A DNA stretch of 64,000 nucleotides from Variovorax sp. YR216 (GTDB taxonomy: Bacteria; Pseudomonadota; Gammaproteobacteria; Burkholderiales; Burkholderiaceae_C). The stretch's first letter is position 1, and the number at the start of each line of letters is the position of its first letter. The stretch covers positions 1-64,000 of the forward strand of contig NZ_FNRO01000027.1 in NCBI RefSeq assembly GCF_900107745.1. Direction: 5' to 3'. Below the pieces are notes generated by a model. The model was not told where the DNA came from. It was given only the letters and a program-made list of their open reading frames with translations, and did not search any database. The translations under genes and the position numbers were made by a program. This document shows, in pieces, positions 1 to 64,000 of the stretch.

Positions 1-2
1 AT

Positions 3-293
3 GTGGTCGGCTTCGTCGCCGGACAGACCAAGGCGTCGCCCAACGCGGTGTTCGCGGGCAGCGTGCCCTACCTGATGCTGGCGGGCAATCTGGTGTCGGG
101 CTGGCAGCTTGCACGCTCGCTGCTGGTGGCCGAAGACCTCGTGAAGGCGGGCACCGACGTGCCTTTCATGAAGGCCAAGATCGCGACGGCGCGCTTCTAC
201 GCCGAGCACATCCTGAACAAGGCCCCCGGCCTGCGCGACAGCATCGTCGATGGCGCGGACAGCGTGACCGCGCTGGCGCTCGATGCCTTCTAA
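3..293 (+). CDS. Acyl-CoA dehydrogenase, C-terminal fragment (cut by window edge)
   Basis: The open frame enters from the left edge in frame 3 and stops at 291-293, so only the last 96 codons or so are seen. The residues match the helical C-terminal extension found on long acyl-CoA dehydrogenases of beta-oxidation (the acetyl-CoA dehydrogenase-like C-terminal domain): an Ala-rich helix with LVSGWQLARSLL, then KAKIATARFYAEHIL and an LD-A-F end. The family oxidises acyl-CoA to trans-2-enoyl-CoA with FAD, but the catalytic Glu and FAD-binding parts lie outside the window. Assignment rests only on this tail; an acyl-CoA dehydrogenase of another length class is possible. Confidence 0.75.
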   Translation: MVGFVAGQTKASPNAVFAGSVPYLMLAGNLVSGWQLARSLLVAEDLVKAGTDVPFMKAKIATARFYAEHILNKAPGLRDSIVDGADSVTALALDAF

Positions 294-808
294 GCCTGGC
301 AAGTTCTCGGCTGCGTGATCGAGACGTCCGCTCTGCGCAGAAAGGCGGGGCTGATGGCCGGATCTGAGACGAGATCCGCTTTGCGCCGGTGACCCGCCGG
401 AGAGCAGTCGAGGTCGATGGACTGAGTTGGGCCCGGAATTGCTGTCGAACGGCAGACCGGGGAATGCCGTTCTGCAGCGATTGCGGTTCTCCCCCTCTTT
501 GAGCGCGGACGACTGCATGTCGCCGCTTTCCGGCCATTCCGGGTGCCGCACTGGCACTTCCTCAGTGGAGGGCTTCCTGCAGCGAGGTGGTGGAATCCAG
601 CATGGGTTAACTGGGCGGCTGCGCTTTCATCCGAGCACCGACGTTGCGGCGCGCGGCTGCTTGGGGGAAGCGGACAAGGGCGCTGGCGCGCCGGTCGTGC
701 TCACTGAAAAGTAGGTGAAGGTGAGGCCTTCTACTGAACTTTTACTGAACTAAAGGTTGACTAACTGAAAACTTCAAAGATTCCCTACAGTGCGGAGCGC
801 GCGCTCAA
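294..808. other. Intergenic, no gene recognised
   Basis: About 515 bases between a gene ending rightward and a gene ending leftward. Open frames here have no recognisable protein character. The only structure noticed is an AT-richer patch at about 728-775 with the 9-base direct repeat TACTGAACT at 732-740 and 743-751. No convincing hairpin followed by a T run was found. Confidence 0.4.
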
Positions 809-1975
809 TCAGCGCCACGCGTTGCCGACCTGGATGTACCAGGTGCCGCTTTCCGGACCCTTGGCGTAGTCCATCCCGACCCACAGGCCGAGCCGTCTGG
901 CGATCAGGTAGCGCAAGCCCACGCCCCGGCTCACTGCGGTCGTCGCGTCGCTGAAGTCCGTCGACTTGCCCCACGCGCGCCCGGCGCCCATGAAGCCGAC
1001 CGCCGCCCAGCGCGGCGTGAACGACCAGCGCAGTTCGGTCTCCACCACTGCGGTGTGGTCGTCCTGGTAGCGCGCGGCAGGAATGCCGCGCATGTCGATG
1101 AAGGGCAGCATGTAGAAGGGCACCCGGCCGCTCACGCTGCGGCCGTCGAGCCGGCCGGCGAGCACCAGGCTCCTGTCGAGCGGCAGGTAGGCGAACACGT
1201 GCGCGCGGTAACTCTGGAAGCGCGTGTTGCTGCCCCAGTCGGGGTCGTAGAAGGTCGCGTCGATCGCGCCGGTCCAGCCCTTCGAAGGCGTGAAGATGTT
1301 GTCGCGCGAGTCGTGCTCCAGCGTGAGCCCGAGCCCGGAGGATCGGCGTGTGGTCTGATCCGGCGAGAGGCCCGAGCGCGGGTCCTGGCTGAGATCGAGC
1401 TTGCTGTTGAGATCGAGGAAGATCCAGCGCGCGCCGAGCCAGTTGTCGCTCTCGCCGATGCGCCGGAGCACCTGCTGCAGCGACATCCAGCCGTCGAGCG
1501 AATAGTTGATGCTGTTCGCGCCGCCACCGAGCCCGCTGCCGCCGATGCCGTAGAAGGCCAGGTTGACGTCCGCGCGCCCCACGCCGCCGCGCCAGCGCCA
1601 GCGGTCATCCAGGAAGGTCATCATGCCGCCGGCGAAGGCGGCCTTGGTGCCGTTCTCGGTTGCGGCCCCGCCGACCACGAAGATGTCCGGTGGCGTCATG
1701 TGCCCGGTCTCCTTGGCGCGCTCGGCGCTCTCGCCGAGTGAATTGCGCACGAACAGCAGCGCCACGCCGCCGCCGTAGCCGACCGCTGGCTCGGTGATGA
1801 CGATCGGCACCGGCAGGAAGCCCTTGCGCTCGATCATCCAGTCCGAGATGTCGAGGTGGCCGTCCTGCTGGTCGATGAAGCCTTCCATGAAGGCACGCGC
1901 CGGCTGGGACAGGGTGCCGGCAGCAAGCAACAGAACGAGGGCATTTCTGCAGCGTGCGGCGAAGCGGCCGACCAT
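809..1975 (-). CDS. Outer-membrane beta-barrel protein, D15/Omp85-type surface antigen domain
   Basis: 388 aa. A signal peptide (about residues 1-28, hydrophobic stretch ALVLLLAAGTLS, cleavage near PARA-F) leads into alternating amphipathic strands rich in aromatic residues and Gly, as in the bacterial surface antigen (D15) barrel of BamA/TamA. Typical elements are the SRDNIFTPSKGW turn and a late GAGRAWG strand. There is no room for POTRA domains, so this is a stand-alone barrel, probably in the outer membrane and not the BamA assembly factor. The start is supported by AAGGAA about 9 bases upstream. The last residue is Arg after Trp, not the usual terminal aromatic. Function unknown. Confidence 0.75.
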   Translation of the reverse strand: MVGRFAARCRNALVLLLAAGTLSQPARAFMEGFIDQQDGHLDISDWMIERKGFLPVPIVITEPAVGYGGGVALLFVRNSLGESAERAKETGHMTPPDIFVVGGAATENGTKAAFAGGMMTFLDDRWRWRGGVGRADVNLAFYGIGGSGLGGGANSINYSLDGWMSLQQVLRRIGESDNWLGARWIFLDLNSKLDLSQDPRSGLSPDQTTRRSSGLGLTLEHDSRDNIFTPSKGWTGAIDATFYDPDWGSNTRFQSYRAHVFAYLPLDRSLVLAGRLDGRSVSGRVPFYMLPFIDMRGIPAARYQDDHTAVVETELRWSFTPRWAAVGFMGAGRAWGKSTDFSDATTAVSRGVGLRYLIARRLGLWVGMDYAKGPESGTWYIQVGNAWR

Positions 1976-2202
1976 GGAGCGCGTTCCTTTCGGGGCTTTG
2001 GCGGGGAGTCCGCAAGCTCAACGTACTGGATCGTCCGGAGGTGGTCTATGGCACTTTGGTGCATGGAGGAGGTGTGCCGCGGGCGCGCTTTCAACTTGAA
2101 ACAAGTCGGTGCGGCTCGCCATGGTTTGATCCATCCACGGCATGGCCGACCGCACAGGAAGTGCGCGCGCCTGCCGGGTATCACCAGCCGTCGTGGGGAG
2201 CC

Positions 2203-3093
2203 ATGTCGACTTCGGCCCATTCGGACCCGCCCGCGTTTTCGGTGCCCTGCAAGCACTGTGCGGCGTTGCTGCATCCGCAGGAGAGGATCTGCCCCTTCTG
2301 CAGCTATGACCAGGGCGCGCCCACCGAGGAGGTGGACGGCCTGCATGCCCTCTCGGAGTTCGAGAGCCCCGACACGCTGCCGCCGCTGGACGACGACCAG
2401 ACGCTGATCATGCCCAGGCGCACGCGGCAGAAGGCGGCGGCGGGACGCGCCGTCGTCGCGGCCCCTGCGGCGCCGATCGCCCTGCGCGCCGGCCGGCCTG
2501 CCTACACCGCCCCCGACACCTTATGGCAGAAGGAGGAGCCCGCGCGTTCACGCCCGATGCGGTGGATCGGCGGACTGGCCGTCAGCCTCGTGGCGGCGAT
2601 GGTGCTGTTCGCGCTCACGCTCGCGCTCGACTACTTCTACTTCGACAAGCGCACCGAGCCCGGCAAGGCCCGCGCCTTTCAGTCAGACATCGCGCAGGTG
2701 CGCGCGGCCCTCGGCCGCGGCGACCTGAGCGCTGCCGAACGCACGCTCGACTCGCTCGACGCCGACTATTCGGACAACCCGACCCTGCAGCCCCTGCGCG
2801 AGGAACTCGACCGGCGCCTGCAGGAGCAGGAAACCCGGCGCGAGCAGCTTCGCGATGCCGCGAAGAGGGCGTCGCAGGCACTCGGCGTGCCGGAGCCCCG
2901 CGAACCGCCGACGGCGGGCGCGACGACGCCAGCACAGGTTCCCGCGCCGGCGACGCCGGTCGCCACGACACCGCCATCCGCGGCGCCGGCCGCGGCCAGG
3001 CGCAGTGCGCCCGCGCAGGCGAAGGACGCGCAATGCAATGAAGCGCTCGCCGCGCTGTCGCTGTGTTCGACGGAGGCACGCAAGGCGCCGTGA
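2203..3093 (+). CDS. Zinc-ribbon, single-pass membrane protein of unknown function
   Basis: 296 aa from the ATG at 2203; longer in-frame extensions upstream lack protein character. The N-terminus holds a zinc-ribbon type C-x2-C ... C-x2-C motif (CKHC at about residues 13-16, CPFC at about 27-30). A Pro/Arg-rich linker follows, then one transmembrane helix (about 128-148, VSLVAAMVLFALTLALDYFY). The distal part has a charged, probably coiled helical segment and a low-complexity Ala/Pro tail ending in a short Cys-containing segment. Divergent from the barrel gene and 45 bp ahead of the TAXI receptor. Zinc ribbons of this sort occur in membrane proteins of unknown role, so no function is proposed. 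Confidence 0.65.
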   Translation: MSTSAHSDPPAFSVPCKHCAALLHPQERICPFCSYDQGAPTEEVDGLHALSEFESPDTLPPLDDDQTLIMPRRTRQKAAAGRAVVAAPAAPIALRAGRPAYTAPDTLWQKEEPARSRPMRWIGGLAVSLVAAMVLFALTLALDYFYFDKRTEPGKARAFQSDIAQVRAALGRGDLSAAERTLDSLDADYSDNPTLQPLREELDRRLQEQETRREQLRDAAKRASQALGVPEPREPPTAGATTPAQVPAPATPVATTPPSAAPAAARRSAPAQAKDAQCNEALAALSLCSTEARKAP

Positions 3094-3138
3094 GGCGCCG
3101 TTGCAGCGCAATCGATCATCAACCCCGAAGGAGCCGAC

Positions 3139-4209
3139 ATGCCACTCAGATCCATACTGACCGGGCTGATCCTGATTGCCCTTCTGCCGTTTGCCGGCGC
3201 GCAACCCAGGGCGCAGTACAAGATCGTCACCGCGTCGAAGGCCGGCACCTACATCCAGATCGGCCGGGACCTTGCCAAGTACGTTGCCGAGCCGGCGGGC
3301 ATCGAGCTCGAGGTGCTGGAGTCCAAGGGTTCGGCCGAGAACATCTCGCGCATGCGCTTCGAGCCCGGCGTGAAGCTTGCGCTGGTGCAGTCCGACGTGT
3401 ATCAGGCCTTCCTCGACGAGGCGAAGACCGGCAATCCCGATGCGGGCAACATCATCCGGCCGCTGCGGCTGATCATGCCGCTCTATGACGAGGAGATCTA
3501 TTTCGTCGCGCGCGCCGATTCGCCACTCGACTACATCCACGAGATCAGGAACAAGAAGATCGGCGTCGGCCCCATCGGCAGCGGCACCGCACTGACCTCG
3601 CGCACGCTCTACCAGATGATGTTCGACGAGGCTATTCCCGCTGCCAGCGCGCAGTACCTCACCAACGAGGAGGCGCTCGCGCAGCTCACCGTCGAGAAGA
3701 GCATCGATGTCGCGATCATCGTCGCCGGGCAGCCCGCGAAGTTGTTCTCCGACATGAAGCCCGAGGCGCGCAAGTACATCAAGATTCTCAAGCTCGATGA
3801 GAAGGCCGTGGAATCGGCCCGCGCGATGAAGACCTACTTCCCCGCGACGATCCGCACCTCGAGCTACCCCAGCTGGCTCACCGAGGACGTGCCGACGCTG
3901 ACGGTGAAGGCCTACCTCGTCACCTACGACTACGGGCTGCAGTCGACGGTCGGCAATCTGGTGCGGTTCGCCGATTCGCTGTGCACGAACTTCGACAAGC
4001 TGCAGGCCAACGGCCATCCGAAGTGGAAGCAGGTGCGCCTCGAACTGCCGCCGCTGCGGCAGGGCTGGCGCTACTACGGGCCGATGGAGAAGCGGCTGCG
4101 CACCTGCATCGCAAGCCAGGCCGCCGCGCCGTCGTACACCTCCAGCCCACCACCCAGGACGCGTCCCTGTACCGAACAGGAGATGGTGCTCGGCATCTGC
4201 AAGCGGTAG
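3139..4209 (+). CDS. TAXI-family TRAP transporter solute-binding protein
   Basis: 356 aa. Signal peptide at residues 1-21, then the TAXI-family start YKIVTASKAGTYIQIGRDLAKY. Further hallmarks are ESKGSAENISRM, a GVGPIGSGTALTSRTL segment in the ligand cleft, and the LTVEKSIDVAIIVAGQPA lobe. It would bind an organic acid or amino acid in the periplasm for a TRAP permease, but no DctQM/DctM permease gene lies nearby, so the membrane partner is elsewhere or it acts as a stand-alone receptor. A Pro-rich tail with paired Cys (residues 330-356) is an addition to the usual fold. AAGGAG sits 6 bases before the start. Confidence 0.85.
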   Translation: MPLRSILTGLILIALLPFAGAQPRAQYKIVTASKAGTYIQIGRDLAKYVAEPAGIELEVLESKGSAENISRMRFEPGVKLALVQSDVYQAFLDEAKTGNPDAGNIIRPLRLIMPLYDEEIYFVARADSPLDYIHEIRNKKIGVGPIGSGTALTSRTLYQMMFDEAIPAASAQYLTNEEALAQLTVEKSIDVAIIVAGQPAKLFSDMKPEARKYIKILKLDEKAVESARAMKTYFPATIRTSSYPSWLTEDVPTLTVKAYLVTYDYGLQSTVGNLVRFADSLCTNFDKLQANGHPKWKQVRLELPPLRQGWRYYGPMEKRLRTCIASQAAAPSYTSSPPPRTRPCTEQEMVLGICKR

Positions 4210-4242
4210 GCTCTCGTCTTCACAAACGGGAGATGACGACAG

Positions 4243-5124
4243 ATGGAAAGCACGGAAACCCACTTCCAACTTACCGCAAGCGACGCACAGCCGATCGAGG
4301 CTCACTGTTGGCAAGGGACGGACCCATCGCGTGAGCGCGCCGTCGTGCAGATCGCGCATGGCATGGGCGAGCATTCGCTTCGGTACAGGCCGCTGGCCGA
4401 CGCGCTGACGCGGGCCGGCTGCGCGGTGTATGCCAACGAGCATCGCGGCCACGGCAGGCTGGCGCAGTCACGCGGAGAGCTGGGCGATTTCGGCACGCGC
4501 GGTTTCGCGGGCCTGGTCGACGACATGGCCGTGCTGAGCCGCCATGCGCGCGGCAGGCATCCGGGCCTGCCGTTGATCCTGTTGGGGCACAGCATGGGAT
4601 CGTTCGCGACGCAGTACTACCTCCTGAAGTACAGCGAGATGCTGGCCGGCGCCGTGCTCTCCGGCACTGCTGCGCTGGACCTGCTGGGCGCGGCACTGCA
4701 ATCCGGCTTCCGTCTTGAAGACATGAACGCCGCGCTGCCCGAAGTGCGGACGCCTTTCGACTGGCTGAGCCGCGACCCGGCGCAGGTCGATGCCTATGTC
4801 GACGACCCGCTGTGCGGCTTCACTGTCACGCCCGAGGGCATGGGCTCGATGTTCGCGAACGTCACCGATCTCACGCCGGCCGTCATGCGTGAGCACATTC
4901 GTCCCGAGCTGCCGCTCTATCTGTTCATCGGCGACCAGGATCCGGTGAGCCACAAGGGCGAGTGGTTCTATCCGCTCGTGCGACGCTATCGCGAGGCCGG
5001 CCTGCGCGACGTGTCGGCCCACGTCTTTGGCGGCGCGCGCCACGAGACGCTGAACGAGACCAACCGCGAGGAAGTCGTCGCCGTGCTCCTCGCGTGGATC
5101 GACAGGGTCGTGGGCAGCGCCTAA
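4243..5124 (+). CDS. Alpha/beta hydrolase, monoacylglycerol lipase-like (serine aminopeptidase S33 / Hydrolase_4)
   Basis: 293 aa, a normal length for the family. The nucleophile elbow GHSMGS is at about residues 113-118, preceded by a NEHRGHGRL oxyanion region typical of lysophospholipase/monoglyceride lipases. The likely acid is in LFIGDQDPVS (about residue 230) and the catalytic His in GARHETLNE (about 267). No signal peptide, so cytosolic. GGGAG lies upstream of the ATG. Its stop overlaps by 4 bases the stop of the convergent receiver-cyclase gene. The exact ester substrate cannot be read from sequence. Confidence 0.85.
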   Translation: MESTETHFQLTASDAQPIEAHCWQGTDPSRERAVVQIAHGMGEHSLRYRPLADALTRAGCAVYANEHRGHGRLAQSRGELGDFGTRGFAGLVDDMAVLSRHARGRHPGLPLILLGHSMGSFATQYYLLKYSEMLAGAVLSGTAALDLLGAALQSGFRLEDMNAALPEVRTPFDWLSRDPAQVDAYVDDPLCGFTVTPEGMGSMFANVTDLTPAVMREHIRPELPLYLFIGDQDPVSHKGEWFYPLVRRYREAGLRDVSAHVFGGARHETLNETNREEVVAVLLAWIDRVVGSA

Positions 5125-6173
5125 GTGGGCGCCGGCCCGGCGACCGCGTGCACTTCGACCGGCGCCGACTTTCCCCTGAACTGCGCCGGGCCGAGCGCCT
5201 CGACCTCGATGCGGCCCTCGATCTCGGCGCACGTCGCGGGGTCGATCAGGATCCAGCGCTTGGCGAGCTTCGTGTGCTCCTCCAGCCGCGCCGCGAGGTT
5301 CACCGTGTCGCCGATGCAGGTGTAGGTGGCCCGCTGATGCGTGCCGGTGTAGCCGGCGACCACTTCGCCGGTGGCAATGCCCACGCCGATGCGCAGCGCG
5401 GTCTTCTTCGCGGCAACGCGCTCCACGTTCAGCAACTCGATCATCTCCATCATGTCGAGCGCCGCGTACACGGCAGCCGCGCTGTGGTCCGGGAGCGGCA
5501 GCGGCGCGCCGAAGATCGCCATCAGCCCGTCGCCGATCATCTGGTTCACCACGCCGCCATGGCCGTTGATGGCATCGAACATCAGCGTGTAGTAGGTGTT
5601 GAGCAGCTCGATCGTCTCTTCCGGCGGTTGTGATTCGACCAGCGCGGTGAAGCCGCGGATGTCGCAGAACATCACCGTCGCATGCACCCGCCGGCCGCCG
5701 AGCGCGAAGCCGGACTGCTGCAGGTCCTGCGCGACTTCGGAGGTTGCGAAGCGCCGCACCATTTCCTTCTGCTGATCGCGCAGCCGCTTCTTCTCGAGGC
5801 TCGAATCGATGCGCGCCTTGAGCAGCACCGGATTGACGGGCTTGTGCAGGTAGTCCTCGGCGCCCAGTTCGATGCAGCGCGCAATGTTCGACACGCCTTC
5901 GAGCGAGGACGTGACGATCACCGGCAGGTCGCGCAGCTTGGGGTCGTCGCTGAGCTGCTCCAGCACCTGGAAGCCGTTCATCTCGGGCATTTCCATGTCG
6001 AGCAGCATCAGGTCGAAGGGGGCGCGGCGCAGGAATTCGAGCGCCACCCGTCCGTTCTCGGCGCATTCGACGGTGTGGCCCTGCAGTTCAAGGCTGCGTG
6101 TCATCAGCAGGCGATTGACCTTGTTGTCGTCCGTCACCAGCAGGCGGGCGGGCGCATGGCGGGGTTCACCCAT
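5121..6173 (-). CDS. Response regulator: receiver domain fused to class III adenylate/guanylate cyclase
   Basis: 350 aa. Residues 10-125 form a receiver domain (acidic pair D15-D16, phospho-acceptor D59 in LLDMEMPE, K111 in LHKP). A helical linker (about 126-160) leads to a class III cyclase catalytic domain (165-345). Metal-binding Asp residues are D171 (FCDIRGF) and D215 (IGDG), and the transition-state Asn/Arg pair is in TVNLAARLE. The adenine-reading Lys position is Gln211, while the partner Asp (GDT) is kept. Last gene of the kinase-Hpt-receiver operon; its start overlaps the Hpt stop by 8 bases. It is probably the output of the relay, making cAMP or cGMP on phosphorylation. Confidence 0.9.
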   Translation of the reverse strand: MGEPRHAPARLLVTDDNKVNRLLMTRSLELQGHTVECAENGRVALEFLRRAPFDLMLLDMEMPEMNGFQVLEQLSDDPKLRDLPVIVTSSLEGVSNIARCIELGAEDYLHKPVNPVLLKARIDSSLEKKRLRDQQKEMVRRFATSEVAQDLQQSGFALGGRRVHATVMFCDIRGFTALVESQPPEETIELLNTYYTLMFDAINGHGGVVNQMIGDGLMAIFGAPLPLPDHSAAAVYAALDMMEMIELLNVERVAAKKTALRIGVGIATGEVVAGYTGTHQRATYTCIGDTVNLAARLEEHTKLAKRWILIDPATCAEIEGRIEVEALGPAQFRGKSAPVEVHAVAGPAPT

Positions 6174-6507
6174 GACAAAGCTCCGTGAGCGCCGCGGCGA
6201 CGCGCGCGTATTCCTGTGCCAGTGCTTCCAATGGCGCGGGCGAGCGGTCCGCGGGCATGCCGCCGAGTTCCTGCTCCCGCGCCATCGCGCCGAGCGTGCG
6301 CGCGCCGAACGTCAGGCTGTTCGATTTCAGCGAATGTGCCGCCCGGCGGTAGTCGTCGGCATTGCCGCCCGCGAGCGCCTCGCGAAGCTCCTGCAGCATC
6401 GCCGGCGCTTCTTCCATGAAGGTCTGCACCAGTTCATTGACGAAATCGGCGCCCGCAGTCTCTTGCAGTTCTGCAAAGGTCGCGGGGTCGATGATCGGTT
6501 CGCTCAT
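6166..6507 (-). CDS. Histidine phosphotransfer (Hpt) protein
   Basis: 113 aa, one four-helix Hpt domain. The phospho-accepting His58 lies in AAHSLKSNS, the canonical Hpt motif, followed by GARTLGAMARE. A stand-alone Hpt of this size shuttles phosphate between a hybrid kinase receiver and a final response regulator. It lies directly between the hybrid kinase (1-base gap after the kinase stop) and the receiver-cyclase (8-base overlap), so translational coupling and a shared phosphorelay are likely. Confidence 0.9.
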   Translation of the reverse strand: MSEPIIDPATFAELQETAGADFVNELVQTFMEEAPAMLQELREALAGGNADDYRRAAHSLKSNSLTFGARTLGAMAREQELGGMPADRSPAPLEALAQEYARVAAALTELCHG

Positions 6508-6508
6508 T

Positions 6509-9500
6509 TCAACGGTCCTTTCTGGCGGGCACGCTATTCAGGGCCTCCACAAGCCGGTCGACCCGGATCGGCTTGGTGAGGTAGTCGTCCATGCCCGCGG
6601 CCATGCACATCTCTCGGTCGCCCTGCATCGCGTTCGCGGTCATCGCGACGATGCGCGGGCGCGCAGGCGCCTTGAGCATCGTGCAGATCTGGCGCGCGGC
6701 ATCGAGCCCGTCGAGCTCCGGCATCTGTACATCCATCAGCACCACATCGTAGGCCTGCCGCTGCACCGATTCCACCGCCTCGATCCCGTTGGAAGCGAGA
6801 TCGGCGCGATAGCCCATCTGCTGCAGCAGGCGCAGCGCGAGCTTCTGGTTGACCGCGTTGTCCTCCGCGAGAAGGATGCGCAGCGGATGCCGCGCACCCA
6901 TCGAGGGGTCGATCTGCGGCTTCGGCGCTGCGGTGGGGGCAGGCCGGGCCGAGGGGTCGCGCACCAGCAGGCCGGCGAGCGTGTCGAAAAGCTGCGACTG
7001 GTGGATCGGCTTCGAGAGGTAGGCGCTGAACACCGATTCGCCATCGCCCGTCTCGCGCCGGCCCACGGAACTGAAGAGGACCAGTGGCAGCGCGGCATGC
7101 CCTGCACGGATGCGCTGCGCGAGCGTGAGTCCATCCATCTCCGGCATGTGCATGTCGACGATCGCGACGTCGAAGCGCTCGCCCGCGTCGAGCCATTGCA
7201 GCGCTTCGAGCGGCGATGCGGTCGCGCGCGAATCCATGCCCCACTTGGCCGTCTGCAGCGACAGCACGCGGCGGTTGGTCGCGTTGTCGTCGACGATGAG
7301 GAGCCGTTTGCCGGCCATCTCGGGCTGAACGCCGACGAAGTCGCGGCGGCGGCTCGGCTGTGCGCCCGCGATCGGCGCCTCGATGGTGAAGAAGAAGGTC
7401 GAGCCGGTGCCCGGCCCGGCGCTTTCGACCCACATGGTGCCACCCATGAGCTCGGCCAGCCGCTTGCTGATCGCGAGGCCCAGCCCGGTGCCGCCGTACT
7501 TGCGGGTGGTGCTCGAATCGGCCTGCGAGAAGGACTGGAAGAGCCGGCTCTTGCCTTGCTCCGACAACCCGATGCCGGTGTCGCGTACCGCGAAGGTGAG
7601 GCGCACCGCGCGATTGGGCAGGTTTTCGGCGCTGACGGACACCACCACTTCACCCCGTTCCGTGAACTTCACCGAATTGCTCAGCAGGTTGAGCAACACC
7701 TGCCGCAATCGCGCGAGATCACCGCTGACCGCATCGGGCACATCGCCTTCGAACACATAGGCGGTGTCGAGGTTCTTTTCAGTGGCGCGCGCGCTCACGA
7801 GATCGAGCGCGGTCTCCACGCAGTCCCGCAGATCGAAGGGATGCGACTCGATGTCCATCCGGCCCGCCTCGATCTTCGAGTAGTCGAGGATGTCGTTGAT
7901 GATGGTCAGCAGCGCATCGCCGGATTCGCGGATCGTCGAGACGTAGTCCTGCTGCTCTGCATCGAGCTGCGTGTCGAGCAGCAGCCCGCTCATGCCGATC
8001 ACCGCGTTCATCGGCGTGCGGATCTCGTGGCTCATGGTCGCGAGGAAGGCGCTCTTGGCCTCGTTCGCGGCCTCGGCGGCGGCGCGCGCCTCCTGCGCCT
8101 GCTTGAACAGTGCGGCGTTCTGGATCGCGACCACCGCCTGGTCCGCGAAGGTCTTCAGGAGCTTGATCTCCTTGTCCGCGAACGGGCCGACGGGCTGGCG
8201 CGTGACGTGGATCGAACCGATGGAGCGGCCTTCCCACATCAGCGGCGCGATCATGATCGCGTAGCTGCCGACCCTTCCCGCGATTTCGCGCATGAACTGC
8301 GGCAGGTGCGGCTCGGCCATCACGTCCGGGATGTGCATCACCTCGCCTTCGGCCATGACTTTGCTGCCCTCGGGTGCGTGTTCCGGAGCGCGTGGATAGT
8401 GCCTCTCCAGCACCTCGCGCGCGGAACCGCGATGCGCTCCAAGATGGACCAGGCCGTCGTAGCCGATCAGCGCGATGCCCATCTGCGCGCTGGAGAACAG
8501 GCGTTGGCAGCTCTCGAGGATCTTGTCGAAGACCGGCTGGGCATCCGCCATCGAGCCGCTGATGACCTGAAGCACATCGGTGGTCGCGGTCTGCTGTTCC
8601 AACGCCTCGCGCGTCTCGTTGAAGAGGCGCGCGTTCTCGATCGCGATCACCGCCTGGTCGGCGAAGGTCTGCACCAGCGAGATTTCGGCCGCAGAAAAGG
8701 GCCGCACTTCGTTGCGCAGGAGCGAGATCACGCCCATGCCCCGGCCGTCGCGCAGCATGGGCACCGCCAGCACCGTGCGAAAGCCGTTGCGCGCCTGAAG
8801 CTCGCGGACATCCGGATACTCGGCGTCGATCAGCGGAACGACATCCTCGACATGCACGCAGCGCCGCTCGACGAAGGCTCGTCCGGCGATCGAGGTGGGG
8901 CGTATCGGCAGTTCCAGGCCCGCGCCGTCGCCTCCGTAGGCGGGCCCGTAGCGGGTCATGGCGCGCAGGCAGTCGCCCGCGGCCAGCCACACCCGGCTGC
9001 CTTCGGCGCGGCACAGCAACCCGGCGCGCTCTGCGACGGTGTCGAGCACAGGCTGCACGTCGGTCGGCGAGCCGCTGATCACCTTCAGCACCTCCGAGGT
9101 GGCGGTCTGCCGCGCGAGCGCCTCCTGCGTTTCGTCGAACAGCCGGGCGTTCTCCAGCGCCACGCCCATGGTCGCGGCCACGGTTTCCAGCAGCTGGATC
9201 TGCTCGCGGCCGAAGGCGTATTCGCGCTCGTGATTCTGCAGACCGAGCGCCCCCAGGACGCGGTCTCGCCCGAGGATCGGCACTGCGGCGAGCGAAAGCG
9301 CCCAGTCGGTGCCTGGGTGCGGGGCGAGCCCGATGCGGGTCTGCTCCTCGCGTGTGTTCAGGACACCCACCTCGCGGCGCAGCAGGATGCGCTCCAGCGG
9401 CTCGCCAGGCTTCAGCGGGCGGGCCGGCGGCAGCGGCAGGGGCCGGTGGTGCTCGTAGCGGTAGAGGGCCTGCACGAGGTTGGTCTTGTCGTCCCACCAC

Positions 9501-10204
9501 AGGATGGTGACGTCGCCGGAGTCGAAGACCTCGCGCAGCTTGTCGCCGACCATCTGGACGATGGCGGAAAACTCCAGCCGCGCTGCGATGCCTTCCTGGA
9601 TGCTGTCGATCAGCGTGAGCGCGCCCGCGTTCTGCGCAAGCTCGGCGGTGCGCGCGGCCAGCGCGTTTTCGAGGCGCTCGCGGGTGCGGATGCCGGCCAG
9701 CGCGCCCGCCGCCTGGGCCGCGAGTGCCGCAAGCACATCCTGGTGCGCGCGCTCGAAGCGGCCCCGCGGGCCTTCGACGTCGGCGTAGAGAAAGCCGGCC
9801 ACGTCGCCTGGCGCGATCGATGGGGCGATCAGCGGGGCGATGAGGCACGAGCGCTGCGCCGCGGGCTTCGCGCCTTCCGGACCATGGCGCAGACGGGCCG
9901 AGCGGTTGTGGCGGGCTTCGGCCAGCCAGGGTCCGATCGCGCGGAGCAGTTCCGCGGCCTTCTCGCCGCGCGGCAGCTTCGACCCGGCGATGCGAAGGCT
10001 GCCACCCGAGTCCAGTACGAGCATGACGCGCTGCGCCCCCAGCAACGCCGCCGCCTCGCGGACCAGGACGGCCGGCAGTTCGCGCTCGCTGCCGAGGGCG
10101 TTCAGGCGGATCCCGCTGTCGACGAGGCGTTCCAGCGGCAGGCGCGGTGCGGCTCCTGCGCGAGCGGCAAGTCGCGACGATGGCCGGGACCGGGACTCTG
10201 CCAT
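6509..10204 (-). CDS. Soluble multi-GAF hybrid sensor histidine kinase with two receiver domains
   Basis: About 1231 aa from the ATG at 10204 (AGGAG upstream; an alternative ATG at 10252 has no ribosome site). Order: N-terminal GAF-like region, two to three further GAF domains (repeated heads [14 protein letters not shown] and [14 protein letters not shown] mark two unit starts), a short coiled segment, HisKA ([15 protein letters not shown], phospho-His about residue 725), HATPase (N box [12 protein letters not shown] about 840, G boxes DTGIGLS and [11 protein letters not shown]), receiver 1 (Asp in [11 protein letters not shown], about 1018) and receiver 2 (Asp in [11 protein letters not shown], about 1155). 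No membrane helix or signal peptide: a cytosolic sensor of an unknown ligand feeding the Hpt and receiver-cyclase downstream. Confidence 0.9.
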
Positions 10205-10311
10205 GGGGCGTCGGGCTCCTGCGGTAGGGTGGTGTACGCGCCGGCGGCGCATACGGCGTGGAGTCTAGCGGCGTACGGAATCGGCGTGGCAAGATCGCCG
10301 CCCCGCCCGGA

Positions 10312-10338
10312 TGTCACAAACCGCCGGCCCCGAACGTC
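10312..10338 (+). promoter_or_regulatory. ECF41-type promoter for the sigma factor gene (autoregulation)
   Basis: TGTCACA at 10312-10318, 16 bases, then CGTC at 10335-10338, eleven bases before the ATG. This is the -35/-10 pair known for ECF41 sigma factors, and the same pair with the same 16-base spacer recurs before the next gene. The very short distance to the ATG suggests a nearly leaderless transcript. Confidence 0.8.
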
Positions 10339-10348
10339 TACGCGAGAT

Positions 10349-11227
10349 ATGGACGATTCAACCCGCACTTTCGACCAGCTCCGCCCCCGCCTGGAGGGCA
10401 TCGCCTACCGCATGCTCGGCTCGATGGCCGAGGCCGAGGAGGTGGTCCAGGACGTCTGGCTGCGCTGGCACGAGACCGACCCGGCGACGCTGGACAGCGC
10501 CGAGGCCTGGCTGGTCACGATCGCCACGCGCCTGTCGATCGACCGGCTTCGCAGCGCCAAGGTGCGCCGCGAGCACTACGTCGGGATCTGGCTGCCCGAA
10601 CCGATCCTGACCGATTCGCCGCCGACCCCCGACCAGATGCTGGAGCGGGCCGACGAGGTTTCCACCGCCTTCCTGATGCTGCTGGAGCGCCTGTCGCCGG
10701 AGGCGCGCGCCGCCTTCCTGCTGCGGGAGGTGTTCGATGCCGACTATCCGCAGGTGTCCGAGATGATCGGAAAGAGCGAAGCCGCCTGCCGGCAGCTCGT
10801 GCATCGTGCGAAGGCGCAGTTGCGCGAGGAGCGCCCGCGCTTCGAGGTCTCGCCCGACGCGCACCGACGGCTCCTCGGCGACTTCGCGGCGGCGATCACC
10901 GACGGCAACCTTGCGGCGCTCAAGTCGATGCTGTCCGAACGGGCCGAGCTGATCGGCGACGGCGGTGGCAAGGTGCCGAGCTTCGGCAAGCCGCTGGTGG
11001 GCAGCCAGCGCATCGCGCAGCTGTACTTTGCGAGCGCGCGCCGCCACGGTGCGGCGCAGCGCGTCGAAATCGCGAACCTCAACGGGCAGTGGGGCCTGCT
11101 GCGCTTCATCGATGGCGCGCTCGAATCGGCGCAGTCGTACGAGACGGACGGGCAGCGCATCGTGCGCATCCATGTGCAGCGCAATCCGGACAAGCTGGCG
11201 CGGCTTGCGGCGATGCTCGGGTATTGA
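10349..11227 (+). CDS. sigJ: ECF41-family RNA polymerase sigma factor with SnoaL-like C-terminal domain
   Basis: 292 aa. Sigma region 2 at about residues 10-75 (RPRLEGIAYRMLGSMAEAEEVVQDVWLRW), the linker with YVGIWLPEPI, region 4 at about 110-160 (LSPEARAAFLLREVFDADYPQVSEMIGKSEAACRQLVHRAK) and a C-terminal extension of about 110 aa with a SnoaL-like fold. DGGGKVPSFGKP and NPDKL in the extension are hallmarks of ECF41, where the extension acts as a built-in regulator in place of an anti-sigma factor. No anti-sigma gene is present. The neighbouring CMD-type gene is the usual ECF41 partner. The start follows the 10312-10338 promoter. Confidence 0.92.
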   Translation: MDDSTRTFDQLRPRLEGIAYRMLGSMAEAEEVVQDVWLRWHETDPATLDSAEAWLVTIATRLSIDRLRSAKVRREHYVGIWLPEPILTDSPPTPDQMLERADEVSTAFLMLLERLSPEARAAFLLREVFDADYPQVSEMIGKSEAACRQLVHRAKAQLREERPRFEVSPDAHRRLLGDFAAAITDGNLAALKSMLSERAELIGDGGGKVPSFGKPLVGSQRIAQLYFASARRHGAAQRVEIANLNGQWGLLRFIDGALESAQSYETDGQRIVRIHVQRNPDKLARLAAMLGY

Positions 11228-11239
11228 TTGCGCGGCGCG

Positions 11240-11266
11240 TGTCACAACCGCACGGGGTCGAACGTC
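11240..11266 (+). promoter_or_regulatory. ECF41-type promoter for the CMD-family gene
   Basis: TGTCACA at 11240-11246 and CGTC at 11263-11266 with a 16-base spacer, identical in layout to the promoter of the sigma gene. The ATG of the target is at 11313, leaving a leader of about 40 bases. It indicates separate, sigma-dependent transcription of the downstream gene. Confidence 0.82.
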
Positions 11267-11312
11267 TTCCGGATATGGCGCACACGGTGTGCGCCTCAAA
11301 CCCGGAGAAACC

Positions 11313-11792
11313 ATGACCCAACGCATCAACTACATCCAGCGTTCGCCCGAGCTGTTCAAGAAGTTCGTCGAGTTCAGCAACGCGCTGAAGGAAAGCGGGA
11401 TCGACCGCGCCATCCACGACCTCGTCAACATCCGGGCCTCGCAGATGAATGGTTGCGGCTTCTGCCTCGACATGCATGTGAAGGAGGCGAAGATCCACGG
11501 CGAGCGCGAGCTGCGACTCCACCATGTGGCGATCTGGCACGAGTCCCCGCTCTTCAGCGCGAAGGAACGCGCCGCGCTGGCCTGGACAGAGGCGCTCACC
11601 CATCTGCCGCCGCACGGCGTGTCCGACGAACTCTTCGAAAGTGCGCGCACACAGTTCTCCGAGAAGGAACTGTCGGACCTCACGTTCCTGGTCATGGCGA
11701 TCAACGCCTGGAACCGCGCCAACGCCGCGTTCAAGACCCCGCCCGGATCGGCGGACAAGGCATACGGGCTCGAGAAGGCCGATCTGAGCTGA
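11313..11792 (+). CDS. Carboxymuconolactone decarboxylase (CMD)/AhpD-like protein, ECF41 target
   Basis: 159 aa. The AhpD-like core contains the redox motif CGFC in NGCGFCLDMH (about residues 47-56), preceded by HDLVNIRASQ, with the later LTFLVMAINAWNR helix. AhpD-type members use the two Cys and a nearby His as a peroxidase or thiol-reducing site. CMD-family genes are the usual regulon partners of ECF41 sigma factors, which supports a stress-linked redox role over gamma-carboxymuconolactone decarboxylation. Start chosen at GGAGAAACC-ATG, downstream of the ECF41 promoter. Confidence 0.88.
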   Translation: MTQRINYIQRSPELFKKFVEFSNALKESGIDRAIHDLVNIRASQMNGCGFCLDMHVKEAKIHGERELRLHHVAIWHESPLFSAKERAALAWTEALTHLPPHGVSDELFESARTQFSEKELSDLTFLVMAINAWNRANAAFKTPPGSADKAYGLEKADLS

Positions 11793-11942
11793 GGCTGCGG
11801 CGCGGCAACAAGCGCTTACACGGCGTCGCGGCCGCGGCATGCCAACCCCGTGTCAATTTGATCATCGTCACGGAAGTTGCGTTGACATCAGCGTCTTCGC
11901 GACACACGATGTCTCCTCCTGATGCGCTGGAGGACTCTCCCG

Positions 11943-12884
11943 ATGGAGAACAAGCATGAGAAGTACCAACGCCTGATTGCAGCCTGCCGGGCGTTCGATC
12001 CGATTCCGTGCGCGGTGGTGCACCCCTGCGACGAGAGCTCGCTCAGGGGCGCGCTGGAGGCGGCGGAAGAAAACCTGATCGCCCCGATCCTGGTCGGGCC
12101 GGAGCAGCGCATCCGGGCGGTGGCCGCCGATTGCGACCTGGACATCTCCGGCCTCTCGATCGTCGACACGCCGCACAGCGAAGCTTCGGCCGAAGCGGCG
12201 GTGCGCCTCGCGCGCGAAGGCAAGGTGGAGGCGCTCATGAAGGGCAGCCTGCACACCGACGAGCTGATGGCCGCGGTGGTCAAGCGTGAGACGGGCCTGC
12301 GGACCGGGCGGCGCGTCAGTCACTGTTTCGTCATGGACGTGCCGGCGCTGCATCAGCCGCTCATCATCACCGACGCGGCGGTCAACATCTTTCCGACGCT
12401 GCAGGACAAGGTCCACATCATCCAGAACGCGATCGACCTGGCCCATGCGCTCGGAAATGGTGCACCCAAGGTGGCGATCCTCTCGGCGATGGAGACGGTG
12501 AACCCCAACGTGCCCACCACGGTCGAGGCCGGCGCGCTGTGCAAGATGGCCGATCGTGGGCAGATCACCGGCGGCATCCTCGACGGGCCGCTCGCGCTGG
12601 ACAACGCCATCGACCTCAACGCGGCGAAGATCAAGAAGATCGCCTCGCCGGTGGCGGGACAAGCGGACATCCTCATCGTGCCCGACCTCGAAGCGGGCAA
12701 CATGCTCGCCAAGAGCCTGACGTTCATGGCCGGTGCAGATGCGGCGGGTATCGTGCTGGGGGCGCGCGTGCCGATCATCCTCACGAGCCGCGCAGACTCG
12801 CTGATCGCGCGGCTCGCCTCGTGCGCCGTAGCCAGTCTGGTCGCACGCGCACGACGCGAACAGCCGCCGAAAGTGGTCGCATGA
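11943..12884 (+). CDS. pta: Phosphate acetyltransferase (phosphate acetyl/butyryl transferase family)
   Basis: 313 aa, matching the short, single-domain PTA/PTB catalytic unit rather than the long Pta with a DRTGG domain. Family features: an N-terminal CAVVHPCDESSLRGALEAA segment, LMKGSLHTDELM, SHCFVMDVP, VAILSAMETVNP and the C-terminal PDLEAGNMLAKSLTFM. It converts acyl-CoA plus phosphate to acyl phosphate, which the overlapping acetate kinase gene product would use to make ATP. Start at 11943 fits GGAGGA ten bases upstream. Stop overlaps the ackA start as ATGA, implying coupled translation. Acetyl versus butyryl preference is not readable here. Confidence 0.9.
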   Translation: MENKHEKYQRLIAACRAFDPIPCAVVHPCDESSLRGALEAAEENLIAPILVGPEQRIRAVAADCDLDISGLSIVDTPHSEASAEAAVRLAREGKVEALMKGSLHTDELMAAVVKRETGLRTGRRVSHCFVMDVPALHQPLIITDAAVNIFPTLQDKVHIIQNAIDLAHALGNGAPKVAILSAMETVNPNVPTTVEAGALCKMADRGQITGGILDGPLALDNAIDLNAAKIKKIASPVAGQADILIVPDLEAGNMLAKSLTFMAGADAAGIVLGARVPIILTSRADSLIARLASCAVASLVARARREQPPKVVA

Positions 12885-14071
12885 AGCAGCCGGGCATCCT
12901 GGTCCTCAACGCCGGCTCTTCCAGCATCAAGTTCCTCTTCTTCGTCGAGCAGCATGACGGGCTGGCACCGGTGCTGCGCGGCCAGGTCGAAGGGCTGCAC
13001 ACCGCGCCCCATTTCATCGCGCGCGACGGCGAGGGCCGCGTGGTCGGCGAGAAGCGATGGGGCGAAGGCACCGCCTTGGGGCACCAGGGTGCGGTCGCGC
13101 ATCTCGCTGCGTTCCTGCGCGCAGAAGGATCAAACTACGACCTGCACGCGGTCGGCCATCGGGTGGTGCACGGCGGGATGCATCACGTCCACCCCGAGCG
13201 CGTCACGCCCGAATTGCTGGCATCGCTCGACAAGCTGGTGCCGCTCGCGCCGCTGCACCAGCCGCACAACCTCGCGCCGATCCGGCTGCTGCTCGAGCAC
13301 CAGCCCGATCTGCCACAGGTCGCGTGCTTCGACACCGCCTTTCATGCGACCAACGAGGACGTGGCGCGCCGCTTCGCGATTCCTTCGGAACTGCACGATG
13401 CCGGCGTGCGCCGCTACGGCTTCCACGGGCTTTCGTACGAGTACGTGAGCGCCGCGCTGCCCGCCCACGATCCGGCGGCGGCGGCGGGCAAGGTGGTGGT
13501 CTGCCACCTGGGCAACGGCGTGAGCATGTGCGCGATCGACGGCGGCCGCAGCGTCGCGAACACCATGGGCTTCACCGCGGTCGAGGGCCTGCCGATGGGC
13601 ACGCGCTCGGGTTCGCTGGACCCGGGCGTGCTGCTCTACCTGATGGACGAGCGCAAGATGGATGCGCGCGCGATCGAGAAGCTGCTCTACAGCCAGTCGG
13701 GCCTGCTGGGCATGTCGGGCATCTCCAGCGACATGCGCAATCTCCTCGAATCGAATGACCCGCGCGCGAAGACGGCGGTGGATGTCTTCGTCTATCGCAT
13801 CCGCCGCGAACTGGGCTCGCTCGCCGCGGCGATGGGCGGACTGGATGCGCTGGTGTTCACCGCCGGCATCGGCGAGAACAGCGCCGCGATCCGCGAGCGC
13901 GTGTGCCGCGACGCGGCCTGGCTGGGCATCGAACTCGACAAGCAGGCCAACGCCGGCGGCGGCCCGCGCATCAGCACGGCCGGCAGCAGGACGGCGGCAT
14001 GGGTCATCCCGACGAACGAGGAACTGATGATCGCGCGCCACACCCGGCGCGTGGTCGAGGGCAGGGATTGA
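12881..14071 (+). CDS. ackA: Acetate kinase
   Basis: 396 aa, family-typical length. Contains the acetokinase signature NAGSSSIKF (about residues 10-18), GHRVVHGG, CFDTAFHAT, RYGFHGLSYEYV, a HLGNGVSMCAIDGG adenosine-binding segment, MGTRSGSLDPG and the C-terminal TAGIGENSAAIR. It transfers phosphate from acetyl phosphate to ADP in the cytosol. Directly coupled to pta. The pair gives substrate-level phosphorylation from acetyl-CoA, useful under low oxygen or carbon overflow. Confidence 0.95.
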   Translation: MKQPGILVLNAGSSSIKFLFFVEQHDGLAPVLRGQVEGLHTAPHFIARDGEGRVVGEKRWGEGTALGHQGAVAHLAAFLRAEGSNYDLHAVGHRVVHGGMHHVHPERVTPELLASLDKLVPLAPLHQPHNLAPIRLLLEHQPDLPQVACFDTAFHATNEDVARRFAIPSELHDAGVRRYGFHGLSYEYVSAALPAHDPAAAAGKVVVCHLGNGVSMCAIDGGRSVANTMGFTAVEGLPMGTRSGSLDPGVLLYLMDERKMDARAIEKLLYSQSGLLGMSGISSDMRNLLESNDPRAKTAVDVFVYRIRRELGSLAAAMGGLDALVFTAGIGENSAAIRERVCRDAAWLGIELDKQANAGGGPRISTAGSRTAAWVIPTNEELMIARHTRRVVEGRD

Positions 14072-14158
14072 GAGGCTCCGGATTCATACGCTTTTCATGG
14101 TCAGGCATGAATCTCGCGACTAGACTCAACGACCATCACTTTCACCAATGGGGCTCAT

Positions 14159-14464
14159 ATGACCGATACACCCAGAGAAAGCGTCTGGACTCACCAGATC
14201 GACGACGTCCTGTCGCAGATCATGCGGGAAGCATCGATCTGCCAGGTGAAGATGATGGACCCCGGCGTCATCGAGGCCGTGCTGAAGAACAACGACTCGG
14301 TCTGCGGGCACCAGAACCCGCTCGCCTTCAAGAAGCTGCGCGAGACGCTGATGATGGCCTTCATGGTGCGCGAAAAGGCCTATGACGTGCTCGGCCCGGT
14401 CGAGGCACAGGCGCTGATCGACACCATCCGCGAGCGGCTGCAGAAGCGGATGGAGCACCACTGA
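14159..14464 (+). CDS. Small conserved-looking protein, function unknown
   Basis: 101 aa, mostly helical and charged, with no signal peptide or membrane segment. Two Cys are present (in SICQVK and SVCGHQ). Lies between ackA and the GNAT gene on the same strand with about 90 and 70 bases of spacing, so it belongs to the fermentation/PHB-like cluster by position. Base composition and codon use match the neighbours. Not recognised; no function proposed. Confidence 0.6.
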   Translation: MTDTPRESVWTHQIDDVLSQIMREASICQVKMMDPGVIEAVLKNNDSVCGHQNPLAFKKLRETLMMAFMVREKAYDVLGPVEAQALIDTIRERLQKRMEHH

Positions 14465-14531
14465 ACCTGCACTTCGCAGGTTGCCCGCGCATCGAAGCGG
14501 TCACCGTTCAACACCGGCTGGAGAAAGCGCC

Positions 14532-15098
14532 ATGGGCGAAAGCAGCGACGACATGCAGTTCCGCCGCCGGATCGCGCTGCGCGACGGCACGCCCGCACTC
14601 ATCCGGCCGATGCGCCCCGATGACCGGGGCCGCATCGTCGCGGCCTTCGCGGCGCTGGAGCCGGAATCGATCTACACCCGCTACTTCACGCATGTGAAGG
14701 CGCTGCCCGAGAAGACGCTCGATCGCCTGAAGGACATCGACTTCGAGCACCTCGCCGGGCTCGCGGTGACCCTCGGGGAGGGCGACGACGAGATCGTCAT
14801 CGGCAGCAGCACCTACGTGGTCTTCGATGCGCCCGACGGCGCGCGGGCCGCCGAGGTGGCCTTCACGGTCGAAGAGGACTACCACTGCAACGGCCTGGCG
14901 ACGCGCCTGCTCGAAACCATGATCGAGATCGCGCGCAGGCACCGCATCGTGCGCTTCGAGGCCGACGTGCTTGCCGACAACGCCCCGATGCTCGCAGTGT
15001 TCAACCGCTGCGGGCTTCCGATGCGCAAGCGACGCGATGGCGGCGTGACGCACATCGAAATGGATCTCGCGGCTCCGGCCGCTCCCGAATCCCAATGA
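14532..15098 (+). CDS. GNAT-family N-acetyltransferase
   Basis: 188 aa from the ATG at 14532, with GGAGA about 8 bases upstream. Classic GNAT order: IRPMRPDDRGRI at the start, substrate region with YTRYFTHVK, the central beta strand AEVAFTVEEDY and the CoA-loop region NGLATRLLETMIEIARRHRI. The conserved V-x-x-x-x-x-G-x-G/A pyrophosphate loop is present as EDYHCNGLATRL, slightly divergent. Its stop overlaps by 4 bases a weaker upstream ATG of the next gene. GNATs next to acetate and acyl-CoA enzymes are often protein lysine acetyltransferases; that role here is inference. Confidence 0.85.
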   Translation: MGESSDDMQFRRRIALRDGTPALIRPMRPDDRGRIVAAFAALEPESIYTRYFTHVKALPEKTLDRLKDIDFEHLAGLAVTLGEGDDEIVIGSSTYVVFDAPDGARAAEVAFTVEEDYHCNGLATRLLETMIEIARRHRIVRFEADVLADNAPMLAVFNRCGLPMRKRRDGGVTHIEMDLAAPAAPESQ

Positions 15099-15109
15099 AA
15101 GGAACCGAC

Positions 15110-17551
15110 ATGCCCGTCCAAAAGGGACTGACCCAGTCCGCCGAGCGCGCCGCCCGGCTCGCGCGGCTGTACCAGCATCGCACGCAGGTGGCGCAGAAGC
15201 GCTTCAAGGATCGCGTGGAACAGGCCGGCCAGGCGTGGCCGGCCGATGCGAAGAGCGCGAGTCTGCCGACGTGGTCGTTCTGGAACGACTGGGCGAAGTA
15301 CGTGATCGATTCGTCGCAGCGGTCGGTTCTGTTCCTGGACACGCTGCGCCAGCGTGGCAACAACTACCACGAGCACGAGGAGGCGGGCCGGCCGCCGCTC
15401 CTGCATTTCGAGTGCGAGATGGTGCTCGATGCGCGTGGCTTCGCGCGGCCGGTCAACTATGCGCTGGTGCGCATCGTGCCGCCCAAGGGCGTGACGGTCG
15501 ATCCGAAGAAGCGGCCCTACGTGATCATCGATCCGCGCGCAGGCCACGGCCCGGGCATCGGCGGCTTCAAGGACGACTCGCAGGTCGGCGTCGCGCTGCG
15601 CGCGGGGCATCCGGTGTACTTCGTGATCTTCTTTCCCGATCCCCAGCCGGGGCAGACGCTGCCCGACGTGTGCACCGCGGAGCAGATCTTCGTTCGCAAG
15701 GTGCGCGAGCTGCATCCGGACAGCCTCAAGCCCGCCATCGTGGGCAACTGCCAGGGCGGCTGGGCCGCGATGATGCTGGCGTCGTCGGACCCCGACGACA
15801 CCGGCCCGATCGTCATCAATGGCGCGCCGATGTCCTACTGGGGCGGCGCATGGAACGAGGGCGAGGCGGAGAACCCGATGCGCTATTCGGGCGGCCTGCT
15901 CGGCGGCAGCTGGCTCTCATCGCTCAGCGCGGACCTGGGCAATGGCGTGTTCGACGGCGCACACCTCGTGTCGAACTTCGCGAACCTCAACCCGGCCAAC
16001 GCGCTCTGGGACAAGTACTACAACCTCTACGCCAAGATCGACACCGAGCCGCCGCGCTTTCTCGAATTCGAGCGCTGGTGGGGCGGCTTCTACCTGATGA
16101 ACCGCAAGGAGATCGACTGGATCGTCCAGAACCTGTTCGTCGGCAACAAGCTGTGGTCAGGCACGATGGGCAGCAATGGCAAGTCGTTCGACCTGCGCGA
16201 GATCCGCTCGCCGATCGTCCTGTTCGCATCGATGGGCGACAACATCACGCCGCCGGAGCAGGCGTTCAACTGGGTGGCCGATGTCTACGGCTCCACCGAC
16301 GAGATCAAGGCGCGCGGGCAGGTCATCATCGGCCTGCTGCACAAGGACGTGGGGCACCTGGGCATCTTCGTCTCGGGCAAGGTCGCGACGAAGGAGCATG
16401 CGCAGATCGTCGAGGTGCTGGAGTCCATCGAGGCGCTGCCGCCGGGGCTCTATGGCATGCACATCGAAGAGGTCGGCGATGGCAACGGAAAGATCCGCTA
16501 CGAGGTGAGCTTCGTCGAGAAGGAGCTCGAGGACATCGTGGCGCACTTCAACCGCTTCGAGCGCAAGGACGAGGAACCGTTCGAGGCCGTGGCCGAGATG
16601 TCCGAGTTCAACCAGAAGGCCTATGAGCTCTTCGTGCAGCCGCTGGTGCAGGCGATGTCCAACGAGACCACGGCCGAGATCGGCCGCCGGTTGAATCCGA
16701 TGCGGCTGGAGCAATCGATTCCGTCGGACCGCAATCCCTGGTTCGCATGGGTTGGACCCATGGCGGAAGCGGTGCGGGGCGCGCGCCAGCCCGCGCCCGA
16801 AGGCTCGCCGTTCAAGCAGGCCGAGCGCGTGGCCTCGACCTGGATCAGCGCGTCGCTCGACTACTACCGCGACATGCGCGACGCGGCGAGCGAGGCGATG
16901 TTCTTCCAGACCTTCGGCATTCTGTTCCCGGCCCTGCATCCGGGTCTGCGCAAGCACACCGCCAAGGCCGGCGAGGAGCCGATCGCGCCGCGCGAACAGC
17001 CGGTGGTGAAAGAGGCCCTCGCTGCGATCGGGCAGGGCGGCTACGCCGAGGCGCTGGCGCGCGCCGCGTGCCTGCTCGCGCGCAAGGGCGAGCCGCTGCC
17101 GCTGGCGCGCGTCGAGCTCAAGAGCCAGCTCGCACGCGAGTACGCGGATCTGCTCCCGCCGCTGAGCGCGCAGGAGTGGCACGCCATACGCGGCCGGCAG
17201 GAACTCATCTGCCGCTACGAGCCGGAGCATGCGTTGGCGACGCTGCCGGGCCTCTTGAAATCGGCGGAAGATCGTGAGCGCTTCGTGACCCTGCTCGACC
17301 GGCTGCTCGCCGATCCGCGGGTGTCGGCGATCCGCGCGACGCCGACACAGGAGGCGACCTACGAGCGCATCCGCGAAGCGCTGCCGACCCCTGGCATGCG
17401 GCAACAGCCGATGCTCGCTGTCGCCGCGCGGAAGAGAGCGCGCACCCAGACATCGACGAGCACGGCCAAGCCCGCGAAGACCGCCAAGGTCGTGAAGGCG
17501 GCCGCGCCGGCCCGAGCCGCGGCCAAGACCGCACGGGGAGCGCGCAAATGA
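15110..17551 (+). CDS. DUF3141 alpha/beta-hydrolase-like protein, related to PHA synthase fold
   Basis: 813 aa from ATG 15110, chosen over the ATG at 15095 because AAAGGA lies 7 bases upstream. The first 400 residues form an alpha/beta hydrolase core: FEC-MVLDARGFARPVNYAL, YVIIDPRAGHGPGIGG, and a nucleophile elbow GNCQGGW with Cys (about residue 214) where lipases have Ser, as in polyhydroxyalkanoate synthases. The likely acid is in GDNITPP and the His in DVGHLGI. A long helical region follows, then a Lys/Ala-rich tail (last 50 residues) resembling DNA- or granule-binding tails of phasin-like proteins. Probably acts on hydroxyacyl-CoA or polymer, but this is unproven. Coupled to fabI by ATGA. 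Confidence 0.8.
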   Translation: MPVQKGLTQSAERAARLARLYQHRTQVAQKRFKDRVEQAGQAWPADAKSASLPTWSFWNDWAKYVIDSSQRSVLFLDTLRQRGNNYHEHEEAGRPPLLHFECEMVLDARGFARPVNYALVRIVPPKGVTVDPKKRPYVIIDPRAGHGPGIGGFKDDSQVGVALRAGHPVYFVIFFPDPQPGQTLPDVCTAEQIFVRKVRELHPDSLKPAIVGNCQGGWAAMMLASSDPDDTGPIVINGAPMSYWGGAWNEGEAENPMRYSGGLLGGSWLSSLSADLGNGVFDGAHLVSNFANLNPANALWDKYYNLYAKIDTEPPRFLEFERWWGGFYLMNRKEIDWIVQNLFVGNKLWSGTMGSNGKSFDLREIRSPIVLFASMGDNITPPEQAFNWVADVYGSTDEIKARGQVIIGLLHKDVGHLGIFVSGKVATKEHAQIVEVLESIEALPPGLYGMHIEEVGDGNGKIRYEVSFVEKELEDIVAHFNRFERKDEEPFEAVAEMSEFNQKAYELFVQPLVQAMSNETTAEIGRRLNPMRLEQSIPSDRNPWFAWVGPMAEAVRGARQPAPEGSPFKQAERVASTWISASLDYYRDMRDAASEAMFFQTFGILFPALHPGLRKHTAKAGEEPIAPREQPVVKEALAAIGQGGYAEALARAACLLARKGEPLPLARVELKSQLAREYADLLPPLSAQEWHAIRGRQELICRYEPEHALATLPGLLKSAEDRERFVTLLDRLLADPRVSAIRATPTQEATYERIREALPTPGMRQQPMLAVAARKRARTQTSTSTAKPAKTAKVVKAAAPARAAAKTARGARK

Positions 17552-18330
17552 CCTACGGCACGCCGCACCCCGTCCTCAAGGATGCCAAGGCCCTGGTGGT
17601 CGGGGTTGCCAACGAGCACTCGATCGCCTATGGCTGCGCGAGCGCGTTTCACGAGCTCGGCGCGGATCTCGCGCTCACCTATCTCAACGAGAAGGCGCGA
17701 GGCTACGTCGAGCCGCTCGCGAAGCAGCTCGATGCATCCTTGCTGATGCCGCTGGACGTGAGCGAGCCCGGACAGCTCGAAGCCGTGTTCTCGCAAGTCG
17801 AGCGCACATGGGGCAAGCTGGACATCCTCGTGCACTCGATCGCCTGGGCGCCCAAGGATGACCTGCAGGGTGGCCTGCTGTCCTGCTCGGCGGACGGCTT
17901 CGCCAAGGCGATGGATGTCTCGTGCCACTCCTTCATCCGCATGGCCAGGCTTGCCGCGCCCTTGATGCGCGATGGTGGCACGATGATCGCGATGAGCTAC
18001 TACGGTGCCAATCGCGTGGTGCCGAACTACAACGTCATGGGCCCGGTGAAGGCCGCCCTCGAGGCTTCATGCCGCTACCTGGCCTACGAGCTGGGCGGGA
18101 AAGGCATCCGCGTGCACGCGATGTCGCCGGGGCCGCTGAAGACCCGCGCGGCTTCGGGGCTGAAGGACTTCGACCTCCTGCTCACCGAGGCGGCGCAGAA
18201 GGCGCCGGTCGGCGAGCTGGTCGACATCATGGACGTCGGCTTCGCCTGCGCCTACCTCGCCACACCTTACGCGCGCCGCATCAGCGGCGGGACGGTCTAT
18301 GTGGATGGTGGGGTGCACATCATGGCGTGA
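17548..18330 (+). CDS. fabI: Enoyl-[acyl-carrier-protein] reductase, FabI type
   Basis: 260 aa. SDR fold with the FabI-specific nucleotide loop VVGVANEHSIAYG near the N-terminus, HSIAWAPKDDL, and the FabI catalytic Tyr-x6-Lys in NYNVMGPVK instead of the usual Tyr-x3-Lys. Ends SGGTVYVDGGVHIMA. It reduces enoyl-ACP with NAD(P)H. Its position as last gene of an acetate/DUF3141 cluster, not a fab operon, suggests an auxiliary paralogue, perhaps for enoyl-CoA-like or modified acyl substrates. Start overlaps the DUF3141 stop by 4 bases. Confidence 0.92.
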   Translation: MTYGTPHPVLKDAKALVVGVANEHSIAYGCASAFHELGADLALTYLNEKARGYVEPLAKQLDASLLMPLDVSEPGQLEAVFSQVERTWGKLDILVHSIAWAPKDDLQGGLLSCSADGFAKAMDVSCHSFIRMARLAAPLMRDGGTMIAMSYYGANRVVPNYNVMGPVKAALEASCRYLAYELGGKGIRVHAMSPGPLKTRAASGLKDFDLLLTEAAQKAPVGELVDIMDVGFACAYLATPYARRISGGTVYVDGGVHIMA

Positions 18331-18339
18331 GTCATGCGC

Positions 18340-18837
18340 TCAGCGCCTGATGAAAAGCGTCACCACGGCTGCGACGATCACGAGCACGGTGGTGACGACG
18401 AGCCAGCCCATCGGCATCCGCTTGTCGTGGCGCAGCGATCGGTAGTTCTCGAGACGCGCAGGAAGGGTGCGGACCTCGTCGAGGTCACGGTAGGGCTCGA
18501 ATCGCTCGTCCTGCTCGATCTTCCCGAGAACGCGCTCCAGGGCGGCAGGGTCGGCGTGATGGCGTTCGACCACCGCCTTCTGGCCTTGCGTCTTCTGGGC
18601 ATAGGCCAGGAACTGCCAGCCATCGGCCGTGAACCCGATGTCCTCGCCGTGTACCGCGAGCACGCCGGCATCGATCAGCCCCTCGATGCCGCGGCGAACC
18701 GCTGGACGCTCACTGACCGGAATGGTGGCCTGCAGACCCGTGCGCGACGTTCGATCGGCGCCCGAAGCGCAGCGGTTTCGCACGAGTTGCGCGAGAACGC
18801 CAGCAAATGTTGCGCGATCGGTCTGGGCACTGGTCAT
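18340..18837 (-). CDS. Tail-anchored protein of unknown function
   Basis: 165 aa. The N-terminal 110 residues are soluble and look winged-helix-like (VRRGIEGLIDAGVLAVHGEDIGFTADGWQFLA), and the last 22 residues form one hydrophobic helix (WLVVTTVLVIVAAVVTLFI) ending in Arg-Arg. This suggests a cytosolic domain held to the inner membrane by its C-terminus. Convergent with fabI (9-base gap) and oriented like the lipoprotein gene upstream of it. Not recognised. Confidence 0.65.
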   Translation of the reverse strand: MTSAQTDRATFAGVLAQLVRNRCASGADRTSRTGLQATIPVSERPAVRRGIEGLIDAGVLAVHGEDIGFTADGWQFLAYAQKTQGQKAVVERHHADPAALERVLGKIEQDERFEPYRDLDEVRTLPARLENYRSLRHDKRMPMGWLVVTTVLVIVAAVVTLFIRR

Positions 18838-18879
18838 GCATTTCCCTCCGTCAGGGCCTCATGCGCTGTGGCATGACTG

Positions 18880-19854
18880 TCAACGATAGCCGCTCTCGTT
18901 CGGGTTGTGAATGATCCAGATGAGATTGCCGCTCGAGAAGTCGCCCATGCCGCCGCCGGCGAAGATCAGGCGGCCCTGGCCCTTGTAGGTCATCTCGAAG
19001 CGGTGGCGGTCGCTGCCGAAGTAGAACGGAATCCACGCCTTGCCCGTCATGTAGGCGCCCTGGTCGGTCGGCGGACCAGCGATGTCGGTTGCCTGGCGCA
19101 CCGACATCCCGATCTGCAGCTGCGTGAACTTCGAGTTCTTCGCCGGATTCCCGGTGATCTCGCCTTCGAAGTCGTTGATGCCCTTCACGGTCCGGCCGCT
19201 GCCGGCTTCGATCTTCGACGAGTCGATCACATTGCCCTGCGCGTCCATGCCGGGCTTGGCGCCGCCCTTGGCTGCCGCCGGTGCCGGGGCGGGGGCCGCT
19301 GCAACGGGCGCCGGGGCGGGTGCGGGAGCTGGCGCGGCCGCGGGTGCGCTGGCTTGCGTTGCGTTCGGCACGCAGCGATCGAGGTCGACCGCGATGAAGT
19401 CTGCGTCGGAGCGGTAGGCGTACTTCACGATCTTCCCGGTCACTTCGCCGCCGGTGAATCCTGCCGGCGCATTGCGGCAGAAGAAATACGTGTCGTCCGA
19501 TCCCGGCACTGCATAGGCGTTGGCGGGCACACGACCGCCTTCGTTGTTCTTCGCGAGCTCGAGCTCCACCGTCTTGCCGACGAGCCGCTTCGAAGCCGCG
19601 GCATGGCTGCCTGCGCTGCGCGCTGTCTTCTTCACGTCGTCGTAGGTGAGCGGCTGCGGTCCCTTGCGCACGACCTTCGTTGCTTCGGGCTTGACCGGTG
19701 CGGCCACTGGCGCCGGCGCGGGAACGGCAGCAGGCGCCGCAGCGGCGGTCACTGGTTCGGATTCGGCCTTCTTGGACTGCGTGGCGCAGCCCGCAATCAG
19801 GACAGATGCCGCGGCCGCAATGGCGCAAGCGGTCGATGGGAACCTCAGGATCAC
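18880..19854 (-). CDS. Lipoprotein with Ala/Pro-rich linkers
   Basis: 324 aa. Lipoprotein signal at residues 1-23 with lipobox LIAG-Cys23. An Ala/Pro linker (about 35-60) is followed by a globular part with a VGKTVELEL strand and GSDDTYFFC, a second long Ala/Pro repeat region (about 165-200), then a C-terminal module with FEGEITGNPAKNSKF, LQIGMSVRQATDIAGPP and a Gly-rich strand. The segment from LQIGMSVRQATD resembles the start of the SmpA/OmlA (BamE-like) fold, but this is only a weak resemblance. Likely anchored in the outer membrane facing the periplasm. The three 20-base repeats at 19943-20002 lie in its promoter region. Confidence 0.7.
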   Translation of the reverse strand: MILRFPSTACAIAAAASVLIAGCATQSKKAESEPVTAAAAPAAVPAPAPVAAPVKPEATKVVRKGPQPLTYDDVKKTARSAGSHAAASKRLVGKTVELELAKNNEGGRVPANAYAVPGSDDTYFFCRNAPAGFTGGEVTGKIVKYAYRSDADFIAVDLDRCVPNATQASAPAAAPAPAPAPAPVAAAPAPAPAAAKGGAKPGMDAQGNVIDSSKIEAGSGRTVKGINDFEGEITGNPAKNSKFTQLQIGMSVRQATDIAGPPTDQGAYMTGKAWIPFYFGSDRHRFEMTYKGQGRLIFAGGGMGDFSSGNLIWIIHNPNESGYR

Positions 19855-19942
19855 GATTGAAACTCCTTGTTACAGAGCCTCTGATCCTAAACGTGATTCG
19901 TGATCTGTCTGTCTGGTCTGGGGCGCACCGAAGTTGTTCAAG

Positions 19943-20002
19943 ACCAATACAGTCGTAAACGAGCCAATAAGGTCGTAAACAGGCTAATAGAGTCGTAAAC
20001 GA
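19943..20002. repeat. Three perfect-period 20-base direct repeats (core GTCGTAAAC)
   Basis: Three contiguous 20-base units begin at 19943, 19963 and 19983. The pattern is (A/G)C(C/T)AATA, two variable bases, then GTCGTAAAC and two purines. TCGTAAAC is exact in all three at 19953, 19973 and 19993. They lie 89-148 bases upstream of the minus-strand lipoprotein start. Two helical turns per unit suggest an array for a DNA-binding protein on one face of the helix. Confidence 0.8.
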
Positions 20003-20035
20003 TGCTAGGCCCGAGGCCTAATTCCATCGAAGTGC

Positions 20036-20225
20036 TCACTTCTTGGCAGGCGCCTTTTTTGCCGGGGACTTCTTGTTGGCCGGGACCCTTCGCCGGTGCC
20101 GCGACCTTGCTGGAGGCGGCCTTCCTGGTGGGCTCCTTCTTCAGATCCGGTTTTCCTGCGGGCAGCACCTTCGCAGAGGCCTTCTCAGACGGGGAGTTCC
20201 TCTTGCTTGACGCCTTCGTGCCCAC
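20036..20225 (-). pseudogene. Lys/Ala/Pro-rich (histone H1-like) small gene, probably frameshifted
   Basis: From a GTG at 20225 the frame reads a Lys/Ser/Ala/Pro-rich basic protein (GTKASSKRNSPSEKASAKVLP and onward). Near 20085 the composition switches abruptly. Reading the next frame from there restores PANKKSPAKKAPAKK followed by a stop at 20036-20038. A single-base deletion explains both halves. Such basic tails are typical of H1-like nucleoid proteins or granule-associated proteins of Burkholderiales. The true start may lie upstream in decayed sequence. Confidence 0.55.
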
Positions 20226-20238
20226 AACTCCAACGCCG

Positions 20239-20552
20239 CTAGGGCGCTTCGGCGCGCATTCGTGTGGGCGCTGGCCTCGATGGGCAACTGGCTGTCACTG
20301 CGCCGTGTGCGAGAAAAACTCGCGGTGTTTCCGTCTGAGTGAACGCGTTCATGAAACCTGCCGACATTCCAATCACGCGGCTTGCCACGTCGCCGTTGGT
20401 CAGGCCCAGCGACAGCGCGTAGCTGCCGCCGTCGGAGAAGCCCGCAAATGCAAGGCGCTGCGGGTCGATCCGGAAATGCTCGGCCACCAGGGACAACGCT
20501 GCGTCCAGGCGCTCCAGATCGGGGCCATGCCCGCCAATCACGATGTCCCAGG
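20239..20552 (-). pseudogene. Remnant of a phospholipase/carboxylesterase-type alpha/beta hydrolase
   Basis: On the minus strand, residues TWDIVIGGHGPDLERLDAA and RLAFAGFSDGGSYALSLGL carry the esterase nucleophile elbow GFSDG, and the frame ends at FLAHGA followed by drift. The matching continuation (SQLPIEASAH) lies in another frame, so a frameshift is present. The N-terminal half is missing: homology stops at the Thr-Trp-Asp exactly where the octamer repeat begins. A dead, truncated gene. Confidence 0.65.
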
Positions 20553-20553
20553 T

Positions 20554-20589
20554 ACGAGACAACGAGACAACGAGACAACGAGACAACGA
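20554..20589. repeat. Tandem octamer repeat ACGAGACA, 4.5 copies
   Basis: Four exact copies of ACGAGACA fill 20554-20585, and ACGA follows at 20586-20589. The array sits at the broken 5' end of the hydrolase remnant and 38 bases before the RutR-like operon promoter. Eight-base units would shift any reading frame with each slippage event. Confidence 0.9.
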
Positions 20590-20626
20590 TCCTGGTGGGG
20601 TACTTCCAAGTCGCTCGGATGATTGT

Positions 20627-20655
20627 TTGACGATTGGTCAAACCAGTCGTACATT
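20627..20655 (+). promoter_or_regulatory. Sigma-70-like promoter with embedded RutR-like palindrome
   Basis: TTGACG at 20627-20632, 17-base spacer, TACATT at 20650-20655. The -35 box is one arm of the palindrome TTGAC-N5-GTCAA at 20627-20641, so a repressor bound there would block RNA polymerase. The ATG of the PanE-like gene follows at 20686. The palindrome resembles the TTGACC/GGTCAA arms bound by RutR, matching the RutR-like regulator in the same operon. Confidence 0.6.
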
Positions 20656-20685
20656 GATCGCGCTTATTCTTGGAGACATGCCCTC

Positions 20686-21648
20686 ATGGCAGAGCGAGAC
20701 AGACCTCCCCGCGTTCTCGTCCTCGGTACCGGCGCGATCGGATCCCTCTACGGCGCGATGCTGGCGCGCTCCGGCGCCGAGGTGTCGGTGGTCAGCAGGT
20801 CCGACCGCAACACCGTTCGCGAGCAGGGGATACGGATCTACAGCACACAATGGGGAGACGGCGTGTTCCGCCCGGCTCGGGTTTTGGACAGTCCCGGGCA
20901 GGCCGGCAAAGTCGCGGATCCACCGGACTATCTGTGGGTCGCGCTCAAGGCCGTGCGCGGCGTGGACCGGTGCGCCTTGATCCGCTCGGCCATCGGCCCT
21001 CGAACGGCAATTGTTCTGGTCGGCAACGGCATCGGCATCGAGGAAGACATCGCCGCCGCGTTCCCACAGAACGAACTGGTCAGCGTGCTCGCCTTCGTCG
21101 CCGCGACCCGGGCGGGCCCCGCAGAGGTCCGCCACCACGCCCTCGGCAGGCTGGCGATGGGCTGCTATCCTGCGGGCACCTCCGCCGCCGTCGAACGCCT
21201 TGCACAATTGTTCGCGGCAGTCGGCGTGCCGTGTGACGTGCAGGCCGACATCACGGCGTCGCGGTGGCTCAAGAATCTCTGGAACGTCGCCTTCAATCCG
21301 ATCTCCGTGCTCGGCGGCGCCATGGACACGCGCACCATCCTCGCGCCGCCCCAAGGCAGAGAGTTCGTGCGGCGCGTCATGCAGGAGGCGGCCGCGGTGG
21401 CGGCGGCCAACGGCTATCCCATTGCCGAATCCGTCATCGAGGACACCCTGCGCAGCACCGCAGCGATGCCCGCGTACAAGACCAGCATGGCCGCGGACTT
21501 CGAGGCTGGACGCGAACTCGAGGTCGAACCGATTCTTGGCAACGTGGTCCGATCGGCCCGTGAGCACGGCGTGTCCGCGCCCAGCCTGGAATCCCTGTAC
21601 GCGCTGATGTGCATGGTGCAGGCGCGCCCGTCGCCTGCCGGCGCCTGA
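20686..21648 (+). CDS. 2-dehydropantoate 2-reductase (ApbA/PanE) family oxidoreductase
   Basis: 320 aa. Rossmann motif GTGAIGSLYGAML at about residues 13-25, LVGNGIGIEEDI, and the C-terminal ketopantoate reductase domain with the signature Lys/Asn segment WLKNLWNVAFNPISVL (about 210-225) and AYKTSMAADFEAGRELEVEPILGNV. Members reduce 2-keto acids with NAD(P)H; many in catabolic operons are not pantothenate enzymes. GGAG lies 10 bases before the start. First gene of the operon, followed by a 140-base gap that holds a second operator-like site. Role in the pathway unknown. Confidence 0.85.
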   Translation: MAERDRPPRVLVLGTGAIGSLYGAMLARSGAEVSVVSRSDRNTVREQGIRIYSTQWGDGVFRPARVLDSPGQAGKVADPPDYLWVALKAVRGVDRCALIRSAIGPRTAIVLVGNGIGIEEDIAAAFPQNELVSVLAFVAATRAGPAEVRHHALGRLAMGCYPAGTSAAVERLAQLFAAVGVPCDVQADITASRWLKNLWNVAFNPISVLGGAMDTRTILAPPQGREFVRRVMQEAAAVAAANGYPIAESVIEDTLRSTAAMPAYKTSMAADFEAGRELEVEPILGNVVRSAREHGVSAPSLESLYALMCMVQARPSPAGA

Positions 21649-21735
21649 AGCTCAAGCCTGCCCCGTCCTTTCTTTCCCTGCGGGTTAGCCCTCGATTGAA
21701 AAAGCGCGCAGGGATTCCGACAATCGCCCATGTTT

Positions 21736-21751
21736 TTGACCGATTGGACAG
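21736..21751 (+). promoter_or_regulatory. Second RutR-like operator site
   Basis: TTGACCGATTGGACAG matches the RutR palindrome TTGACC-A-N2-T-GGTCAA at most fixed positions, and shares TTGAC and GATTGG with the site at 20627-20641. It lies 38 bases before the creatininase-family start, in the only sizeable gap of the operon. A secondary promoter or operator is likely. Confidence 0.45.
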
Positions 21752-21788
21752 TTCATTTGGACGACGTCATCGGAACCCGAAAGAAGCC

Positions 21789-22592
21789 ATGAAACGCTAT
21801 TGGTCCGACTTCACCTCTTCGGAACTTGCCGCACAGGACCGGAGCCGAATGATCGCCGTTCTCCCCGTGTCCGCCATCGAACAGCACGGGCCTCACCTTC
21901 CGCTGTCCGTCGACACGACGATCATCGAAGGCATCGTCGATCGCGTGGTCTCCGACCTGCCCTCCGACGTGCCCGCGGTGTTCCTGCCGACGCAGCGCAT
22001 CGGCAAGAGCAACGAACACGCGCGCTACCCGGGAACACTCACGCTGTCGCTCGAGACCCTTGTGCGCCTGTGGATGGAGATTGGCGATTGCGTGGCCGCC
22101 GCCGGCGTGCGCAAGATGGTCATCTTCAACAGCCACGGCGGCCAGGGCATGGTGGGCGACATCGTTGCGCGCGACCTGCGCGTCAAGCACAACATGCTGG
22201 TGGTAGCCACCAACACCTATTCGTTCGGCACGCCCGCGGGCATGTTCAGCGCGGCGGAAACCCAGCACGGCATTCACGGCGGGGACAAGGAGACCTCGGT
22301 GGTGCTGGCACTGCGGCCCGACCTGGTCGACATGGACAAGGCCCGCAACTTCCGCTCGAGTGCCGAAACGCTCGTATCCGAAACGCGGCACCTGTCGATC
22401 AACGCCCGCGCCAAGCTCGGCTGGCAGATCCAGGACCTGAACCCGGAAGGCGCGTGCGGCGATGCGAGCATGGCAACGGCCGAGAAGGGCGAGGCGGTGA
22501 TCGCCCACGTGGCGCAGCACTTCATCGAAATGCTGCGCGACCTGGATGCCACCAGCCCCGCGTGGCTGGACCAGTTGCCCGTCGTCGGCTGA
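21789..22592 (+). CDS. Creatininase-family amidohydrolase
   Basis: 267 aa, family-typical. Metal-binding motifs of the creatininase family are present: an early Glu-His pair in SAIEQHGPHLPL followed by Asp in SVDTTI, GKSNEHARYPGT, and NSHGGQGMVGDI, with a late Glu-containing HGGDKET. The family hydrolyses cyclic or linear amides (creatinine, formamide of FAPy, dehydro-inosose) with Zn or Mn. Genomic context, an NMT1-type importer and a RutR-like regulator, suggests an N-heterocyclic or pyrimidine-like substrate, but this is inference. Confidence 0.88.
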   Translation: MKRYWSDFTSSELAAQDRSRMIAVLPVSAIEQHGPHLPLSVDTTIIEGIVDRVVSDLPSDVPAVFLPTQRIGKSNEHARYPGTLTLSLETLVRLWMEIGDCVAAAGVRKMVIFNSHGGQGMVGDIVARDLRVKHNMLVVATNTYSFGTPAGMFSAAETQHGIHGGDKETSVVLALRPDLVDMDKARNFRSSAETLVSETRHLSINARAKLGWQIQDLNPEGACGDASMATAEKGEAVIAHVAQHFIEMLRDLDATSPAWLDQLPVVG

Positions 22593-22601
22593 GGAAACCC
22601 C

Positions 22602-23411
22602 GTGCCAGATGCCCACCAGATGAAGGACAACGCGGCAGCGCTGATTCAACTCGACCGCGTTGACAAGCGCTACAGCAACGGCACGGTTGCGCTGCGCGAA
22701 ATGTCCCTGTCCATCGCCCGCGGCGACTTTGTCAGTCTGCTTGGGCCTTCCGGCTGCGGAAAGAGTACGGCGCTTCGCATGATGGCGAGCCTGCTGCAGC
22801 CGTCCTCGGGCGCCATCCGGTGGCCCGGCGACAAGACGGGCGCCGAGGCGCACGCGCGTGACATCAGCTTCGTGTTCCAGGAACCCACCCTGATGCCCTG
22901 GGCGACGGTCTTCGAGAACGTCTATTTGCCACAGCGCCTGGCCGGCCTGTCTCGGGCACGCGCCACGGACGATGTGAAGGCGGCCCTGGCCTTGGTGGGC
23001 TTGTCGCGCTTCGCCGATGTGTACCCGCGCGAGTTGTCTGGCGGCATGAAGATGCGGGTCTCGATCGCCCGCGCGATGGTGACGCGCCCGCGCCTTCTGC
23101 TGATGGACGAGCCCTTCGCCGCGCTCGACGAAATGACCCGCGCCAAGCTCAACGACGACGTACGCAAGCTGTGGAGCGATCTCGGGCTGACGGTGGTCTT
23201 CGTGACCCACAACGTCTGGGAGGCGGTGTACCTCTCGACGCGCGTGGTCGTGATGGCCGCGCGGCCCGGCCGCGTGATCGAGGACATCCCGATCGACGGC
23301 CCGCAGCAACGCGCGGAAGCGTTCCGTACGACGTCGGTCTACACCGATCAATGCGTCCGCGTGACGCAGTCCCTGAAGGAGACCCTGTCGCATGCAGACG
23401 TCGACCATTGA
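22602..23411 (+). CDS. ABC transporter ATP-binding protein (nitrate/taurine/thiamine-precursor type)
   Basis: 269 aa from a GTG with GAGGA upstream. Walker A GPSGCGKST (about residues 48-56), Q-loop FVFQEPTLMPWATVFENV, signature LSGGMKMR, Walker B LLLMDEPFAALDE and H-loop FVTHNVWEAVYLS. The LMPWATVFENV segment places it in the SsuB/TauB/NrtD subfamily that works with NMT1/THI5-like binding proteins. Cytosolic side of the inner membrane. Its 3' end overlaps the permease gene by 20 bases. Confidence 0.92.
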   Translation: MPDAHQMKDNAAALIQLDRVDKRYSNGTVALREMSLSIARGDFVSLLGPSGCGKSTALRMMASLLQPSSGAIRWPGDKTGAEAHARDISFVFQEPTLMPWATVFENVYLPQRLAGLSRARATDDVKAALALVGLSRFADVYPRELSGGMKMRVSIARAMVTRPRLLLMDEPFAALDEMTRAKLNDDVRKLWSDLGLTVVFVTHNVWEAVYLSTRVVVMAARPGRVIEDIPIDGPQQRAEAFRTTSVYTDQCVRVTQSLKETLSHADVDH

Positions 23412-24246
23412 TAACCTGCCGATGCCCGCAGTGGCCAACGACGCGGCGCGCAATCGCGCGCGGCGCGAACGATGGATCAGCATCTGCGCGCCGCTAGCGG
23501 TGCTCGTTTTCGCGCTGGGAAGCTGGGAGCTGTTCGTGCGGCTCAACAATATTCCGCCCTACCTGCTGCCCGCGCCTTCGCGCGTGCTGGAGACGCTCTG
23601 GACCCAATGGGCGTCGCTGCAGCCCTCGTTGATTTTCACGGCCAAGCTCACCTTATGGGCCTTGGCACTTGCGATCGTGGGCGGCGTCGGACTGGGAACG
23701 CTCTTCGCGCTGTCGCGCTACGTCGAGGTCAGCCTGTTTCCCTATGCGGTCATCCTGCAGGTGACGCCGATCATCGCGATCGCGCCGCTGATCATGATCT
23801 ACGTGGACAGCACCACGGTCGCGCTGTTGATCTGCGCATGGATCGTCGCGTTCTTTCCCATCCTGTCCAACACGGTCATCGGACTGCGCAGCGCCGACCA
23901 CAACCTGCGCGATATGTTCGCGCTGTACAGGGCCAGCCCGTGGCAGCGCTTTCGCCATCTGCTGATGCCCTCGGCGCTGCCCTACTTCATGTCGGGCGTG
24001 CGGGTCTCGGGCGGCCTGGCATTGATCGGCGCGGTGGTCTCCGAATTCGTGGCCGGCGCCGCGGGCAAGGAGACCGGGCTGGCGTCCCGCATCTTCGAGG
24101 CCAGCTTTCGCAGCGACGTGCCGCTTATGTTCGCCGCGCTGCTGCTCGTGTCCTTGTGCGGTGTCCTCATTTTCCTGGCGACCGCCTGGGTGTCGCGCAA
24201 GGTGCTGGGCCATTGGCACGAGAGTGAACTGAAAAGAGAACAATGA
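23392..24246 (+). CDS. ABC transporter permease (BPD family)
   Basis: 284 aa with about six transmembrane helices (first at about 30-50, last at about 245-265). The cytoplasmic EAA-like coupling loop is ALYRASPWQRFRHLLMPSALPYFMSGVRVSGGLALIG. Works with the overlapping ATPase and the periplasmic binding protein two genes on. Stop overlaps the FAD oxidase start as ATGA. Confidence 0.9.
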   Translation: MQTSTIDNLPMPAVANDAARNRARRERWISICAPLAVLVFALGSWELFVRLNNIPPYLLPAPSRVLETLWTQWASLQPSLIFTAKLTLWALALAIVGGVGLGTLFALSRYVEVSLFPYAVILQVTPIIAIAPLIMIYVDSTTVALLICAWIVAFFPILSNTVIGLRSADHNLRDMFALYRASPWQRFRHLLMPSALPYFMSGVRVSGGLALIGAVVSEFVAGAAGKETGLASRIFEASFRSDVPLMFAALLLVSLCGVLIFLATAWVSRKVLGHWHESELKREQ

Positions 24247-25619
24247 ACATGGCGACAGACCCCTCGGGCGTGGAAGCGGCAAGCCGCCGGCAGGCGCTGG
24301 AAGACTTTCAGCGCGACATCGAAGGCGTTGCCTGCCTCACGGCGGACGACGAGCTTCGGGCGCGTGCGCGTGACTACTACTGGTACAGCCCGGTGCTGGA
24401 AGAGCTGCTGAAGGGCTGCCGCGCCGACATCGTCGTACTGCCGGCCACTGAGGAAGAAGTCGTGCGCGTCGCGGGCGCGGCGGCACGTCACCGGCTGCAC
24501 CTGACTATCCGCGGCGGCGGCACGGGCAACTATGGCCAGGCGGTGCCGCTTCGCGGCGGCGTGGTGCTGGACATGACGCATCTGAACCGGATCGTCCAGA
24601 TCGAGCCCGGTGCGGTGCGCGTGCAGGCCGGCGCGTACCTCGAGGCAGTGCTCGACGCCGTGCGGACCACCGGCCAGCAGTTGATGATCTACCCCTCGAC
24701 CATGAGCATTGCGACGGTTGGCGGCTTCATCGCCGGCGGATCGGCCGGCATTGGCGCGGTTCGCCACGGCATCCTTCGCGAATCGGGCACCATGCGTTCT
24801 CTGCGCGTGGTCACGCTGGAAGAAAGCCCGCGCACCCTGACGCTCACCGGCCCGGACATCGAGCTCGTGCACCATGCCTGGGGAACCAACGGCATCATCA
24901 TCGAGCTCGACCTGGCCCTGGTGCCGGCGGTGGACTGGCTGCAGTGCATTGCCCTGTTCCCGAGCTACGTGGACGTGATGCGCTTCGGCGGCGCGGTGCT
25001 GGAGGCCGGCATCGACGTGTTCCTGCTGAGCGCCGTCGACCGCCGCTTCGCGCCCTACTACGCGGACTTTGGCTACCGTTTCGACGGTAGCGCAGACGCG
25101 ATGTTCAGCATGGTCAACCCGAAAGACCAGGACCGCTTCGCCGCCCTCGTTTCGGTGCACGGCGGCCGGCTTGGCATGTGCATGACGCCGCAGGACCACA
25201 CGGCCAGCGGCCTGCCGCCGGTACACGAGTGCGCCTACAACCACACGACCCTGCGCGCACTGAAGGTGGACCGATCCTGGACCTACCTGCAAATGGTTGT
25301 GCCGCCCGAGCGAGCGCCCGAGTTGGTGGCCGTGCAGATGGATCGCTACGGCGACGAGATGCTGATGCACCACGAGTTCGCACGCTTGGCCGGAAAGCCC
25401 CGGATCTCGGGCCTGGTGGCGCTGCAATTCCTGGACGAGGAACGCCTGGACGAGGTGATGGCCGAACTCGTGCAGGACGGCTGCCACGTGATGAACGCGC
25501 ACGTCAACACATTGGAAAAAGGCGGCCGCAAGGAGATGGGCGCCGAGGAACTGCGCTTCAAGCGCAGTGTCGATCCGTTGAATCTCATGAACCCCGGAAA
25601 GATCCTGTCGCTCCAGTGA
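24243..25619 (+). CDS. FAD-linked oxidase/dehydrogenase (PCMH-type, GlcD-like)
   Basis: 458 aa. PCMH-type FAD domain: LPATEEEVVRVAGAAARHRL and the pyrophosphate loop RGGGTGNYGQAVPL (about residues 90-103), then STMSIATVGGFIAGGSAGIGAVRHG. The C-terminal end carries RSVDPLNLMNPGKIL, the usual closing motif of glycolate/D-lactate oxidase relatives. It oxidises an unknown hydroxyl or ring carbon; electrons could go to oxygen, quinone or the 2Fe-2S reductase encoded later. Being placed between transporter genes indicates one transcription unit and a role in handling the imported compound. Confidence 0.85.
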   Translation: MNMATDPSGVEAASRRQALEDFQRDIEGVACLTADDELRARARDYYWYSPVLEELLKGCRADIVVLPATEEEVVRVAGAAARHRLHLTIRGGGTGNYGQAVPLRGGVVLDMTHLNRIVQIEPGAVRVQAGAYLEAVLDAVRTTGQQLMIYPSTMSIATVGGFIAGGSAGIGAVRHGILRESGTMRSLRVVTLEESPRTLTLTGPDIELVHHAWGTNGIIIELDLALVPAVDWLQCIALFPSYVDVMRFGGAVLEAGIDVFLLSAVDRRFAPYYADFGYRFDGSADAMFSMVNPKDQDRFAALVSVHGGRLGMCMTPQDHTASGLPPVHECAYNHTTLRALKVDRSWTYLQMVVPPERAPELVAVQMDRYGDEMLMHHEFARLAGKPRISGLVALQFLDEERLDEVMAELVQDGCHVMNAHVNTLEKGGRKEMGAEELRFKRSVDPLNLMNPGKILSLQ

Positions 25620-25654
25620 CGGGGTCCGTTCACAACCTACGAGGAACTCACATC

Positions 25655-26671
25655 ATGCTCAAAAGCATTGCCAAGACCGTCGGCGTCTGCCTCGCCGCAG
25701 CACTGATGACCTCCGGCCTGGCGCACGCCCAGCAGAAGCTGGTGTTTGCCACGAACTGGAAGGCCCAGGGCAGCCACGGCGGCTTCTATCAGGCCATTGC
25801 GGACGGCACCTACAAGCGCTACGGCCTGGACGTGGAGATCATGCAGGGCGGCCCCCAGGTGAATGCGCGCCCCCTGCTCATGGTGGGCAAGGTCGACCTG
25901 CTGATGTCGCAGAGCCTGATCTCGGCCATGGAAGCCAACGCGACCAAGATGCCGACCACGGTGGTCGCCGCCTTCATGCAGAAGGACGCCACCTCGCTGA
26001 TGGCGCATGCCGGCCAGTACAAGGACTTCGCCGAACTCTCGAAGGCCAAGACCGTGTTCGTCGCCAAGGCCAGCCAGTTCGGCTTCTGGAAGTGGCTGAC
26101 CGCCAGCCGCGGCTTCAGCGACGCGCAGTTCAAGCAGTACAACTATTCCATGTCCCCGTTCCTGGCGGACAAGGCGTCCGTGCAGCAGGCCTACGTGACT
26201 GCCGAGCCGCTGTACCTCGAGATGCAAGGCGTCAAGACTGACGTCTTCCTGCTCGCCGACCTGGGATACGAGGCGTATGCGAACATGGTCGAGGCACGCC
26301 GCGACATGATCGACAAGCAGCCAGAGGTGATCCAGAAGTTCATCGACGCATCGGCAATCGGCTGGTACAACTTCATGTACGGCGACCGCAAGGCCGCCTA
26401 TGAACTGATCAAGAAAGACAACCCCGACATGACCGACGCCAAGATGGACGCGGAAGTGGGCATGGCGATGAAGCGCGGCTTGATCGACTCGGGCGACGCG
26501 CTGACCAAGGGCCTGGGCGCCCTGTCGGTCGAACGCCTGCGGCGCTTCAATGCCGAGATGGTCAAGGCCGGCGTGTTCGCAGCCGGGGCCGTGGATGTGG
26601 ACTCCCTGGGCACCGAGCGCTTCGTCAACAAGGGCGTGGGGCTGGACCTTCGCGCCAAGCTGGTGAAGTAG
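25655..26671 (+). CDS. ABC transporter substrate-binding protein, NMT1/THI5-like
   Basis: 338 aa. Signal peptide with Ala-x-Ala cleavage (about residues 1-25, LAHA-Q). Mature start KLVFATNWKAQGSHGGFYQAIADGTYKRYGLDVEI is diagnostic of NMT1/THI5-like receptors that bind hydroxymethylpyrimidine, other pyrimidines, or sulfonates and nitriles. GVG-type ligand loops include MVGKVDLLMSQS and KTVFVAKASQFGFW. Secreted to the periplasm, delivering to the permease upstream. Its stop codon shares one base with the regulator's GTG start. Confidence 0.9.
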   Translation: MLKSIAKTVGVCLAAALMTSGLAHAQQKLVFATNWKAQGSHGGFYQAIADGTYKRYGLDVEIMQGGPQVNARPLLMVGKVDLLMSQSLISAMEANATKMPTTVVAAFMQKDATSLMAHAGQYKDFAELSKAKTVFVAKASQFGFWKWLTASRGFSDAQFKQYNYSMSPFLADKASVQQAYVTAEPLYLEMQGVKTDVFLLADLGYEAYANMVEARRDMIDKQPEVIQKFIDASAIGWYNFMYGDRKAAYELIKKDNPDMTDAKMDAEVGMAMKRGLIDSGDALTKGLGALSVERLRRFNAEMVKAGVFAAGAVDVDSLGTERFVNKGVGLDLRAKLVK

Positions 26672-27378
26672 TGCTGACGGCGCCGCCCGCACCCGCACCG
26701 CAGGACCGCCGCTCGACGGACTCGGCCACGCGCCGGGCCGAGACGATGGACAGGATCTACATCGCCGCGCTCGAGCAGTTCTCGCTGTATGGCCTGCGTG
26801 GAACATCCACGCAGCAAATCGCCGAGCGCGCGGGGCTCTCCAAGCAGCAACTGCACTACTACATCGAGAGCAAGGAAGCCCTCTACGAGAACATCCTGCG
26901 CCAGACCGTCCAGCATTGGGGCCACATCGGCCTGAGTGCCGAGGACGATCGCGACGACCCGGCGGCGGTGCTAGAGCGCGTGGTTCGGCGCAAGCTGGAC
27001 TTCACGCTGGAGTACCCGCACGTCTCGCGCCTGTTCACCAGCGAGATCATGAGCGGCGGCCAGGCCATTCGCGGCATCTGGGAGAACGGGCGCGGCCCGG
27101 TGCGCGAGGCCGAAAGGGTCATCGGCCGCTGGGTGGACAAAGGCCGTATCTCACCGGTGGAGCCGCTGCACCTGCTGTTCCACATCTGGGCGCTGACCCA
27201 GCACTACGCCGACTACGAGATGCAGGTGCGCTTCTTCACCGGGCGCGCGGCGGAGCAGGCGCTTGACCGCGAGCTCATCTGCGCGGAGATCCTCAAGCTG
27301 GTGCTGCGGGGCGTGGGGCTGACATACCCGCCGCAGGACGGCAAGAAGCGCGCGCCGCGCAAGCAACCTGGGGACTGA
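26671..27378 (+). CDS. TetR-family regulator, RutR-like
   Basis: 235 aa from the GTG at 26671 (an ATG at 26746 is an alternative). HTH at about residues 28-75: YIAALEQFSLYGLRGTSTQQIAERAGLSKQQLHYYIESKEALYENILRQ. The C-terminal domain matches the RutR (YcdC) ligand domain: LEYPHVSRLFTSEIMSGG, IWENGRGPV and LLFHIWALTQHYADYEMQV. RutR of E. coli senses uracil or thymine and binds TTGACC-N4-GGTCAA. Similar sites are present at 20627 and 21736, so it probably represses this operon and is released by the imported compound or a breakdown product. Confidence 0.88.
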   Translation: MLTAPPAPAPQDRRSTDSATRRAETMDRIYIAALEQFSLYGLRGTSTQQIAERAGLSKQQLHYYIESKEALYENILRQTVQHWGHIGLSAEDDRDDPAAVLERVVRRKLDFTLEYPHVSRLFTSEIMSGGQAIRGIWENGRGPVREAERVIGRWVDKGRISPVEPLHLLFHIWALTQHYADYEMQVRFFTGRAAEQALDRELICAEILKLVLRGVGLTYPPQDGKKRAPRKQPGD

Positions 27379-27384
27379 CTGAGC

Positions 27385-28416
27385 ATGGCTGCCGGACCGT
27401 TCCGGATTACTGCTCAGCCCAGCGGCCGCACCTTTGGGGCACAGGGCGGTGAAGCCATTTTGGCCGCCGCGATTCGTCAAGGCGTCGGGATGCCCTACGG
27501 CTGTAGGGACGGCGCCTGCGGCTCCTGCAAGTGCCGCATGCTCGAGGGCGCCGTCAACCATGGCCCGCACCAGAGCCAGGCCCTGTCGGCACAGGAGGAA
27601 GCGGACGGACTGATCCTGCCGTGCTGTGCAGTGCCCGCCACCGACGTGGTGCTGGAGTCGCCGCACATCACCGACGAGGGCGCCTTCCCCGTCCGCAAGA
27701 TGGCCGCGCGCGTGATTGCACTGGAGCGCAAGGCGAGCGACGTCACGCTGATGAAGATCCGGCTGCCGGCCAACGACCCGCTGCGCTACCGCGCGGGCCA
27801 GTACATCGACATCATCCTGCGCGACGGTTTCCGGCGCAGCTATTCGATGGCCAACGCCCCCCACGATGGCGCCGAACTGGAGCTGCACATCCGACACATG
27901 CCGGGCGGCCGGTTCACGGACCACGTCTTCGGCGCAATGAAGGAAAAGGACATCCTGCGCGTGGAGGGGCCGTTCGGCAGCTTCTACCTGCGCGAGGATT
28001 CCGACAAGCCGCTCATCCTGTTGGCCTCGGGCACCGGCCTCGCGCCGATCAAGGCCTTGATCGAACACATGCAGCGACAGGGCATCCGACGGCAGGCCAC
28101 CCTGTACTGGGGAGGCCGCCGCCTCGCGGACCTGTACCTAGACGGCTGGGTGCGCGAGCGGCTCGCGGACATGCCGCAGCTGCGCTACGTCCCCGTGATC
28201 TCCGACGCACTGGCCGAGGACCTATGGACCGGCCGCACGGGCTTCGTCCACCGGGCCGTCATGCAGGACTACCCCGACCTCAGCGGGCACCAGGTCTATG
28301 CCTGCGGCGCGCCCGTCGTCATCAATGCGGCGCGCGCCGAGTACAGCACCCGCTGCAAGCTACCGGCAAACGCCTTCTTTGCCGACTCCTTCATCACGCA
28401 GGCCGACAGTCATTGA
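27385..28416 (+). CDS. 2Fe-2S ferredoxin / FAD / NAD(P) reductase (CDP-6-deoxy-delta-3,4-glucoseen reductase-like)
   Basis: 343 aa. N-terminal plant-type ferredoxin with ligands in CRDGACGSCKC (about residues 37-47) and a later Cys in ILPCCAVP. Middle flavodoxin-reductase FAD domain with RRSYSMANAP and GPFGSFYLRE. C-terminal NAD domain with LLASGTGLAPIKALIEH and YACGAPVVI. An electron-transfer reductase whose partner oxygenase or dehydratase is not known. Six bases after the regulator gene, probably the last gene of the operon. Related genes are common in Burkholderiales outside such operons, so its tie to the pathway is uncertain. Confidence 0.88.
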   Translation: MAAGPFRITAQPSGRTFGAQGGEAILAAAIRQGVGMPYGCRDGACGSCKCRMLEGAVNHGPHQSQALSAQEEADGLILPCCAVPATDVVLESPHITDEGAFPVRKMAARVIALERKASDVTLMKIRLPANDPLRYRAGQYIDIILRDGFRRSYSMANAPHDGAELELHIRHMPGGRFTDHVFGAMKEKDILRVEGPFGSFYLREDSDKPLILLASGTGLAPIKALIEHMQRQGIRRQATLYWGGRRLADLYLDGWVRERLADMPQLRYVPVISDALAEDLWTGRTGFVHRAVMQDYPDLSGHQVYACGAPVVINAARAEYSTRCKLPANAFFADSFITQADSH

Positions 28417-28631
28417 GAGCAGAGCAGGTACGCCTTGCTGAACAGGTCGCAACCGGCGGCATCCGTCGCGAGTAGGTGAAGAGCGTTCTGCCAAGGCCTT
28501 GGGCCGTTGGCCCATCCGTCGGCTGGAGTACGCAACGCCCCATCACAATTGCAGTTGAACAGAAGAGCCGTTCCCTGATCCGCATCACAGTCAACGCGGC
28601 TTGGTCGGACGGCCGCGATGCAGCGAGTGCA

Positions 28632-28677
28632 GTCTTTCAAGAGGGCGGGGCGGACTGCGGCTTCGTGCCCATTGCAG
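28632..28677. repeat. Dispersed intergenic repeat, copy A
   Basis: About 46 bases, starting GTCTTTC and ending TTCGTGCCCATTGCAG, match the sequence at 33147-33193 at most positions with a one-base indel. Both copies are intergenic and in the same orientation, 4.5 kb apart. This is a non-coding repeat family of the host or the remains of a mobile element end. Confidence 0.7.
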
Positions 28678-29056
28678 ACTTCTCCGAGCTCTTCCGCATC
28701 GAGCGGTCTAGCAACGACTTCGGCATTCGCTGAGGACGGCTCCGAGAGCTCACGTTCTCGTTAGTGCACTGCGGCCGGTGGCCGACCGCCTGACATCGCC
28801 CGAAGGAGCAATGCGCATGTCCGCCTTGAGATCTCTGCGAGCGCATCGACGCTCGGGGTCTCGGCTATGGGGTGAACTCGATGAGCACAGTATTCGGACG
28901 CTGTCACTTAACAGCGCACTTCCTGGCGCTCTTCGAGCGGCGCGTCGCAAGGGTGGAACTGTGCCCGTCGAACCCAAGCCCGGACGTCCGTGCCGATCAC
29001 CGAGACCGTGTTACCGCCGCCGTGGGTTAGGGCGTGCCGCGAGCGATTGCGCTGCG

Positions 29057-29070
29057 TTGATCCAGATCAA
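29057..29070. promoter_or_regulatory. FNR/ANR/DNR-type box
   Basis: TTGATCCAGATCAA is a perfect match to TTGAT-N4-ATCAA, the half-site pair bound by FNR/CRP-family oxygen and NO regulators. The nearest start downstream is at 29457, about 390 bases away, so the gene it served may be lost or unrecognised. Confidence 0.5.
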
Positions 29071-29456
29071 TTTGGCGGTGCTGCCAACTCGCATAGTCTG
29101 TCAGGGTGCTGCGCGTGCTGGCCCGGCTACGCAGGGATCCATGGAGGGCCGAGAAGTCCGAAGCGATTTGTCAAAGGCTTGTCCACAGCCGGGCGACGCG
29201 TTTAACAGGTCGTCGATCTCACGGCTTGCCTTAAGCGCAGCGAGATCGTCCTCTATTGCACGGCACCCTCTTCGGAAGAATCCGCGGAACATGGAGCGAT
29301 ACAGCTTGCATCCTCGCTCCTGGTTTCCAAACGCCTCACGCACAACGTGAGCGAATCTAACGGATCGGAAAGGGCTATCGCGCCGAATGCGATCGGCATA
29401 GCATGATGGATGGATGGACGGCCGTCTCCCGCGGCGGCTATATGAGGAGGCCTGCC

Positions 29457-30155
29457 ATGGAAGAAGCATTTGGCGCGTCTGAGACCTACCGACCCATAGC
29501 GAAGGTGGTTGTCGTCGTTTCCGGCCCCGTGGAACAGCACGGGCCCATGCTGAACGTCGCGTTGATCGAGGCCTCCGAGGAGGCGATGGACGCGATGATC
29601 ATGGACATGGACCTCGATGTGGTTGTCCGAGGCAAACTGACGATCCTCGAATCCCACGCCGGCTCCTGGTACATCGAGGCGCTGCAGGCCTTGTCGATCA
29701 CGGTTCCCTTTGCCTATGGCACGCTCAAGGCGATCTCCGAGGCACCGAAGATCGCCGAAGGCCTGACTACCATTCAGAACACGATGAAGAAGGCGTTCAA
29801 GAAGCGCGTTCGAAAGATCGCACCCGACGCGACCGGCGCCAAGCTCACGATGGAGCCCGTGCAGGTGCCGGGTGGTTGGGGCCCTATGTTGGCCGACGCG
29901 CAGATTCAAGGGGGCCAGGTCTCCATCACGATGCGCGCGGCGGGATCGCCCTTGCCCAGAGGCATCGTCTCCTTCGTTGATGGCCAGTTTGTTCGACTGC
30001 GAACGGAGGGAGGTGATGTCGTGGCACGCCTTGACGACATTTCGGCGGTCGCTTTCGACGACACACCGATCGGTGGACCCGTACGCGGCGCGCCGGCAAC
30101 CGTTTCAGCGCCAGGCGGTGCAAGGCAACGCTCCGACGGACCCCCTCCACGGTGA
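29457..30155 (+). CDS. Hypothetical protein
   Basis: 232 aa from an ATG preceded by GAGGAGG 6 bases upstream, a strong ribosome site. No signal peptide. The middle has a hydrophobic helix (LQALSITVPFAYGTLKAI, about residues 75-95) followed by a basic amphipathic helix KKAFKKRVRKI. The C-terminal third is strand-rich (GGQVSITMRAAG ... RGIVSFVDGQFVRLRT), ending in a Gly/Pro-rich tail. The EQHGP near residue 25 resembles the creatininase motif but the rest does not. Isolated in a gene-poor region. Not recognised. Confidence 0.55.
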   Translation: MEEAFGASETYRPIAKVVVVVSGPVEQHGPMLNVALIEASEEAMDAMIMDMDLDVVVRGKLTILESHAGSWYIEALQALSITVPFAYGTLKAISEAPKIAEGLTTIQNTMKKAFKKRVRKIAPDATGAKLTMEPVQVPGGWGPMLADAQIQGGQVSITMRAAGSPLPRGIVSFVDGQFVRLRTEGGDVVARLDDISAVAFDDTPIGGPVRGAPATVSAPGGARQRSDGPPPR

Positions 30156-30270
30156 GGCGTCCAAGCCTGACTGATGACGACATTCGCCGTGCTCCCGTCG
30201 CGCGTCTGCCTCCTCCACAAGCTTCGCGGCGGGCTATCGCTGCGCGGTTTAGATGACCACGGCCGATCCG

Positions 30271-31593
30271 TCAGCAGCCACCGGCAGCGAGGCGCGCTGC
30301 CAAACGCCGCGCGGTTCGCGCGCTAGCGCCCTTGCCGGCAATCGCCAGCGCCGGAGGGTTGGCCAGCATTCGCTCGAAGACAGCCTGCACCTCTGCTGCA
30401 CAGATGTCCTGGATCGCCGCAATCGCACCAGCAAGTGGCGTCACGGTTGCGCTGGCAAAGAGTTCCTCGACGGCCTGCTCCATCGCCGCGTAGGTCCGTT
30501 CTCCGGCACGCACACGCGACACGATCAGTTGGTTCTTCGCCCGCTCCAGGTGCACCGGATCGATGTTCGTGGCCTGCTCACGCAGCAAGCCGGCCGTCGA
30601 CGTCACCAGCGCGTCGAGCTTGTCCGGGGTCGTGACCGCATGAATTACGAAGTTGGCCCAGACGTCCCCGCTGTCCATCGTGGAATGCGCCGTGTAGGCC
30701 AAGCCGAGCTGCTCGCGGACTCTGTCGACCAGGGGCGCGGACATCCCGCCTCCAAACAGGTTGGCGGCCAGCGACGCCGCAAGGCGCCAACGCTGCTGCG
30801 AGATTTCATCGTGCCGGACTGGCGTCAGTGGGTAGGCGATGTTCAGGAAGACTTGAGACACCTGCGGAAAGCGCCGGGCCACGGCCAGACCCATGTACTT
30901 CGCGGGCTTCGGCGGCAGCGGCCCAGGCAACTGGGCCGAGGGCATCGCGGAGAAGAGTTCCCCGGCGAGCGCCAGCCAGGCCTCGACATCGAAATTCCCG
31001 GCCGCCGCGGCGATGGTGTTTTCCGCGACGTGGTGGGACTGGACGTGCCGCACCAGATCCTGCCGGGTAAAGCTTTCAATGTTCCCGACGGTGCCGATCA
31101 CCGGCATGCCCATCGGGTCGTCGCCCCAGACGGCGCGGTCGAGCAGTTCGCCGGACGTATCCTCCGGGTCCTCCTCGTACTCGATGGCTTCCTGGCGGAT
31201 GACCTCGAGCTCCCGCTGAAGTTCGTCTTCAGGAAACGTGCTGTTCAGGACGATGTCAGCCGTCATGCGCAGCAGATGCTCCGCGTGCCGGCCCAGGCCG
31301 GTCATGAAGTAGCCGGTGGTGTCCTTGCTGGTGAACGCGTTGACGTCCGCGCCCAGCCGCTCTGCGTCCAGGTTGATGGCCTGCACGGAACGGGTGGCTG
31401 TCCCCTTGAACGCCATGTGCTCAAGGACATGGCCGATGCCGTTCGTGGCCGGGGTTTCATCGCGTGCACCAACGCGCAGGAACACCCCCACACTGGCGCT
31501 CTGCACGTGGGGCATGGGAATGGCGAGAAGCCGAACGCCGTTCGCAAGCGTGCGAAGAACGATGGTGGTGGGCTCGGTCGTTAGCAAGCCCAT
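30271..31593 (-). CDS. M16-family zinc metallopeptidase (processing-peptidase type)
   Basis: 440 aa. The inverted zinc motif H-x2-E-H occurs in GIGHVLEHMAFKG (about residues 55-66), with the third ligand Glu in the ELEVIRQEAIEYEEDPED helix about 75 residues on. A second, inactive half domain follows (ANLFGGGMSAPLVDRVREQLGLAYTAHS), as in mitochondrial processing peptidase beta and bacterial M16B enzymes. No signal peptide, so cytosolic. Three bases downstream of the XRE regulator gene, so co-transcribed. Substrate unknown; family members degrade or trim peptides. Confidence 0.9.
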   Translation of the reverse strand: MGLLTTEPTTIVLRTLANGVRLLAIPMPHVQSASVGVFLRVGARDETPATNGIGHVLEHMAFKGTATRSVQAINLDAERLGADVNAFTSKDTTGYFMTGLGRHAEHLLRMTADIVLNSTFPEDELQRELEVIRQEAIEYEEDPEDTSGELLDRAVWGDDPMGMPVIGTVGNIESFTRQDLVRHVQSHHVAENTIAAAAGNFDVEAWLALAGELFSAMPSAQLPGPLPPKPAKYMGLAVARRFPQVSQVFLNIAYPLTPVRHDEISQQRWRLAASLAANLFGGGMSAPLVDRVREQLGLAYTAHSTMDSGDVWANFVIHAVTTPDKLDALVTSTAGLLREQATNIDPVHLERAKNQLIVSRVRAGERTYAAMEQAVEELFASATVTPLAGAIAAIQDICAAEVQAVFERMLANPPALAIAGKGASARTARRLAARLAAGGC

Positions 31594-31596
31594 GGC

Positions 31597-31854
31597 TCAA
31601 CGGTCCTCCGGCAGCTGCAGTCTCACACCGATGCCGTAGAGCGCGAGCAGACCCAGCACGTGCCCGACAGCAACGCCGGGCTCCCCCGCTTCGATGCGCC
31701 CGATGGTTTGGATATGCACGCCCAAACGCGCGGCCGCTGCGGCCTGCCCTTCCCCGGCCGTCGTCCGGGCCTGCCTGGCCGCCGCACCCAATTCCCGAAT
31801 CGAGTGCAGTGCGTCTCCACCGATGTCTGCCGAGATGCGCTTACCTTTGGTCAT
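31597..31854 (-). CDS. HipB-like XRE-family DNA-binding protein
   Basis: 85 aa from the ATG at 31854. One helix-turn-helix: LGAAARQARTTAGEGQAAAAARLGVHIQTIGRIEAGEPGVAVGHVLGLL. The QTIGRIEAGEPGVAVG segment and the short C-terminal hydrophobic end resemble HipB-type antitoxins. HipB genes normally precede a HipA kinase gene, but here the next gene is the M16 peptidase 3 bases away. It probably autoregulates the pair. An ordinary XRE repressor is an alternative. Confidence 0.75.
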   Translation of the reverse strand: MTKGKRISADIGGDALHSIRELGAAARQARTTAGEGQAAAAARLGVHIQTIGRIEAGEPGVAVGHVLGLLALYGIGVRLQLPEDR

Positions 31855-32180
31855 GCGGGCATTGTCGCCGCCCGCACCTTGCCTCGAACTGTGACCCAGC
31901 GGTGGGGTTCCTCCGACCCAATGAGAGATGCTCAACAGGCGACTCCGCGCCCGACGGGGATTCCGTTGGACGGGTTGCGCGGGCGCTCGTTGAGCAGCGA
32001 GAGCAGCCGAAGGGCAGGGCAGGCCAGCGCACCCACCGCGCTGGTGGTCGACATGGGCGCCGAATGGCCGCTTTCAAGGGCGACCCGGGTATTGGCCTCT
32101 GGCCCCCAATCCCGAATCCGGCCTATGATTTTCGCCAGCAGGATCCCCATCCAAGATCCCCTAACCCGGAAGTGCCGACT

Positions 32181-32984
32181 ATGTACACGCGAATCCTGGT
32201 CCCCGTTGATGGCTCCACGTTTTCCGAGCAATTGATCGGCCCGGCGGCCGCGCTCGCCAAGGCCACCGGCGCCGAACTTGCCCTCCTGCGCGTCGTCGGG
32301 AATGCCGAGGACTACGAGGCGGCGAGGCTCTATGTCGAGAGGCTCGCGGCGGGCGCCGGCGCGAAGGCAGTCTGCACGAGCGCCAGCGCGGGGGTCGCAG
32401 CGGCGATCCGCGAAGAAGCGCAACAGGTGCCGGCCACGCTGCTGGCGATTTGCACGCACGCCCGCGGCGGTGCGATGCAGGCGATCCTCGGCAGCGTCGC
32501 GCTTGAAGTGCTGCGTGGCCTGGGTGGGCCGCTGGTCGTCTTTCGGCCCGACCCGACGAGCCCGGCCGCCCTGTCGAAGGTCGGCCGCGTTGTCCTGCCG
32601 CTCGACGGCAGCGATGCTTCCGAGGCCATCGTGCCCCAGGCGGCGGCCTTGGCAAAGTGGCTCGGCGCCAGGTTGATCGTCGTCTCGGCGATCGAGCCGT
32701 CGATGCAGCAGGATCCTATCGTCCTGTCGGGCGATGTCCAGGAATCGGGCTATGTCAACGAGCGCGCCCGCGACATCGCCGAACGCTACGGCGTGGAGGT
32801 CGGCTGGGAAGTGTTGCACGGCGACCCGAAGAAGGTGATTCCGCATTTCGTTCGCGGGCTCGGTGACGCGATGCTGGCGATGACGACGCACGGCCGGACT
32901 GGCTTCCAGCGTGTCGTCACTGGCAGCGTGACCGCCCAGTGCCTTCGCGACGCCGGCGTGCCGGTCTTCACTCGCCTGCCCTGA
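32181..32984 (+). CDS. Tandem universal stress protein (two UspA domains)
   Basis: 267 aa. Domain 1 starts RILVPVDGSTFSEQLIGPA; domain 2 starts RVVLPLDGSDASEAIVPQA at about residue 142. The second domain keeps the ATP-binding G-x2-G-x9-G-S/T pattern in THGRTGFQRVVTGSVTAQC. The first has a degenerate version (THARGGAMQAILGSVAL), so perhaps only one half binds nucleotide. Cytosolic stress protein. Divergent from the XRE gene, with 326 bases between starts. Confidence 0.88.
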   Translation: MYTRILVPVDGSTFSEQLIGPAAALAKATGAELALLRVVGNAEDYEAARLYVERLAAGAGAKAVCTSASAGVAAAIREEAQQVPATLLAICTHARGGAMQAILGSVALEVLRGLGGPLVVFRPDPTSPAALSKVGRVVLPLDGSDASEAIVPQAAALAKWLGARLIVVSAIEPSMQQDPIVLSGDVQESGYVNERARDIAERYGVEVGWEVLHGDPKKVIPHFVRGLGDAMLAMTTHGRTGFQRVVTGSVTAQCLRDAGVPVFTRLP

Positions 32985-33146
32985 CAGGAGGGTGCCCGAG
33001 GTTGGCGGCACATACCTCCACGGCAGTCCCGCCTAGGGTCTAGCTAGGCCGGCGACGTGAAAGCGATCCGCGACCCGACAACGTCATCCAGCTTGGCCGC
33101 CTGGATCTTCCGGCCGAACGCCGAATACCGTAGTGCAGCGCAAACC

Positions 33147-33193
33147 GTCTTTCAGTAGGGGAGGGCGGAACTGCGGGTTCGTGCCCATTGCAG
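33147..33193. repeat. Dispersed intergenic repeat, copy B
   Basis: Matches copy A (28632-28677): starts GTCTTTCA and ends TTCGTGCCCATTGCAG, with a few substitutions and one indel in the G-rich middle. Lies in the intergenic stretch between the universal stress gene and the GAF protein gene. Confidence 0.7.
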
Positions 33194-33240
33194 CCTTAGC
33201 GTGATTACGGACGAGAGCGTGCCGATCGCGCGCCTATGTT

Positions 33241-33756
33241 TCAAAGCGCCTGGTCCGCGGTTGGATCTGGCGGGTAACCGGGCTCAATGAATCGCTGATG
33301 AGGATCGATAGCAAAAGACGCAACGATGGGCGCCACTGTCTCCAGATCCTCGAACGCGCGATCGGAGACAGAGCCTGCCTGGAGATCGAAATGGCATAGC
33401 ACGCCCCACGGCTGGCCACTTGGCGACAACAGGGCGGTTCCATGGTAGGAGAAGATCACATGTTCGTAGGCATGGCCAAGGAGCCGCGGGTCCTTCGATG
33501 AATCATCCGTGCGGAAAGGACTTCCGGGCTTGACGAATTGCGCCAGGCTCCTGTCCAGAGGGAGTACCGACAAGAATGACGGTCGACGTTTGCCCAAAGC
33601 GTCATGAAAGCAAACGCTCTTCACCAGGCGCCCGGCGTAACGGTGGATCGCGGTGTAGCGCAGTGGCACTGCGTCGTTCAAAAATGCGAGCGCCCCTGAA
33701 AGCCCTTGCTCCCTCAAGATCTGAGAAACAAGGCTCTTCACCTGTGTGGAGTCCAT
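33241..33756 (-). CDS. GAF-domain protein
   Basis: 171 aa from ATG 33756. A single GAF-like domain: LRYTAIHRYAGRLVKSVCFHD, then RTDDSSKDPRLLGH, YHGTALLSPSGQPWGVLCHFDLQAGSVSD and a closing helix FEDLETVAPIVASFA. This matches stand-alone small-molecule or redox sensing domains (GAF/fRMsr-like core without visible catalytic Cys triad). No partner output domain, so it may act by protein contact. Ribosome site is weak. Confidence 0.7.
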   Translation of the reverse strand: MDSTQVKSLVSQILREQGLSGALAFLNDAVPLRYTAIHRYAGRLVKSVCFHDALGKRRPSFLSVLPLDRSLAQFVKPGSPFRTDDSSKDPRLLGHAYEHVIFSYHGTALLSPSGQPWGVLCHFDLQAGSVSDRAFEDLETVAPIVASFAIDPHQRFIEPGYPPDPTADQAL

Positions 33757-34026
33757 GAGGGGATTCTCTGTCTCATCTGGCGGCCTGCGCAAGCAGCGCC
33801 AGCACGGCCGGGACGTCAACAGATCCGGCAGGGGAGGGCACCGCGGCGAAAGCGCAATCTGTCGGAAGCGGGAGGCCGCCGCCGCGGGGTGCGACTCGGA
33901 TTGGGAGTGTTCAGGCGCTGAGTCGTGCCCCTGGGAACTGCTGCCGTGGAGCGGGGGCGGGCACAGGCGCGCAGTGGCATCGCCGACCGCTCGCCGCGGG
34001 CTGCTGGTCGGCTGTCCCTTGCAGTC

Positions 34027-35028
34027 TCAACCGATCTTTACGACAACCTTTCCCTTCGCGCGTCCCCGATCGAGATAGGCCAAGGCATCTGCGGTCGCGT
34101 CGAAAGGAAACACTCGGTCCACGACCGGGTTGATACTCCCTGACTCGATCAGCGAGGTGATCTTTCGCAGCTGTTCCCCATCCGCTCGCATGAACACAAA
34201 CGTGTAGGTAAGGCCAAGCCGCTTGGCTCGCTTCCTGATGCCTTGGCTCAACAGTCGCAGCACCTGCTTCAAGGGCCACGAAAGTCCCTGTTGGTCGGCG
34301 AACTCAGGGGTAGGGGGACCGGAGATGGAGATGAGCTGCCCGCCTGGCTTGAGCACCTGCAAGGATCGCTTCAGCACGTCGCCGCCAAGACTGTTCAGCA
34401 CCACGTCGTAGTCGCGCGGCGCGGCTGCGAAGTCCTGCTCCTTGTAGTCGATCACGGTGTCTGCGCCCAGGGCCTTGACCCACTCGACATTGCCGGTACT
34501 GGTGGTCGTGGTGACATTGGCGCCGAGATGCTTGGCCAGCTGGATCGCGATGGTGCCCACGCCGCCGGAGCCGGCATGGATCAGCACTTTCTGTCCCTTC
34601 TTCAGCTTCGCGGTCTCCACCAGCGCCTGCCAGGCGGTCAGCGCAACCAGAGGGACGGACGCGGCTTCCTCCATGGAGAGGTTCGCCGGCTTGAGCGCAA
34701 GCGATGCCTCTCTGACCGCGATGAAGTCGGCGAACCCTCCGATGCGATCTTGATCCGGGCGACCGTAGACCTCGTCACCAGGCTTGAAGCGGCTAACCCG
34801 CGGGCCGACCCGCACCACGGTCCCGGCAACGTCGTTGCCCAGGATGAGCGGCAGCCGATAGGGAAGGATCAGCTTGAACTCGCCGCTCCTGATCTTCGAA
34901 TCCAAGGCATTGACGCTCGCTGCATGGATCCGGACCAGAACGTCGTCCTCTCGCATTTCGGGCGCCGGCATGTCCGCAATCCGTCCGGTCTCCTTCTTGC
35001 CGTAGCGATCGATGATGAAGGCTTTCAT
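34027..35028 (-). CDS. Zinc-independent medium-chain dehydrogenase/reductase (quinone oxidoreductase-like)
   Basis: 333 aa from ATG 35028. Features of NADPH-dependent MDR enones/quinone reductases: LGNDVAGTVVRVGPRVSRFKPGDEVYG, AGSGGVGTIAIQLAKHLGA nucleotide motif (about residues 150-168), DYKEQDF, and no structural-zinc Cys cluster. Third gene of a nemA-SDR-MDR operon, 35 bases after the SDR gene. Likely reduces alpha,beta-unsaturated carbonyls or quinones, in keeping with the old yellow enzyme upstream. Confidence 0.85.
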   Translation of the reverse strand: MKAFIIDRYGKKETGRIADMPAPEMREDDVLVRIHAASVNALDSKIRSGEFKLILPYRLPLILGNDVAGTVVRVGPRVSRFKPGDEVYGRPDQDRIGGFADFIAVREASLALKPANLSMEEAASVPLVALTAWQALVETAKLKKGQKVLIHAGSGGVGTIAIQLAKHLGANVTTTTSTGNVEWVKALGADTVIDYKEQDFAAAPRDYDVVLNSLGGDVLKRSLQVLKPGGQLISISGPPTPEFADQQGLSWPLKQVLRLLSQGIRKRAKRLGLTYTFVFMRADGEQLRKITSLIESGSINPVVDRVFPFDATADALAYLDRGRAKGKVVVKIG

Positions 35029-35063
35029 GTGTTGATGGATGTTCCTCGTGGATGCGCGGCACC

Positions 35064-35852
35064 TCAGGCCGTCGGCTGATAGCGCTGCGCGGCGTGCGCT
35101 TGTCGCAGGCCTGCAAGCAATGCCTGGCGGGCGGCATCCAGCGCGTCCCACCGCGCGGCTTCGTGCAGCGGCGGAATCGTGACCAACTCGCGGCGGTCGA
35201 ATCCGACCAGCGCCGCATCGACGAGTTCGCCCACTTCCATCACCTCGGGCAAGGCGTTGAGGTCGATGCCGGCCCGCTCCCAGATCTCGGTGCGCGTGGT
35301 CGCCGGAAGTACCGCCTGTACGTAGACGCCCTTGGGCGCCAACTCGACGTTCAGGCCCTGCGACAGAAACAGCACGAAGGCCTTGGTCGCTCCGTAGATC
35401 GACATGCCGAATTCCGGCGCGAAGCCGACGACCGATCCGATGTTGACGATCGCGCCTTCGCCGGCCTGCGCAAGGCGCGGAGCAATGGCGGCCGCAAGGC
35501 GTGTGAGCGCGGTGGTGTTGAGCATCACCAGGCGATCGATGCTGTCGGCGGTCTGATCGACGAACCGACCTTGCTGAGCCATGCCGGCGTTGTTGATGAG
35601 GATGCCGATCCTCGCGTCGTCGCGAAGGCGGGCCTCCACGGCGGCCAGATCGGCCGGGAGGGTGAGGTCGGCCTGCAGAACGTCGATGGCGACCTTGCTC
35701 TCTTCGCGCAAGCGCACTGCGAGCGCGTCCAGTCTAGCCTTGTCCCGCGCCACCAGCACGAGGTCGTGGCCGCGCCGCGCAAATCGCTCGGCGTAGGTGG
35801 CACCAATACCGGAAGATGCGCCGGTGATGAGGACGATGGGAAGGGGCGTCAT
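35064..35852 (-). CDS. Short-chain dehydrogenase/reductase
   Basis: 262 aa. TGASSGIG cofactor loop at residues 10-17, NNAG at about 88, catalytic Ser in VNIGSVVG and Tyr-x3-Lys in YGATK (about 153-157). A typical classical SDR using NADP(H) judged from the Arg after the second strand (VARDKARL). Middle gene of the nemA operon, 45 bases after nemA. Confidence 0.88.
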   Translation of the reverse strand: MTPLPIVLITGASSGIGATYAERFARRGHDLVLVARDKARLDALAVRLREESKVAIDVLQADLTLPADLAAVEARLRDDARIGILINNAGMAQQGRFVDQTADSIDRLVMLNTTALTRLAAAIAPRLAQAGEGAIVNIGSVVGFAPEFGMSIYGATKAFVLFLSQGLNVELAPKGVYVQAVLPATTRTEIWERAGIDLNALPEVMEVGELVDAALVGFDRRELVTIPPLHEAARWDALDAARQALLAGLRQAHAAQRYQPTA

Positions 35853-35897
35853 GAGGATGTTCTCCGAAAAAGAAGGGGGATGAAGGCTGCAGCGCTA

Positions 35898-36992
35898 CTA
35901 CTCGGTTGCGGCTTCGGCCAACGTCGGATAGTCGGTGTAGCCTTGGGCCCCGCCGCCATAGAGCGTGGCCGGATTGAACTGCGCCAGCGGGGCACCGGTC
36001 TTCAGGCGCTCGACCAGATCGGGATTGCCAATGAACGCCCGGCCGAAGGCGAACAGATCCGCCTTGCCCATGTTGAGCCGAGCGGTGGCGAGGTCAAGGT
36101 CGTAGCCGTTGTTGGCGAGGTAAGTGCCCTCGAAGCGGGTGCGCAGCGCGTCGAAGTCGAACGGCGCCACGTCGCGCGGTCCACCGGTGGCGCCTTCGAC
36201 GACGTGCAGGTAGACGATGCCCAGCGCGTTGAGTCGCTCGGCGATGTAGTTGTACTGAGGCTGCGGATCGCTGCAAGAAATGCCGTTGGCCGGCGACACC
36301 GGCGAGATCCTCACCCCGATGCGTTCGGCGCCGATCTCCTGCGCCACGGCGGCAGCGACTTCGAGCAGCAGGCGCGCGCGGTTCTCGACCGATCCGCCGT
36401 AGGCATCGCTGCGCTGGTTGGCGCCATCCTTGATGAACTGCTCCAGCAGGTAGCCGTTGGCGCCGTGGATCTCCACGCCGTCAAAACCGGCGGCGATGGC
36501 GTTGGCCGCGGCCTGGCGGAAATCGTTCACGATGCCTGGCAACTCATCAAGCTCAAGAGCGCGCGGCTCGGAGACAGTCGAAAAACCGTTGTTGACGAAG
36601 GTCTTGGTCGCGGCGCGGATGGCAGAGGGCGCGACCGGCGCGGCGCCCTCGGGCTGCAGGTCCACATGCGAGACGCGGCCGACATGCCAGAGCTGCACGA
36701 AGATCCGGCCGCCCTTGGCGTGGACGGCGTCAGTGACCTTGCGCCAGCCCGCGATCTGCGCCTGCGTATACAGGCCGGGCGTGTCCTGGTAGCCCTGAGC
36801 CTGAGCCGAGACCTGAGTGGCCTCGGTGATGAGCAGGCCAGCTGACGTGCGCTGCGCATAGTAGGCCGCGGCCAGTTCCCCGGGCACCAGGCCCGAGCCT
36901 GCGCGGTTGCGGGTCAAAGGGGCCATGACGATGCGATTGGGAAGCGTCAGGGGGCCGAGGGCGTAGGGTTCGAAGAGCGTCATGTCAGTCAT
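35898..36992 (-). CDS. nemA: Alkene reductase, old yellow enzyme family (NemA-like)
   Basis: 364 aa from ATG 36992 (ATG 36983 is a near alternative). FMN-binding TIM barrel of the OYE family: MAPLTRNRA, ATQVSAQAQGYQDTPGLYT, FVQLWHVGRVSH, catalytic DGVEIHGANGYLLEQFIKD with the His-Gly-Ala-Asn pair, and AFGRAFIGNPDL. Reduces activated C=C bonds, nitro esters and N-ethylmaleimide-like electrophiles with NADPH. Divergent from a TetR regulator with palindromic operators between them, as for NemR/NemA. Confidence 0.92.
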   Translation of the reverse strand: MTDMTLFEPYALGPLTLPNRIVMAPLTRNRAGSGLVPGELAAAYYAQRTSAGLLITEATQVSAQAQGYQDTPGLYTQAQIAGWRKVTDAVHAKGGRIFVQLWHVGRVSHVDLQPEGAAPVAPSAIRAATKTFVNNGFSTVSEPRALELDELPGIVNDFRQAAANAIAAGFDGVEIHGANGYLLEQFIKDGANQRSDAYGGSVENRARLLLEVAAAVAQEIGAERIGVRISPVSPANGISCSDPQPQYNYIAERLNALGIVYLHVVEGATGGPRDVAPFDFDALRTRFEGTYLANNGYDLDLATARLNMGKADLFAFGRAFIGNPDLVERLKTGAPLAQFNPATLYGGGAQGYTDYPTLAEAATE

Positions 36993-37101
36993 GTGGTGTC
37001 GATGATTTGGAGGTGAGGGCGGTCGATCGAGGCAGGTGCATTGGGGCACCAGTCCGTCGGCGGAGTCGCACGCGCAAGGCGCTCTTGAAGCGACCGCCTT
37101 A

Positions 37102-37155
37102 ATGATGATGGTCATCATCATTGATGTCAAGGGCTTTGATGATGATCGACATCAA
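37102..37155. promoter_or_regulatory. Paired palindromic operators in the nemA-tetR divergent region
   Basis: Site 1: ATGATGATG-GT-CATCATCAT at 37102-37121, perfect 9-base arms. Site 2: TTGATG-N8-CATCAA at 37136-37155. Both are 20 bases long with centres 34 bases apart, between the nemA start at 36992 and the regulator start at 37206. Size and position fit TetR-dimer binding sites controlling both directions. Confidence 0.65.
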
Positions 37156-37205
37156 TGTATAGTGGCACCTCTAGCACAGGCACCAAACAGACAGTCTTCC
37201 GGGGT

Positions 37206-37787
37206 ATGAAGGTCACCAAGGCGCAGGCGCAAGCCAACCGAACGCACATCGTCGAAACGGCGTCGACGCTCTTTCGTGAGCGCGGTTACGACGGGGTCGG
37301 CATTGCGGACCTGATGGCGGCTGCAGGCTTCACTCACGGCGGCTTCTACAAGCACTTCGGCTCCAAGGCCGACCTGATGGCCGAGGCGGCAGCATGCGGC
37401 GTGGCACAGACGGTGGCCAAGACCGAGGGTGCCGATATGGTCGGCTACGTGCAGCAGTACCTGTCCAGGGAGCACCGTGACAGTCCGGGCGATGGATGCA
37501 CGATGGCTGCGCTCTGCGGCGACGCGGCGCGTCAGGAGGAGCCAGTCAAGGCGGCTTTTGCGGCGGGACTCGAGAGCTTGCTGGCGGCCCTGGGCCGCGA
37601 AGGCGAGGGCTTGGATACGGCCGGGCGGAAGAGGGCACGCGCCCGGCGGATCGACAGCATTGCACATGCCGTGGGCGCAATCATGTTGTCCCGCGCCTGC
37701 CCGGACGATTCGCCACTTGCTGATGAGATTCTGGAAGTCTGCCGCTCGGCGATGCTTTCACAGATTTCAGGGGCCCCCAAGAAGTAG
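37206..37787 (+). CDS. TetR-family regulator, divergent from nemA
   Basis: 193 aa from ATG 37206 (GGGG just upstream). HTH at about residues 8-55: AQANRTHIVETASTLFRERGYDGVGIADLMAAAGFTHGGFYKHFGSKADLMAEA. The C-terminal domain contains Cys in GDGCTMAALCGDAA, a place where such regulators often sense electrophiles; the NemR comparison is inference. Likely repressor of the nemA-SDR-MDR operon via the palindromes at 37102-37155. Confidence 0.88.
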   Translation: MKVTKAQAQANRTHIVETASTLFRERGYDGVGIADLMAAAGFTHGGFYKHFGSKADLMAEAAACGVAQTVAKTEGADMVGYVQQYLSREHRDSPGDGCTMAALCGDAARQEEPVKAAFAAGLESLLAALGREGEGLDTAGRKRARARRIDSIAHAVGAIMLSRACPDDSPLADEILEVCRSAMLSQISGAPKK

Positions 37788-37809
37788 ACCCCGGCCCACG
37801 ACGAACAGG

Positions 37810-38057
37810 CTAACCCCGCTGCCGGCACCGCGACCGATTTGCCGAAACGATTTGCGCCTGGTAGGACAACACCTCGCGGCTGCGCGTGTCGACTGTCACC
37901 TTCAGTCGGTTCACGTCGTTGGTGCCGTTCGCCTGGTGGTTGTTTCCGAAAGTCTCGACACGGGTGAAGTTTTCCAGACGACGTCCCACGCATCGAGCAA
38001 CGGCTTGTCGATGCGGTGATAGTGCGAGTCGCCATGCACGTAGGATGTTCCGCCCCG
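37810..38057 (-). pseudogene. Remnant of a secreted metallophosphoesterase-like protein, C-terminal end, frameshifted
   Basis: One minus-strand frame reads SYVHGDSHYHRIDKPLLDA. The next frame then reads GRRLENFTRVETFGNNHQ and continues to VNRLKVTVDTRSREVLSYQAQIV before the stop at 37810-37812. Together they match the end of calcineurin-like phosphoesterases (VHGDxH-RVDKPLLD, VENFTRVExFG, VTVDTRS-EVFS). A single frameshift separates the halves and nothing recognisable lies upstream. A decayed fragment. Confidence 0.6.
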
Positions 38058-38079
38058 ACCTGATAGCTGACTCGTTTGG

Positions 38080-38532
38080 CTATTCAAGACGTATTTCAGC
38101 CCGCGTCGGGGAATCCGGTCCCTTGGCATCTGCATTCGCGATGGTGCCGTCCTTCCTGAACCAGTAGCGGCAACGCGTTCGCAAAACCATCGTGACGCAC
38201 ATCAATCCGTCGGCATTGACGATCCACTTGCCGGACGCGCTGCCGGGCCCGCTCCTGTTGACGAAATCTACGCGGCCGTCCGGATGGAATTCCCACCGCG
38301 AGATCATTCCGGTTGCAAGATTGCTCGAGATCATGGCCTTGCCAATCAGGGTCTGCTCGATCTCCGTCTTGCTCAGGTACACGCGCTGCGCGTGTACTGG
38401 ATCATCGGAAAGGGTGGGAATCGCCACGACGCACAACAGCACTCGGATGAACCAGCGGCGGCAGGCTACGATCTTCTCGTGACCCAGCATCCGGTTTGAT
38501 GCCGGCGGGGCAGGAGGAAGGCGCTCTGACAT
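38080..38532 (-). CDS. Small secreted protein of unknown function
   Basis: 150 aa from ATG 38532 (GGAG about 8 bases upstream). An N-terminal signal or anchor helix (about residues 26-45, FIRVLLCVVAIPTLS) ends near HAQ. The mature part reads LSKTEIEQTLIGKAM, ISRWEFHPDGRVDFVNRSG, GKWIVNADGLMCVTM and RCRYWFRKDGTIANAD, a small beta-rich fold with two Cys likely paired. The pattern resembles DUF995-type periplasmic proteins, but this is only a resemblance. Confidence 0.6.
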   Translation of the reverse strand: MSERLPPAPPASNRMLGHEKIVACRRWFIRVLLCVVAIPTLSDDPVHAQRVYLSKTEIEQTLIGKAMISSNLATGMISRWEFHPDGRVDFVNRSGPGSASGKWIVNADGLMCVTMVLRTRCRYWFRKDGTIANADAKGPDSPTRAEIRLE

Positions 38533-38947
38533 GACGTTTGCTCCATTGCCCTCTGGATTGCCCAAGGGTCGGGCGGGAGGTCGGAAGCGGTGTCAGAGTG
38601 CTAGGGACGACTTGCAATCAGTATGGGCCCCATTTCGATGTTGTGCGTACTCCAGATCCAGATACCTTGACCGAACGGACGGCGCACCAGCTCAACCACA
38701 AGGACAATCTGCCACTGCACGAGCAACCGTCGGAGCAATACGATATCTACGACGGCCAGCTTCAGGGAGATGTGCCGGCCACGGATGCCTAGCCTGGCCA
38801 CAATCCTTGTTGCCAAGTTGCCGGAAACCGCGCACCTATTGCACACGGCGACCGTAGAGCTGATCTGCAGGACCAGGGGCGAGGACAGTTTGTGAACCGA
38901 CCCGAGCATTCACTGCGGAAGTACGAATTAAGGCGCATCATGGGCTG
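38533..38947. other. Intergenic, no gene recognised
   Basis: About 415 bases between divergent genes. Short open frames on both strands lack family character. A minus-strand frame with a hydrophobic run (LVQWQIVLVVELV) may be a relic. No clear promoter palindrome was noticed. Confidence 0.35.
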
Positions 38948-39754
38948 ATGAATATCCAGCTCGGTTTTGAGATCGCCTATCAGTTTCCCCGCGCGACGCC
39001 GATGATTCTGACCCTCAGCATTCATTACTCGCGCGCCTCGGATCTCCTGCGCCCGGACTATCTGCTCACGAAGCCGGCCGTGCCCATCACTGCGTACCGC
39101 GATCTGTTTGGCAACTGGTGCACACGCCTGGTCGCACCCGCGGGCCGCTTTGTATTGAATACCGATGCCGTGATCCACGACAGCGGCGCCCTGGACGTCG
39201 TCGTGCCCTCGGCGCCGCAGACGCCGGTGGAGTACCTGCCCGAGTCCACCTTGGTCTACCTGCTGGGCAGCCGCTACTGCGAAACCGACCTGCTGTCCGA
39301 TTTCGCTTGGCAGCGCTTTGGGGCCGGACAGACCGGCTGGGGCCGCGTGCAGGCGGTCTGCGATTTCGTGCACCAGCACATCGAGTTCGGCTACCAGCAC
39401 GCCCGGCGCACGCGTTCGGCCTTTGAAGCGTTCAAGGAAGGGCAAGGCGTTTGCCGTGACTATGCGCACCTGGCGATCACCCTATGCCGCTGCCTGAACA
39501 TTCCGGCCCGTTATTGCACCGGCTACCTCGGCGATATTGGGACCCTGCCGCCGTACGGCACGATGGACTTTGCCGCTTGGTTCGAGGCTTTTCTGGGTGA
39601 CCGCTGGTACACCTTCGATGCGCGCAACAACGTGCCGCGCATCGGCCGGGTGCTGATTGCGCAGGGGCGCGACGCCAGCGACGTGGCCTTGTCCAACACC
39701 TTCGGCCCCAACGAGCTGGACGGATTCAAGGTCTGGTGCGATGAAATTCAATGA
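38948..39754 (+). CDS. Transglutaminase-like family protein with atypical active site
   Basis: 268 aa. N-terminal beta domain of transglutaminase-like proteins (about residues 1-100), then the catalytic core with the nucleophile Cys in GQGVCRDYAHLAITLCR (about 165) and PARYCTGYLGDIG. The place where the catalytic His usually stands before Ala-Trp reads Ala (MDFAAWFEAFLG), while the downstream FDARNN Asp is kept. Probably a cytosolic cysteine-peptidase or amidase relative, and possibly inactive or using another His. Followed at once by mobile-element remnants. Confidence 0.8.
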   Translation: MNIQLGFEIAYQFPRATPMILTLSIHYSRASDLLRPDYLLTKPAVPITAYRDLFGNWCTRLVAPAGRFVLNTDAVIHDSGALDVVVPSAPQTPVEYLPESTLVYLLGSRYCETDLLSDFAWQRFGAGQTGWGRVQAVCDFVHQHIEFGYQHARRTRSAFEAFKEGQGVCRDYAHLAITLCRCLNIPARYCTGYLGDIGTLPPYGTMDFAAWFEAFLGDRWYTFDARNNVPRIGRVLIAQGRDASDVALSNTFGPNELDGFKVWCDEIQ

Positions 39755-39819
39755 TTGAAGCGGAACGCAGCGAACTTCCGTCGTCATCCTGGTGCCGCTG
39801 ACCGGCCGGAAGCGCCGCC

Positions 39820-40077
39820 GTGCGCGGTCTGATCGCCGATAGCGGCGTCACCATCGAACTTCGGCAGTCCAAGTATTTGAACAATCTTGTTGAGCAGGAC
39901 CATCGAAGCATCAAGCGGCGAACCCGACCGATGATGGGATTCAAGTCCTTTGTCTGTGCTGCTCGGCTGATCGCCGGCATCGAGACCATGCACATGGTCA
40001 AGAAGGGGCAGCTGCGCTGCCCCGGTGGCCTGGCATTTTCGGATGCCGACTTCTTCTACAGTCTCGCCGTCCGTTGA
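39820..40077 (+). pseudogene. IS6-family transposase, C-terminal fragment
   Basis: 85 residues of the DDE transposase C-terminus: SKYLNNLVEQDHRSIKRRTRPMMGFKSF with the catalytic Glu, then AARLIAGIETMHMVKKGQL and FYSLA. The first two thirds of the transposase and the terminal repeats are absent. A dead remnant joined to the transglutaminase gene's 3' side. Confidence 0.85.
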
Positions 40078-40122
40078 CCCGAAGGTGCCGGACTTCGTCC
40101 GCCTCGACCGACTTGACGCGAC

Positions 40123-40230
40123 AAAACCGTCCAGATTCTGCTGGTTCACAGCAAGTTGGAAAGCACCGTCAGGTACCTCGGAATTGAGGTAGATGACGCC
40201 CTGGACATTGCAGAGCAGATCGACGTCTGA
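40123..40230 (+). pseudogene. Tyrosine recombinase (phage-type integrase), last 35 residues
   Basis: The frame reads VQILLVHSKLESTVRYLGIE, then VDDALDIAEQIDV and TGA at 40228-40230. This is the extreme C-terminus of a site-specific integrase, containing the last active-site segment (H-x-K-L-E-S-T-x-x-Y with the nucleophilic Tyr). The preceding catalytic domain is missing. With the IS6 scrap it marks a scar of mobile DNA. Confidence 0.75.
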
Positions 40231-40453
40231 GGCATTCTGGCGAGCAGGCGGCGTACGATGCGCCGCTTGCGGGCGCTGACCGGCCGAGCCTGCATCTACT
40301 CTGCGGAGGCTTCCTGTTCGCGCGGGGTTCCATGGCTCCGAGCCGCTCCAGGAGAGCCTCAGCACCGTATGCCTAAAGGCGTACAACCAATTGATGAATC
40401 GGCGGGCAACTACTCGTCCCAAAATGAAGTAGGCGAAGTCTTGAGGAGGTGCG

Positions 40454-40648
40454 ATGAAAGCCCTCGCGTCATTCTCACTTTCGGCGGTGCTCTGCGGACT
40501 GGCCGCCTATTTCTTCATTCGCTGGTTTGCGCCCGAGGTAGATCCACGCGCTTTCACAAACCTGATCGGCGTTGTGGCGATCGCGGGCGGCGCCTTGGGA
40601 GGGTTCTTGACGAAAGGGCGAATCGGCAAGAAAGGGGACTCGCCATGA
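40454..40648 (+). CDS. Small two-helix membrane protein
   Basis: 64 aa with a strong ribosome site (GAGGAGGT about 4 bases upstream). Two transmembrane helices (about residues 4-24 and 36-53, the second Gly/Ala-rich) separated by PEVDPRAFTN, and a basic tail GRIGKKG. Stop overlaps the next start (ATGA), so translationally coupled to the secreted protein. Function unknown. Confidence 0.65.
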   Translation: MKALASFSLSAVLCGLAAYFFIRWFAPEVDPRAFTNLIGVVAIAGGALGGFLTKGRIGKKGDSP

Positions 40649-41703
40649 CTCGCCGTCTCTGGCTTGTGGCAAGCGCGCTTGCTTATCTGGCAAGCGCGGC
40701 GGCCCTCGCGCAGCAGTGCGCTCCCGGAGAGCAAAGAGTATGCATGTCGGGTGGCCATTGTTTCTGTGCGCGCACGGAAGCGCACGCGATACCTTCTCCT
40801 CCCCCTCCCGTCGCTGGCGCAGATGGAAAGAGTGACCAGCCCTCGGCCGTGGCCCCTTCACCGTCGCCTGGTGCGGGTCCCGGCGATATTGGCGGGCGCT
40901 CTCCTGGCGCCATCATCGTCACCCCGGGAGTCCCTCGTTTACCGAGACCATCGCCCTATCCTGGAGCCGGTGGCTCCCATGCCCCTGCTTCCGCTGGACA
41001 GGCGGCGAGGATCTCCAGCGAACTATGGCGGAACATCTCTGTCCAGCCATCCGCACCCTGGAGTGGGGTGCGCCCAGCGGTCTATACCTACGTGCTTGCG
41101 GGTGACGTCGGCCGCCAGGACGAGTACAGGGGCTCTGACGAGCGGGTGATCAAGGCCCGGGCCAATCTGAAGGCCCTCGTAAAGGAGGTGCGTGCCATGG
41201 ATCAGGGGGGCGTCTTTGATCCGACGGTTGTGAATGCGAACCTGTTCCTCGTTCCGTCGAAAGTCGGGATGGCACAGGATGCGTCGTATGACTTTCAGTT
41301 GGCGGGCGTCTATCGGACGACTTTCGCCGATCTGCTCCAAGGTCGCACTGAGCTCGAAGGCAAACTCGCCGGCCTGGGCCCATTCCTCGTCGCAACTCGT
41401 CTTCCGGTGAACGAGATCGTGGAGATCTCAGCCTCAGGAAATGCGACACCCGGGAACACTCACATGGTCTTGATTGATCTGACAGACGCCGAGCCGCAAT
41501 CTGTCGTTGTGTTCATCAGCATCTTCAAGGACACGATCCGCAAGAAGAACGTCCTCTCCGACGCGAAGCTCGAACCTCTGCGCGCGACGGTGGTGTCATT
41601 GCTCGTGCAGGCGAATCAGGCCATCCCTTTCATCGGGAGCGCTTCGGCGGCTGTCCGGGCTTCGATGTCTGGTGACACCAAGCCAGACAGCCCGGTTCGT
41701 TGA
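40645..41703 (+). CDS. Secreted proline-rich protein of unknown function
   Basis: 352 aa. Signal peptide at residues 1-22 ending LAQ-Q. A Cys-rich segment with four Cys (QQCAPGEQRVCMSGGHCFCAR) is followed by a long Pro/Gly/Ser linker (about 50-125). A globular C-terminal domain (about 130-350) includes SVVVFISIFKDTIRKK and ends in Ser/Pro. Coupled to the small membrane protein upstream. Neither gene is recognised; the pair may be an envelope module. Confidence 0.65.
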   Translation: MTRRLWLVASALAYLASAAALAQQCAPGEQRVCMSGGHCFCARTEAHAIPSPPPPVAGADGKSDQPSAVAPSPSPGAGPGDIGGRSPGAIIVTPGVPRLPRPSPYPGAGGSHAPASAGQAARISSELWRNISVQPSAPWSGVRPAVYTYVLAGDVGRQDEYRGSDERVIKARANLKALVKEVRAMDQGGVFDPTVVNANLFLVPSKVGMAQDASYDFQLAGVYRTTFADLLQGRTELEGKLAGLGPFLVATRLPVNEIVEISASGNATPGNTHMVLIDLTDAEPQSVVVFISIFKDTIRKKNVLSDAKLEPLRATVVSLLVQANQAIPFIGSASAAVRASMSGDTKPDSPVR

Positions 41704-41785
41704 GAGCGCCCATAGCTGGCACGCCTGCAGCGAAAACTCCAGCGCGAGTTCGAAGCGTCGCGCCGCGCGAAGGTGCTATTGCGCA

Positions 41786-43489
41786 TTAGCCCTCCGAGCG
41801 AGGCATCAGCCGCGCATCCGGCACGACGCGGACACGTACCGCCTCGTCACGACCGCGCAGGTGGGCATCGAGCGGCGCCAGTAGGCCGGCCGAGATCCCG
41901 GCGTGCCGGAACACCGCATCCGAGACGATGGCCTCGCAGCCGACGTCGCGGGTCAACTGCTGAAGCCTGGCGGCCACGTTCAATGGATCCCCCAAGGCGG
42001 TGAATGTCACGTGCTCGCGAAAGCCGATCTCGCCCATGACGGCGCGGCCACAATGCACGCCGATGCCGAAGCGGATGGGCTGGCGCAACTGGGGTTCGAT
42101 CGCATCGTTCAGCGCCGCGATGTTCGTGGCGATCCGCGGCACCGCGTCGAGCGCCTGGCGGCATGCGATGGCGGGCTCGGTATCCAGGCCGAATATGGCG
42201 AGGACCCCGTCGCCCAGGAACTGGTTCGGCAACCCGCCTTCCCGCACGATCGCAGCGCAGGTCGCAGCCAGGAAGCGACTGACGATGAACAGGCTGTCGA
42301 ACGGCAATTGCTCTGCTGCGAGCCGCGTGGAGTCACGCATGTCCACGAACATGAACGCAGCGAATCGCTCCTTCGGCATGACGCCCCATCGCCGACCCGG
42401 CTCGAAGTTCACGTTGGTCGACGTCGGCACGAGTGGCCAAACCGAAAGATCCGCCTTCGGACGCAGCTGGCATGCGAGACGCACGAAGCGTGGGTCCGCG
42501 TCGAGTCGTGCCAGCACGCGTCGTTCCGCCTCTCGCGGCGCCGGCAGCTTCGCGTCGCCGACCACACGCACCCGGCACAACGAGCACCGGGCACGGCCGC
42601 CGCAGGCGCTTGCGTGGGGAATGCGGGCCATCCTGCTTGCCTCCAGCACCGAGAACCCCAGGGGCACGTGTACCTCGCGCCCATCCGGATAGCGCACGCA
42701 GACTCGGCCTCTCTTGCGCTCCCACAGCGAGCGCGCACCTCGCGCCGAAAGCACGAGCAACAGCGCGCCACCGTCGAAGAGAAGGAAGTCATTGCGCAAG
42801 TCGACGAGCCAGCGATCTTGCGCTGCCGTCCCGATGACTGTCTGCGCGAGCGCATGGGCGCGCCAGCCCGGGTCTTGCGCCAGCGCCATCACCTCCCGGC
42901 CGCCTTGCAGGTAGCCCAGCAAGGCCAGCACCGGCACGAGCACTGCGAGGCTCGCCAACACACTGCGCCATGCGCCGAACCATGGCTTCAATCGCAACCA
43001 GAACCAGATGCCGTAGCACCCGTGCACCCAGGCCACCACGAGCAGCATCAGCTGCACCCTGCCGAACGACGGCTGGGCAATCCACAACGAGTACAGCAAC
43101 TGGGCATAGCCCTTGTCCAGGCCGAACGCGGCAAAGGCGATGCGCGTGTTGACGAGATGGTTGGCCAGCAGCGGCGGTATGCACAAGCCCAGCGTGAGCT
43201 GGGCGACTTCGCCTGGCGTCCAGTGCAGCGAACGGCGCTCATACAGCGCCCACAGGCCGAGGCAGAAATGGATCGCCAGTGCGCTGTACAGCAGGATCGT
43301 GCCGGGCCATCCCTGCCAGATGAACTTCTGCACCAGCAGGCCTCGTTCGAGCCATGCCAAGGAGGCATTGCCGAGCGAATGATTCAGCAGGTGCGTCCCG
43401 ATATAGACGAACAGCACGAGCCCGCTCGCCAGCCGAACGGAACGCGCTCCGGCCGGTCGCAGGGTGCGAAGACGTCTGAAACCAGGCAT
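41786..43489 (-). CDS. Class III cyclase with cytochrome b-like membrane anchor and 2Fe-2S domain
   Basis: 567 aa from ATG 43489. Residues 18-250 form about six membrane helices with His at 33, 37, 74, 111 and 156, resembling the diheme cytochrome b anchor of succinate dehydrogenase. A plant-type 2Fe-2S ferredoxin follows (ligands C296, C302, C305, C340), then a class III cyclase domain (about 375-545) with metal Asp383 and Asp427, Asn504 and Arg508. The purine-reading Lys position is Gln423; Asp501 is kept. Rhizobial CyaC has a comparable quinone-responsive diheme-b anchor. This protein probably reads the quinone or redox state at the membrane and makes a cyclic nucleotide. Confidence 0.85.
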   Translation of the reverse strand: MPGFRRLRTLRPAGARSVRLASGLVLFVYIGTHLLNHSLGNASLAWLERGLLVQKFIWQGWPGTILLYSALAIHFCLGLWALYERRSLHWTPGEVAQLTLGLCIPPLLANHLVNTRIAFAAFGLDKGYAQLLYSLWIAQPSFGRVQLMLLVVAWVHGCYGIWFWLRLKPWFGAWRSVLASLAVLVPVLALLGYLQGGREVMALAQDPGWRAHALAQTVIGTAAQDRWLVDLRNDFLLFDGGALLLVLSARGARSLWERKRGRVCVRYPDGREVHVPLGFSVLEASRMARIPHASACGGRARCSLCRVRVVGDAKLPAPREAERRVLARLDADPRFVRLACQLRPKADLSVWPLVPTSTNVNFEPGRRWGVMPKERFAAFMFVDMRDSTRLAAEQLPFDSLFIVSRFLAATCAAIVREGGLPNQFLGDGVLAIFGLDTEPAIACRQALDAVPRIATNIAALNDAIEPQLRQPIRFGIGVHCGRAVMGEIGFREHVTFTALGDPLNVAARLQQLTRDVGCEAIVSDAVFRHAGISAGLLAPLDAHLRGRDEAVRVRVVPDARLMPRSEG

Positions 43490-43598
43490 GTGCTTGCGCG
43501 CGAATTGTGCGGCAACGCCGGCACTACTGGCACGCCGGCGCTCCGGTTCGGACGATCCGGGCGGCCGCGACCATCGCGAGCCAACCCGTGCAGATGCT

Positions 43599-44126
43599 TC
43601 ACTGCGTGGCAACGTTCGAGGCCGTGGCTGCCTCGGCGGCCGTCGTCGCCCGCGCCCTGGCGTAGCGCTGCGGGTGCTCCTCGTTGAGCTTCATGCCGCT
43701 TTCGTCGCTCGCGAGCATGTCGCCTGTCCGGATCGCTTCGGCCAACTCGGCCCGGACCTGTGCGCGCGTCTTGCCCGCCGCGATGACGCGCGCAGGGTAG
43801 CGCTGCGGGTTCTCCTCGTTGGCCTTCAGCCCGCTCTCGTCATTGGCCATGATGTCGCCCGTCCGGATGGCGTCGGCCAGTTCCGCCTGGACCTGAGCGC
43901 GTGTCTTGCCCTCTGCCACGACTGGAGCGGGGTAGCGCTGCGGGTTCAGCTCCCGCAGCGTCATGCCGCTTTCGCCCGCGGCGAGCATGTTGCCCGTTCG
44001 CATTGCCTCGGCCAGATCGGCCTTGACCTGCGCGCGTGTCAGGTCGCCGTCGGCATGGGCGGCTGCACCGAGTGCGGCGAGAAGGAACAGCGTGCCAGTG
44101 GCGCGGGCGAGCTTGGATGTACGCAT
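43599..44126 (-). CDS. DUF4148 protein with three tandem repeats
   Basis: 175 aa from ATG 44126. Signal peptide at residues 1-25 (LFLLAALGAAAHA-D). Three copies of a 45-48 residue unit follow, each with (K)TRAQV-AELA-AIRTGD/NM-A--ESG, L/N-E-NPQRYPA. This is the DUF4148 unit common in Burkholderiales, normally present once or twice. Likely periplasmic; function unknown. Downstream on the same strand lies the cytochrome b cyclase gene (110 bases apart). Confidence 0.85.
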   Translation of the reverse strand: MRTSKLARATGTLFLLAALGAAAHADGDLTRAQVKADLAEAMRTGNMLAAGESGMTLRELNPQRYPAPVVAEGKTRAQVQAELADAIRTGDIMANDESGLKANEENPQRYPARVIAAGKTRAQVRAELAEAIRTGDMLASDESGMKLNEEHPQRYARARATTAAEAATASNVATQ

Positions 44127-44250
44127 GATGATCTCCTGGGGTGAGCGGCACCACCTGTGCCGTGGTCGAGGCCTCTGAGCCTCGTAGTGCAGTACGGTGG
44201 TGCGCCCCGGAATATTCGCGCCCACGCATGCAGGGGCTCCGAAAGCGTGA

Positions 44251-45687
<1,437 letters not shown>

Positions 45688-45704
45688 GGCGGTGGACGAC
45701 TGAC

Positions 45705-46718
45705 ATGGCCCGCATGACGATGGTTCAGGCCCTGCGCTCGGCGATGGACGTGATGCTCGAGCGCGACCCGAACGTCGTGATCTATGGGCAGGACGTCGGC
45801 TACTTCGGCGGCGTGTTCCGTTGCACCGAAGGGCTGCAGGCGAAATACGGGCGCTCGCGCGTCTTCGATGCGCCGATCTCCGAGGGCGGCATCGTCGGCT
45901 CGGCGATCGGCATGGCCGCCTATGGCCTGCGTCCGGTGGTCGAGGTGCAGTTCGCGGACTACTTCTATCCGGCCTCGGACCAGATCGTTTCGGAGGCGGC
46001 GCGGCTGCGCTACCGCTCGGCCGGCGACTTCTCAGCGCCCATCACGATCCGCATGCCCTGCGGCGGCGGCATCTACGGCGGGCAGACGCACAGCCAGAGC
46101 CCGGAGGCGCTGTTCACGCATGTCTGCGGCCTGCGCACCGTGATGCCGAGCAATCCCTACGATGCCAAGGGCCTGCTGATCGCGTCGATCGAGAACGACG
46201 ACCCGGTCATCTTTCTGGAACCCAAGCGGCTGTACAACGGGCCGTTCGACGGCCATCACGATCGACCGCTGGTGCCCTGGTCGCAGCACGCATTGGGCGA
46301 GGTGCCCGAAGGGCACTACACGGTGCCACTCGACACGTCCAAGGTGTTCCGAACCGGCGCCGACCTGACGGTGCTGGCCTACGGGACGATGGTGTTCGTC
46401 TGCGAAGCGGCGGCGGCCGAGAGCGGCGTCGATGCCGAGATCATCGATCTGCGCAGCATCTGGCCGCTGGACCTGCCGGCGATCATCGCCTCGGTGAAGA
46501 AGACGGGTCGCTGTGTCGTCGTGCACGAAGCGACGCGCACCAGCGGCTTCGGTGCCGAACTCGTGGCGCTGGTGCAGGAGCATTGCTTCTATCACCTGGA
46601 AGCGCCCGTCGAACGCGTGACCGGCTGGGACACCCCGTATCCGCATGCGCTCGAATGGGCCTATTTCCCCGGGCCGGCGCGCGTGGCTGCGGCTTTCCGG
46701 CGAGCGATGGAGACCTGA
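45705..46718 (+). CDS. bkdA2: 2-oxoacid (branched-chain) dehydrogenase E1 beta subunit
   Basis: 337 aa, family length. GQDVGYFGGVFRCTEGL near the N-terminus, PISEGGIVGSAIGMAAYGLRPV, and the C-terminal transketolase domain DLRSIWPLDLPAI and RTSGFGAELVALVQE. Pairs with the E1 alpha subunit 17 bases upstream. The FR-TEGL pattern fits the branched-chain rather than the pyruvate enzyme, although acetoin-type E1 cannot be excluded. Confidence 0.9.
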   Translation: MARMTMVQALRSAMDVMLERDPNVVIYGQDVGYFGGVFRCTEGLQAKYGRSRVFDAPISEGGIVGSAIGMAAYGLRPVVEVQFADYFYPASDQIVSEAARLRYRSAGDFSAPITIRMPCGGGIYGGQTHSQSPEALFTHVCGLRTVMPSNPYDAKGLLIASIENDDPVIFLEPKRLYNGPFDGHHDRPLVPWSQHALGEVPEGHYTVPLDTSKVFRTGADLTVLAYGTMVFVCEAAAAESGVDAEIIDLRSIWPLDLPAIIASVKKTGRCVVVHEATRTSGFGAELVALVQEHCFYHLEAPVERVTGWDTPYPHALEWAYFPGPARVAAAFRRAMET

Positions 46719-46719
46719 C

Positions 46720-47976
46720 ATGTCCGGCAGCATCCATGTGATCAAGGTGCCCGACGTGGGCGAAGGCATCGCCGAAGTCGAGCTCGTGGCCTGGCACGTC
46801 GAGCCGGGCGATGCGGTCGTCGAGGACCAGGGGCTGGCCGACGTGATGACCGACAAGGCCAATGTCGAGATCCCTTCGCCGGTCGCCGGCCGCGTGATCG
46901 CGCTTGGTGGAGAGGTCGGACAGATCCTGGCCGTCGGCTCCGAACTGATCCGTATCGAGCGCTCGCGTGACGATGCGGGGGCGCCCGCGCCCACGCGCGC
47001 GGCCTCGCCACCCCCGCCCGTGGAGCGCGTGGCAGTGCCGAACGCGCCGGCGACAGCGTCGGCGCGACCGGCGCCGTCGTCCACGCGGGCCGCGGAGGAT
47101 CGTCCGATTGCCTCGCCGGCGGTGCGCCGGCGGGCCTGGGAGCTCGGCGTGGATCTGAAGGACGTCGTGCCGAGCGGAACCGCCGGCCGCATCGTGCACG
47201 CCGATCTCGACGCCCACTTCGCCGCGCATGGCGGCCGCCCGGCGGACCGTGCGCCCGGCGCAGCGAACGCCGAACGCGACGACGAGCAGGCCATCCCCGT
47301 CATCGGCCTGCGCCGTCGCATCGCGTTGCAGATGCAGGAATCCAAGCGGCGCATCCCACATTTCAGCTACGTCGAGGAGGTCGACGTCACCGAGCTCGAG
47401 GCCCTCCGATCGGCGCTCAACGCGAAGTGGACCTCAGAGCGCGGGCGCCTGACCCTGCTGCCTCTGCTGATGCGGGCGACGGTGCTCGCGGTGCGCGAGT
47501 TCCCGCAGATCAATGCCCGCTTCGACGATGAAGCTGGCGTCGTCACACGTCACGGCGCAGTGCACATCGGCGTCGCGACGCAGACGCCGAACGGGCTGGT
47601 CGTGCCGGTGGTCCGGCACGTCGAGGCGCGCGATCTGTGGGCCGTGGCCGCCGAAATGGCGCGCCTGGTCGACGCTGCGAGGGCAGGCCGGGCGACGCGC
47701 GCGGAACTGAGTGGCTCGACGATCACCCTCAGCAGCCTCGGCGCGCTCGGTGGCATTGCGTCGACCCCGGTGATCAACCGGCCCGAGGTGGCCATCGTCG
47801 CGGTCAACCGGATCGTGGACCGTCCGGTGTTGCGCGGCGGCGCCATCGTGTCGCGCCGGATGATGAATCTGTCGTCCTCGTTCGACCACCGGGTCGTCGA
47901 CGGCATGGATGCCGCGCGGTTCGTACAGGCGATGCGCGCATTCATCGAAACCCCGGCGCTGCTGTTCGTCGAGTAG
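46720..47976 (+). CDS. bkdB: 2-oxoacid dehydrogenase E2, dihydrolipoamide acyltransferase
   Basis: 418 aa from ATG 46720. One lipoyl domain (residues 5-80) with the lipoylated Lys in MTDKANVEI, an Ala/Pro linker, a peripheral subunit-binding domain (about 126-162, SPAVRRRAWELGVDL) and the catalytic domain with active-site His-Asp in SSFDHRVVDGMDAA near the C-terminus. Starts one base after the E1 beta stop. No E3 (lipoamide dehydrogenase) gene follows, so a shared E3 from elsewhere is needed. Confidence 0.92.
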   Translation: MSGSIHVIKVPDVGEGIAEVELVAWHVEPGDAVVEDQGLADVMTDKANVEIPSPVAGRVIALGGEVGQILAVGSELIRIERSRDDAGAPAPTRAASPPPPVERVAVPNAPATASARPAPSSTRAAEDRPIASPAVRRRAWELGVDLKDVVPSGTAGRIVHADLDAHFAAHGGRPADRAPGAANAERDDEQAIPVIGLRRRIALQMQESKRRIPHFSYVEEVDVTELEALRSALNAKWTSERGRLTLLPLLMRATVLAVREFPQINARFDDEAGVVTRHGAVHIGVATQTPNGLVVPVVRHVEARDLWAVAAEMARLVDAARAGRATRAELSGSTITLSSLGALGGIASTPVINRPEVAIVAVNRIVDRPVLRGGAIVSRRMMNLSSSFDHRVVDGMDAARFVQAMRAFIETPALLFVE

Positions 47977-48194
47977 CGGCGACGACACCGGCCGGTGACC
48001 TCCGCGCGCCCGGCGCTGACGAGTTGAGCAAGCTCGCCGGGCACCTGGCGCCATGGGCATCACGCGGCCGCGCATCCATAACACACGGAGACAAGAATGC
48101 CGATGCTGGTCGCGACCCGTTCATAGACCGTCACGCCGCGCTTTGGCGTACTCCACCACGGCCTGCGTGCTTCGGACCGGCGCAAGGCCAACCG

Positions 48195-48527
48195 TCAGGA
48201 GCCGCCACTCTTCAAACTGCGTAGTTGCTCCTCCGCATGGTCGAGGGCCTTGCGCAGGTCCTGTATCTCGTGCTCCAACCTGTTGATGTTCGCCGCGCGG
48301 CTCTGCTCCGGGGGGAGGATGTCACAGCGGGCTTGCAGCGCGGCCAATGTCTCTGCAAGTTGTTGGCGACGCAGCATTTGGCCTTTGGAGCGGGCGAGTT
48401 CCATGTCCCGCTCGATGGCTGCTTCTTCGGCTTTGCATTCAGTGCTGTCCGTGCGGCCCGCGGGCTGGGCGATGGCGGGGAGTGTCAGCGCCAGCGCGAT
48501 GATGAGCAATAAAGGGTTCACGCGCAT
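48195..48527 (-). CDS. DUF1090-like small periplasmic protein
   Basis: 110 aa. Signal peptide at residues 1-20 (LLLIIALALTLPAIA-Q). The mature part is helical with Cys31 in TECKAEEAAIERDMELARS and Cys68 in LQARCDILP, followed by a coiled coil HEIQDLRKALDHAEEQLRSL. The two spaced Cys and the helix pattern fit DUF1090 (YqjC-like). Function unknown. Ribosome site weak. Confidence 0.7.
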   Translation of the reverse strand: MRVNPLLLIIALALTLPAIAQPAGRTDSTECKAEEAAIERDMELARSKGQMLRRQQLAETLAALQARCDILPPEQSRAANINRLEHEIQDLRKALDHAEEQLRSLKSGGS

Positions 48528-48778
48528 TTTGATACTGCAAGGAAGTAGACGTCGAACATGCCGGCTCGAAATCGCTGACGCTGACGAAGGCATGGGAAAA
48601 CACGTTGGCTCCTGAGGCAATTTGCAGGTCAACTTCGACGGTCCGCTGAAGGCCGACCTCGGTCCGCCAATCCGGTCGGTCAACGGTATTCGATGATGAG
48701 CTTCCAGGGATGATTTTGGGAAGCAGCCGCTTGGTCGGCATGCGAACGGAAGCACACGAGAACCGTGTGTACCCGTTC

Positions 48779-49315
48779 CTAGCGTCGAGCAATGTCCTTC
48801 ACGATTTCGTCGGAGATGCTACGAATCTGGTTCTCCGTCATGGGCGCAAATACGCCCTGCATGGCCGACGACGTCGTCGCGTACTTTCGCGTGCCCATGG
48901 GCGTTGCACCCGGGAGTTCGGAAAATGAAACATCGGCATCGATGTAGGCGTTGCCCGTCATGATGCCGGCAGCGACACGGGCACCGCGCGTGATGTATCG
49001 ATAGTCGTTAATGTTGACCGTGACCAATGTCGAGGGCTCGGTCGCCGATGCAACGGCTGTGTCGGTGGGGGCCCGCGTCATGCCCGCAGCCGCGGTGGCC
49101 TCGGTCATGCCGACTCGCCATTCGTTGCGGAACTGTTCCCAGTCCTTCGAGGCCGCCAGTTCCTTGCTCGCCCGGACGTCTAGCGTCACTCGCTTGGCTG
49201 CTGCAGGCGAGAGAGCGAACTTCTGCTCGGTGCCGCCTTGGCGCTGCACGTTCGCCGCGCAGCCCGTGAGGACCAGAATCGTCGAGAGGAAAGCTAGTTT
49301 CAGCGGTTGATACAT
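48779..49315 (-). CDS. Lipoprotein of unknown function
   Basis: 178 aa from ATG 49315. Lipobox LTG-Cys19. The mature protein reads ALSPAAAKRVTLDV, then a charged helix KDWEQFRNEWRVGM, VTVNINDYRYITRGARVAAGIMTGNAYIDADVSF and an end with ENQIRSISDEIVKDI. The order resembles DUF4410-type lipoproteins, with a Gly-rich strand mid-protein, but the match is loose. Likely in the outer membrane. Confidence 0.65.
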   Translation of the reverse strand: MYQPLKLAFLSTILVLTGCAANVQRQGGTEQKFALSPAAAKRVTLDVRASKELAASKDWEQFRNEWRVGMTEATAAAGMTRAPTDTAVASATEPSTLVTVNINDYRYITRGARVAAGIMTGNAYIDADVSFSELPGATPMGTRKYATTSSAMQGVFAPMTENQIRSISDEIVKDIARR

Positions 49316-49612
49316 TGAGGTTGCTTCGTGGGAGGAGGTCGATGGCGCCCCGATTCCGGCTACGTGCTGCGGCACCGGAGAAATTCAGGCGTGAGATGTG
49401 CGAGGCAATACTTGTGCGTGCCGTACGAATTGGTAGCGCGGCTGACGTCATTGGAATCTTCTTCGCCGGCCTATTGTGATTGGCACCTCAGTCAGTGCGC
49501 ACGCGCTCACGTGGTAGTGCGTTGCGAACCAGCTACGAACGTCTGGTCCTGAGCGAACTGAGTCGCACGTGGGACCTGCCGGCCCATCAGCGGCGGCAGC
49601 GGATGCCGATCT

Positions 49613-50623
49613 TCACGGGCAAAGGACCAGCTTGCCCTCGAGACCGCCGGCTTCCAGTCGGCGATGTGCCTCGGACACCTCGTCGAAGGTGATGCGGCCC
49701 GCTACGCGGGGCCGGATGGCCCCGCGGGCCAGCAAGCCGAAGAGCTGCTCGAGGTCCTCGCGGAACCAAGCGGGATGGAGGGCGCGCAGCAGGTTGATCG
49801 AGAAGAAGGCGGCGCGCCTACCGCCCGGCCGCCACCTCCACAAGTACAGGCGCGCGATCCACATCAGCATGGTGATCATGCGGCGCTGCGCCTGCACGCC
49901 TGCCGAGTACCCATAGGCGCACAGCAGGCCGCCGCGGCCGACAGCCGAGAAGGATCGGCGATAACTGTCCTCGCCGATGCCGTCGAAGACGACATCGAAC
50001 CCTCCAGGCACGACGCGCGTGAAGTCTTCGCCCTGGTAGTCGATCGGCGTGGCGCCGAGTTCGCGGATGAGCGGTGCATGCCGACCATGCGCAGCGCCCC
50101 ACAGCTCCACGCCGGCGAGTTGCCCGAGGACGAGCAATGCCTGGCCGACCGCGCCGGCGGCGCCATGCACGAGGACCCGCTGACCCCTTCGCACGTGGGC
50201 CGCGCGGTGAAGCAACTGGTACGCCGTCGTCCAACTCAGGATCAGCGCTGCTGCCTCCGAAGCGTCGACGCCCGCCGGCACGCGGGTGAGGCGGTCGGCC
50301 CGGATCGTGCGATAGGCCGCGTTCGAGCCGACAACCGTCATGTCGGCGACCCGATCGCCAACCCGGAAGTCATTCACCGCTGCGCCGACCAAGTCAATTT
50401 CACCGACAAAGTCATAACCCAGCGCGAACGGCGGCCGGCGTTGCGACGTCTGCGGGTAGAGATGACGCCGAATCAGGACATCGGTGTACTCGAGCCCAGA
50501 GGCGAGCACGCGGACCCGCACCTCACCCCTGCCCGGCACTGGCAGGGGGGCGTCCACCACCTCGAGCGCTTCGGGACCGCCGAAGCCGCTCACCTGGACG
50601 ACTCGGTTGCGCAATTCATTCAT
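49613..50623 (-). CDS. Medium-chain dehydrogenase/reductase, quinone oxidoreductase-like
   Basis: 336 aa. VVQVSGFGGPEALEVVDAPLPVPGRGEVRVRV start, LGYDFVGEIDLVG, nucleotide motif VHGAAGAVGQALLVLGQLAG (about residues 150-169), FDGIGEDSYRRSFSAVGRGG and a VAGRITFDEVSEAHRRLEAG end. No zinc ligands, so an NADPH-dependent enone or quinone reductase is likely. Two FNR-type boxes lie within 340 bases upstream of its start. Confidence 0.85.
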   Translation of the reverse strand: MNELRNRVVQVSGFGGPEALEVVDAPLPVPGRGEVRVRVLASGLEYTDVLIRRHLYPQTSQRRPPFALGYDFVGEIDLVGAAVNDFRVGDRVADMTVVGSNAAYRTIRADRLTRVPAGVDASEAAALILSWTTAYQLLHRAAHVRRGQRVLVHGAAGAVGQALLVLGQLAGVELWGAAHGRHAPLIRELGATPIDYQGEDFTRVVPGGFDVVFDGIGEDSYRRSFSAVGRGGLLCAYGYSAGVQAQRRMITMLMWIARLYLWRWRPGGRRAAFFSINLLRALHPAWFREDLEQLFGLLARGAIRPRVAGRITFDEVSEAHRRLEAGGLEGKLVLCP

Positions 50624-50785
50624 GAAGGCACTCCCTTCGGGTCACGCGTGCCGCTCCCCTCACAACGGGATGCTGTCGACGACCCGCGGAGGGCGATTCC
50701 GGCTCGGGGGCTGAGCAGCGACTGGCGTGTTGACCGGGCCGCATCGCGTACCGTCGCAATATAGGCGGACGGACAGCAGGGCGTT

Positions 50786-50799
50786 TTGACCTCTATCAA
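50786..50799. promoter_or_regulatory. FNR/ANR/DNR-type box, one mismatch
   Basis: TTGACCTCTATCAA, differing from TTGAT-N4-ATCAA only in the fifth base; TTGAC half-sites are used by DNR/FNR relatives. It lies 163 bases upstream of the minus-strand MDR reductase start at 50623. Confidence 0.45.
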
Positions 50800-50841
50800 A
50801 GCTTTGTGAACGTCGATGTATCACATGGGAGCAAACAACAA

Positions 50842-50916
50842 GGCAACCGTGACACACCGTCCAACATCCTCGCCGACCGCCTGAAGCGTCTCGCGGAGGC
50901 AGGCGTTGCACGACAT
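50842..50916 (+). pseudogene. HxlR-family HTH regulator, recognition-helix fragment
   Basis: Residues TPSNILADRLKRLAEAGVAR match the core of the HxlR winged helix (S/T-NILADRLKRL-EAG-V). Nothing of the flanking domain is seen on either side, in any frame. A scrap of a lost regulator gene. Confidence 0.5.
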
Positions 50917-50941
50917 TCTGGGATGGCTGGGCCGCGAGGCC

Positions 50942-50955
50942 TTGATTGCGATCAA
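50942..50955. promoter_or_regulatory. FNR/ANR/DNR-type box, perfect palindrome
   Basis: TTGATTGCGATCAA matches TTGAT-N4-ATCAA exactly and extends to 8-base arms GCCTTGAT/ATCAAGGC (50939-50958). Lies between the MDR reductase start and the end of the ferredoxin-cyclase-globin gene. Confidence 0.5.
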
Positions 50956-51078
50956 GGCCCGAGACCTGAGGTCGACGCCGGCTTCGAGCCATGGCTTGCC
51001 ACCCAATCCTTGAAGTAGCTCAAGGAATAGGCCTGTTCAACCGATGTAACAGCGCGCAAGCTCGTTGCCTGCCTGCCG

Positions 51079-52404
51079 TTATTCAGAGTGCCATGCCGCT
51101 ACCGGCCCTCTCATCGATTCGATGATCATGTCGATCGTTTCCGCCCAGGCCTTCTCGACCTGCGCCGTGTACCTCTCATCGAGAATCCCACGTGCCGACT
51201 CGAGAAACGCTTGCCGAAAGGCCGGGTAGTACTCGGCCGCGACACCGTAGCCATCATGTCGCCGTCCGAGATCTCGCAGGCCGAGCGCCATGATCTCGGG
51301 GCGGCTCATCGCGTGCACGAGAAATTGCATCATGTGAGAGAGCATCTGGCCCTGGCTGTCCATGTCGCCACGGAAAAGTCCTTCCGCCGCAGGAGCCAGC
51401 GCGAACAAACGTCGATAAAGATCCTGCGTAAAGCGCTTCTGATGTTGCAGGAGAACGCCGATCGTCGACTGGACCAGCAAGACGGAGTCCGGCGCGTCAA
51501 AGCCGATGGCTTCCACGAGTTGGAACGCGCCGCGCCTACCCTTCAATACGGCTTGTGCTTTGCGCACCTTCACGGGCGCCTGCGGAACTTGATTGAACAG
51601 AACCTCCGACATCAGGAATCTCGTACCAAGCGTTTTGTTCGCATCCTGGATGCGGCTGGCGATGTTTATCGCATCACCGACTACCGTGAACTGCCGGTGA
51701 TCCGGATGCCCCATCATGCCAACGATGAGAGGGCCAAAATGCGCTCCGACGCCGATCTCGAGCGTCGTTCCGAATTCGTCGGACAACTCCGCATTGAGAT
51801 CGTTCAGCGCTGCGAGCATGCCCAAGCCGGCTCGAATCGTGTCGAGACAACTCTTCTCGGGCGGATCGCCGCCAACACCGAACAGCCCAACGATCTGGTC
51901 GCCGACATACTGATAGATGACACCGTTGTTGATCAGAATCGCGTCGCCGACCGCCTTGAAGAAACGATTGAGGATATGCACCACGTCGAAGGCGAGGTGC
52001 GCTTCGACCAAGGGCGTGAAGTCGCGGATGTCGCTGAACAGGATGGCGAGCGTTCGCTCCTGCGACGGCGCGACCGACGCTTCTTCCACCTGCAGGCACG
52101 ACACGTCCGAGTGGGTCCTGATCAGCCGTTCGAGGCTCACGTCCCCGCTGACGCTCGTCTGACACGCCAGGCGCGTGAACCCATCCCAGCGAAGCGCGCT
52201 GGCCACCTCGACCTCGCGCGGCGTGCGCGCCGAGACGTTCTGAATCCCGTCACAGATGCGGACGCGGCAAGTCGTGCAGCGCCCGTGTCCGCCGCATGCC
52301 CGAACGTGCGGGATTTTGTGCGCGATCGACACGTCGAGGATGGTCATGGTGGGATCGGCGACCGGCATCGCCCTGTCTTCGCCCACGTATACGATTGTCG
52401 TCAT
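51079..52404 (-). CDS. Ferredoxin - class III cyclase - globin fusion
   Basis: 441 aa, soluble. Residues 1-95: plant-type 2Fe-2S ferredoxin (ligands C37, C43, C46, C81). Residues 115-285: class III cyclase with metal Asp125 and Asp169, Asn247 and Arg251; the purine-reading Lys position is Gln165, Asp244 kept. Residues 305-435: globin domain with Tyr330 at the B10-like position (FTQDLYRRLF), LFRGDMDSQG, and proximal His383 in LGRRHDGYGV. It joins a redox centre, a heme gas sensor and a cyclic nucleotide output. Downstream of the split phosphotransferase genes on the same strand, 258 bases after them. No strong ribosome site at the ATG. Confidence 0.88.
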   Translation of the reverse strand: MTTIVYVGEDRAMPVADPTMTILDVSIAHKIPHVRACGGHGRCTTCRVRICDGIQNVSARTPREVEVASALRWDGFTRLACQTSVSGDVSLERLIRTHSDVSCLQVEEASVAPSQERTLAILFSDIRDFTPLVEAHLAFDVVHILNRFFKAVGDAILINNGVIYQYVGDQIVGLFGVGGDPPEKSCLDTIRAGLGMLAALNDLNAELSDEFGTTLEIGVGAHFGPLIVGMMGHPDHRQFTVVGDAINIASRIQDANKTLGTRFLMSEVLFNQVPQAPVKVRKAQAVLKGRRGAFQLVEAIGFDAPDSVLLVQSTIGVLLQHQKRFTQDLYRRLFALAPAAEGLFRGDMDSQGQMLSHMMQFLVHAMSRPEIMALGLRDLGRRHDGYGVAAEYYPAFRQAFLESARGILDERYTAQVEKAWAETIDMIIESMRGPVAAWHSE

Positions 52405-52662
52405 ATAAAGCTGGGCACTCGAACGATGCCAAGGCGATCACGAGGCCCGAGGGTCATGATGCTGATCGAGGGCGCGCAGAGCGCCCGACGCAAGTCTAGG
52501 CTCGACACCGCAGAAGTGGAAGATGGTGCAACCCTCACCGACCAGGCGAGCCACGGCGAGGCAATCGAGCACGCCTCCAGCCCGAACTACGCCAGCAACG
52601 TAGCTCACCAGAGCTGCCCGCTGAAGCGGGCGACAGCGCGCTGAGCGCGCACCTGCCTGGGC

Positions 52663-53919
52663 TCAGTCCTGTTCGGCCACGCGCAGCCTCTTCGCCAGCG
52701 CCTGCAAGAGCTTCCAGGCGATGGCACCGTTGCGTTCGATCAGCGGGCGGAACTCCCAGAAGGTCAGGCCGTAGCACACCAATTGGGTGGTGGCGACGAC
52801 GGTGGCCGAGCGCGGCCCGCCGTCGATCAACGCGATCTCGCCGAAATGGTCGCCCGGGCCCAGCGTGTTGATCGACACGCCCTTGCTCGACACCGCGGCC
52901 TCGCCCGATTCGATGATGAAGAACGCAGCCGCGCCCGAACCTTCGCGGATGACGGTCTCGCCCTGGGCGAAATGGCGCTGCTTCAGCAGCCGCGCAATCT
53001 GCTCGGTCTGGCGCCGGTCCAGGTCGACGAAGAAGCGCACACGCTGCAGAGCGCCCACCGGGTCGCGCGGCGGAGGGCTGGGCAATGTGGCCTCACTGCG
53101 CGACTGGCCGGTGGTCACGGCGCGGCATTGCAGCAGGTACAACGTGCCTTCCTGCATCGCCCATTCGATGTCGCGGCGCGGGCCGTAGGCCTTCTCGCAC
53201 TGCAGCGCCAGGCCGGCGAGCGACGCCAGCTGCGCATCGTCCAGGCACAACTGCGTCACCTGCGCCGCCGGCACCTGTTCTTCGAAGGTCCCGCCGTTGG
53301 GCAGCGAGCGCACGGCGATCCGCTTGCGTCCGGGCTTGCGTTCCAGCACCACGCCGGCGCGATCGAGGCGGAAGTGGTCGGGCACCACCAGGCCGGCAAC
53401 CACCGCTTCGCCCAGGCCCCAGCTGGCCTCGATCAGACGCTCGTCAGCGCCGGTGACCGGGTGTTCGGTGAACATGACACCGGCCACATCGGGACTGAGC
53501 AGCGTCTGCACCACCACGCCGACACTCGGCCTGGTGAACAGCCCCACCTTCTGGCGGTAGGTGATGGCCGAATCCGAATTGGCCGACCACCACACCTCGC
53601 GCACTGCGCCGGGCACATCGGCGGGCGTGTGCACATTGAGCACCGTCAGGTGCTGGCCCGCAAAGCTGGCTGCGGCGCCGTCTTCATCGACGGCCGAGGA
53701 GCGCACGGCGAACGGCGCCGGCAGCTCGGCAATTGCCGCTGCGAGCCTCTCGATGGCCTTCTCGTCGCCGCCGGCGACGGCCTCGACCAAGTCGCCCGAC
53801 AGCGCCACCCCTGGCGGCACCGCCAGGCCGTGATGCACGGCATTGCCGAGGCCCACCGCCTTGGAGCCGAAGAGCGCAGCGTCGCGCGCCTTCGCAAAAG
53901 GGACGACTTGCTGTTTCAC
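52663..53919 (-). CDS. PEP-synthase/PPDK-type ATP-binding domain fused to a cyclic nucleotide-binding domain
   Basis: 418 aa from a GTG overlapping the upstream stop by 4 bases. Residues 10-268 are a pyruvate/PEP-dikinase N-terminal ATP-binding domain: FGSKAVGLGNAV, VRSSAVDEDGAAASFAGQ, GVMFTEHPVTGADERLIEASWGLGE and DIEWAMQEGTLYLLQCRAV. Residues 295-410 form a CRP-type cNMP-binding domain with the phosphate cassette FGEIALIDGGPRSATV (Glu361, Arg370, Ser371 all present). No DNA-binding domain. The protein lacks the phosphohistidine swivel, which is on the upstream gene, so the two must assemble. ATP-driven phosphotransfer is probably gated by cAMP or cGMP. Confidence 0.88.
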   Translation of the reverse strand: MKQQVVPFAKARDAALFGSKAVGLGNAVHHGLAVPPGVALSGDLVEAVAGGDEKAIERLAAAIAELPAPFAVRSSAVDEDGAAASFAGQHLTVLNVHTPADVPGAVREVWWSANSDSAITYRQKVGLFTRPSVGVVVQTLLSPDVAGVMFTEHPVTGADERLIEASWGLGEAVVAGLVVPDHFRLDRAGVVLERKPGRKRIAVRSLPNGGTFEEQVPAAQVTQLCLDDAQLASLAGLALQCEKAYGPRRDIEWAMQEGTLYLLQCRAVTTGQSRSEATLPSPPPRDPVGALQRVRFFVDLDRRQTEQIARLLKQRHFAQGETVIREGSGAAAFFIIESGEAAVSSKGVSINTLGPGDHFGEIALIDGGPRSATVVATTQLVCYGLTFWEFRPLIERNGAIAWKLLQALAKRLRVAEQD

Positions 53920-55556
53920 CCAAGCACCGTGACCTCGCCGGCATCCCCGTCGACGCGCAGGCGCATGCCGTCGCTGATGCGTTCGGTGGCCTCGCGCGTG
54001 CCGACCACGCCGGGTATACCGTATTCGCGCGCGACGATCGCCGCATGCGACAGCAAGCCACCATTGTCGGTGACGATGCCGCCCAGCAGCGGCAGCAGGA
54101 TGTTGAAGGCCTCGGTCGTCGATTCGGTGACGAGCACGTCGCCCTGCTGGATGCGGCCGAATTCCGACGGGCCCGAGACGCGCCGCGCCGGGCCTTCATA
54201 GACCCCCTTGCTGGCGGCCAGCCCGTAGAGCATCCGGTCTTCGTTGGTGGCCTCGGAGCTGCCGAACAAATGGCCCAGCGCGATGAAGGTCGCGCGCATG
54301 AGGCGAGCCACAGGCGGCGGCAGCGCCGCCAGGTCCGGCGGCGGCGGGGGCGGCGGGCCGAGCAGCGGCGGCACGTCCTTGGCGGTGTGCGCCGCGCGAT
54401 AGGCGGCGCGCTGTGCCAGCTCCTCGGCCATGGGGCCACCACTGGCGGCAACCAGTGCGCACATCTCGTCGATGCCGGCGTCCAGCATGTGCAGTGGGGT
54501 GGCGATGCGGCCGCGCGCCGACACGCGCCGGCCGGCCGCCAGCGCCGCGCGCCGCATCAGGCCAGAGGCCCAGATGTCGCTGTAGATACCGCGCTCGTCG
54601 CGCAGCCGGTACATCAAGCGGGCCTCGCCCAGCAATTCATCGAACTGCGCCTGGTGCGCCACGGGCACGTGGGCACGCACCTCGGCGACGCGCACGTCGA
54701 GGTCCGACGCGACCGCGGCCTCGCCCGACAACGCGATACGAAGAGAGCGGAGCAGGGCGTCAGGCAGCTCCAGTGCCGTGGGCTCGGCGATGTCGAAGCC
54801 GTCGATCAGTCGGTGACCGACCAGGTCGAGATAGCCGCGCACCGCCGCGCCGGCATCGCCGCCGAGCGTGCGCAGACGTTCGAGCAGTTGCGCCGGGTCG
54901 GCGTCGCTGGCCAGCAGCGTGCGTGCCGCCGCGTCCGTGGCGAAGGCGCCCTTCAGGCGCGCCATCTCGTCGGATCCGCCGGACGAGACCTCGGCCGAAC
55001 CGCGCATCAGGCCCAGCAACTCCGACGGTGGCAACTCGGTCCAGGCGCCCGCATGGGCAAGGAAGTCGCCGACTGGCAGCACCGCGCCACCGGTAAAGCG
55101 CATGTGCTGCGTGATCATCGCCGCGTGATGGTCGCGGCAGCGCCGCAGATAGGCCACCAGCTCGGCGTCGGACAGCGCATCCGCGTCGACAAGCTGCAGC
55201 TCGCGGTGCATCGCGATTGCCGCGGGCTTGCACTGGTCGTCCCATTCTCGCAGCTGCTCGCGCCAGAGCTTTTGCGCATAGACCTGCTCGGCGCGCTGAA
55301 AGCGTTCGGGCAGCTCGGATTCCGGTGCCGGTACCACCTGGTTGTAGCCGAAGCCCTGCACGTAGGCCATCTGCAGGCCGTCGATGAGCATGCCGTAGTA
55401 GCGCGCAAAGGCTTGCGTGCCGGCGCGGAACGGGCCTGGGTGCATCTCCTGGAAGTAGCGCGTCATTGGCCGAGGGAAGTGCACGCTGTCCTGTTTCCAC
55501 GGTCCGGGCCCGGGCGGCTCGATGGGCAGTTTGATGCTCAGGTCGTGTACTGTCAT
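53916..55556 (-). CDS. PEP-utilising enzyme: substrate domain plus phosphohistidine swivel domain
   Basis: 546 aa from ATG 55556, with AAGGAG upstream. The first 400 residues are helical and resemble the middle substrate-binding region of rifampin phosphotransferase (HFPRPMTRYFQEMHPGPF near the start). A Pro-rich hinge (GPPPPPPP) leads to the swivel domain (about 455-546) with the catalytic His504 in GGLLSHAAIVAREYGIPGVVG. Together with the next gene it rebuilds the Rph/PEP-synthase order in two chains, here with swivel first in the operon. Substrate unknown: an antibiotic, a metabolite or PEP/pyruvate are options. Confidence 0.85.
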   Translation of the reverse strand: MTVHDLSIKLPIEPPGPGPWKQDSVHFPRPMTRYFQEMHPGPFRAGTQAFARYYGMLIDGLQMAYVQGFGYNQVVPAPESELPERFQRAEQVYAQKLWREQLREWDDQCKPAAIAMHRELQLVDADALSDAELVAYLRRCRDHHAAMITQHMRFTGGAVLPVGDFLAHAGAWTELPPSELLGLMRGSAEVSSGGSDEMARLKGAFATDAAARTLLASDADPAQLLERLRTLGGDAGAAVRGYLDLVGHRLIDGFDIAEPTALELPDALLRSLRIALSGEAAVASDLDVRVAEVRAHVPVAHQAQFDELLGEARLMYRLRDERGIYSDIWASGLMRRAALAAGRRVSARGRIATPLHMLDAGIDEMCALVAASGGPMAEELAQRAAYRAAHTAKDVPPLLGPPPPPPPDLAALPPPVARLMRATFIALGHLFGSSEATNEDRMLYGLAASKGVYEGPARRVSGPSEFGRIQQGDVLVTESTTEAFNILLPLLGGIVTDNGGLLSHAAIVAREYGIPGVVGTREATERISDGMRLRVDGDAGEVTVLG

Positions 55557-55801
55557 GGCGCTATCTCCTTGTGAGGATCGGCCCGTGTGCCTACGACCAT
55601 GCCGCAGACTCGGAAAGGATACTCCTGCGCGTCGCGTGCGCGCCGATCCATGTTTCTGACGCGCCGTAGCAAGCATGGTCCCAGTGCGGATCACGAATCG
55701 TCATGGCTCACGATACAGCTGAAGCCGTGGGCATCGACCGGTTACAGGTCCACGCGCGGGCATCTGCGCCGGCGCAGGCGCAAAGCCCATCTCACCGTGG
55801 C

Positions 55802-56089
55802 TCAGCAGCCCTCGACCGCTACCAGGTAGTCGGTGGCTGCTTGTTGGCGCATGGCCAGCAGTGGCGCGTACTCGGGCGAAGCGAACCAGTCACGGATGTG
55901 CTCCATGGAAGGGAATTCAATCACCACCAATCTGCCGGGCGTCCAGTCGCCCTCCAGTACTTCGAGGCTGCCACCACGCACTATGAAACGGCCGCCGAAC
56001 TTCTGGATGATGGGTAGGACCTGCCCCTTGTACCGGTCGTAGGTCTCGTGGTCGCGGATTTCGGTCTGAGCGATGAGGTAGGCAGTCAC
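55802..56089 (-). CDS. DUF1330 protein
   Basis: 95 aa, complete. Ferredoxin-like dimeric alpha/beta barrel pattern: AYLIAQTEIRDHETYDRYK, FGGRFIVRGGSLEVLEGDW, RLVVIEFPSMEHIRDWFASPEY. Matches the short cytosolic DUF1330 family, whose biochemical role is not settled. Stands alone between the phosphotransferase operon and an IS scrap. Confidence 0.88.
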   Translation of the reverse strand: MTAYLIAQTEIRDHETYDRYKGQVLPIIQKFGGRFIVRGGSLEVLEGDWTPGRLVVIEFPSMEHIRDWFASPEYAPLLAMRQQAATDYLVAVEGC

Positions 56090-56147
56090 GAAGTTCTCCT
56101 CGGGCTGCTGCCATCTTGCCGGACAACGGACGCGCGCTCCAGTGTCC

Positions 56148-56204
56148 GATGTGTGCCGCCAGATCGGCGTGTCCGAAGCGACCTACTACACGTGGAAGAA
56201 GAAG
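56148..56204 (+). pseudogene. IS3-family OrfA HTH fragment
   Basis: 19 residues read DVCRQIGVSEATYYTWKKK, the recognition helix of an IS3-group OrfA transposase (IS2/IS911 style). Sequence on both sides no longer fits. A scar of an insertion sequence between DUF1330 and the large cyclase gene. Confidence 0.6.
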
Positions 56205-56221
56205 CGGCGGCGGCCCTTGGC

Positions 56222-59200
56222 TCACCGCAGTTTGGAACCGGATGCCTTGATGGGCCTATAGTCGATCAACTGCGCCAGCGTAGACTCCGCTCTTGTCTTG
56301 TAGACCGTCGCACCCTGCTCCGAGGCGATGCGCACGGCGGTACGCAGCCAACCCTCGGCGAGCGCCGCGTTCACCGCCGAGTCCGCCAGCGCAAGCTCTG
56401 CACGCATCCGCCACAGCTCCGAAACATGGATGCCCACTTCCGGTGAAATCAGCGTGTCGAAGATGCGCGTGACGAGTGCCAACGCCTCCTTGCCGCGACC
56501 GGCCCGCGTCAGCGCTTCGACCATGCACAGATGCGGATACACGCCGAGGAAGCTGTGCCTGACTGCCGTGTCGTAGGTCGCTTCCATCATGACCAGTCCG
56601 CCGGCGATGTCCCCCTGCCGTACGCGCGCCAGGCCGAACATGAACTGCCCGAGCCCGTGCTGCAGCGGCAAGTCGTATTTCCTTGCCACCTGCATCTCGC
56701 GCTCAGCCATGTTCTGACAGGCATCGATGTCGCCGGCCAGTTGCATGGCGACGCTGCCGTTGCCGAGGGCGAATGCCAGGCTGAACGGGTGTTGCACCGA
56801 CTCCGCGAGCGCGAGCGCGGCGTCGAGGCTGGCGCTGGCATCCCGCGCCAAACCCGCGAGGCCCAGCCCCATGGCGGTGCAGCAATGTGCGCAGACACCC
56901 GGATCATGGCCGGCATACACCTGGGAAAGGTCGTGATGGCGCTGCGGGTCGTAGCGCAGAATGCCTTCGCGCGTCACCTCCAGCATCTTCCCGGTCTGGC
57001 CCGTGAAGTAGCAGATGCCCCAGCGGTGATGCAGGCTTTCCATCTGCAGGTCGTCGTCGCCCAGCTTGCGGCCGATCTCCAACAGTTCCTCGCCCAGCAT
57101 GCGCATATCGTCGAACTGGCGCGAGTTGGCCTTGGTGATGTACAGCCCCCATGTCGCCTGGAATAGTTGCCGTTCGGAGTTGGCCTGCTTGGCCAGCGCA
57201 TAGGCCTGCGCCAGCACCGCGGCCATGTCATGGCTCAGTGGCCCGGCCTGGATGTTGAAGGTCGCGCCCAGCTTGAGCTTCGCTTCGATCGTGCAGCGCG
57301 CACGGGTCGCGGCGTCGGTGATCTGCTCTGCTTGCGCGAGCGCGGCGTTCAAGTTGGCGATCGTCTCGGCATGGGCCGAGCGCCGCCCCGACTTTTCTGC
57401 GGCGAGCAGCCAATACGTGCACGATCGCTCTGGCTGCGCCGCGCGGTCGAAATGATAGGCAACCATCTCAGGCGCGCTGACGGCCGAGGTGTCCAACTGC
57501 GATGCCAGCAGTTCGGCAATTTTCAGGTGCAAGGCCTGGCGACGGCTGCGCGACAGGCTTTGGTACGCCGCCTCCTGCACCAGCGAATGGTTGAAGCTGT
57601 AGCCACCCTGTTGCGGGTCCTCGGTGGCGAATACGAGGCCTGCGCCGAGCAACCGGTCCAGGCCCTCGCGCAGCGTAGCCTCCTGCACGCCGGCAATGGC
57701 GGCCAGGAGCGGGTAGGAGAAATTGCGCCCGATCACGGAGGCCACCAGCGCAATGTCCTCGGCTTCGCCCAGACGATCCAGCCGGGACATCAGGGAGTCC
57801 TGCAGCGTCGAAGGCACGACAACGGCGTGCGCAGCCTGCATGTCGATCACCGCCTTGGTCAGTTCTTCGACATACAGCGGTACCCCGTCGCTGCGCTCCA
57901 CGATCTGCCGGACCAGCGCCTCGTCGATCGGCCAGGTGCCCGCGGCGCGGCGGGCCACCGCAGCACTTTGGTCGTACCCCAGCGGCTTGCACAAGATTGC
58001 AGTGGCGTTCATGTGCTCGCCCCAGGGCTTGCGGAATTCGGGCCGGTGGCTGACAAGGGCCAGCACCCTGCATGATCCGATGCGCGACAGCAGCCGTTCC
58101 ACCAGGATTTGCGTCGTGGGATCGCTCCAGTGCGCGTCCTCCAACAGCAGGAGCACCGGCGCTTCGTCAGGTGTGGCCAGCACGAAGTCTTCGAGGATGG
58201 CGAGTATTTCCAGGTTGCGCTGCGCGGTGGTCATCTCCATCGGCGACAGGCGGTCGGGTGTTGGAAGTTCGAGCAACTCTGCGATCAACAGGAGGTCCCG
58301 GCGCGACGTCCTGCCGATGCGCGGCAGCAGGGCTTCGAGCTTGCCCAGATTCTCTTCAGTCGCGCGCTCGGGCTGAATCGCAGCTTCATGCCGCAGCAAC
58401 TGGGTCAGCGGGTACAGCGCGCTGTTGCGGTGATAGGGAGAGCATTGGCAGCGCAACAGCCGATGAGGCGTACCGCGTACTCGCTCGGCGAGCGCCTCGA
58501 TCAACCGCGACTTGCCCATTCCGGCATCGCCGCCGAGCATCACGAGGTGGCCGCTGCCCTGAACCGCACGTTGCCATGAATCGAGAAGAAAGGCCTGTTC
58601 CCGCTCGCGCGCAACGATCGGCCCGGCAAGCCTGCCGCGCGACGCGGCGAACCGACTCTCGACGCTGCGTTCGCGCACCACCTTCCAGACCGGGACAGGC
58701 TTGTCAAAGCCCTTCAACGCGTGTTCACCGGCGGACACGTACTCGAAGAAATCGCCACTGAGTTGCCGCGTCATCGGACTCACCAGCACGCTACCGGGTG
58801 CGGCAAGCGCCTGCAGACGGGCTGCCAGATTCGGCGTGTCGCCGACCACTGTCTGTTCGCGAGTGTCACCGGCCGCGTGCCCGACGACCAGGCCGGTGGC
58901 GACGCCGACGCGGGCCTGAAGCGCCTGGCCATCGGGGCGCTGCAGACGAGCGACCGCCATCACCATATCGAGTGCCGATCGGATCGCGCGCTCAGTTGCC
59001 TGTTCCTGGGCATGCGGATAGCCGAAGTAAGCCAGTACGCCGTCCCCCAGGAATTGGGCGATGTGGCCGTCGAAACTCTCGATCACACGGGCGCAGGTAT
59101 CGCGATACCTGCCCAGCAACTGGTCGAGGTCCTCGGGGTCGAGTTGACTGGCGATCTCGGTCGAGCCCACCAGGTCCGTAAACACGACGGTGACCTGGCG

Positions 59201-59440
59201 GCGTTCGACCTGCTTGGCGGTCGGAGCAGGCGCAACGGGGCCTGCAGGCATGGTGGCGGTTTGCCGCAGCCTGGAGGCTGCGGCGAGGAGCTTGCGCCGG
59301 TGGCCGAGCGACAGCCCCAGCTTTTCCAGGTCCTGATCGGTCAGGTCCGGCACGACCGTCAAGTCGATGTCGTTGCTGACAAAGTCTCCGCAATACATCC
59401 CAAGGCCGAGGCCTTGGAGCCACGAGCTGATGTCTGCCAT
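56222..59440 (-). CDS. SAM domain - class III cyclase - STAND ATPase - TPR protein
   Basis: 1072 aa. Residues 1-62: SAM domain (WLQGLGLGMYCGDFVSNDI ... KLGLSLGHRRKLL). Residues 80-250: class III cyclase with metal Asp89 and Asp133, Asn204, Arg208; the Lys position is Gln129, Asp201 kept. From about 275: AAA/STAND NTPase with Walker A GGDAGMGKS (303-311) and Walker B LLLLEDAHWSDP (about 425-436). The rest (about 640-1060) is helical TPR-like. This matches the widespread cyclase-LuxR/MalT-like ATPase architecture, a large soluble signalling switch. GAGG precedes the ATG. Confidence 0.9.
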   Translation of the reverse strand: MADISSWLQGLGLGMYCGDFVSNDIDLTVVPDLTDQDLEKLGLSLGHRRKLLAAASRLRQTATMPAGPVAPAPTAKQVERRQVTVVFTDLVGSTEIASQLDPEDLDQLLGRYRDTCARVIESFDGHIAQFLGDGVLAYFGYPHAQEQATERAIRSALDMVMAVARLQRPDGQALQARVGVATGLVVGHAAGDTREQTVVGDTPNLAARLQALAAPGSVLVSPMTRQLSGDFFEYVSAGEHALKGFDKPVPVWKVVRERSVESRFAASRGRLAGPIVAREREQAFLLDSWQRAVQGSGHLVMLGGDAGMGKSRLIEALAERVRGTPHRLLRCQCSPYHRNSALYPLTQLLRHEAAIQPERATEENLGKLEALLPRIGRTSRRDLLLIAELLELPTPDRLSPMEMTTAQRNLEILAILEDFVLATPDEAPVLLLLEDAHWSDPTTQILVERLLSRIGSCRVLALVSHRPEFRKPWGEHMNATAILCKPLGYDQSAAVARRAAGTWPIDEALVRQIVERSDGVPLYVEELTKAVIDMQAAHAVVVPSTLQDSLMSRLDRLGEAEDIALVASVIGRNFSYPLLAAIAGVQEATLREGLDRLLGAGLVFATEDPQQGGYSFNHSLVQEAAYQSLSRSRRQALHLKIAELLASQLDTSAVSAPEMVAYHFDRAAQPERSCTYWLLAAEKSGRRSAHAETIANLNAALAQAEQITDAATRARCTIEAKLKLGATFNIQAGPLSHDMAAVLAQAYALAKQANSERQLFQATWGLYITKANSRQFDDMRMLGEELLEIGRKLGDDDLQMESLHHRWGICYFTGQTGKMLEVTREGILRYDPQRHHDLSQVYAGHDPGVCAHCCTAMGLGLAGLARDASASLDAALALAESVQHPFSLAFALGNGSVAMQLAGDIDACQNMAEREMQVARKYDLPLQHGLGQFMFGLARVRQGDIAGGLVMMEATYDTAVRHSFLGVYPHLCMVEALTRAGRGKEALALVTRIFDTLISPEVGIHVSELWRMRAELALADSAVNAALAEGWLRTAVRIASEQGATVYKTRAESTLAQLIDYRPIKASGSKLR

Positions 59441-59594
59441 TCGAAGACCTCACGACGGTTCGACAGCGCTCCTTTCAGTGTCGGCCGTCTTGATACCGGC
59501 TGCAAGTTCTTCTGCGGCCTCGGGGCACCGGCGAGGGCGCGGAAGGAGCGTTTGGCCACCCGTGGCGCGATTCGCCGCTGCCGGCCTTCAGCCG

Positions 59595-60074
59595 CTAAAC
59601 CATCGAGACCCCTGATTTGAGGGGACGCATGACGAAGCTCGAGCGGCAGTCCTGCACGCTCGGATGTTTCAGGAGCGTATCCATGACGAAGCGGGTGTAG
59701 TGGTCCATGTCGGCGACCACCACCTTGAGCAGGAAGTCCATGTCACCGGTGAGAGAGACACATTCCACCACTTCGGGCCATGTTGCGACTTCGGCAGCGA
59801 AGTCATCCATGGGCGTTCTCTTGCTGCGCCCGCTGTGCTTTTCCAGCCTTACGTTGATGTAGGCGGTCAGGTTGAGCCCCACGCGGCGCGCACGAACCAG
59901 CGCGGCATAGCCGGCGATGACACCCGATTCTTCCATCCGCCTCACACGCCGAAGCGCTGAGGAGGCCGACAAGCCCACTTGGCCGCCGAGCTCATCGAAG
60001 GAAATCCGTCCCTGCGTCTGCAGGACGGCCAGTATGCGCCGATCAAGAGAATCAAGCTCGATGGATTCTTCCAT
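59595..60074 (-). CDS. Lrp/AsnC-family transcriptional regulator
   Basis: 159 aa from ATG 60074. HTH at residues 5-60 (LDSLDRRILAVLQTQGRISFDELGGQVGLSASSALRRVRRMEESGVI), then the RAM ligand-binding domain with WPEVVECVSLTGDMDFLLKVVVADMDHYTRFV. Divergent from hppD with 130 bases between the starts. It probably controls the aromatic operon in response to tyrosine, phenylalanine or homogentisate-pathway compounds; the ligand is inference. Confidence 0.9.
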   Translation of the reverse strand: MEESIELDSLDRRILAVLQTQGRISFDELGGQVGLSASSALRRVRRMEESGVIAGYAALVRARRVGLNLTAYINVRLEKHSGRSKRTPMDDFAAEVATWPEVVECVSLTGDMDFLLKVVVADMDHYTRFVMDTLLKHPSVQDCRSSFVMRPLKSGVSMV

Positions 60075-60203
60075 GAGGCCATCTTCGCATGATTCATGCG
60101 CATTTGACCGTTGGGCGCCGCTAAATTGCACGATAAATGCACCGGGAAATGTCTACAGTCTCTCCATCCCGAGCCAACGGCTGCTCATTTCTGGAGACGA
60201 TGT

Positions 60204-61310
60204 ATGACCGACCTGTTCGACAATCCCATGGGCCTGTGCGGCTTCGAGTTCGTGGAGTTCGCTTCGCCCACCCCCGGCGTGCTGGAGCCCCTGTTCGAGA
60301 AGCTGGGTTTCACGCTGGTCGCCAGGCACCGCTCCAAGAACGTGCTGTTGTATCGCCAGGGCGGTATCAACTTCATCATCAACAACGAACCGGGTCAGGC
60401 GGCTTACTTCTCTGCGGAGCACGGCCCTTCGGCGAGTGGGCTGGCTTTCCGTGTGCGTGATGCACACAAAGCCTATAAGAGGGCGCTCGAACTGGGCGCC
60501 CAACCCATCGACATTCCCACCGGACCGATGGAGCTTCGCCTGCCGGCGATCAAGGGCATTGGCGGCGCACCGCTCTATTTGATCGACCGCTTTGAAGACG
60601 GCAAGTCCATCTATGACATCGACTTCGAGTTCCTGCCGGGCGTGGACCGTCACCCGAAGGGCCATGGCTTCCAGGTCGTCGACCACCTCACGCACAACGT
60701 CTACCGCGGCCGCATGGCCTACTGGGCCGACTTCTACAGCAAGCTGTTCAACTTCCGCGAGATCCGCTACTTCGACATCAGCGGCGAGTACACGGGACTG
60801 ACCTCCAAGGCCATGACGGCGCCCGACGGGTTGATCCGGATCCCGCTGAACGAGGAGGCCAAGCAAGGCGGTGGCCAGATTGAGGAGTTCCTCATGCAGT
60901 TCAACGGCGAGGGCATCCAGCACATCGCGCTCTTGACCGACAACCTGCTCGACTCGATCGACCAGCTGCAGATGGCCGGCATCCCGCTGCTCACGGCGCC
61001 CAACGACATCTACTACGACAACCTGGAGAAGCGTCTTCCCGGCCACGGCCAGCCGTTGGGCGAGCTGCAGGCGCGCGGCATCCTGCTGGACGGCACGACC
61101 GAGGGCGGCAAGCCCCGCCTCTTGCTGCAGATCTTCTCGGAGCCCATGCTGGGCCCGGTGTTCTTCGAGTTCATCGAGCGCAAGGGCGACTATCGCGAGG
61201 GATTCGGCGAGGGCAACTTCAAGGCGCTGTTCGAATCGCTCGAGCGCGACCAGATCAACCGCGGCGTGCTGGCGGCCTCGGACAAGGCGGCGACCAAGGA
61301 GCCTGCATGA
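60204..61310 (+). CDS. hppD: 4-hydroxyphenylpyruvate dioxygenase
   Basis: 368 aa. Two vicinal-oxygen-chelate halves. Fe ligands are His near residue 161 (VVDHLTHNV), His near 240 (GEGIQHIAL) and Glu near 322 ([10 protein letters not shown]). The bacterial HPPD end [19 protein letters not shown] is intact. It converts 4-hydroxyphenylpyruvate to homogentisate. Starts the operon with phhB and phhA, so hydroxylation of phenylalanine and the next steps of tyrosine breakdown are joined; no aminotransferase is in the window. Confidence 0.95.
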
Positions 61311-61615
61311 AGCTCGGTGCCGGGGAGCTCGCGGCGCAGTTGTCGATGCTCGATGGCTGGACGCACGCAGCCGTTCGGGGCGGCACGCTCTCGAAGGAGT
61401 TCCGGTTCGAGGACTTCAATCAAGCTTTCGGCTTCATGACGCAGATGGCCCTGCATGCCGAACGGATGAACCACCACCCGGAGTGGTTCAACGTCTACAA
61501 CCGTGTGTCGGTGACGCTGACCACGCATGACGTCGATGGCATCTCGGCCAAGGACATCGAGATGGCCCGCTTGATGAATCGAATCTTTGCGACCAAGCCA
61601 GGCGCTCAGGCTTAG
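61307..61615 (+). CDS. phhB: Pterin-4-alpha-carbinolamine dehydratase
   Basis: 102 aa. Active-site pattern [18 protein letters not shown] (His, His-His-Pro-Glu-Trp) is complete, with [13 protein letters not shown] before it. Dehydrates the 4a-carbinolamine formed by phenylalanine hydroxylase. Its start overlaps the hppD stop by 4 bases, and phhA starts 9 bases later. Confidence 0.95.
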
Positions 61616-61624
61616 GAGTACACC

Positions 61625-62524
61625 ATGCTGCAGCAACTCAAGGAAACCGCCAAGCACGGTCTGGCGGCAGGGGAGAGCCACGCGCCCGCGCGGCCCGACT
61701 GGACGATCGACCAGGGCTGGTCGAACTACACGAGCGAAGAGCACGCCGTGTGGCGCACGTTGTTCGAGCGGCAGTCGAAGCTGTTGCCGGGACGCGCGTG
61801 CGACGAATTCATCCGCGGGATGAGGGACTTGCCGATCGGGCCCGAGCAGATTCCCGACTTCGAGCAGCTGTCCAAGGTCTTGAGGAAGCGCACAGGGTGG
61901 GAAGTGGTCGCTGTGCCGGGCCTGGTGCCCGACGATGTGTTCTTCGAGCATCTGGCCAATCGTCGTTTTCCCGCGGGCCATTTCATCCGCAAGCCGCATG
62001 AGCTGGATTACCTGGAAGAACCCGACGTCTTCCACGACGTCTTCGGCCATGTGCCGATGCTGATGAATCCGGTGATCGCAGACTACATCCAGGCCTACGG
62101 CGAAGGCGGCCTGCGCGCCAAGCGGCTAGGTGTCCTGGAGAAGCTGGCGCGGGTCTATTGGTACACGGTGGAGTTCGGGCTGGTCCAGCAACCCGACGGC
62201 CTGAGGATCTATGGCGCTGGCATTGCCTCGTCTGCGAGCGAGACCCGCTTCGCCGTCGAAGACGATTCGCCCAACCGCGTCCGCTTCAAGCTCGAGCGGG
62301 TGATGCAGACGCGCTACCGCATCGATGATTTCCAGGAGACCTACTTCGTGCTGGGCCATCTGGACGAACTGCTGGAACTGGCCCGGATCGACTTCGCTCC
62401 GCTCTACGAACGCTTGGCGGATGCGCCTGAAAACGAGGCGGGGACGGTGCTTTCCACCGACGCGGTGGTGACGCGGGGAACTGGTCGATACCACGCGGCC
62501 AAGCGCTCGGAGACGCGTGCATGA
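61625..62524 (+). CDS. phhA: Phenylalanine 4-monooxygenase
   Basis: 299 aa, the usual length of the bacterial, non-regulated enzyme. Non-haem Fe ligands are the two His in FHDVFGHVPM (about residues 139-144) and the Glu in YWYTVEFGL (about 183). The start has PDWTIDQGWSNYTSEEHAVWRTL. It hydroxylates phenylalanine to tyrosine with tetrahydropterin. Stop overlaps the SDR start by 4 bases. Confidence 0.95.
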   Translation: MLQQLKETAKHGLAAGESHAPARPDWTIDQGWSNYTSEEHAVWRTLFERQSKLLPGRACDEFIRGMRDLPIGPEQIPDFEQLSKVLRKRTGWEVVAVPGLVPDDVFFEHLANRRFPAGHFIRKPHELDYLEEPDVFHDVFGHVPMLMNPVIADYIQAYGEGGLRAKRLGVLEKLARVYWYTVEFGLVQQPDGLRIYGAGIASSASETRFAVEDDSPNRVRFKLERVMQTRYRIDDFQETYFVLGHLDELLELARIDFAPLYERLADAPENEAGTVLSTDAVVTRGTGRYHAAKRSETRA

Positions 62525-63222
62525 CCGGCGCTACTCAGACGGTCGCGATCACAGGCGCCACGGGTCACCTCGGGCGAGCCGTGGCAAAGGCCTTCCACGC
62601 GCAGGGTGCTCGATTGATCCTGCTGGACCGCCAGACGCCTCCGGCCGATTCGATCTCGGGCAATTCGGACCGCGTGCTATTCCTGGAGGTGGATCTGCTC
62701 GACCGTCAGAAGGTGTCGCAGGCCATCGCTCGCGCGTGCGACCAGTTCGGCGAGATCACAACCGTGTGTCACATCGCCGGGGGCTTCCGCATGGGCGAGG
62801 CCGTGCATGAAACGACCGAAGGAACGTGGGACTTTCTCATGGACCTGAATGCCCGCTCGTTCATCAACGTCGCGGCGGCCACGGTGCCGATCCTGTTGCG
62901 GCGCGGCGGCGGAGGAATCGTCACCGTGGGTGCGGGCGCCGCGGGTCGTGGCGCGGCCCGGATGGGTGCCTACAGCGCCTCGAAGAGTGCGCTCATCCGC
63001 CTGACCGAATCGATGTCGGCCGAGCTCAAGGACAAAGGCGTCCGGGTGAACTGCGTCCTGCCATCCATCATCGACACGCCCGACAACCGCAGCGCGATGC
63101 CTGACGCGGACCCGTCTTCATGGGTTGCACCCGCCGCATTGGCCGACGTGATCGCCTTCCTGGCCTCGGACGCGGCACGGGCGATTCATGGGGCGGCGAT
63201 TCCTGTGAACGGGATGGTCTGA
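62521..63222 (+). CDS. SDR-family reductase, quinonoid dihydropteridine reductase-like
   Basis: 233 aa. Cofactor loop TGATGHLG (residues 11-18), HIAGGF in place of NNAG, catalytic Tyr-x3-Lys in YSASK (about 151-155). The C-terminal LPSIIDTPDNRSAMPDADPSSW closely follows the animal dihydropteridine reductase signature (LP-TLDTP-NR--MP-AD-SSW). Last gene of the hppD-phhB-phhA operon, exactly where a pterin-recycling enzyme is needed. It probably regenerates tetrahydropterin with NAD(P)H; a general SDR is the alternative. Confidence 0.82.
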   Translation: MTGATQTVAITGATGHLGRAVAKAFHAQGARLILLDRQTPPADSISGNSDRVLFLEVDLLDRQKVSQAIARACDQFGEITTVCHIAGGFRMGEAVHETTEGTWDFLMDLNARSFINVAAATVPILLRRGGGGIVTVGAGAAGRGAARMGAYSASKSALIRLTESMSAELKDKGVRVNCVLPSIIDTPDNRSAMPDADPSSWVAPAALADVIAFLASDAARAIHGAAIPVNGMV

Positions 63223-63930
63223 AGACGACGGCTGGTCTAGCAAGGTGGCCGTGCAGAATTGGTCTCCGTCCGATTCGACGGGCACCTGCCCCAGTTCATC
63301 GAAACTCTCCGCGCAATCTCCGCCTTGCAGCAGGAACGCTTCCCCGCGGGAGACGGCTGCGAGTTCGCAGACCTGCATCGGGTGCATGGCTGGACGGCGG
63401 ATTTTGTCCGGCGCAGCCCACGCGGCCTGCGGCCGCCCACGCCATGTTCGAATCGCGATGGCTCGTGCGGCTTTTCGCGCGGGGCCGGGTTTGATGACTG
63501 AGCTGATCGGGTCTGCGGTCGTGGGCGCCGAACATGCGCCAGCCGAAGAGCCCGGCGGCGAACCTGCCGCCGGGCTGGGTCTCCCGTTCGTGCTGCGTTT
63601 GCCTTCGAGAGGCTGCGATTGCCTACGTGAGAGGCGCACCGGAATACCCGGTGCCGACTCTACGTCGCGATGGCGCGTTCCGGTGCCGCGACTTGTATCG
63701 AGGTGAATCTGCGGCGAGGTACGACGTGACCTGCGCGGCGGCTCTACGCCTTGACGCGGATGATCTCCACGGGGCCAATGCCGGTGGCGAAAAGGTCGAG
63801 AGTCTCGCTCACGAACACCTCGGCGCACAGACGAGATGGTTCTTGCCGAGGAACCGTTTCGAGGTCATGTTCGTTTCGCTAGGTTTGCGCACCGCAACAT
63901 AGAATCGTCGGCCCCCCGGGAAAGGTTCGA
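63223..63930. other. Decayed or non-coding stretch
   Basis: About 700 bases after the aromatic operon. Only the DAHP synthase scrap at 63301-63369 is recognisable. Other open frames on both strands have low-complexity Pro/Arg composition without family match and no good ribosome site. No terminator hairpin with a T run was identified. Confidence 0.4.
63301..63369 (-). pseudogene. Fragment of class II DAHP synthase
   Basis: The minus-strand frame reads CELAAVSRGEAFLLQGGDCAESF, in which GEAFLLQGGDCAESF is the signature of class II (plant-type) 3-deoxy-D-arabino-heptulosonate-7-phosphate synthase. The expected continuation after AESF is absent, and upstream the frame loses character. A short relic of an aroG-type gene next to the aromatic operon. 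Confidence 0.6.
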
Positions 63931-64000
63931 TGTCCAGGCGTTCCCTCAAGACCCTCAAGCGTTCCTCAACGCCTTTCGTGCGCGTCGGGGCGAGCGGCGT
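63931..64000 (+). CDS. Start of an unidentified gene (cut by window edge)
   Basis: ATG at 63931 follows GAAAGG 5 bases upstream. The 23 codons seen are basic and Ser/Thr-rich, as in a short N-terminal extension. Too little is present for a family call; it may also be a chance frame. Confidence 0.35.

Follow-up and report, generated by a model that had tools for sequence, protein, structure and literature searches.

We believe that two overlapping genes of Variovorax sp. YR216, whose products we call P0003 and P0002, encode a two-subunit dikinase that acts on a small molecule and is gated by a cyclic nucleotide. This is the best explanation that we have for the locus, and we put its probability at roughly two in three. 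P0003 is the substrate and swivel-His subunit, and P0002 is an ATP-grasp subunit that ends in a cNMP-binding domain. The gating of the pair by a cyclic nucleotide is unproven but well supported at the level of sequence. We consider it unlikely that the pair forms a dedicated circuit with P0001, the ferredoxin-cyclase-globin protein encoded beside it.

Layout of the locus

The window (the whole 64-kb stretch of DNA that we analysed) carries three open reading frames in the order P0003, P0002, P0001, all on the minus strand. P0003 (55556-53916, 546 aa) has an ATG start preceded by an AAGGAG site, and P0002 (53919-52663, 418 aa) has a GTG start; the two reading frames overlap by 4 bp. P0001 (52404-51079, 441 aa) starts 258 bp after the end of P0002, so its co-transcription with the pair is not assured. 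The initial annotation had described three minus-strand genes with this order and domain content, and the coordinates and Pfam matches agree with it. The key residues that it named (Cys37/43/46/81, Asp125, Asp169 and His383 in P0001; Glu361, Arg370 and Ser371 in P0002; His504 in P0003) are all present under those numbers.

Upstream of the pair, on its other side and on the same strand, we found a second cyclase gene that the initial annotation did not mention. It encodes P0004 (59440-56222, minus strand, 1072 aa), which Pfam resolves into SAM, class III cyclase and AAA ATPase parts. P0004 scores 466.6 bits against TIGR03903, under the cut-off of 705.75, and is a candidate second source of cyclic nucleotide. 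A 95-aa DUF1330 protein (55802..56089, minus strand; Pfam DUF1330, 8e-35) lies between P0004 and P0003. Rfam and tRNA scans gave no matches, and a promoter and terminator scan gave no excess over shuffles. When we compared the proteins with plasmid records, none of the 538 matching records for P0001 and none of the 329 for P0002 reached 80% query coverage.

The two subunits of the proposed dikinase

Pfam finds PPDK_N (2.6e-61) and cNMP_binding (3.1e-19) in P0002. The ATP-grasp part takes up about 280 aa and the cNMP domain is C-terminal, at about residues 290-418. In the AlphaFold model (pLDDT 78, pTM 0.57) the N-terminal half resembles rifampin phosphotransferase (RPH, 5fbs) and HpeI (9goj; E 4e-17, 30% identity, TM about 0.5), and the C-terminal half resembles PKG/CRP-type domains. 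P0002 is a separate ATP-grasp subunit with an RPH-like ATP-grasp fold.

The cNMP domain holds the PF00027 phosphate-binding cassette with its Glu and Arg. All 32 aligned rows, down to 58% identity, keep Phe359, Gly360, Glu361 and Arg370, while Ser371 is A, T, L, M or I in some of them. Some cNMP-fold domains bind no nucleotide, and the lack of conservation at Ser371 could mean that this one, too, no longer binds a ligand and serves the dikinase in a structural or dimerisation role. We find this improbable because of the four invariant residues and because all 41 host genomes that we searched have class III cyclases (at least two matches each, a level that 5 of the 14 named controls, genomes not matched to the hosts, also reach). 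A cNMP domain is also fused to an enzyme in the protein acetyltransferase Pat (NF058543). Pat is a different enzyme, and the P0002 cNMP domain matches the N-terminal end of NF058543 at 44.8 bits, far under the cut-off.

P0003 has a PEP-utilizers domain (Pfam, 7.6e-22). The swivel domain is C-terminal with the motif T496-DNGG-LLS-H504, and His504, the putative phospho-acceptor, is invariant in 38 of 38 aligned rows. Most of the AlphaFold model of P0003 (pLDDT 81.5) can be matched to rifampin phosphotransferase (E 3e-12, TM 0.5-0.6), and all six PDB matches with E <=0.001 are RPH entries. The model shows an RPH-like substrate-binding domain, and the TM values of 0.41-0.58 for these six entries make this a likeness in fold and not in detail.

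Comparison with known dikinases

RPH and PEP synthase have no cNMP domain to our knowledge. They share the ATP-grasp, substrate and swivel-His parts with our pair, but they are one chain where the pair is two (PMC12167813). The two proteins of the pair score 170 and 91 bits against NF041857, which has a cut-off of 999, so they do not classify as a single-chain RPH. The initial annotation had rested its case for a possible novelty partly on the split. We reject the split as unprecedented and do not count it alone as new, because two-chain phosphohistidine dikinases are described in PMC9618137 and PMC12167813.

HpeHI, the hydroxyphenylethanone kinase of Rhodococcus rhodochrous GD02 (HpeI is 9GOJ), CreHI and AcvAB all have, like the pair, an ATP-grasp chain and a swivel-His/substrate chain. 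P0003 carries the T/SXXGGXXXH motif of HpeH, as the motif is given in PMC12167813, and the term "cyclic" is absent from the main text of that paper. According to PMC9618137, HpeHI activity required both chains and the hpe cluster includes carboxylase genes. The same source gives 71.2 kDa for HpeH and 40.6 kDa for HpeI, so they are longer than their counterparts here, P0003 with 546 aa and the ATP-grasp part of P0002 with about 280 aa. We also compared the pair with phenylphosphate synthase (PpsABC) of Thauera aromatica and Desulfatiglans anilini, a split dikinase as well.

The third subunit of phenylphosphate synthase has CBS domains and is not known to have a cNMP domain. Its gene, pps-gamma in D. 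anilini (PMC6114531), parallels the separate cNMP genes that we describe below.

Distribution of the pair

A genome scan for the pair gave 61 loci. The cNMP domain is fused to the ATP-grasp subunit in 34 of the 61, spread over five phyla. In 6 further loci it is a small gene of its own just after the ATP-grasp gene, beginning 10 to about 19 bp past the stop codon, as expected for a regulatory subunit. The initial annotation had assigned the cNMP domain to the dikinase; these fusions and neighbouring genes, together with the invariant Glu and Arg, back it on this point. Of 40 loci, 37 have both ATP-grasp and swivel in view, and in these 37 they are two separate genes. The fused-cNMP rows do not form a single group in the swivel-subunit tree (4 changes, on long branches). 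Within Variovorax, 3 of 100 genomes carry the cNMP-type pair.

We found no prior description in the literature of a cNMP domain with PEP synthase, rifampin phosphotransferase or a PEP-utilizing enzyme, a weak absence given that most subscription papers fell outside the coverage. The cNMP domain on the ATP-grasp subunit is an apparently new element.

The alternatives that we weighed are partly compatible with one another, and their probabilities need not sum to one. A possible reading, though not the one that we would bet on, is that the pair serves in catabolism as an aryl kinase of the HpeHI kind, with the cNMP domain providing carbon-catabolite-type control and no sensing of gas or redox state. 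The homology to HpeHI, CreHI and PpsAB fits this, as do genes for 4-hydroxyphenylpyruvate dioxygenase and phenylalanine hydroxylase near the pair in the window. The same aromatic block adjoins the pair in genome G273. However, we saw this block by the pair only in Variovorax. Among 115 neighbour proteins of other loci, which were hand-picked from heuristic gene calls with the cyclases already found excluded, each Pfam family turns up in two at most (E <=1e-5, among the 25 of 154 families listed). The genomic context holds no consistent clue to the substrate.

Cyclases near the pair

A class III cyclase lies within 1.1 kb of the pair in 7 of 42 loci, against 0.19 expected. The 1.1 kb limit was picked after the distances were seen; at 3 kb the count is 8 of 42 against 0.45 expected. 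The seven loci represent about four independent arrangements, one of which is this window, and without the window the count is 6 of 41. In the other 35 of the 42 loci the examined flanks have no cyclase within 1.1 kb. Related loci that lack a visible cNMP domain have a cyclase nearby in 0 of 14 cases, a contrast that is too small to count. Cyclase-AAA proteins that resemble P0004 adjoin the pair in four loci (L146, L147, L148 and L150), and the pair of Variovorax ginsengisoli adjoins a different cyclase, a TPR-cyclase.

The 7.37-Mb genome of YR216 has 20 cyclase matches and 4 of them fall inside the window, so the adjacency of a cyclase to the pair means less here. The arrangement in the window could be due to chance, in a region that is rearranged and rich in cyclases, and the pair in G273 does adjoin another breakpoint and a DDE transposase gene. 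We give this explanation some weight, short of even odds; the recurrence of the adjacency elsewhere with different cyclases, at the excess over expectation given above, argues against it.

The ferredoxin-cyclase-globin protein

P0001 has Fer2 (3e-8), Guanylate_cyc (1e-13) and C-terminal Globin (2e-8) domains in Pfam. The Fer2 domain has its four Cys ligands at 37, 43, 46 and 81 in the C-X5-C-X2-C-Xn-C pattern. Alignment to 1wc0 and 2w01 places D125, D169, N247 and R251 of the cyclase at active-site positions; we take the first two to be the metal-binding Asp residues and the others to be the active-site Asn and Arg. At the base-specifying pair, P0001 has Gln165/Thr240 where 1wc0 has Lys/Thr and 2w01 has Glu/Gly. 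With Gln165 in place of the CyaC Lys, the product of the cyclase is uncertain. In alignment to HGbI-type globins the Tyr, Phe, Gln and proximal-His positions are retained.

CyaC-type proteins also have Fer2 followed by a class III cyclase, with about 30-39% identity to P0001 over roughly residues 20-300. Many of them have longer frames of 540-690 aa, and we saw no globin with them in the loci inspected. The globin of P0001 resembles those of HGbI and the flavohaemoglobins (3s1i, 3wfw, 1cqx) but is fused behind a cyclase, and it has no FAD/NAD reductase domain. In globin-coupled sensors the sensor globin is N-terminal and an output domain follows it. We rejected membership of P0001 in that group since its globin is C-terminal and closest to the HGbI/flavohaemoglobin type. 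We found no earlier description of a globin, cyclase and ferredoxin combination in the literature, again with most subscription papers outside the coverage and the absence therefore weak.

The initial annotation had proposed a closed circuit, in which P0001 senses redox state and gas, the split enzyme is gated directly and specifically by the product of P0001, and all three genes belong to one dedicated module. The genes are adjacent on one strand with all key residues intact. A fused cyclase-globin occurs in 2 of 101 Variovorax genomes, and both are among the three with the cNMP-type pair. A ferredoxin-cyclase gene flanked by two globin genes occurs in two genomes of another genus; this and the enrichment of cyclases by the pair keep part of the proposal standing. 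What did not hold is the three-gene neighbourhood, whose conservation in relatives had been set as the test. V. ginsengisoli and the genomes G273 and G609 all lack it, and no P0001 ortholog is present in the examined flanks of 40 loci. The suggested search for the ferredoxin-cyclase-globin architecture did turn up one more copy, in V. ginsengisoli, but it is unlinked to the pair, which has the TPR-cyclase beside it instead; G273 has no fused ortholog. The co-occurrence of P0001 and the pair rests on two close species, the linkage is kept in no relative seen, and the 258-bp gap also counts against a dedicated module. A circuit between the pair and P0001 specifically is plausible only, and on balance we doubt it.

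Proposed mechanism and significance

For the gated two-subunit dikinase, our computations show the architecture, its conservation, the natural fission of the cNMP domain and the enrichment of cyclases nearby. What the pair catalyses and on which substrate, which ligand it binds and whether this activates or inhibits it, and its tie to P0001 are inferred. The ATP-grasp domain of P0002 would bind ATP and pass a phosphoryl group to His504 of P0003. The swivel would then turn to the RPH-like pocket of P0003 itself and phosphorylate a small molecule, probably a hydroxylated (phenolic) one. The cNMP domain of P0002 would be a built-in regulatory subunit, where cAMP (cGMP is less likely) would bind at Glu361/Arg370 and shift the C-terminal helix of the domain. 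Our guess is that this shift lets the ATP-grasp lobes close or the swivel dock. The messenger could come from any class III cyclase in the cell. Two cyclase genes flank the pair in YR216, and P0001, with its [2Fe-2S] ferredoxin domain and globin, would tie redox state and O2, NO or CO to the messenger level.

A broader and more speculative version, which we think is probably too ambitious, is that bacteria of at least five phyla switch the phosphorylation of a small metabolite (possibly itself a signal, an antibiotic or a toxic phenol) by binding cAMP or cGMP to a regulatory domain or subunit, with a phosphohistidine relay as the route of transfer. In this Variovorax strain, P0001 would add a response to O2, NO and redox state, making a gas-to-metabolite circuit that is free of transcription.

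Bacterial cyclic nucleotides are best known for their action on transcription factors. If our reading is true, they would also act by direct allostery on a small-molecule phosphotransferase in several phyla, which would widen this picture and provide the little-explored two-component dikinases with a logic for their regulation. The six loci with a separate regulatory gene make the gating directly testable. With its fusion in YR216 and the adjacency of the same parts elsewhere, the ferredoxin-cyclase-globin protein is also a tractable candidate for a cyclase that responds to redox state and gas.

Gene organization

The initial annotation had read three consecutive minus-strand genes here, and the genes, their domains and every residue it named were all present. 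P0003 (53916-55556, 546 aa) carries the substrate part and the swivel domain, P0002 (52663-53919, 418 aa) the ATP-grasp and cyclic-nucleotide-binding (cNMP) domains, and P0001 (51079-52404, 441 aa) is the ferredoxin-cyclase-globin protein. There is a good ribosome-binding site upstream of P0003, the start of P0002 lies within the P0003 stop codon, and the gap between P0002 and P0001 is 258 bp.

The host genome (7.37 Mb, 49 contigs) has 20 class III cyclase matches, four of which fall inside the 64-kb window as minus-strand sequence matches at 5166-5681, 41951-42358, 51640-52062 and 58703-59203. The cyclase at about 41.8-42.7 kb also aligns at 33% identity with residues 20-295 of P0001, the ferredoxin part included.

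By eye, a plus-strand stretch at about 56130-56240, between the SAM-cyclase-AAA gene P0004 (56222-59440, minus strand) and a DUF1330 gene (55802-56089, minus strand), resembles the helix-turn-helix start of an IS3-type transposase. A block at 59595-63222 encodes an Lrp/AsnC regulator, 4-hydroxyphenylpyruvate dioxygenase, phenylalanine 4-monooxygenase and an SDR protein, and it also adjoins the kinase pair (P0003 plus P0002) in another Variovorax genome (G273, locus L084), in inverted orientation. A DDE_3 transposase gene at 10988-12073 of L084 sits immediately upstream of that pair, which is a hint of mobility.

The kinase pair

Pfam assigned PPDK_N ATP-grasp and cNMP domains to P0002 and a swivel domain to P0003. 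We built AlphaFold models from alignments of 32 rows (P0002) and 38 rows (P0003) and compared them with the PDB. The P0002 model had a pLDDT of 78 and a pTM of 0.57, so the relative placement of its parts is uncertain. Its N-terminal half matched rifampin phosphotransferase (RPH; E 8e-18) and the HpeI crystal structure 9goj from Rhodococcus rhodochrous GD02 (E 4e-17, 30% identity), and its C-terminal half matched PKG, PKA and CRP-type domains. For the P0003 model (pLDDT 81.5), the only PDB matches with E below 0.001 were RPH entries.

PMC12167813 describes the small-molecule dikinase HpeHI with a two-component layout and the motif T/SXXGGXXXH, which P0003 carries as T496-DNGG-LLS-H504. According to PMC9618137, HpeH and HpeI are both required for activity and are related to CreHI and phenylphosphate synthase. 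The proposal of an undescribed split, cNMP-gated enzyme therefore holds in part: the split is of a known kind, and the cNMP domain on the ATP-grasp subunit looks to be the new part. In the literature we searched, outside which many subscription papers lie, we found no published description of such a cNMP-gated dikinase or of a ferredoxin-cyclase-globin protein.

Distribution of the cNMP domain

We used P0002 as the query against the genome contigs of 84,980 species and found 61 loci in total. At 34 loci a single open frame carries the match on through the cNMP domain (three of these, L131, L132 and L145, are without the start of P0002), at six the cNMP domain has an ORF of its own (L144, L146-L150), and at 21 only the ATP-grasp part matched, at no more than 39% identity. 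In the split loci a new ATG after the ATP-grasp stop starts a small protein (MAGAPIELL or similar), at a spacing of 10 bp in five and about 19 bp in L149. That the cNMP part is fused in some lineages and encoded by a closely adjoining gene in others is classic evidence that it works together with the ATP-grasp part.

A swivel gene lies upstream of the ATP-grasp gene in 37 of the 40 fused or split loci. Two exceptions begin at a contig edge (L132, L145); the third is the truncated copy at L131, where the flank examined contains no swivel gene. Phe359, Gly360, Glu361 and Arg370 were invariant in all 32 rows of the fused alignment, made up of the window and 31 further sequences with 58-97% identity to it (incomplete ones excluded), while Ser371 varies. 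His504 was invariant in 38/38 swivel rows.

By record title, the fused loci come from Pseudomonadota, Acidobacteriota, Verrucomicrobiota, Chloroflexota and Actinomycetota. Most are from metagenome-assembled genomes, a label not carried by V. ginsengisoli, Leekyejoonella antrihumi, Nocardioides islandensis, Taklimakanibacter lacteus and a Comamonadaceae strain.

About 1 kb downstream of its fused pair, L121 encodes an extra free-standing cNMP-domain protein of 141 aa (10282-10707), and at L116 a patatin-like protein with cNMP domains (3908-6142, minus strand) adjoins the pair on the opposite strand. In 8/100 Variovorax genomes (L089-L096) there is another kind of two-chain dikinase, with subunits of 569 aa and about 291 aa (about 46% and 51% identical) and no cNMP domain seen.

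Cyclases near the pair

All 41 pair-bearing genomes searched had class III cyclase matches (2 to 62 per genome); two or more were found in 5 of 14 named control genomes, which were not matched to the pair-bearing ones. Our adjacency sample was 42 loci: the window, G273 and the 40 fused or split loci. With a limit of 1.1 kb, chosen after the data were seen, seven had a cyclase open frame near the pair (the window, L111, L132, L146, L147, L148 and L150), against 0.19 expected from genome-wide density with short flanks allowed for. At L146 the called cyclase start is 1,125 bp away. The seven loci represent about four independent arrangements, and the probability of four or more loci against that expectation is 4e-5. 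Leaving out the window, where the observation arose, gives 6/41. A 3 kb limit gives 8/42 against 0.45 expected, adding L124 on the opposite strand; at L121, L131 and L137 the cyclase is more than 6 kb away. Among the related loci L086-L099, where no cNMP domain was seen and two are swivel-only fragments from one genome, 0/14 had a cyclase in the flanks examined, a contrast that is not statistically strong.

The neighboring cyclases differ in type. The window has one on each side, of ferredoxin-globin and SAM-AAA type. V. ginsengisoli has a TPR cyclase, an alphaproteobacterium has a short one sharing 43% identity with it, and L146, L147, L148 and L150 have cyclase-AAA proteins of about 1,200 aa, with zinc ribbons found by domain scan in that of L147. 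Otherwise the surroundings have little in common: no Pfam family occurred more than twice in 115 chosen neighbor proteins. The pair behaves as an independent unit of two genes.

P0001 and its possible link to the pair

The full ferredoxin-cyclase-globin architecture was seen in 2/101 Variovorax genomes, its own and V. ginsengisoli (435 aa, 72% identity). Searches of 200 genomes from the family and, with E up to 1e-42, of 398 from the phylum gave no further match over the full length, limits that more diverged copies would escape, and no plasmid record covered 80% of P0001. Ferredoxin-cyclase matches in which no globin aligned were frequent (45/398 genomes, its own included). The most telling evidence on P0001 comes from two genomes of one other genus in the same class (G662 and G1137; L179 and L180), where a ferredoxin-cyclase gene is flanked on both sides by globin genes 30-39% identical to the P0001 globin. 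In their family, 2 of 147 genomes had a close ferredoxin-cyclase (E up to 1e-40). In another family, 0/11 ferredoxin-cyclase loci had a globin gene in the flanking DNA examined, which extended to at most 1.5 kb.

In alignments the P0001 globin retains Tyr330, Phe344, Gln351 and His383, which we take to be positions B10, CD1, E7 and F8. The cyclase retains Asp125, Asp169, Asn247 and Arg251 and is likely active. Its base-specifying sites are Gln165 and Thr240 (Lys and Thr in 1wc0, Glu and Gly in 2w01), of which Thr240 leans toward cAMP as the possible product.

The initial annotation had joined P0001 and the pair in one module. Such a module is not conserved in the genomes examined. The V. ginsengisoli counterpart of P0001 is on a separate contig from the pair, beside genes that by eye are ArgC-like and amino-acid permease-like. 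The best-supported reading of the pair is a predicted cyclic-nucleotide-gated two-component dikinase, and in Variovorax sp. YR216 it is plausible that P0001, a putative gas- and redox-sensing cyclase, is its upstream partner.
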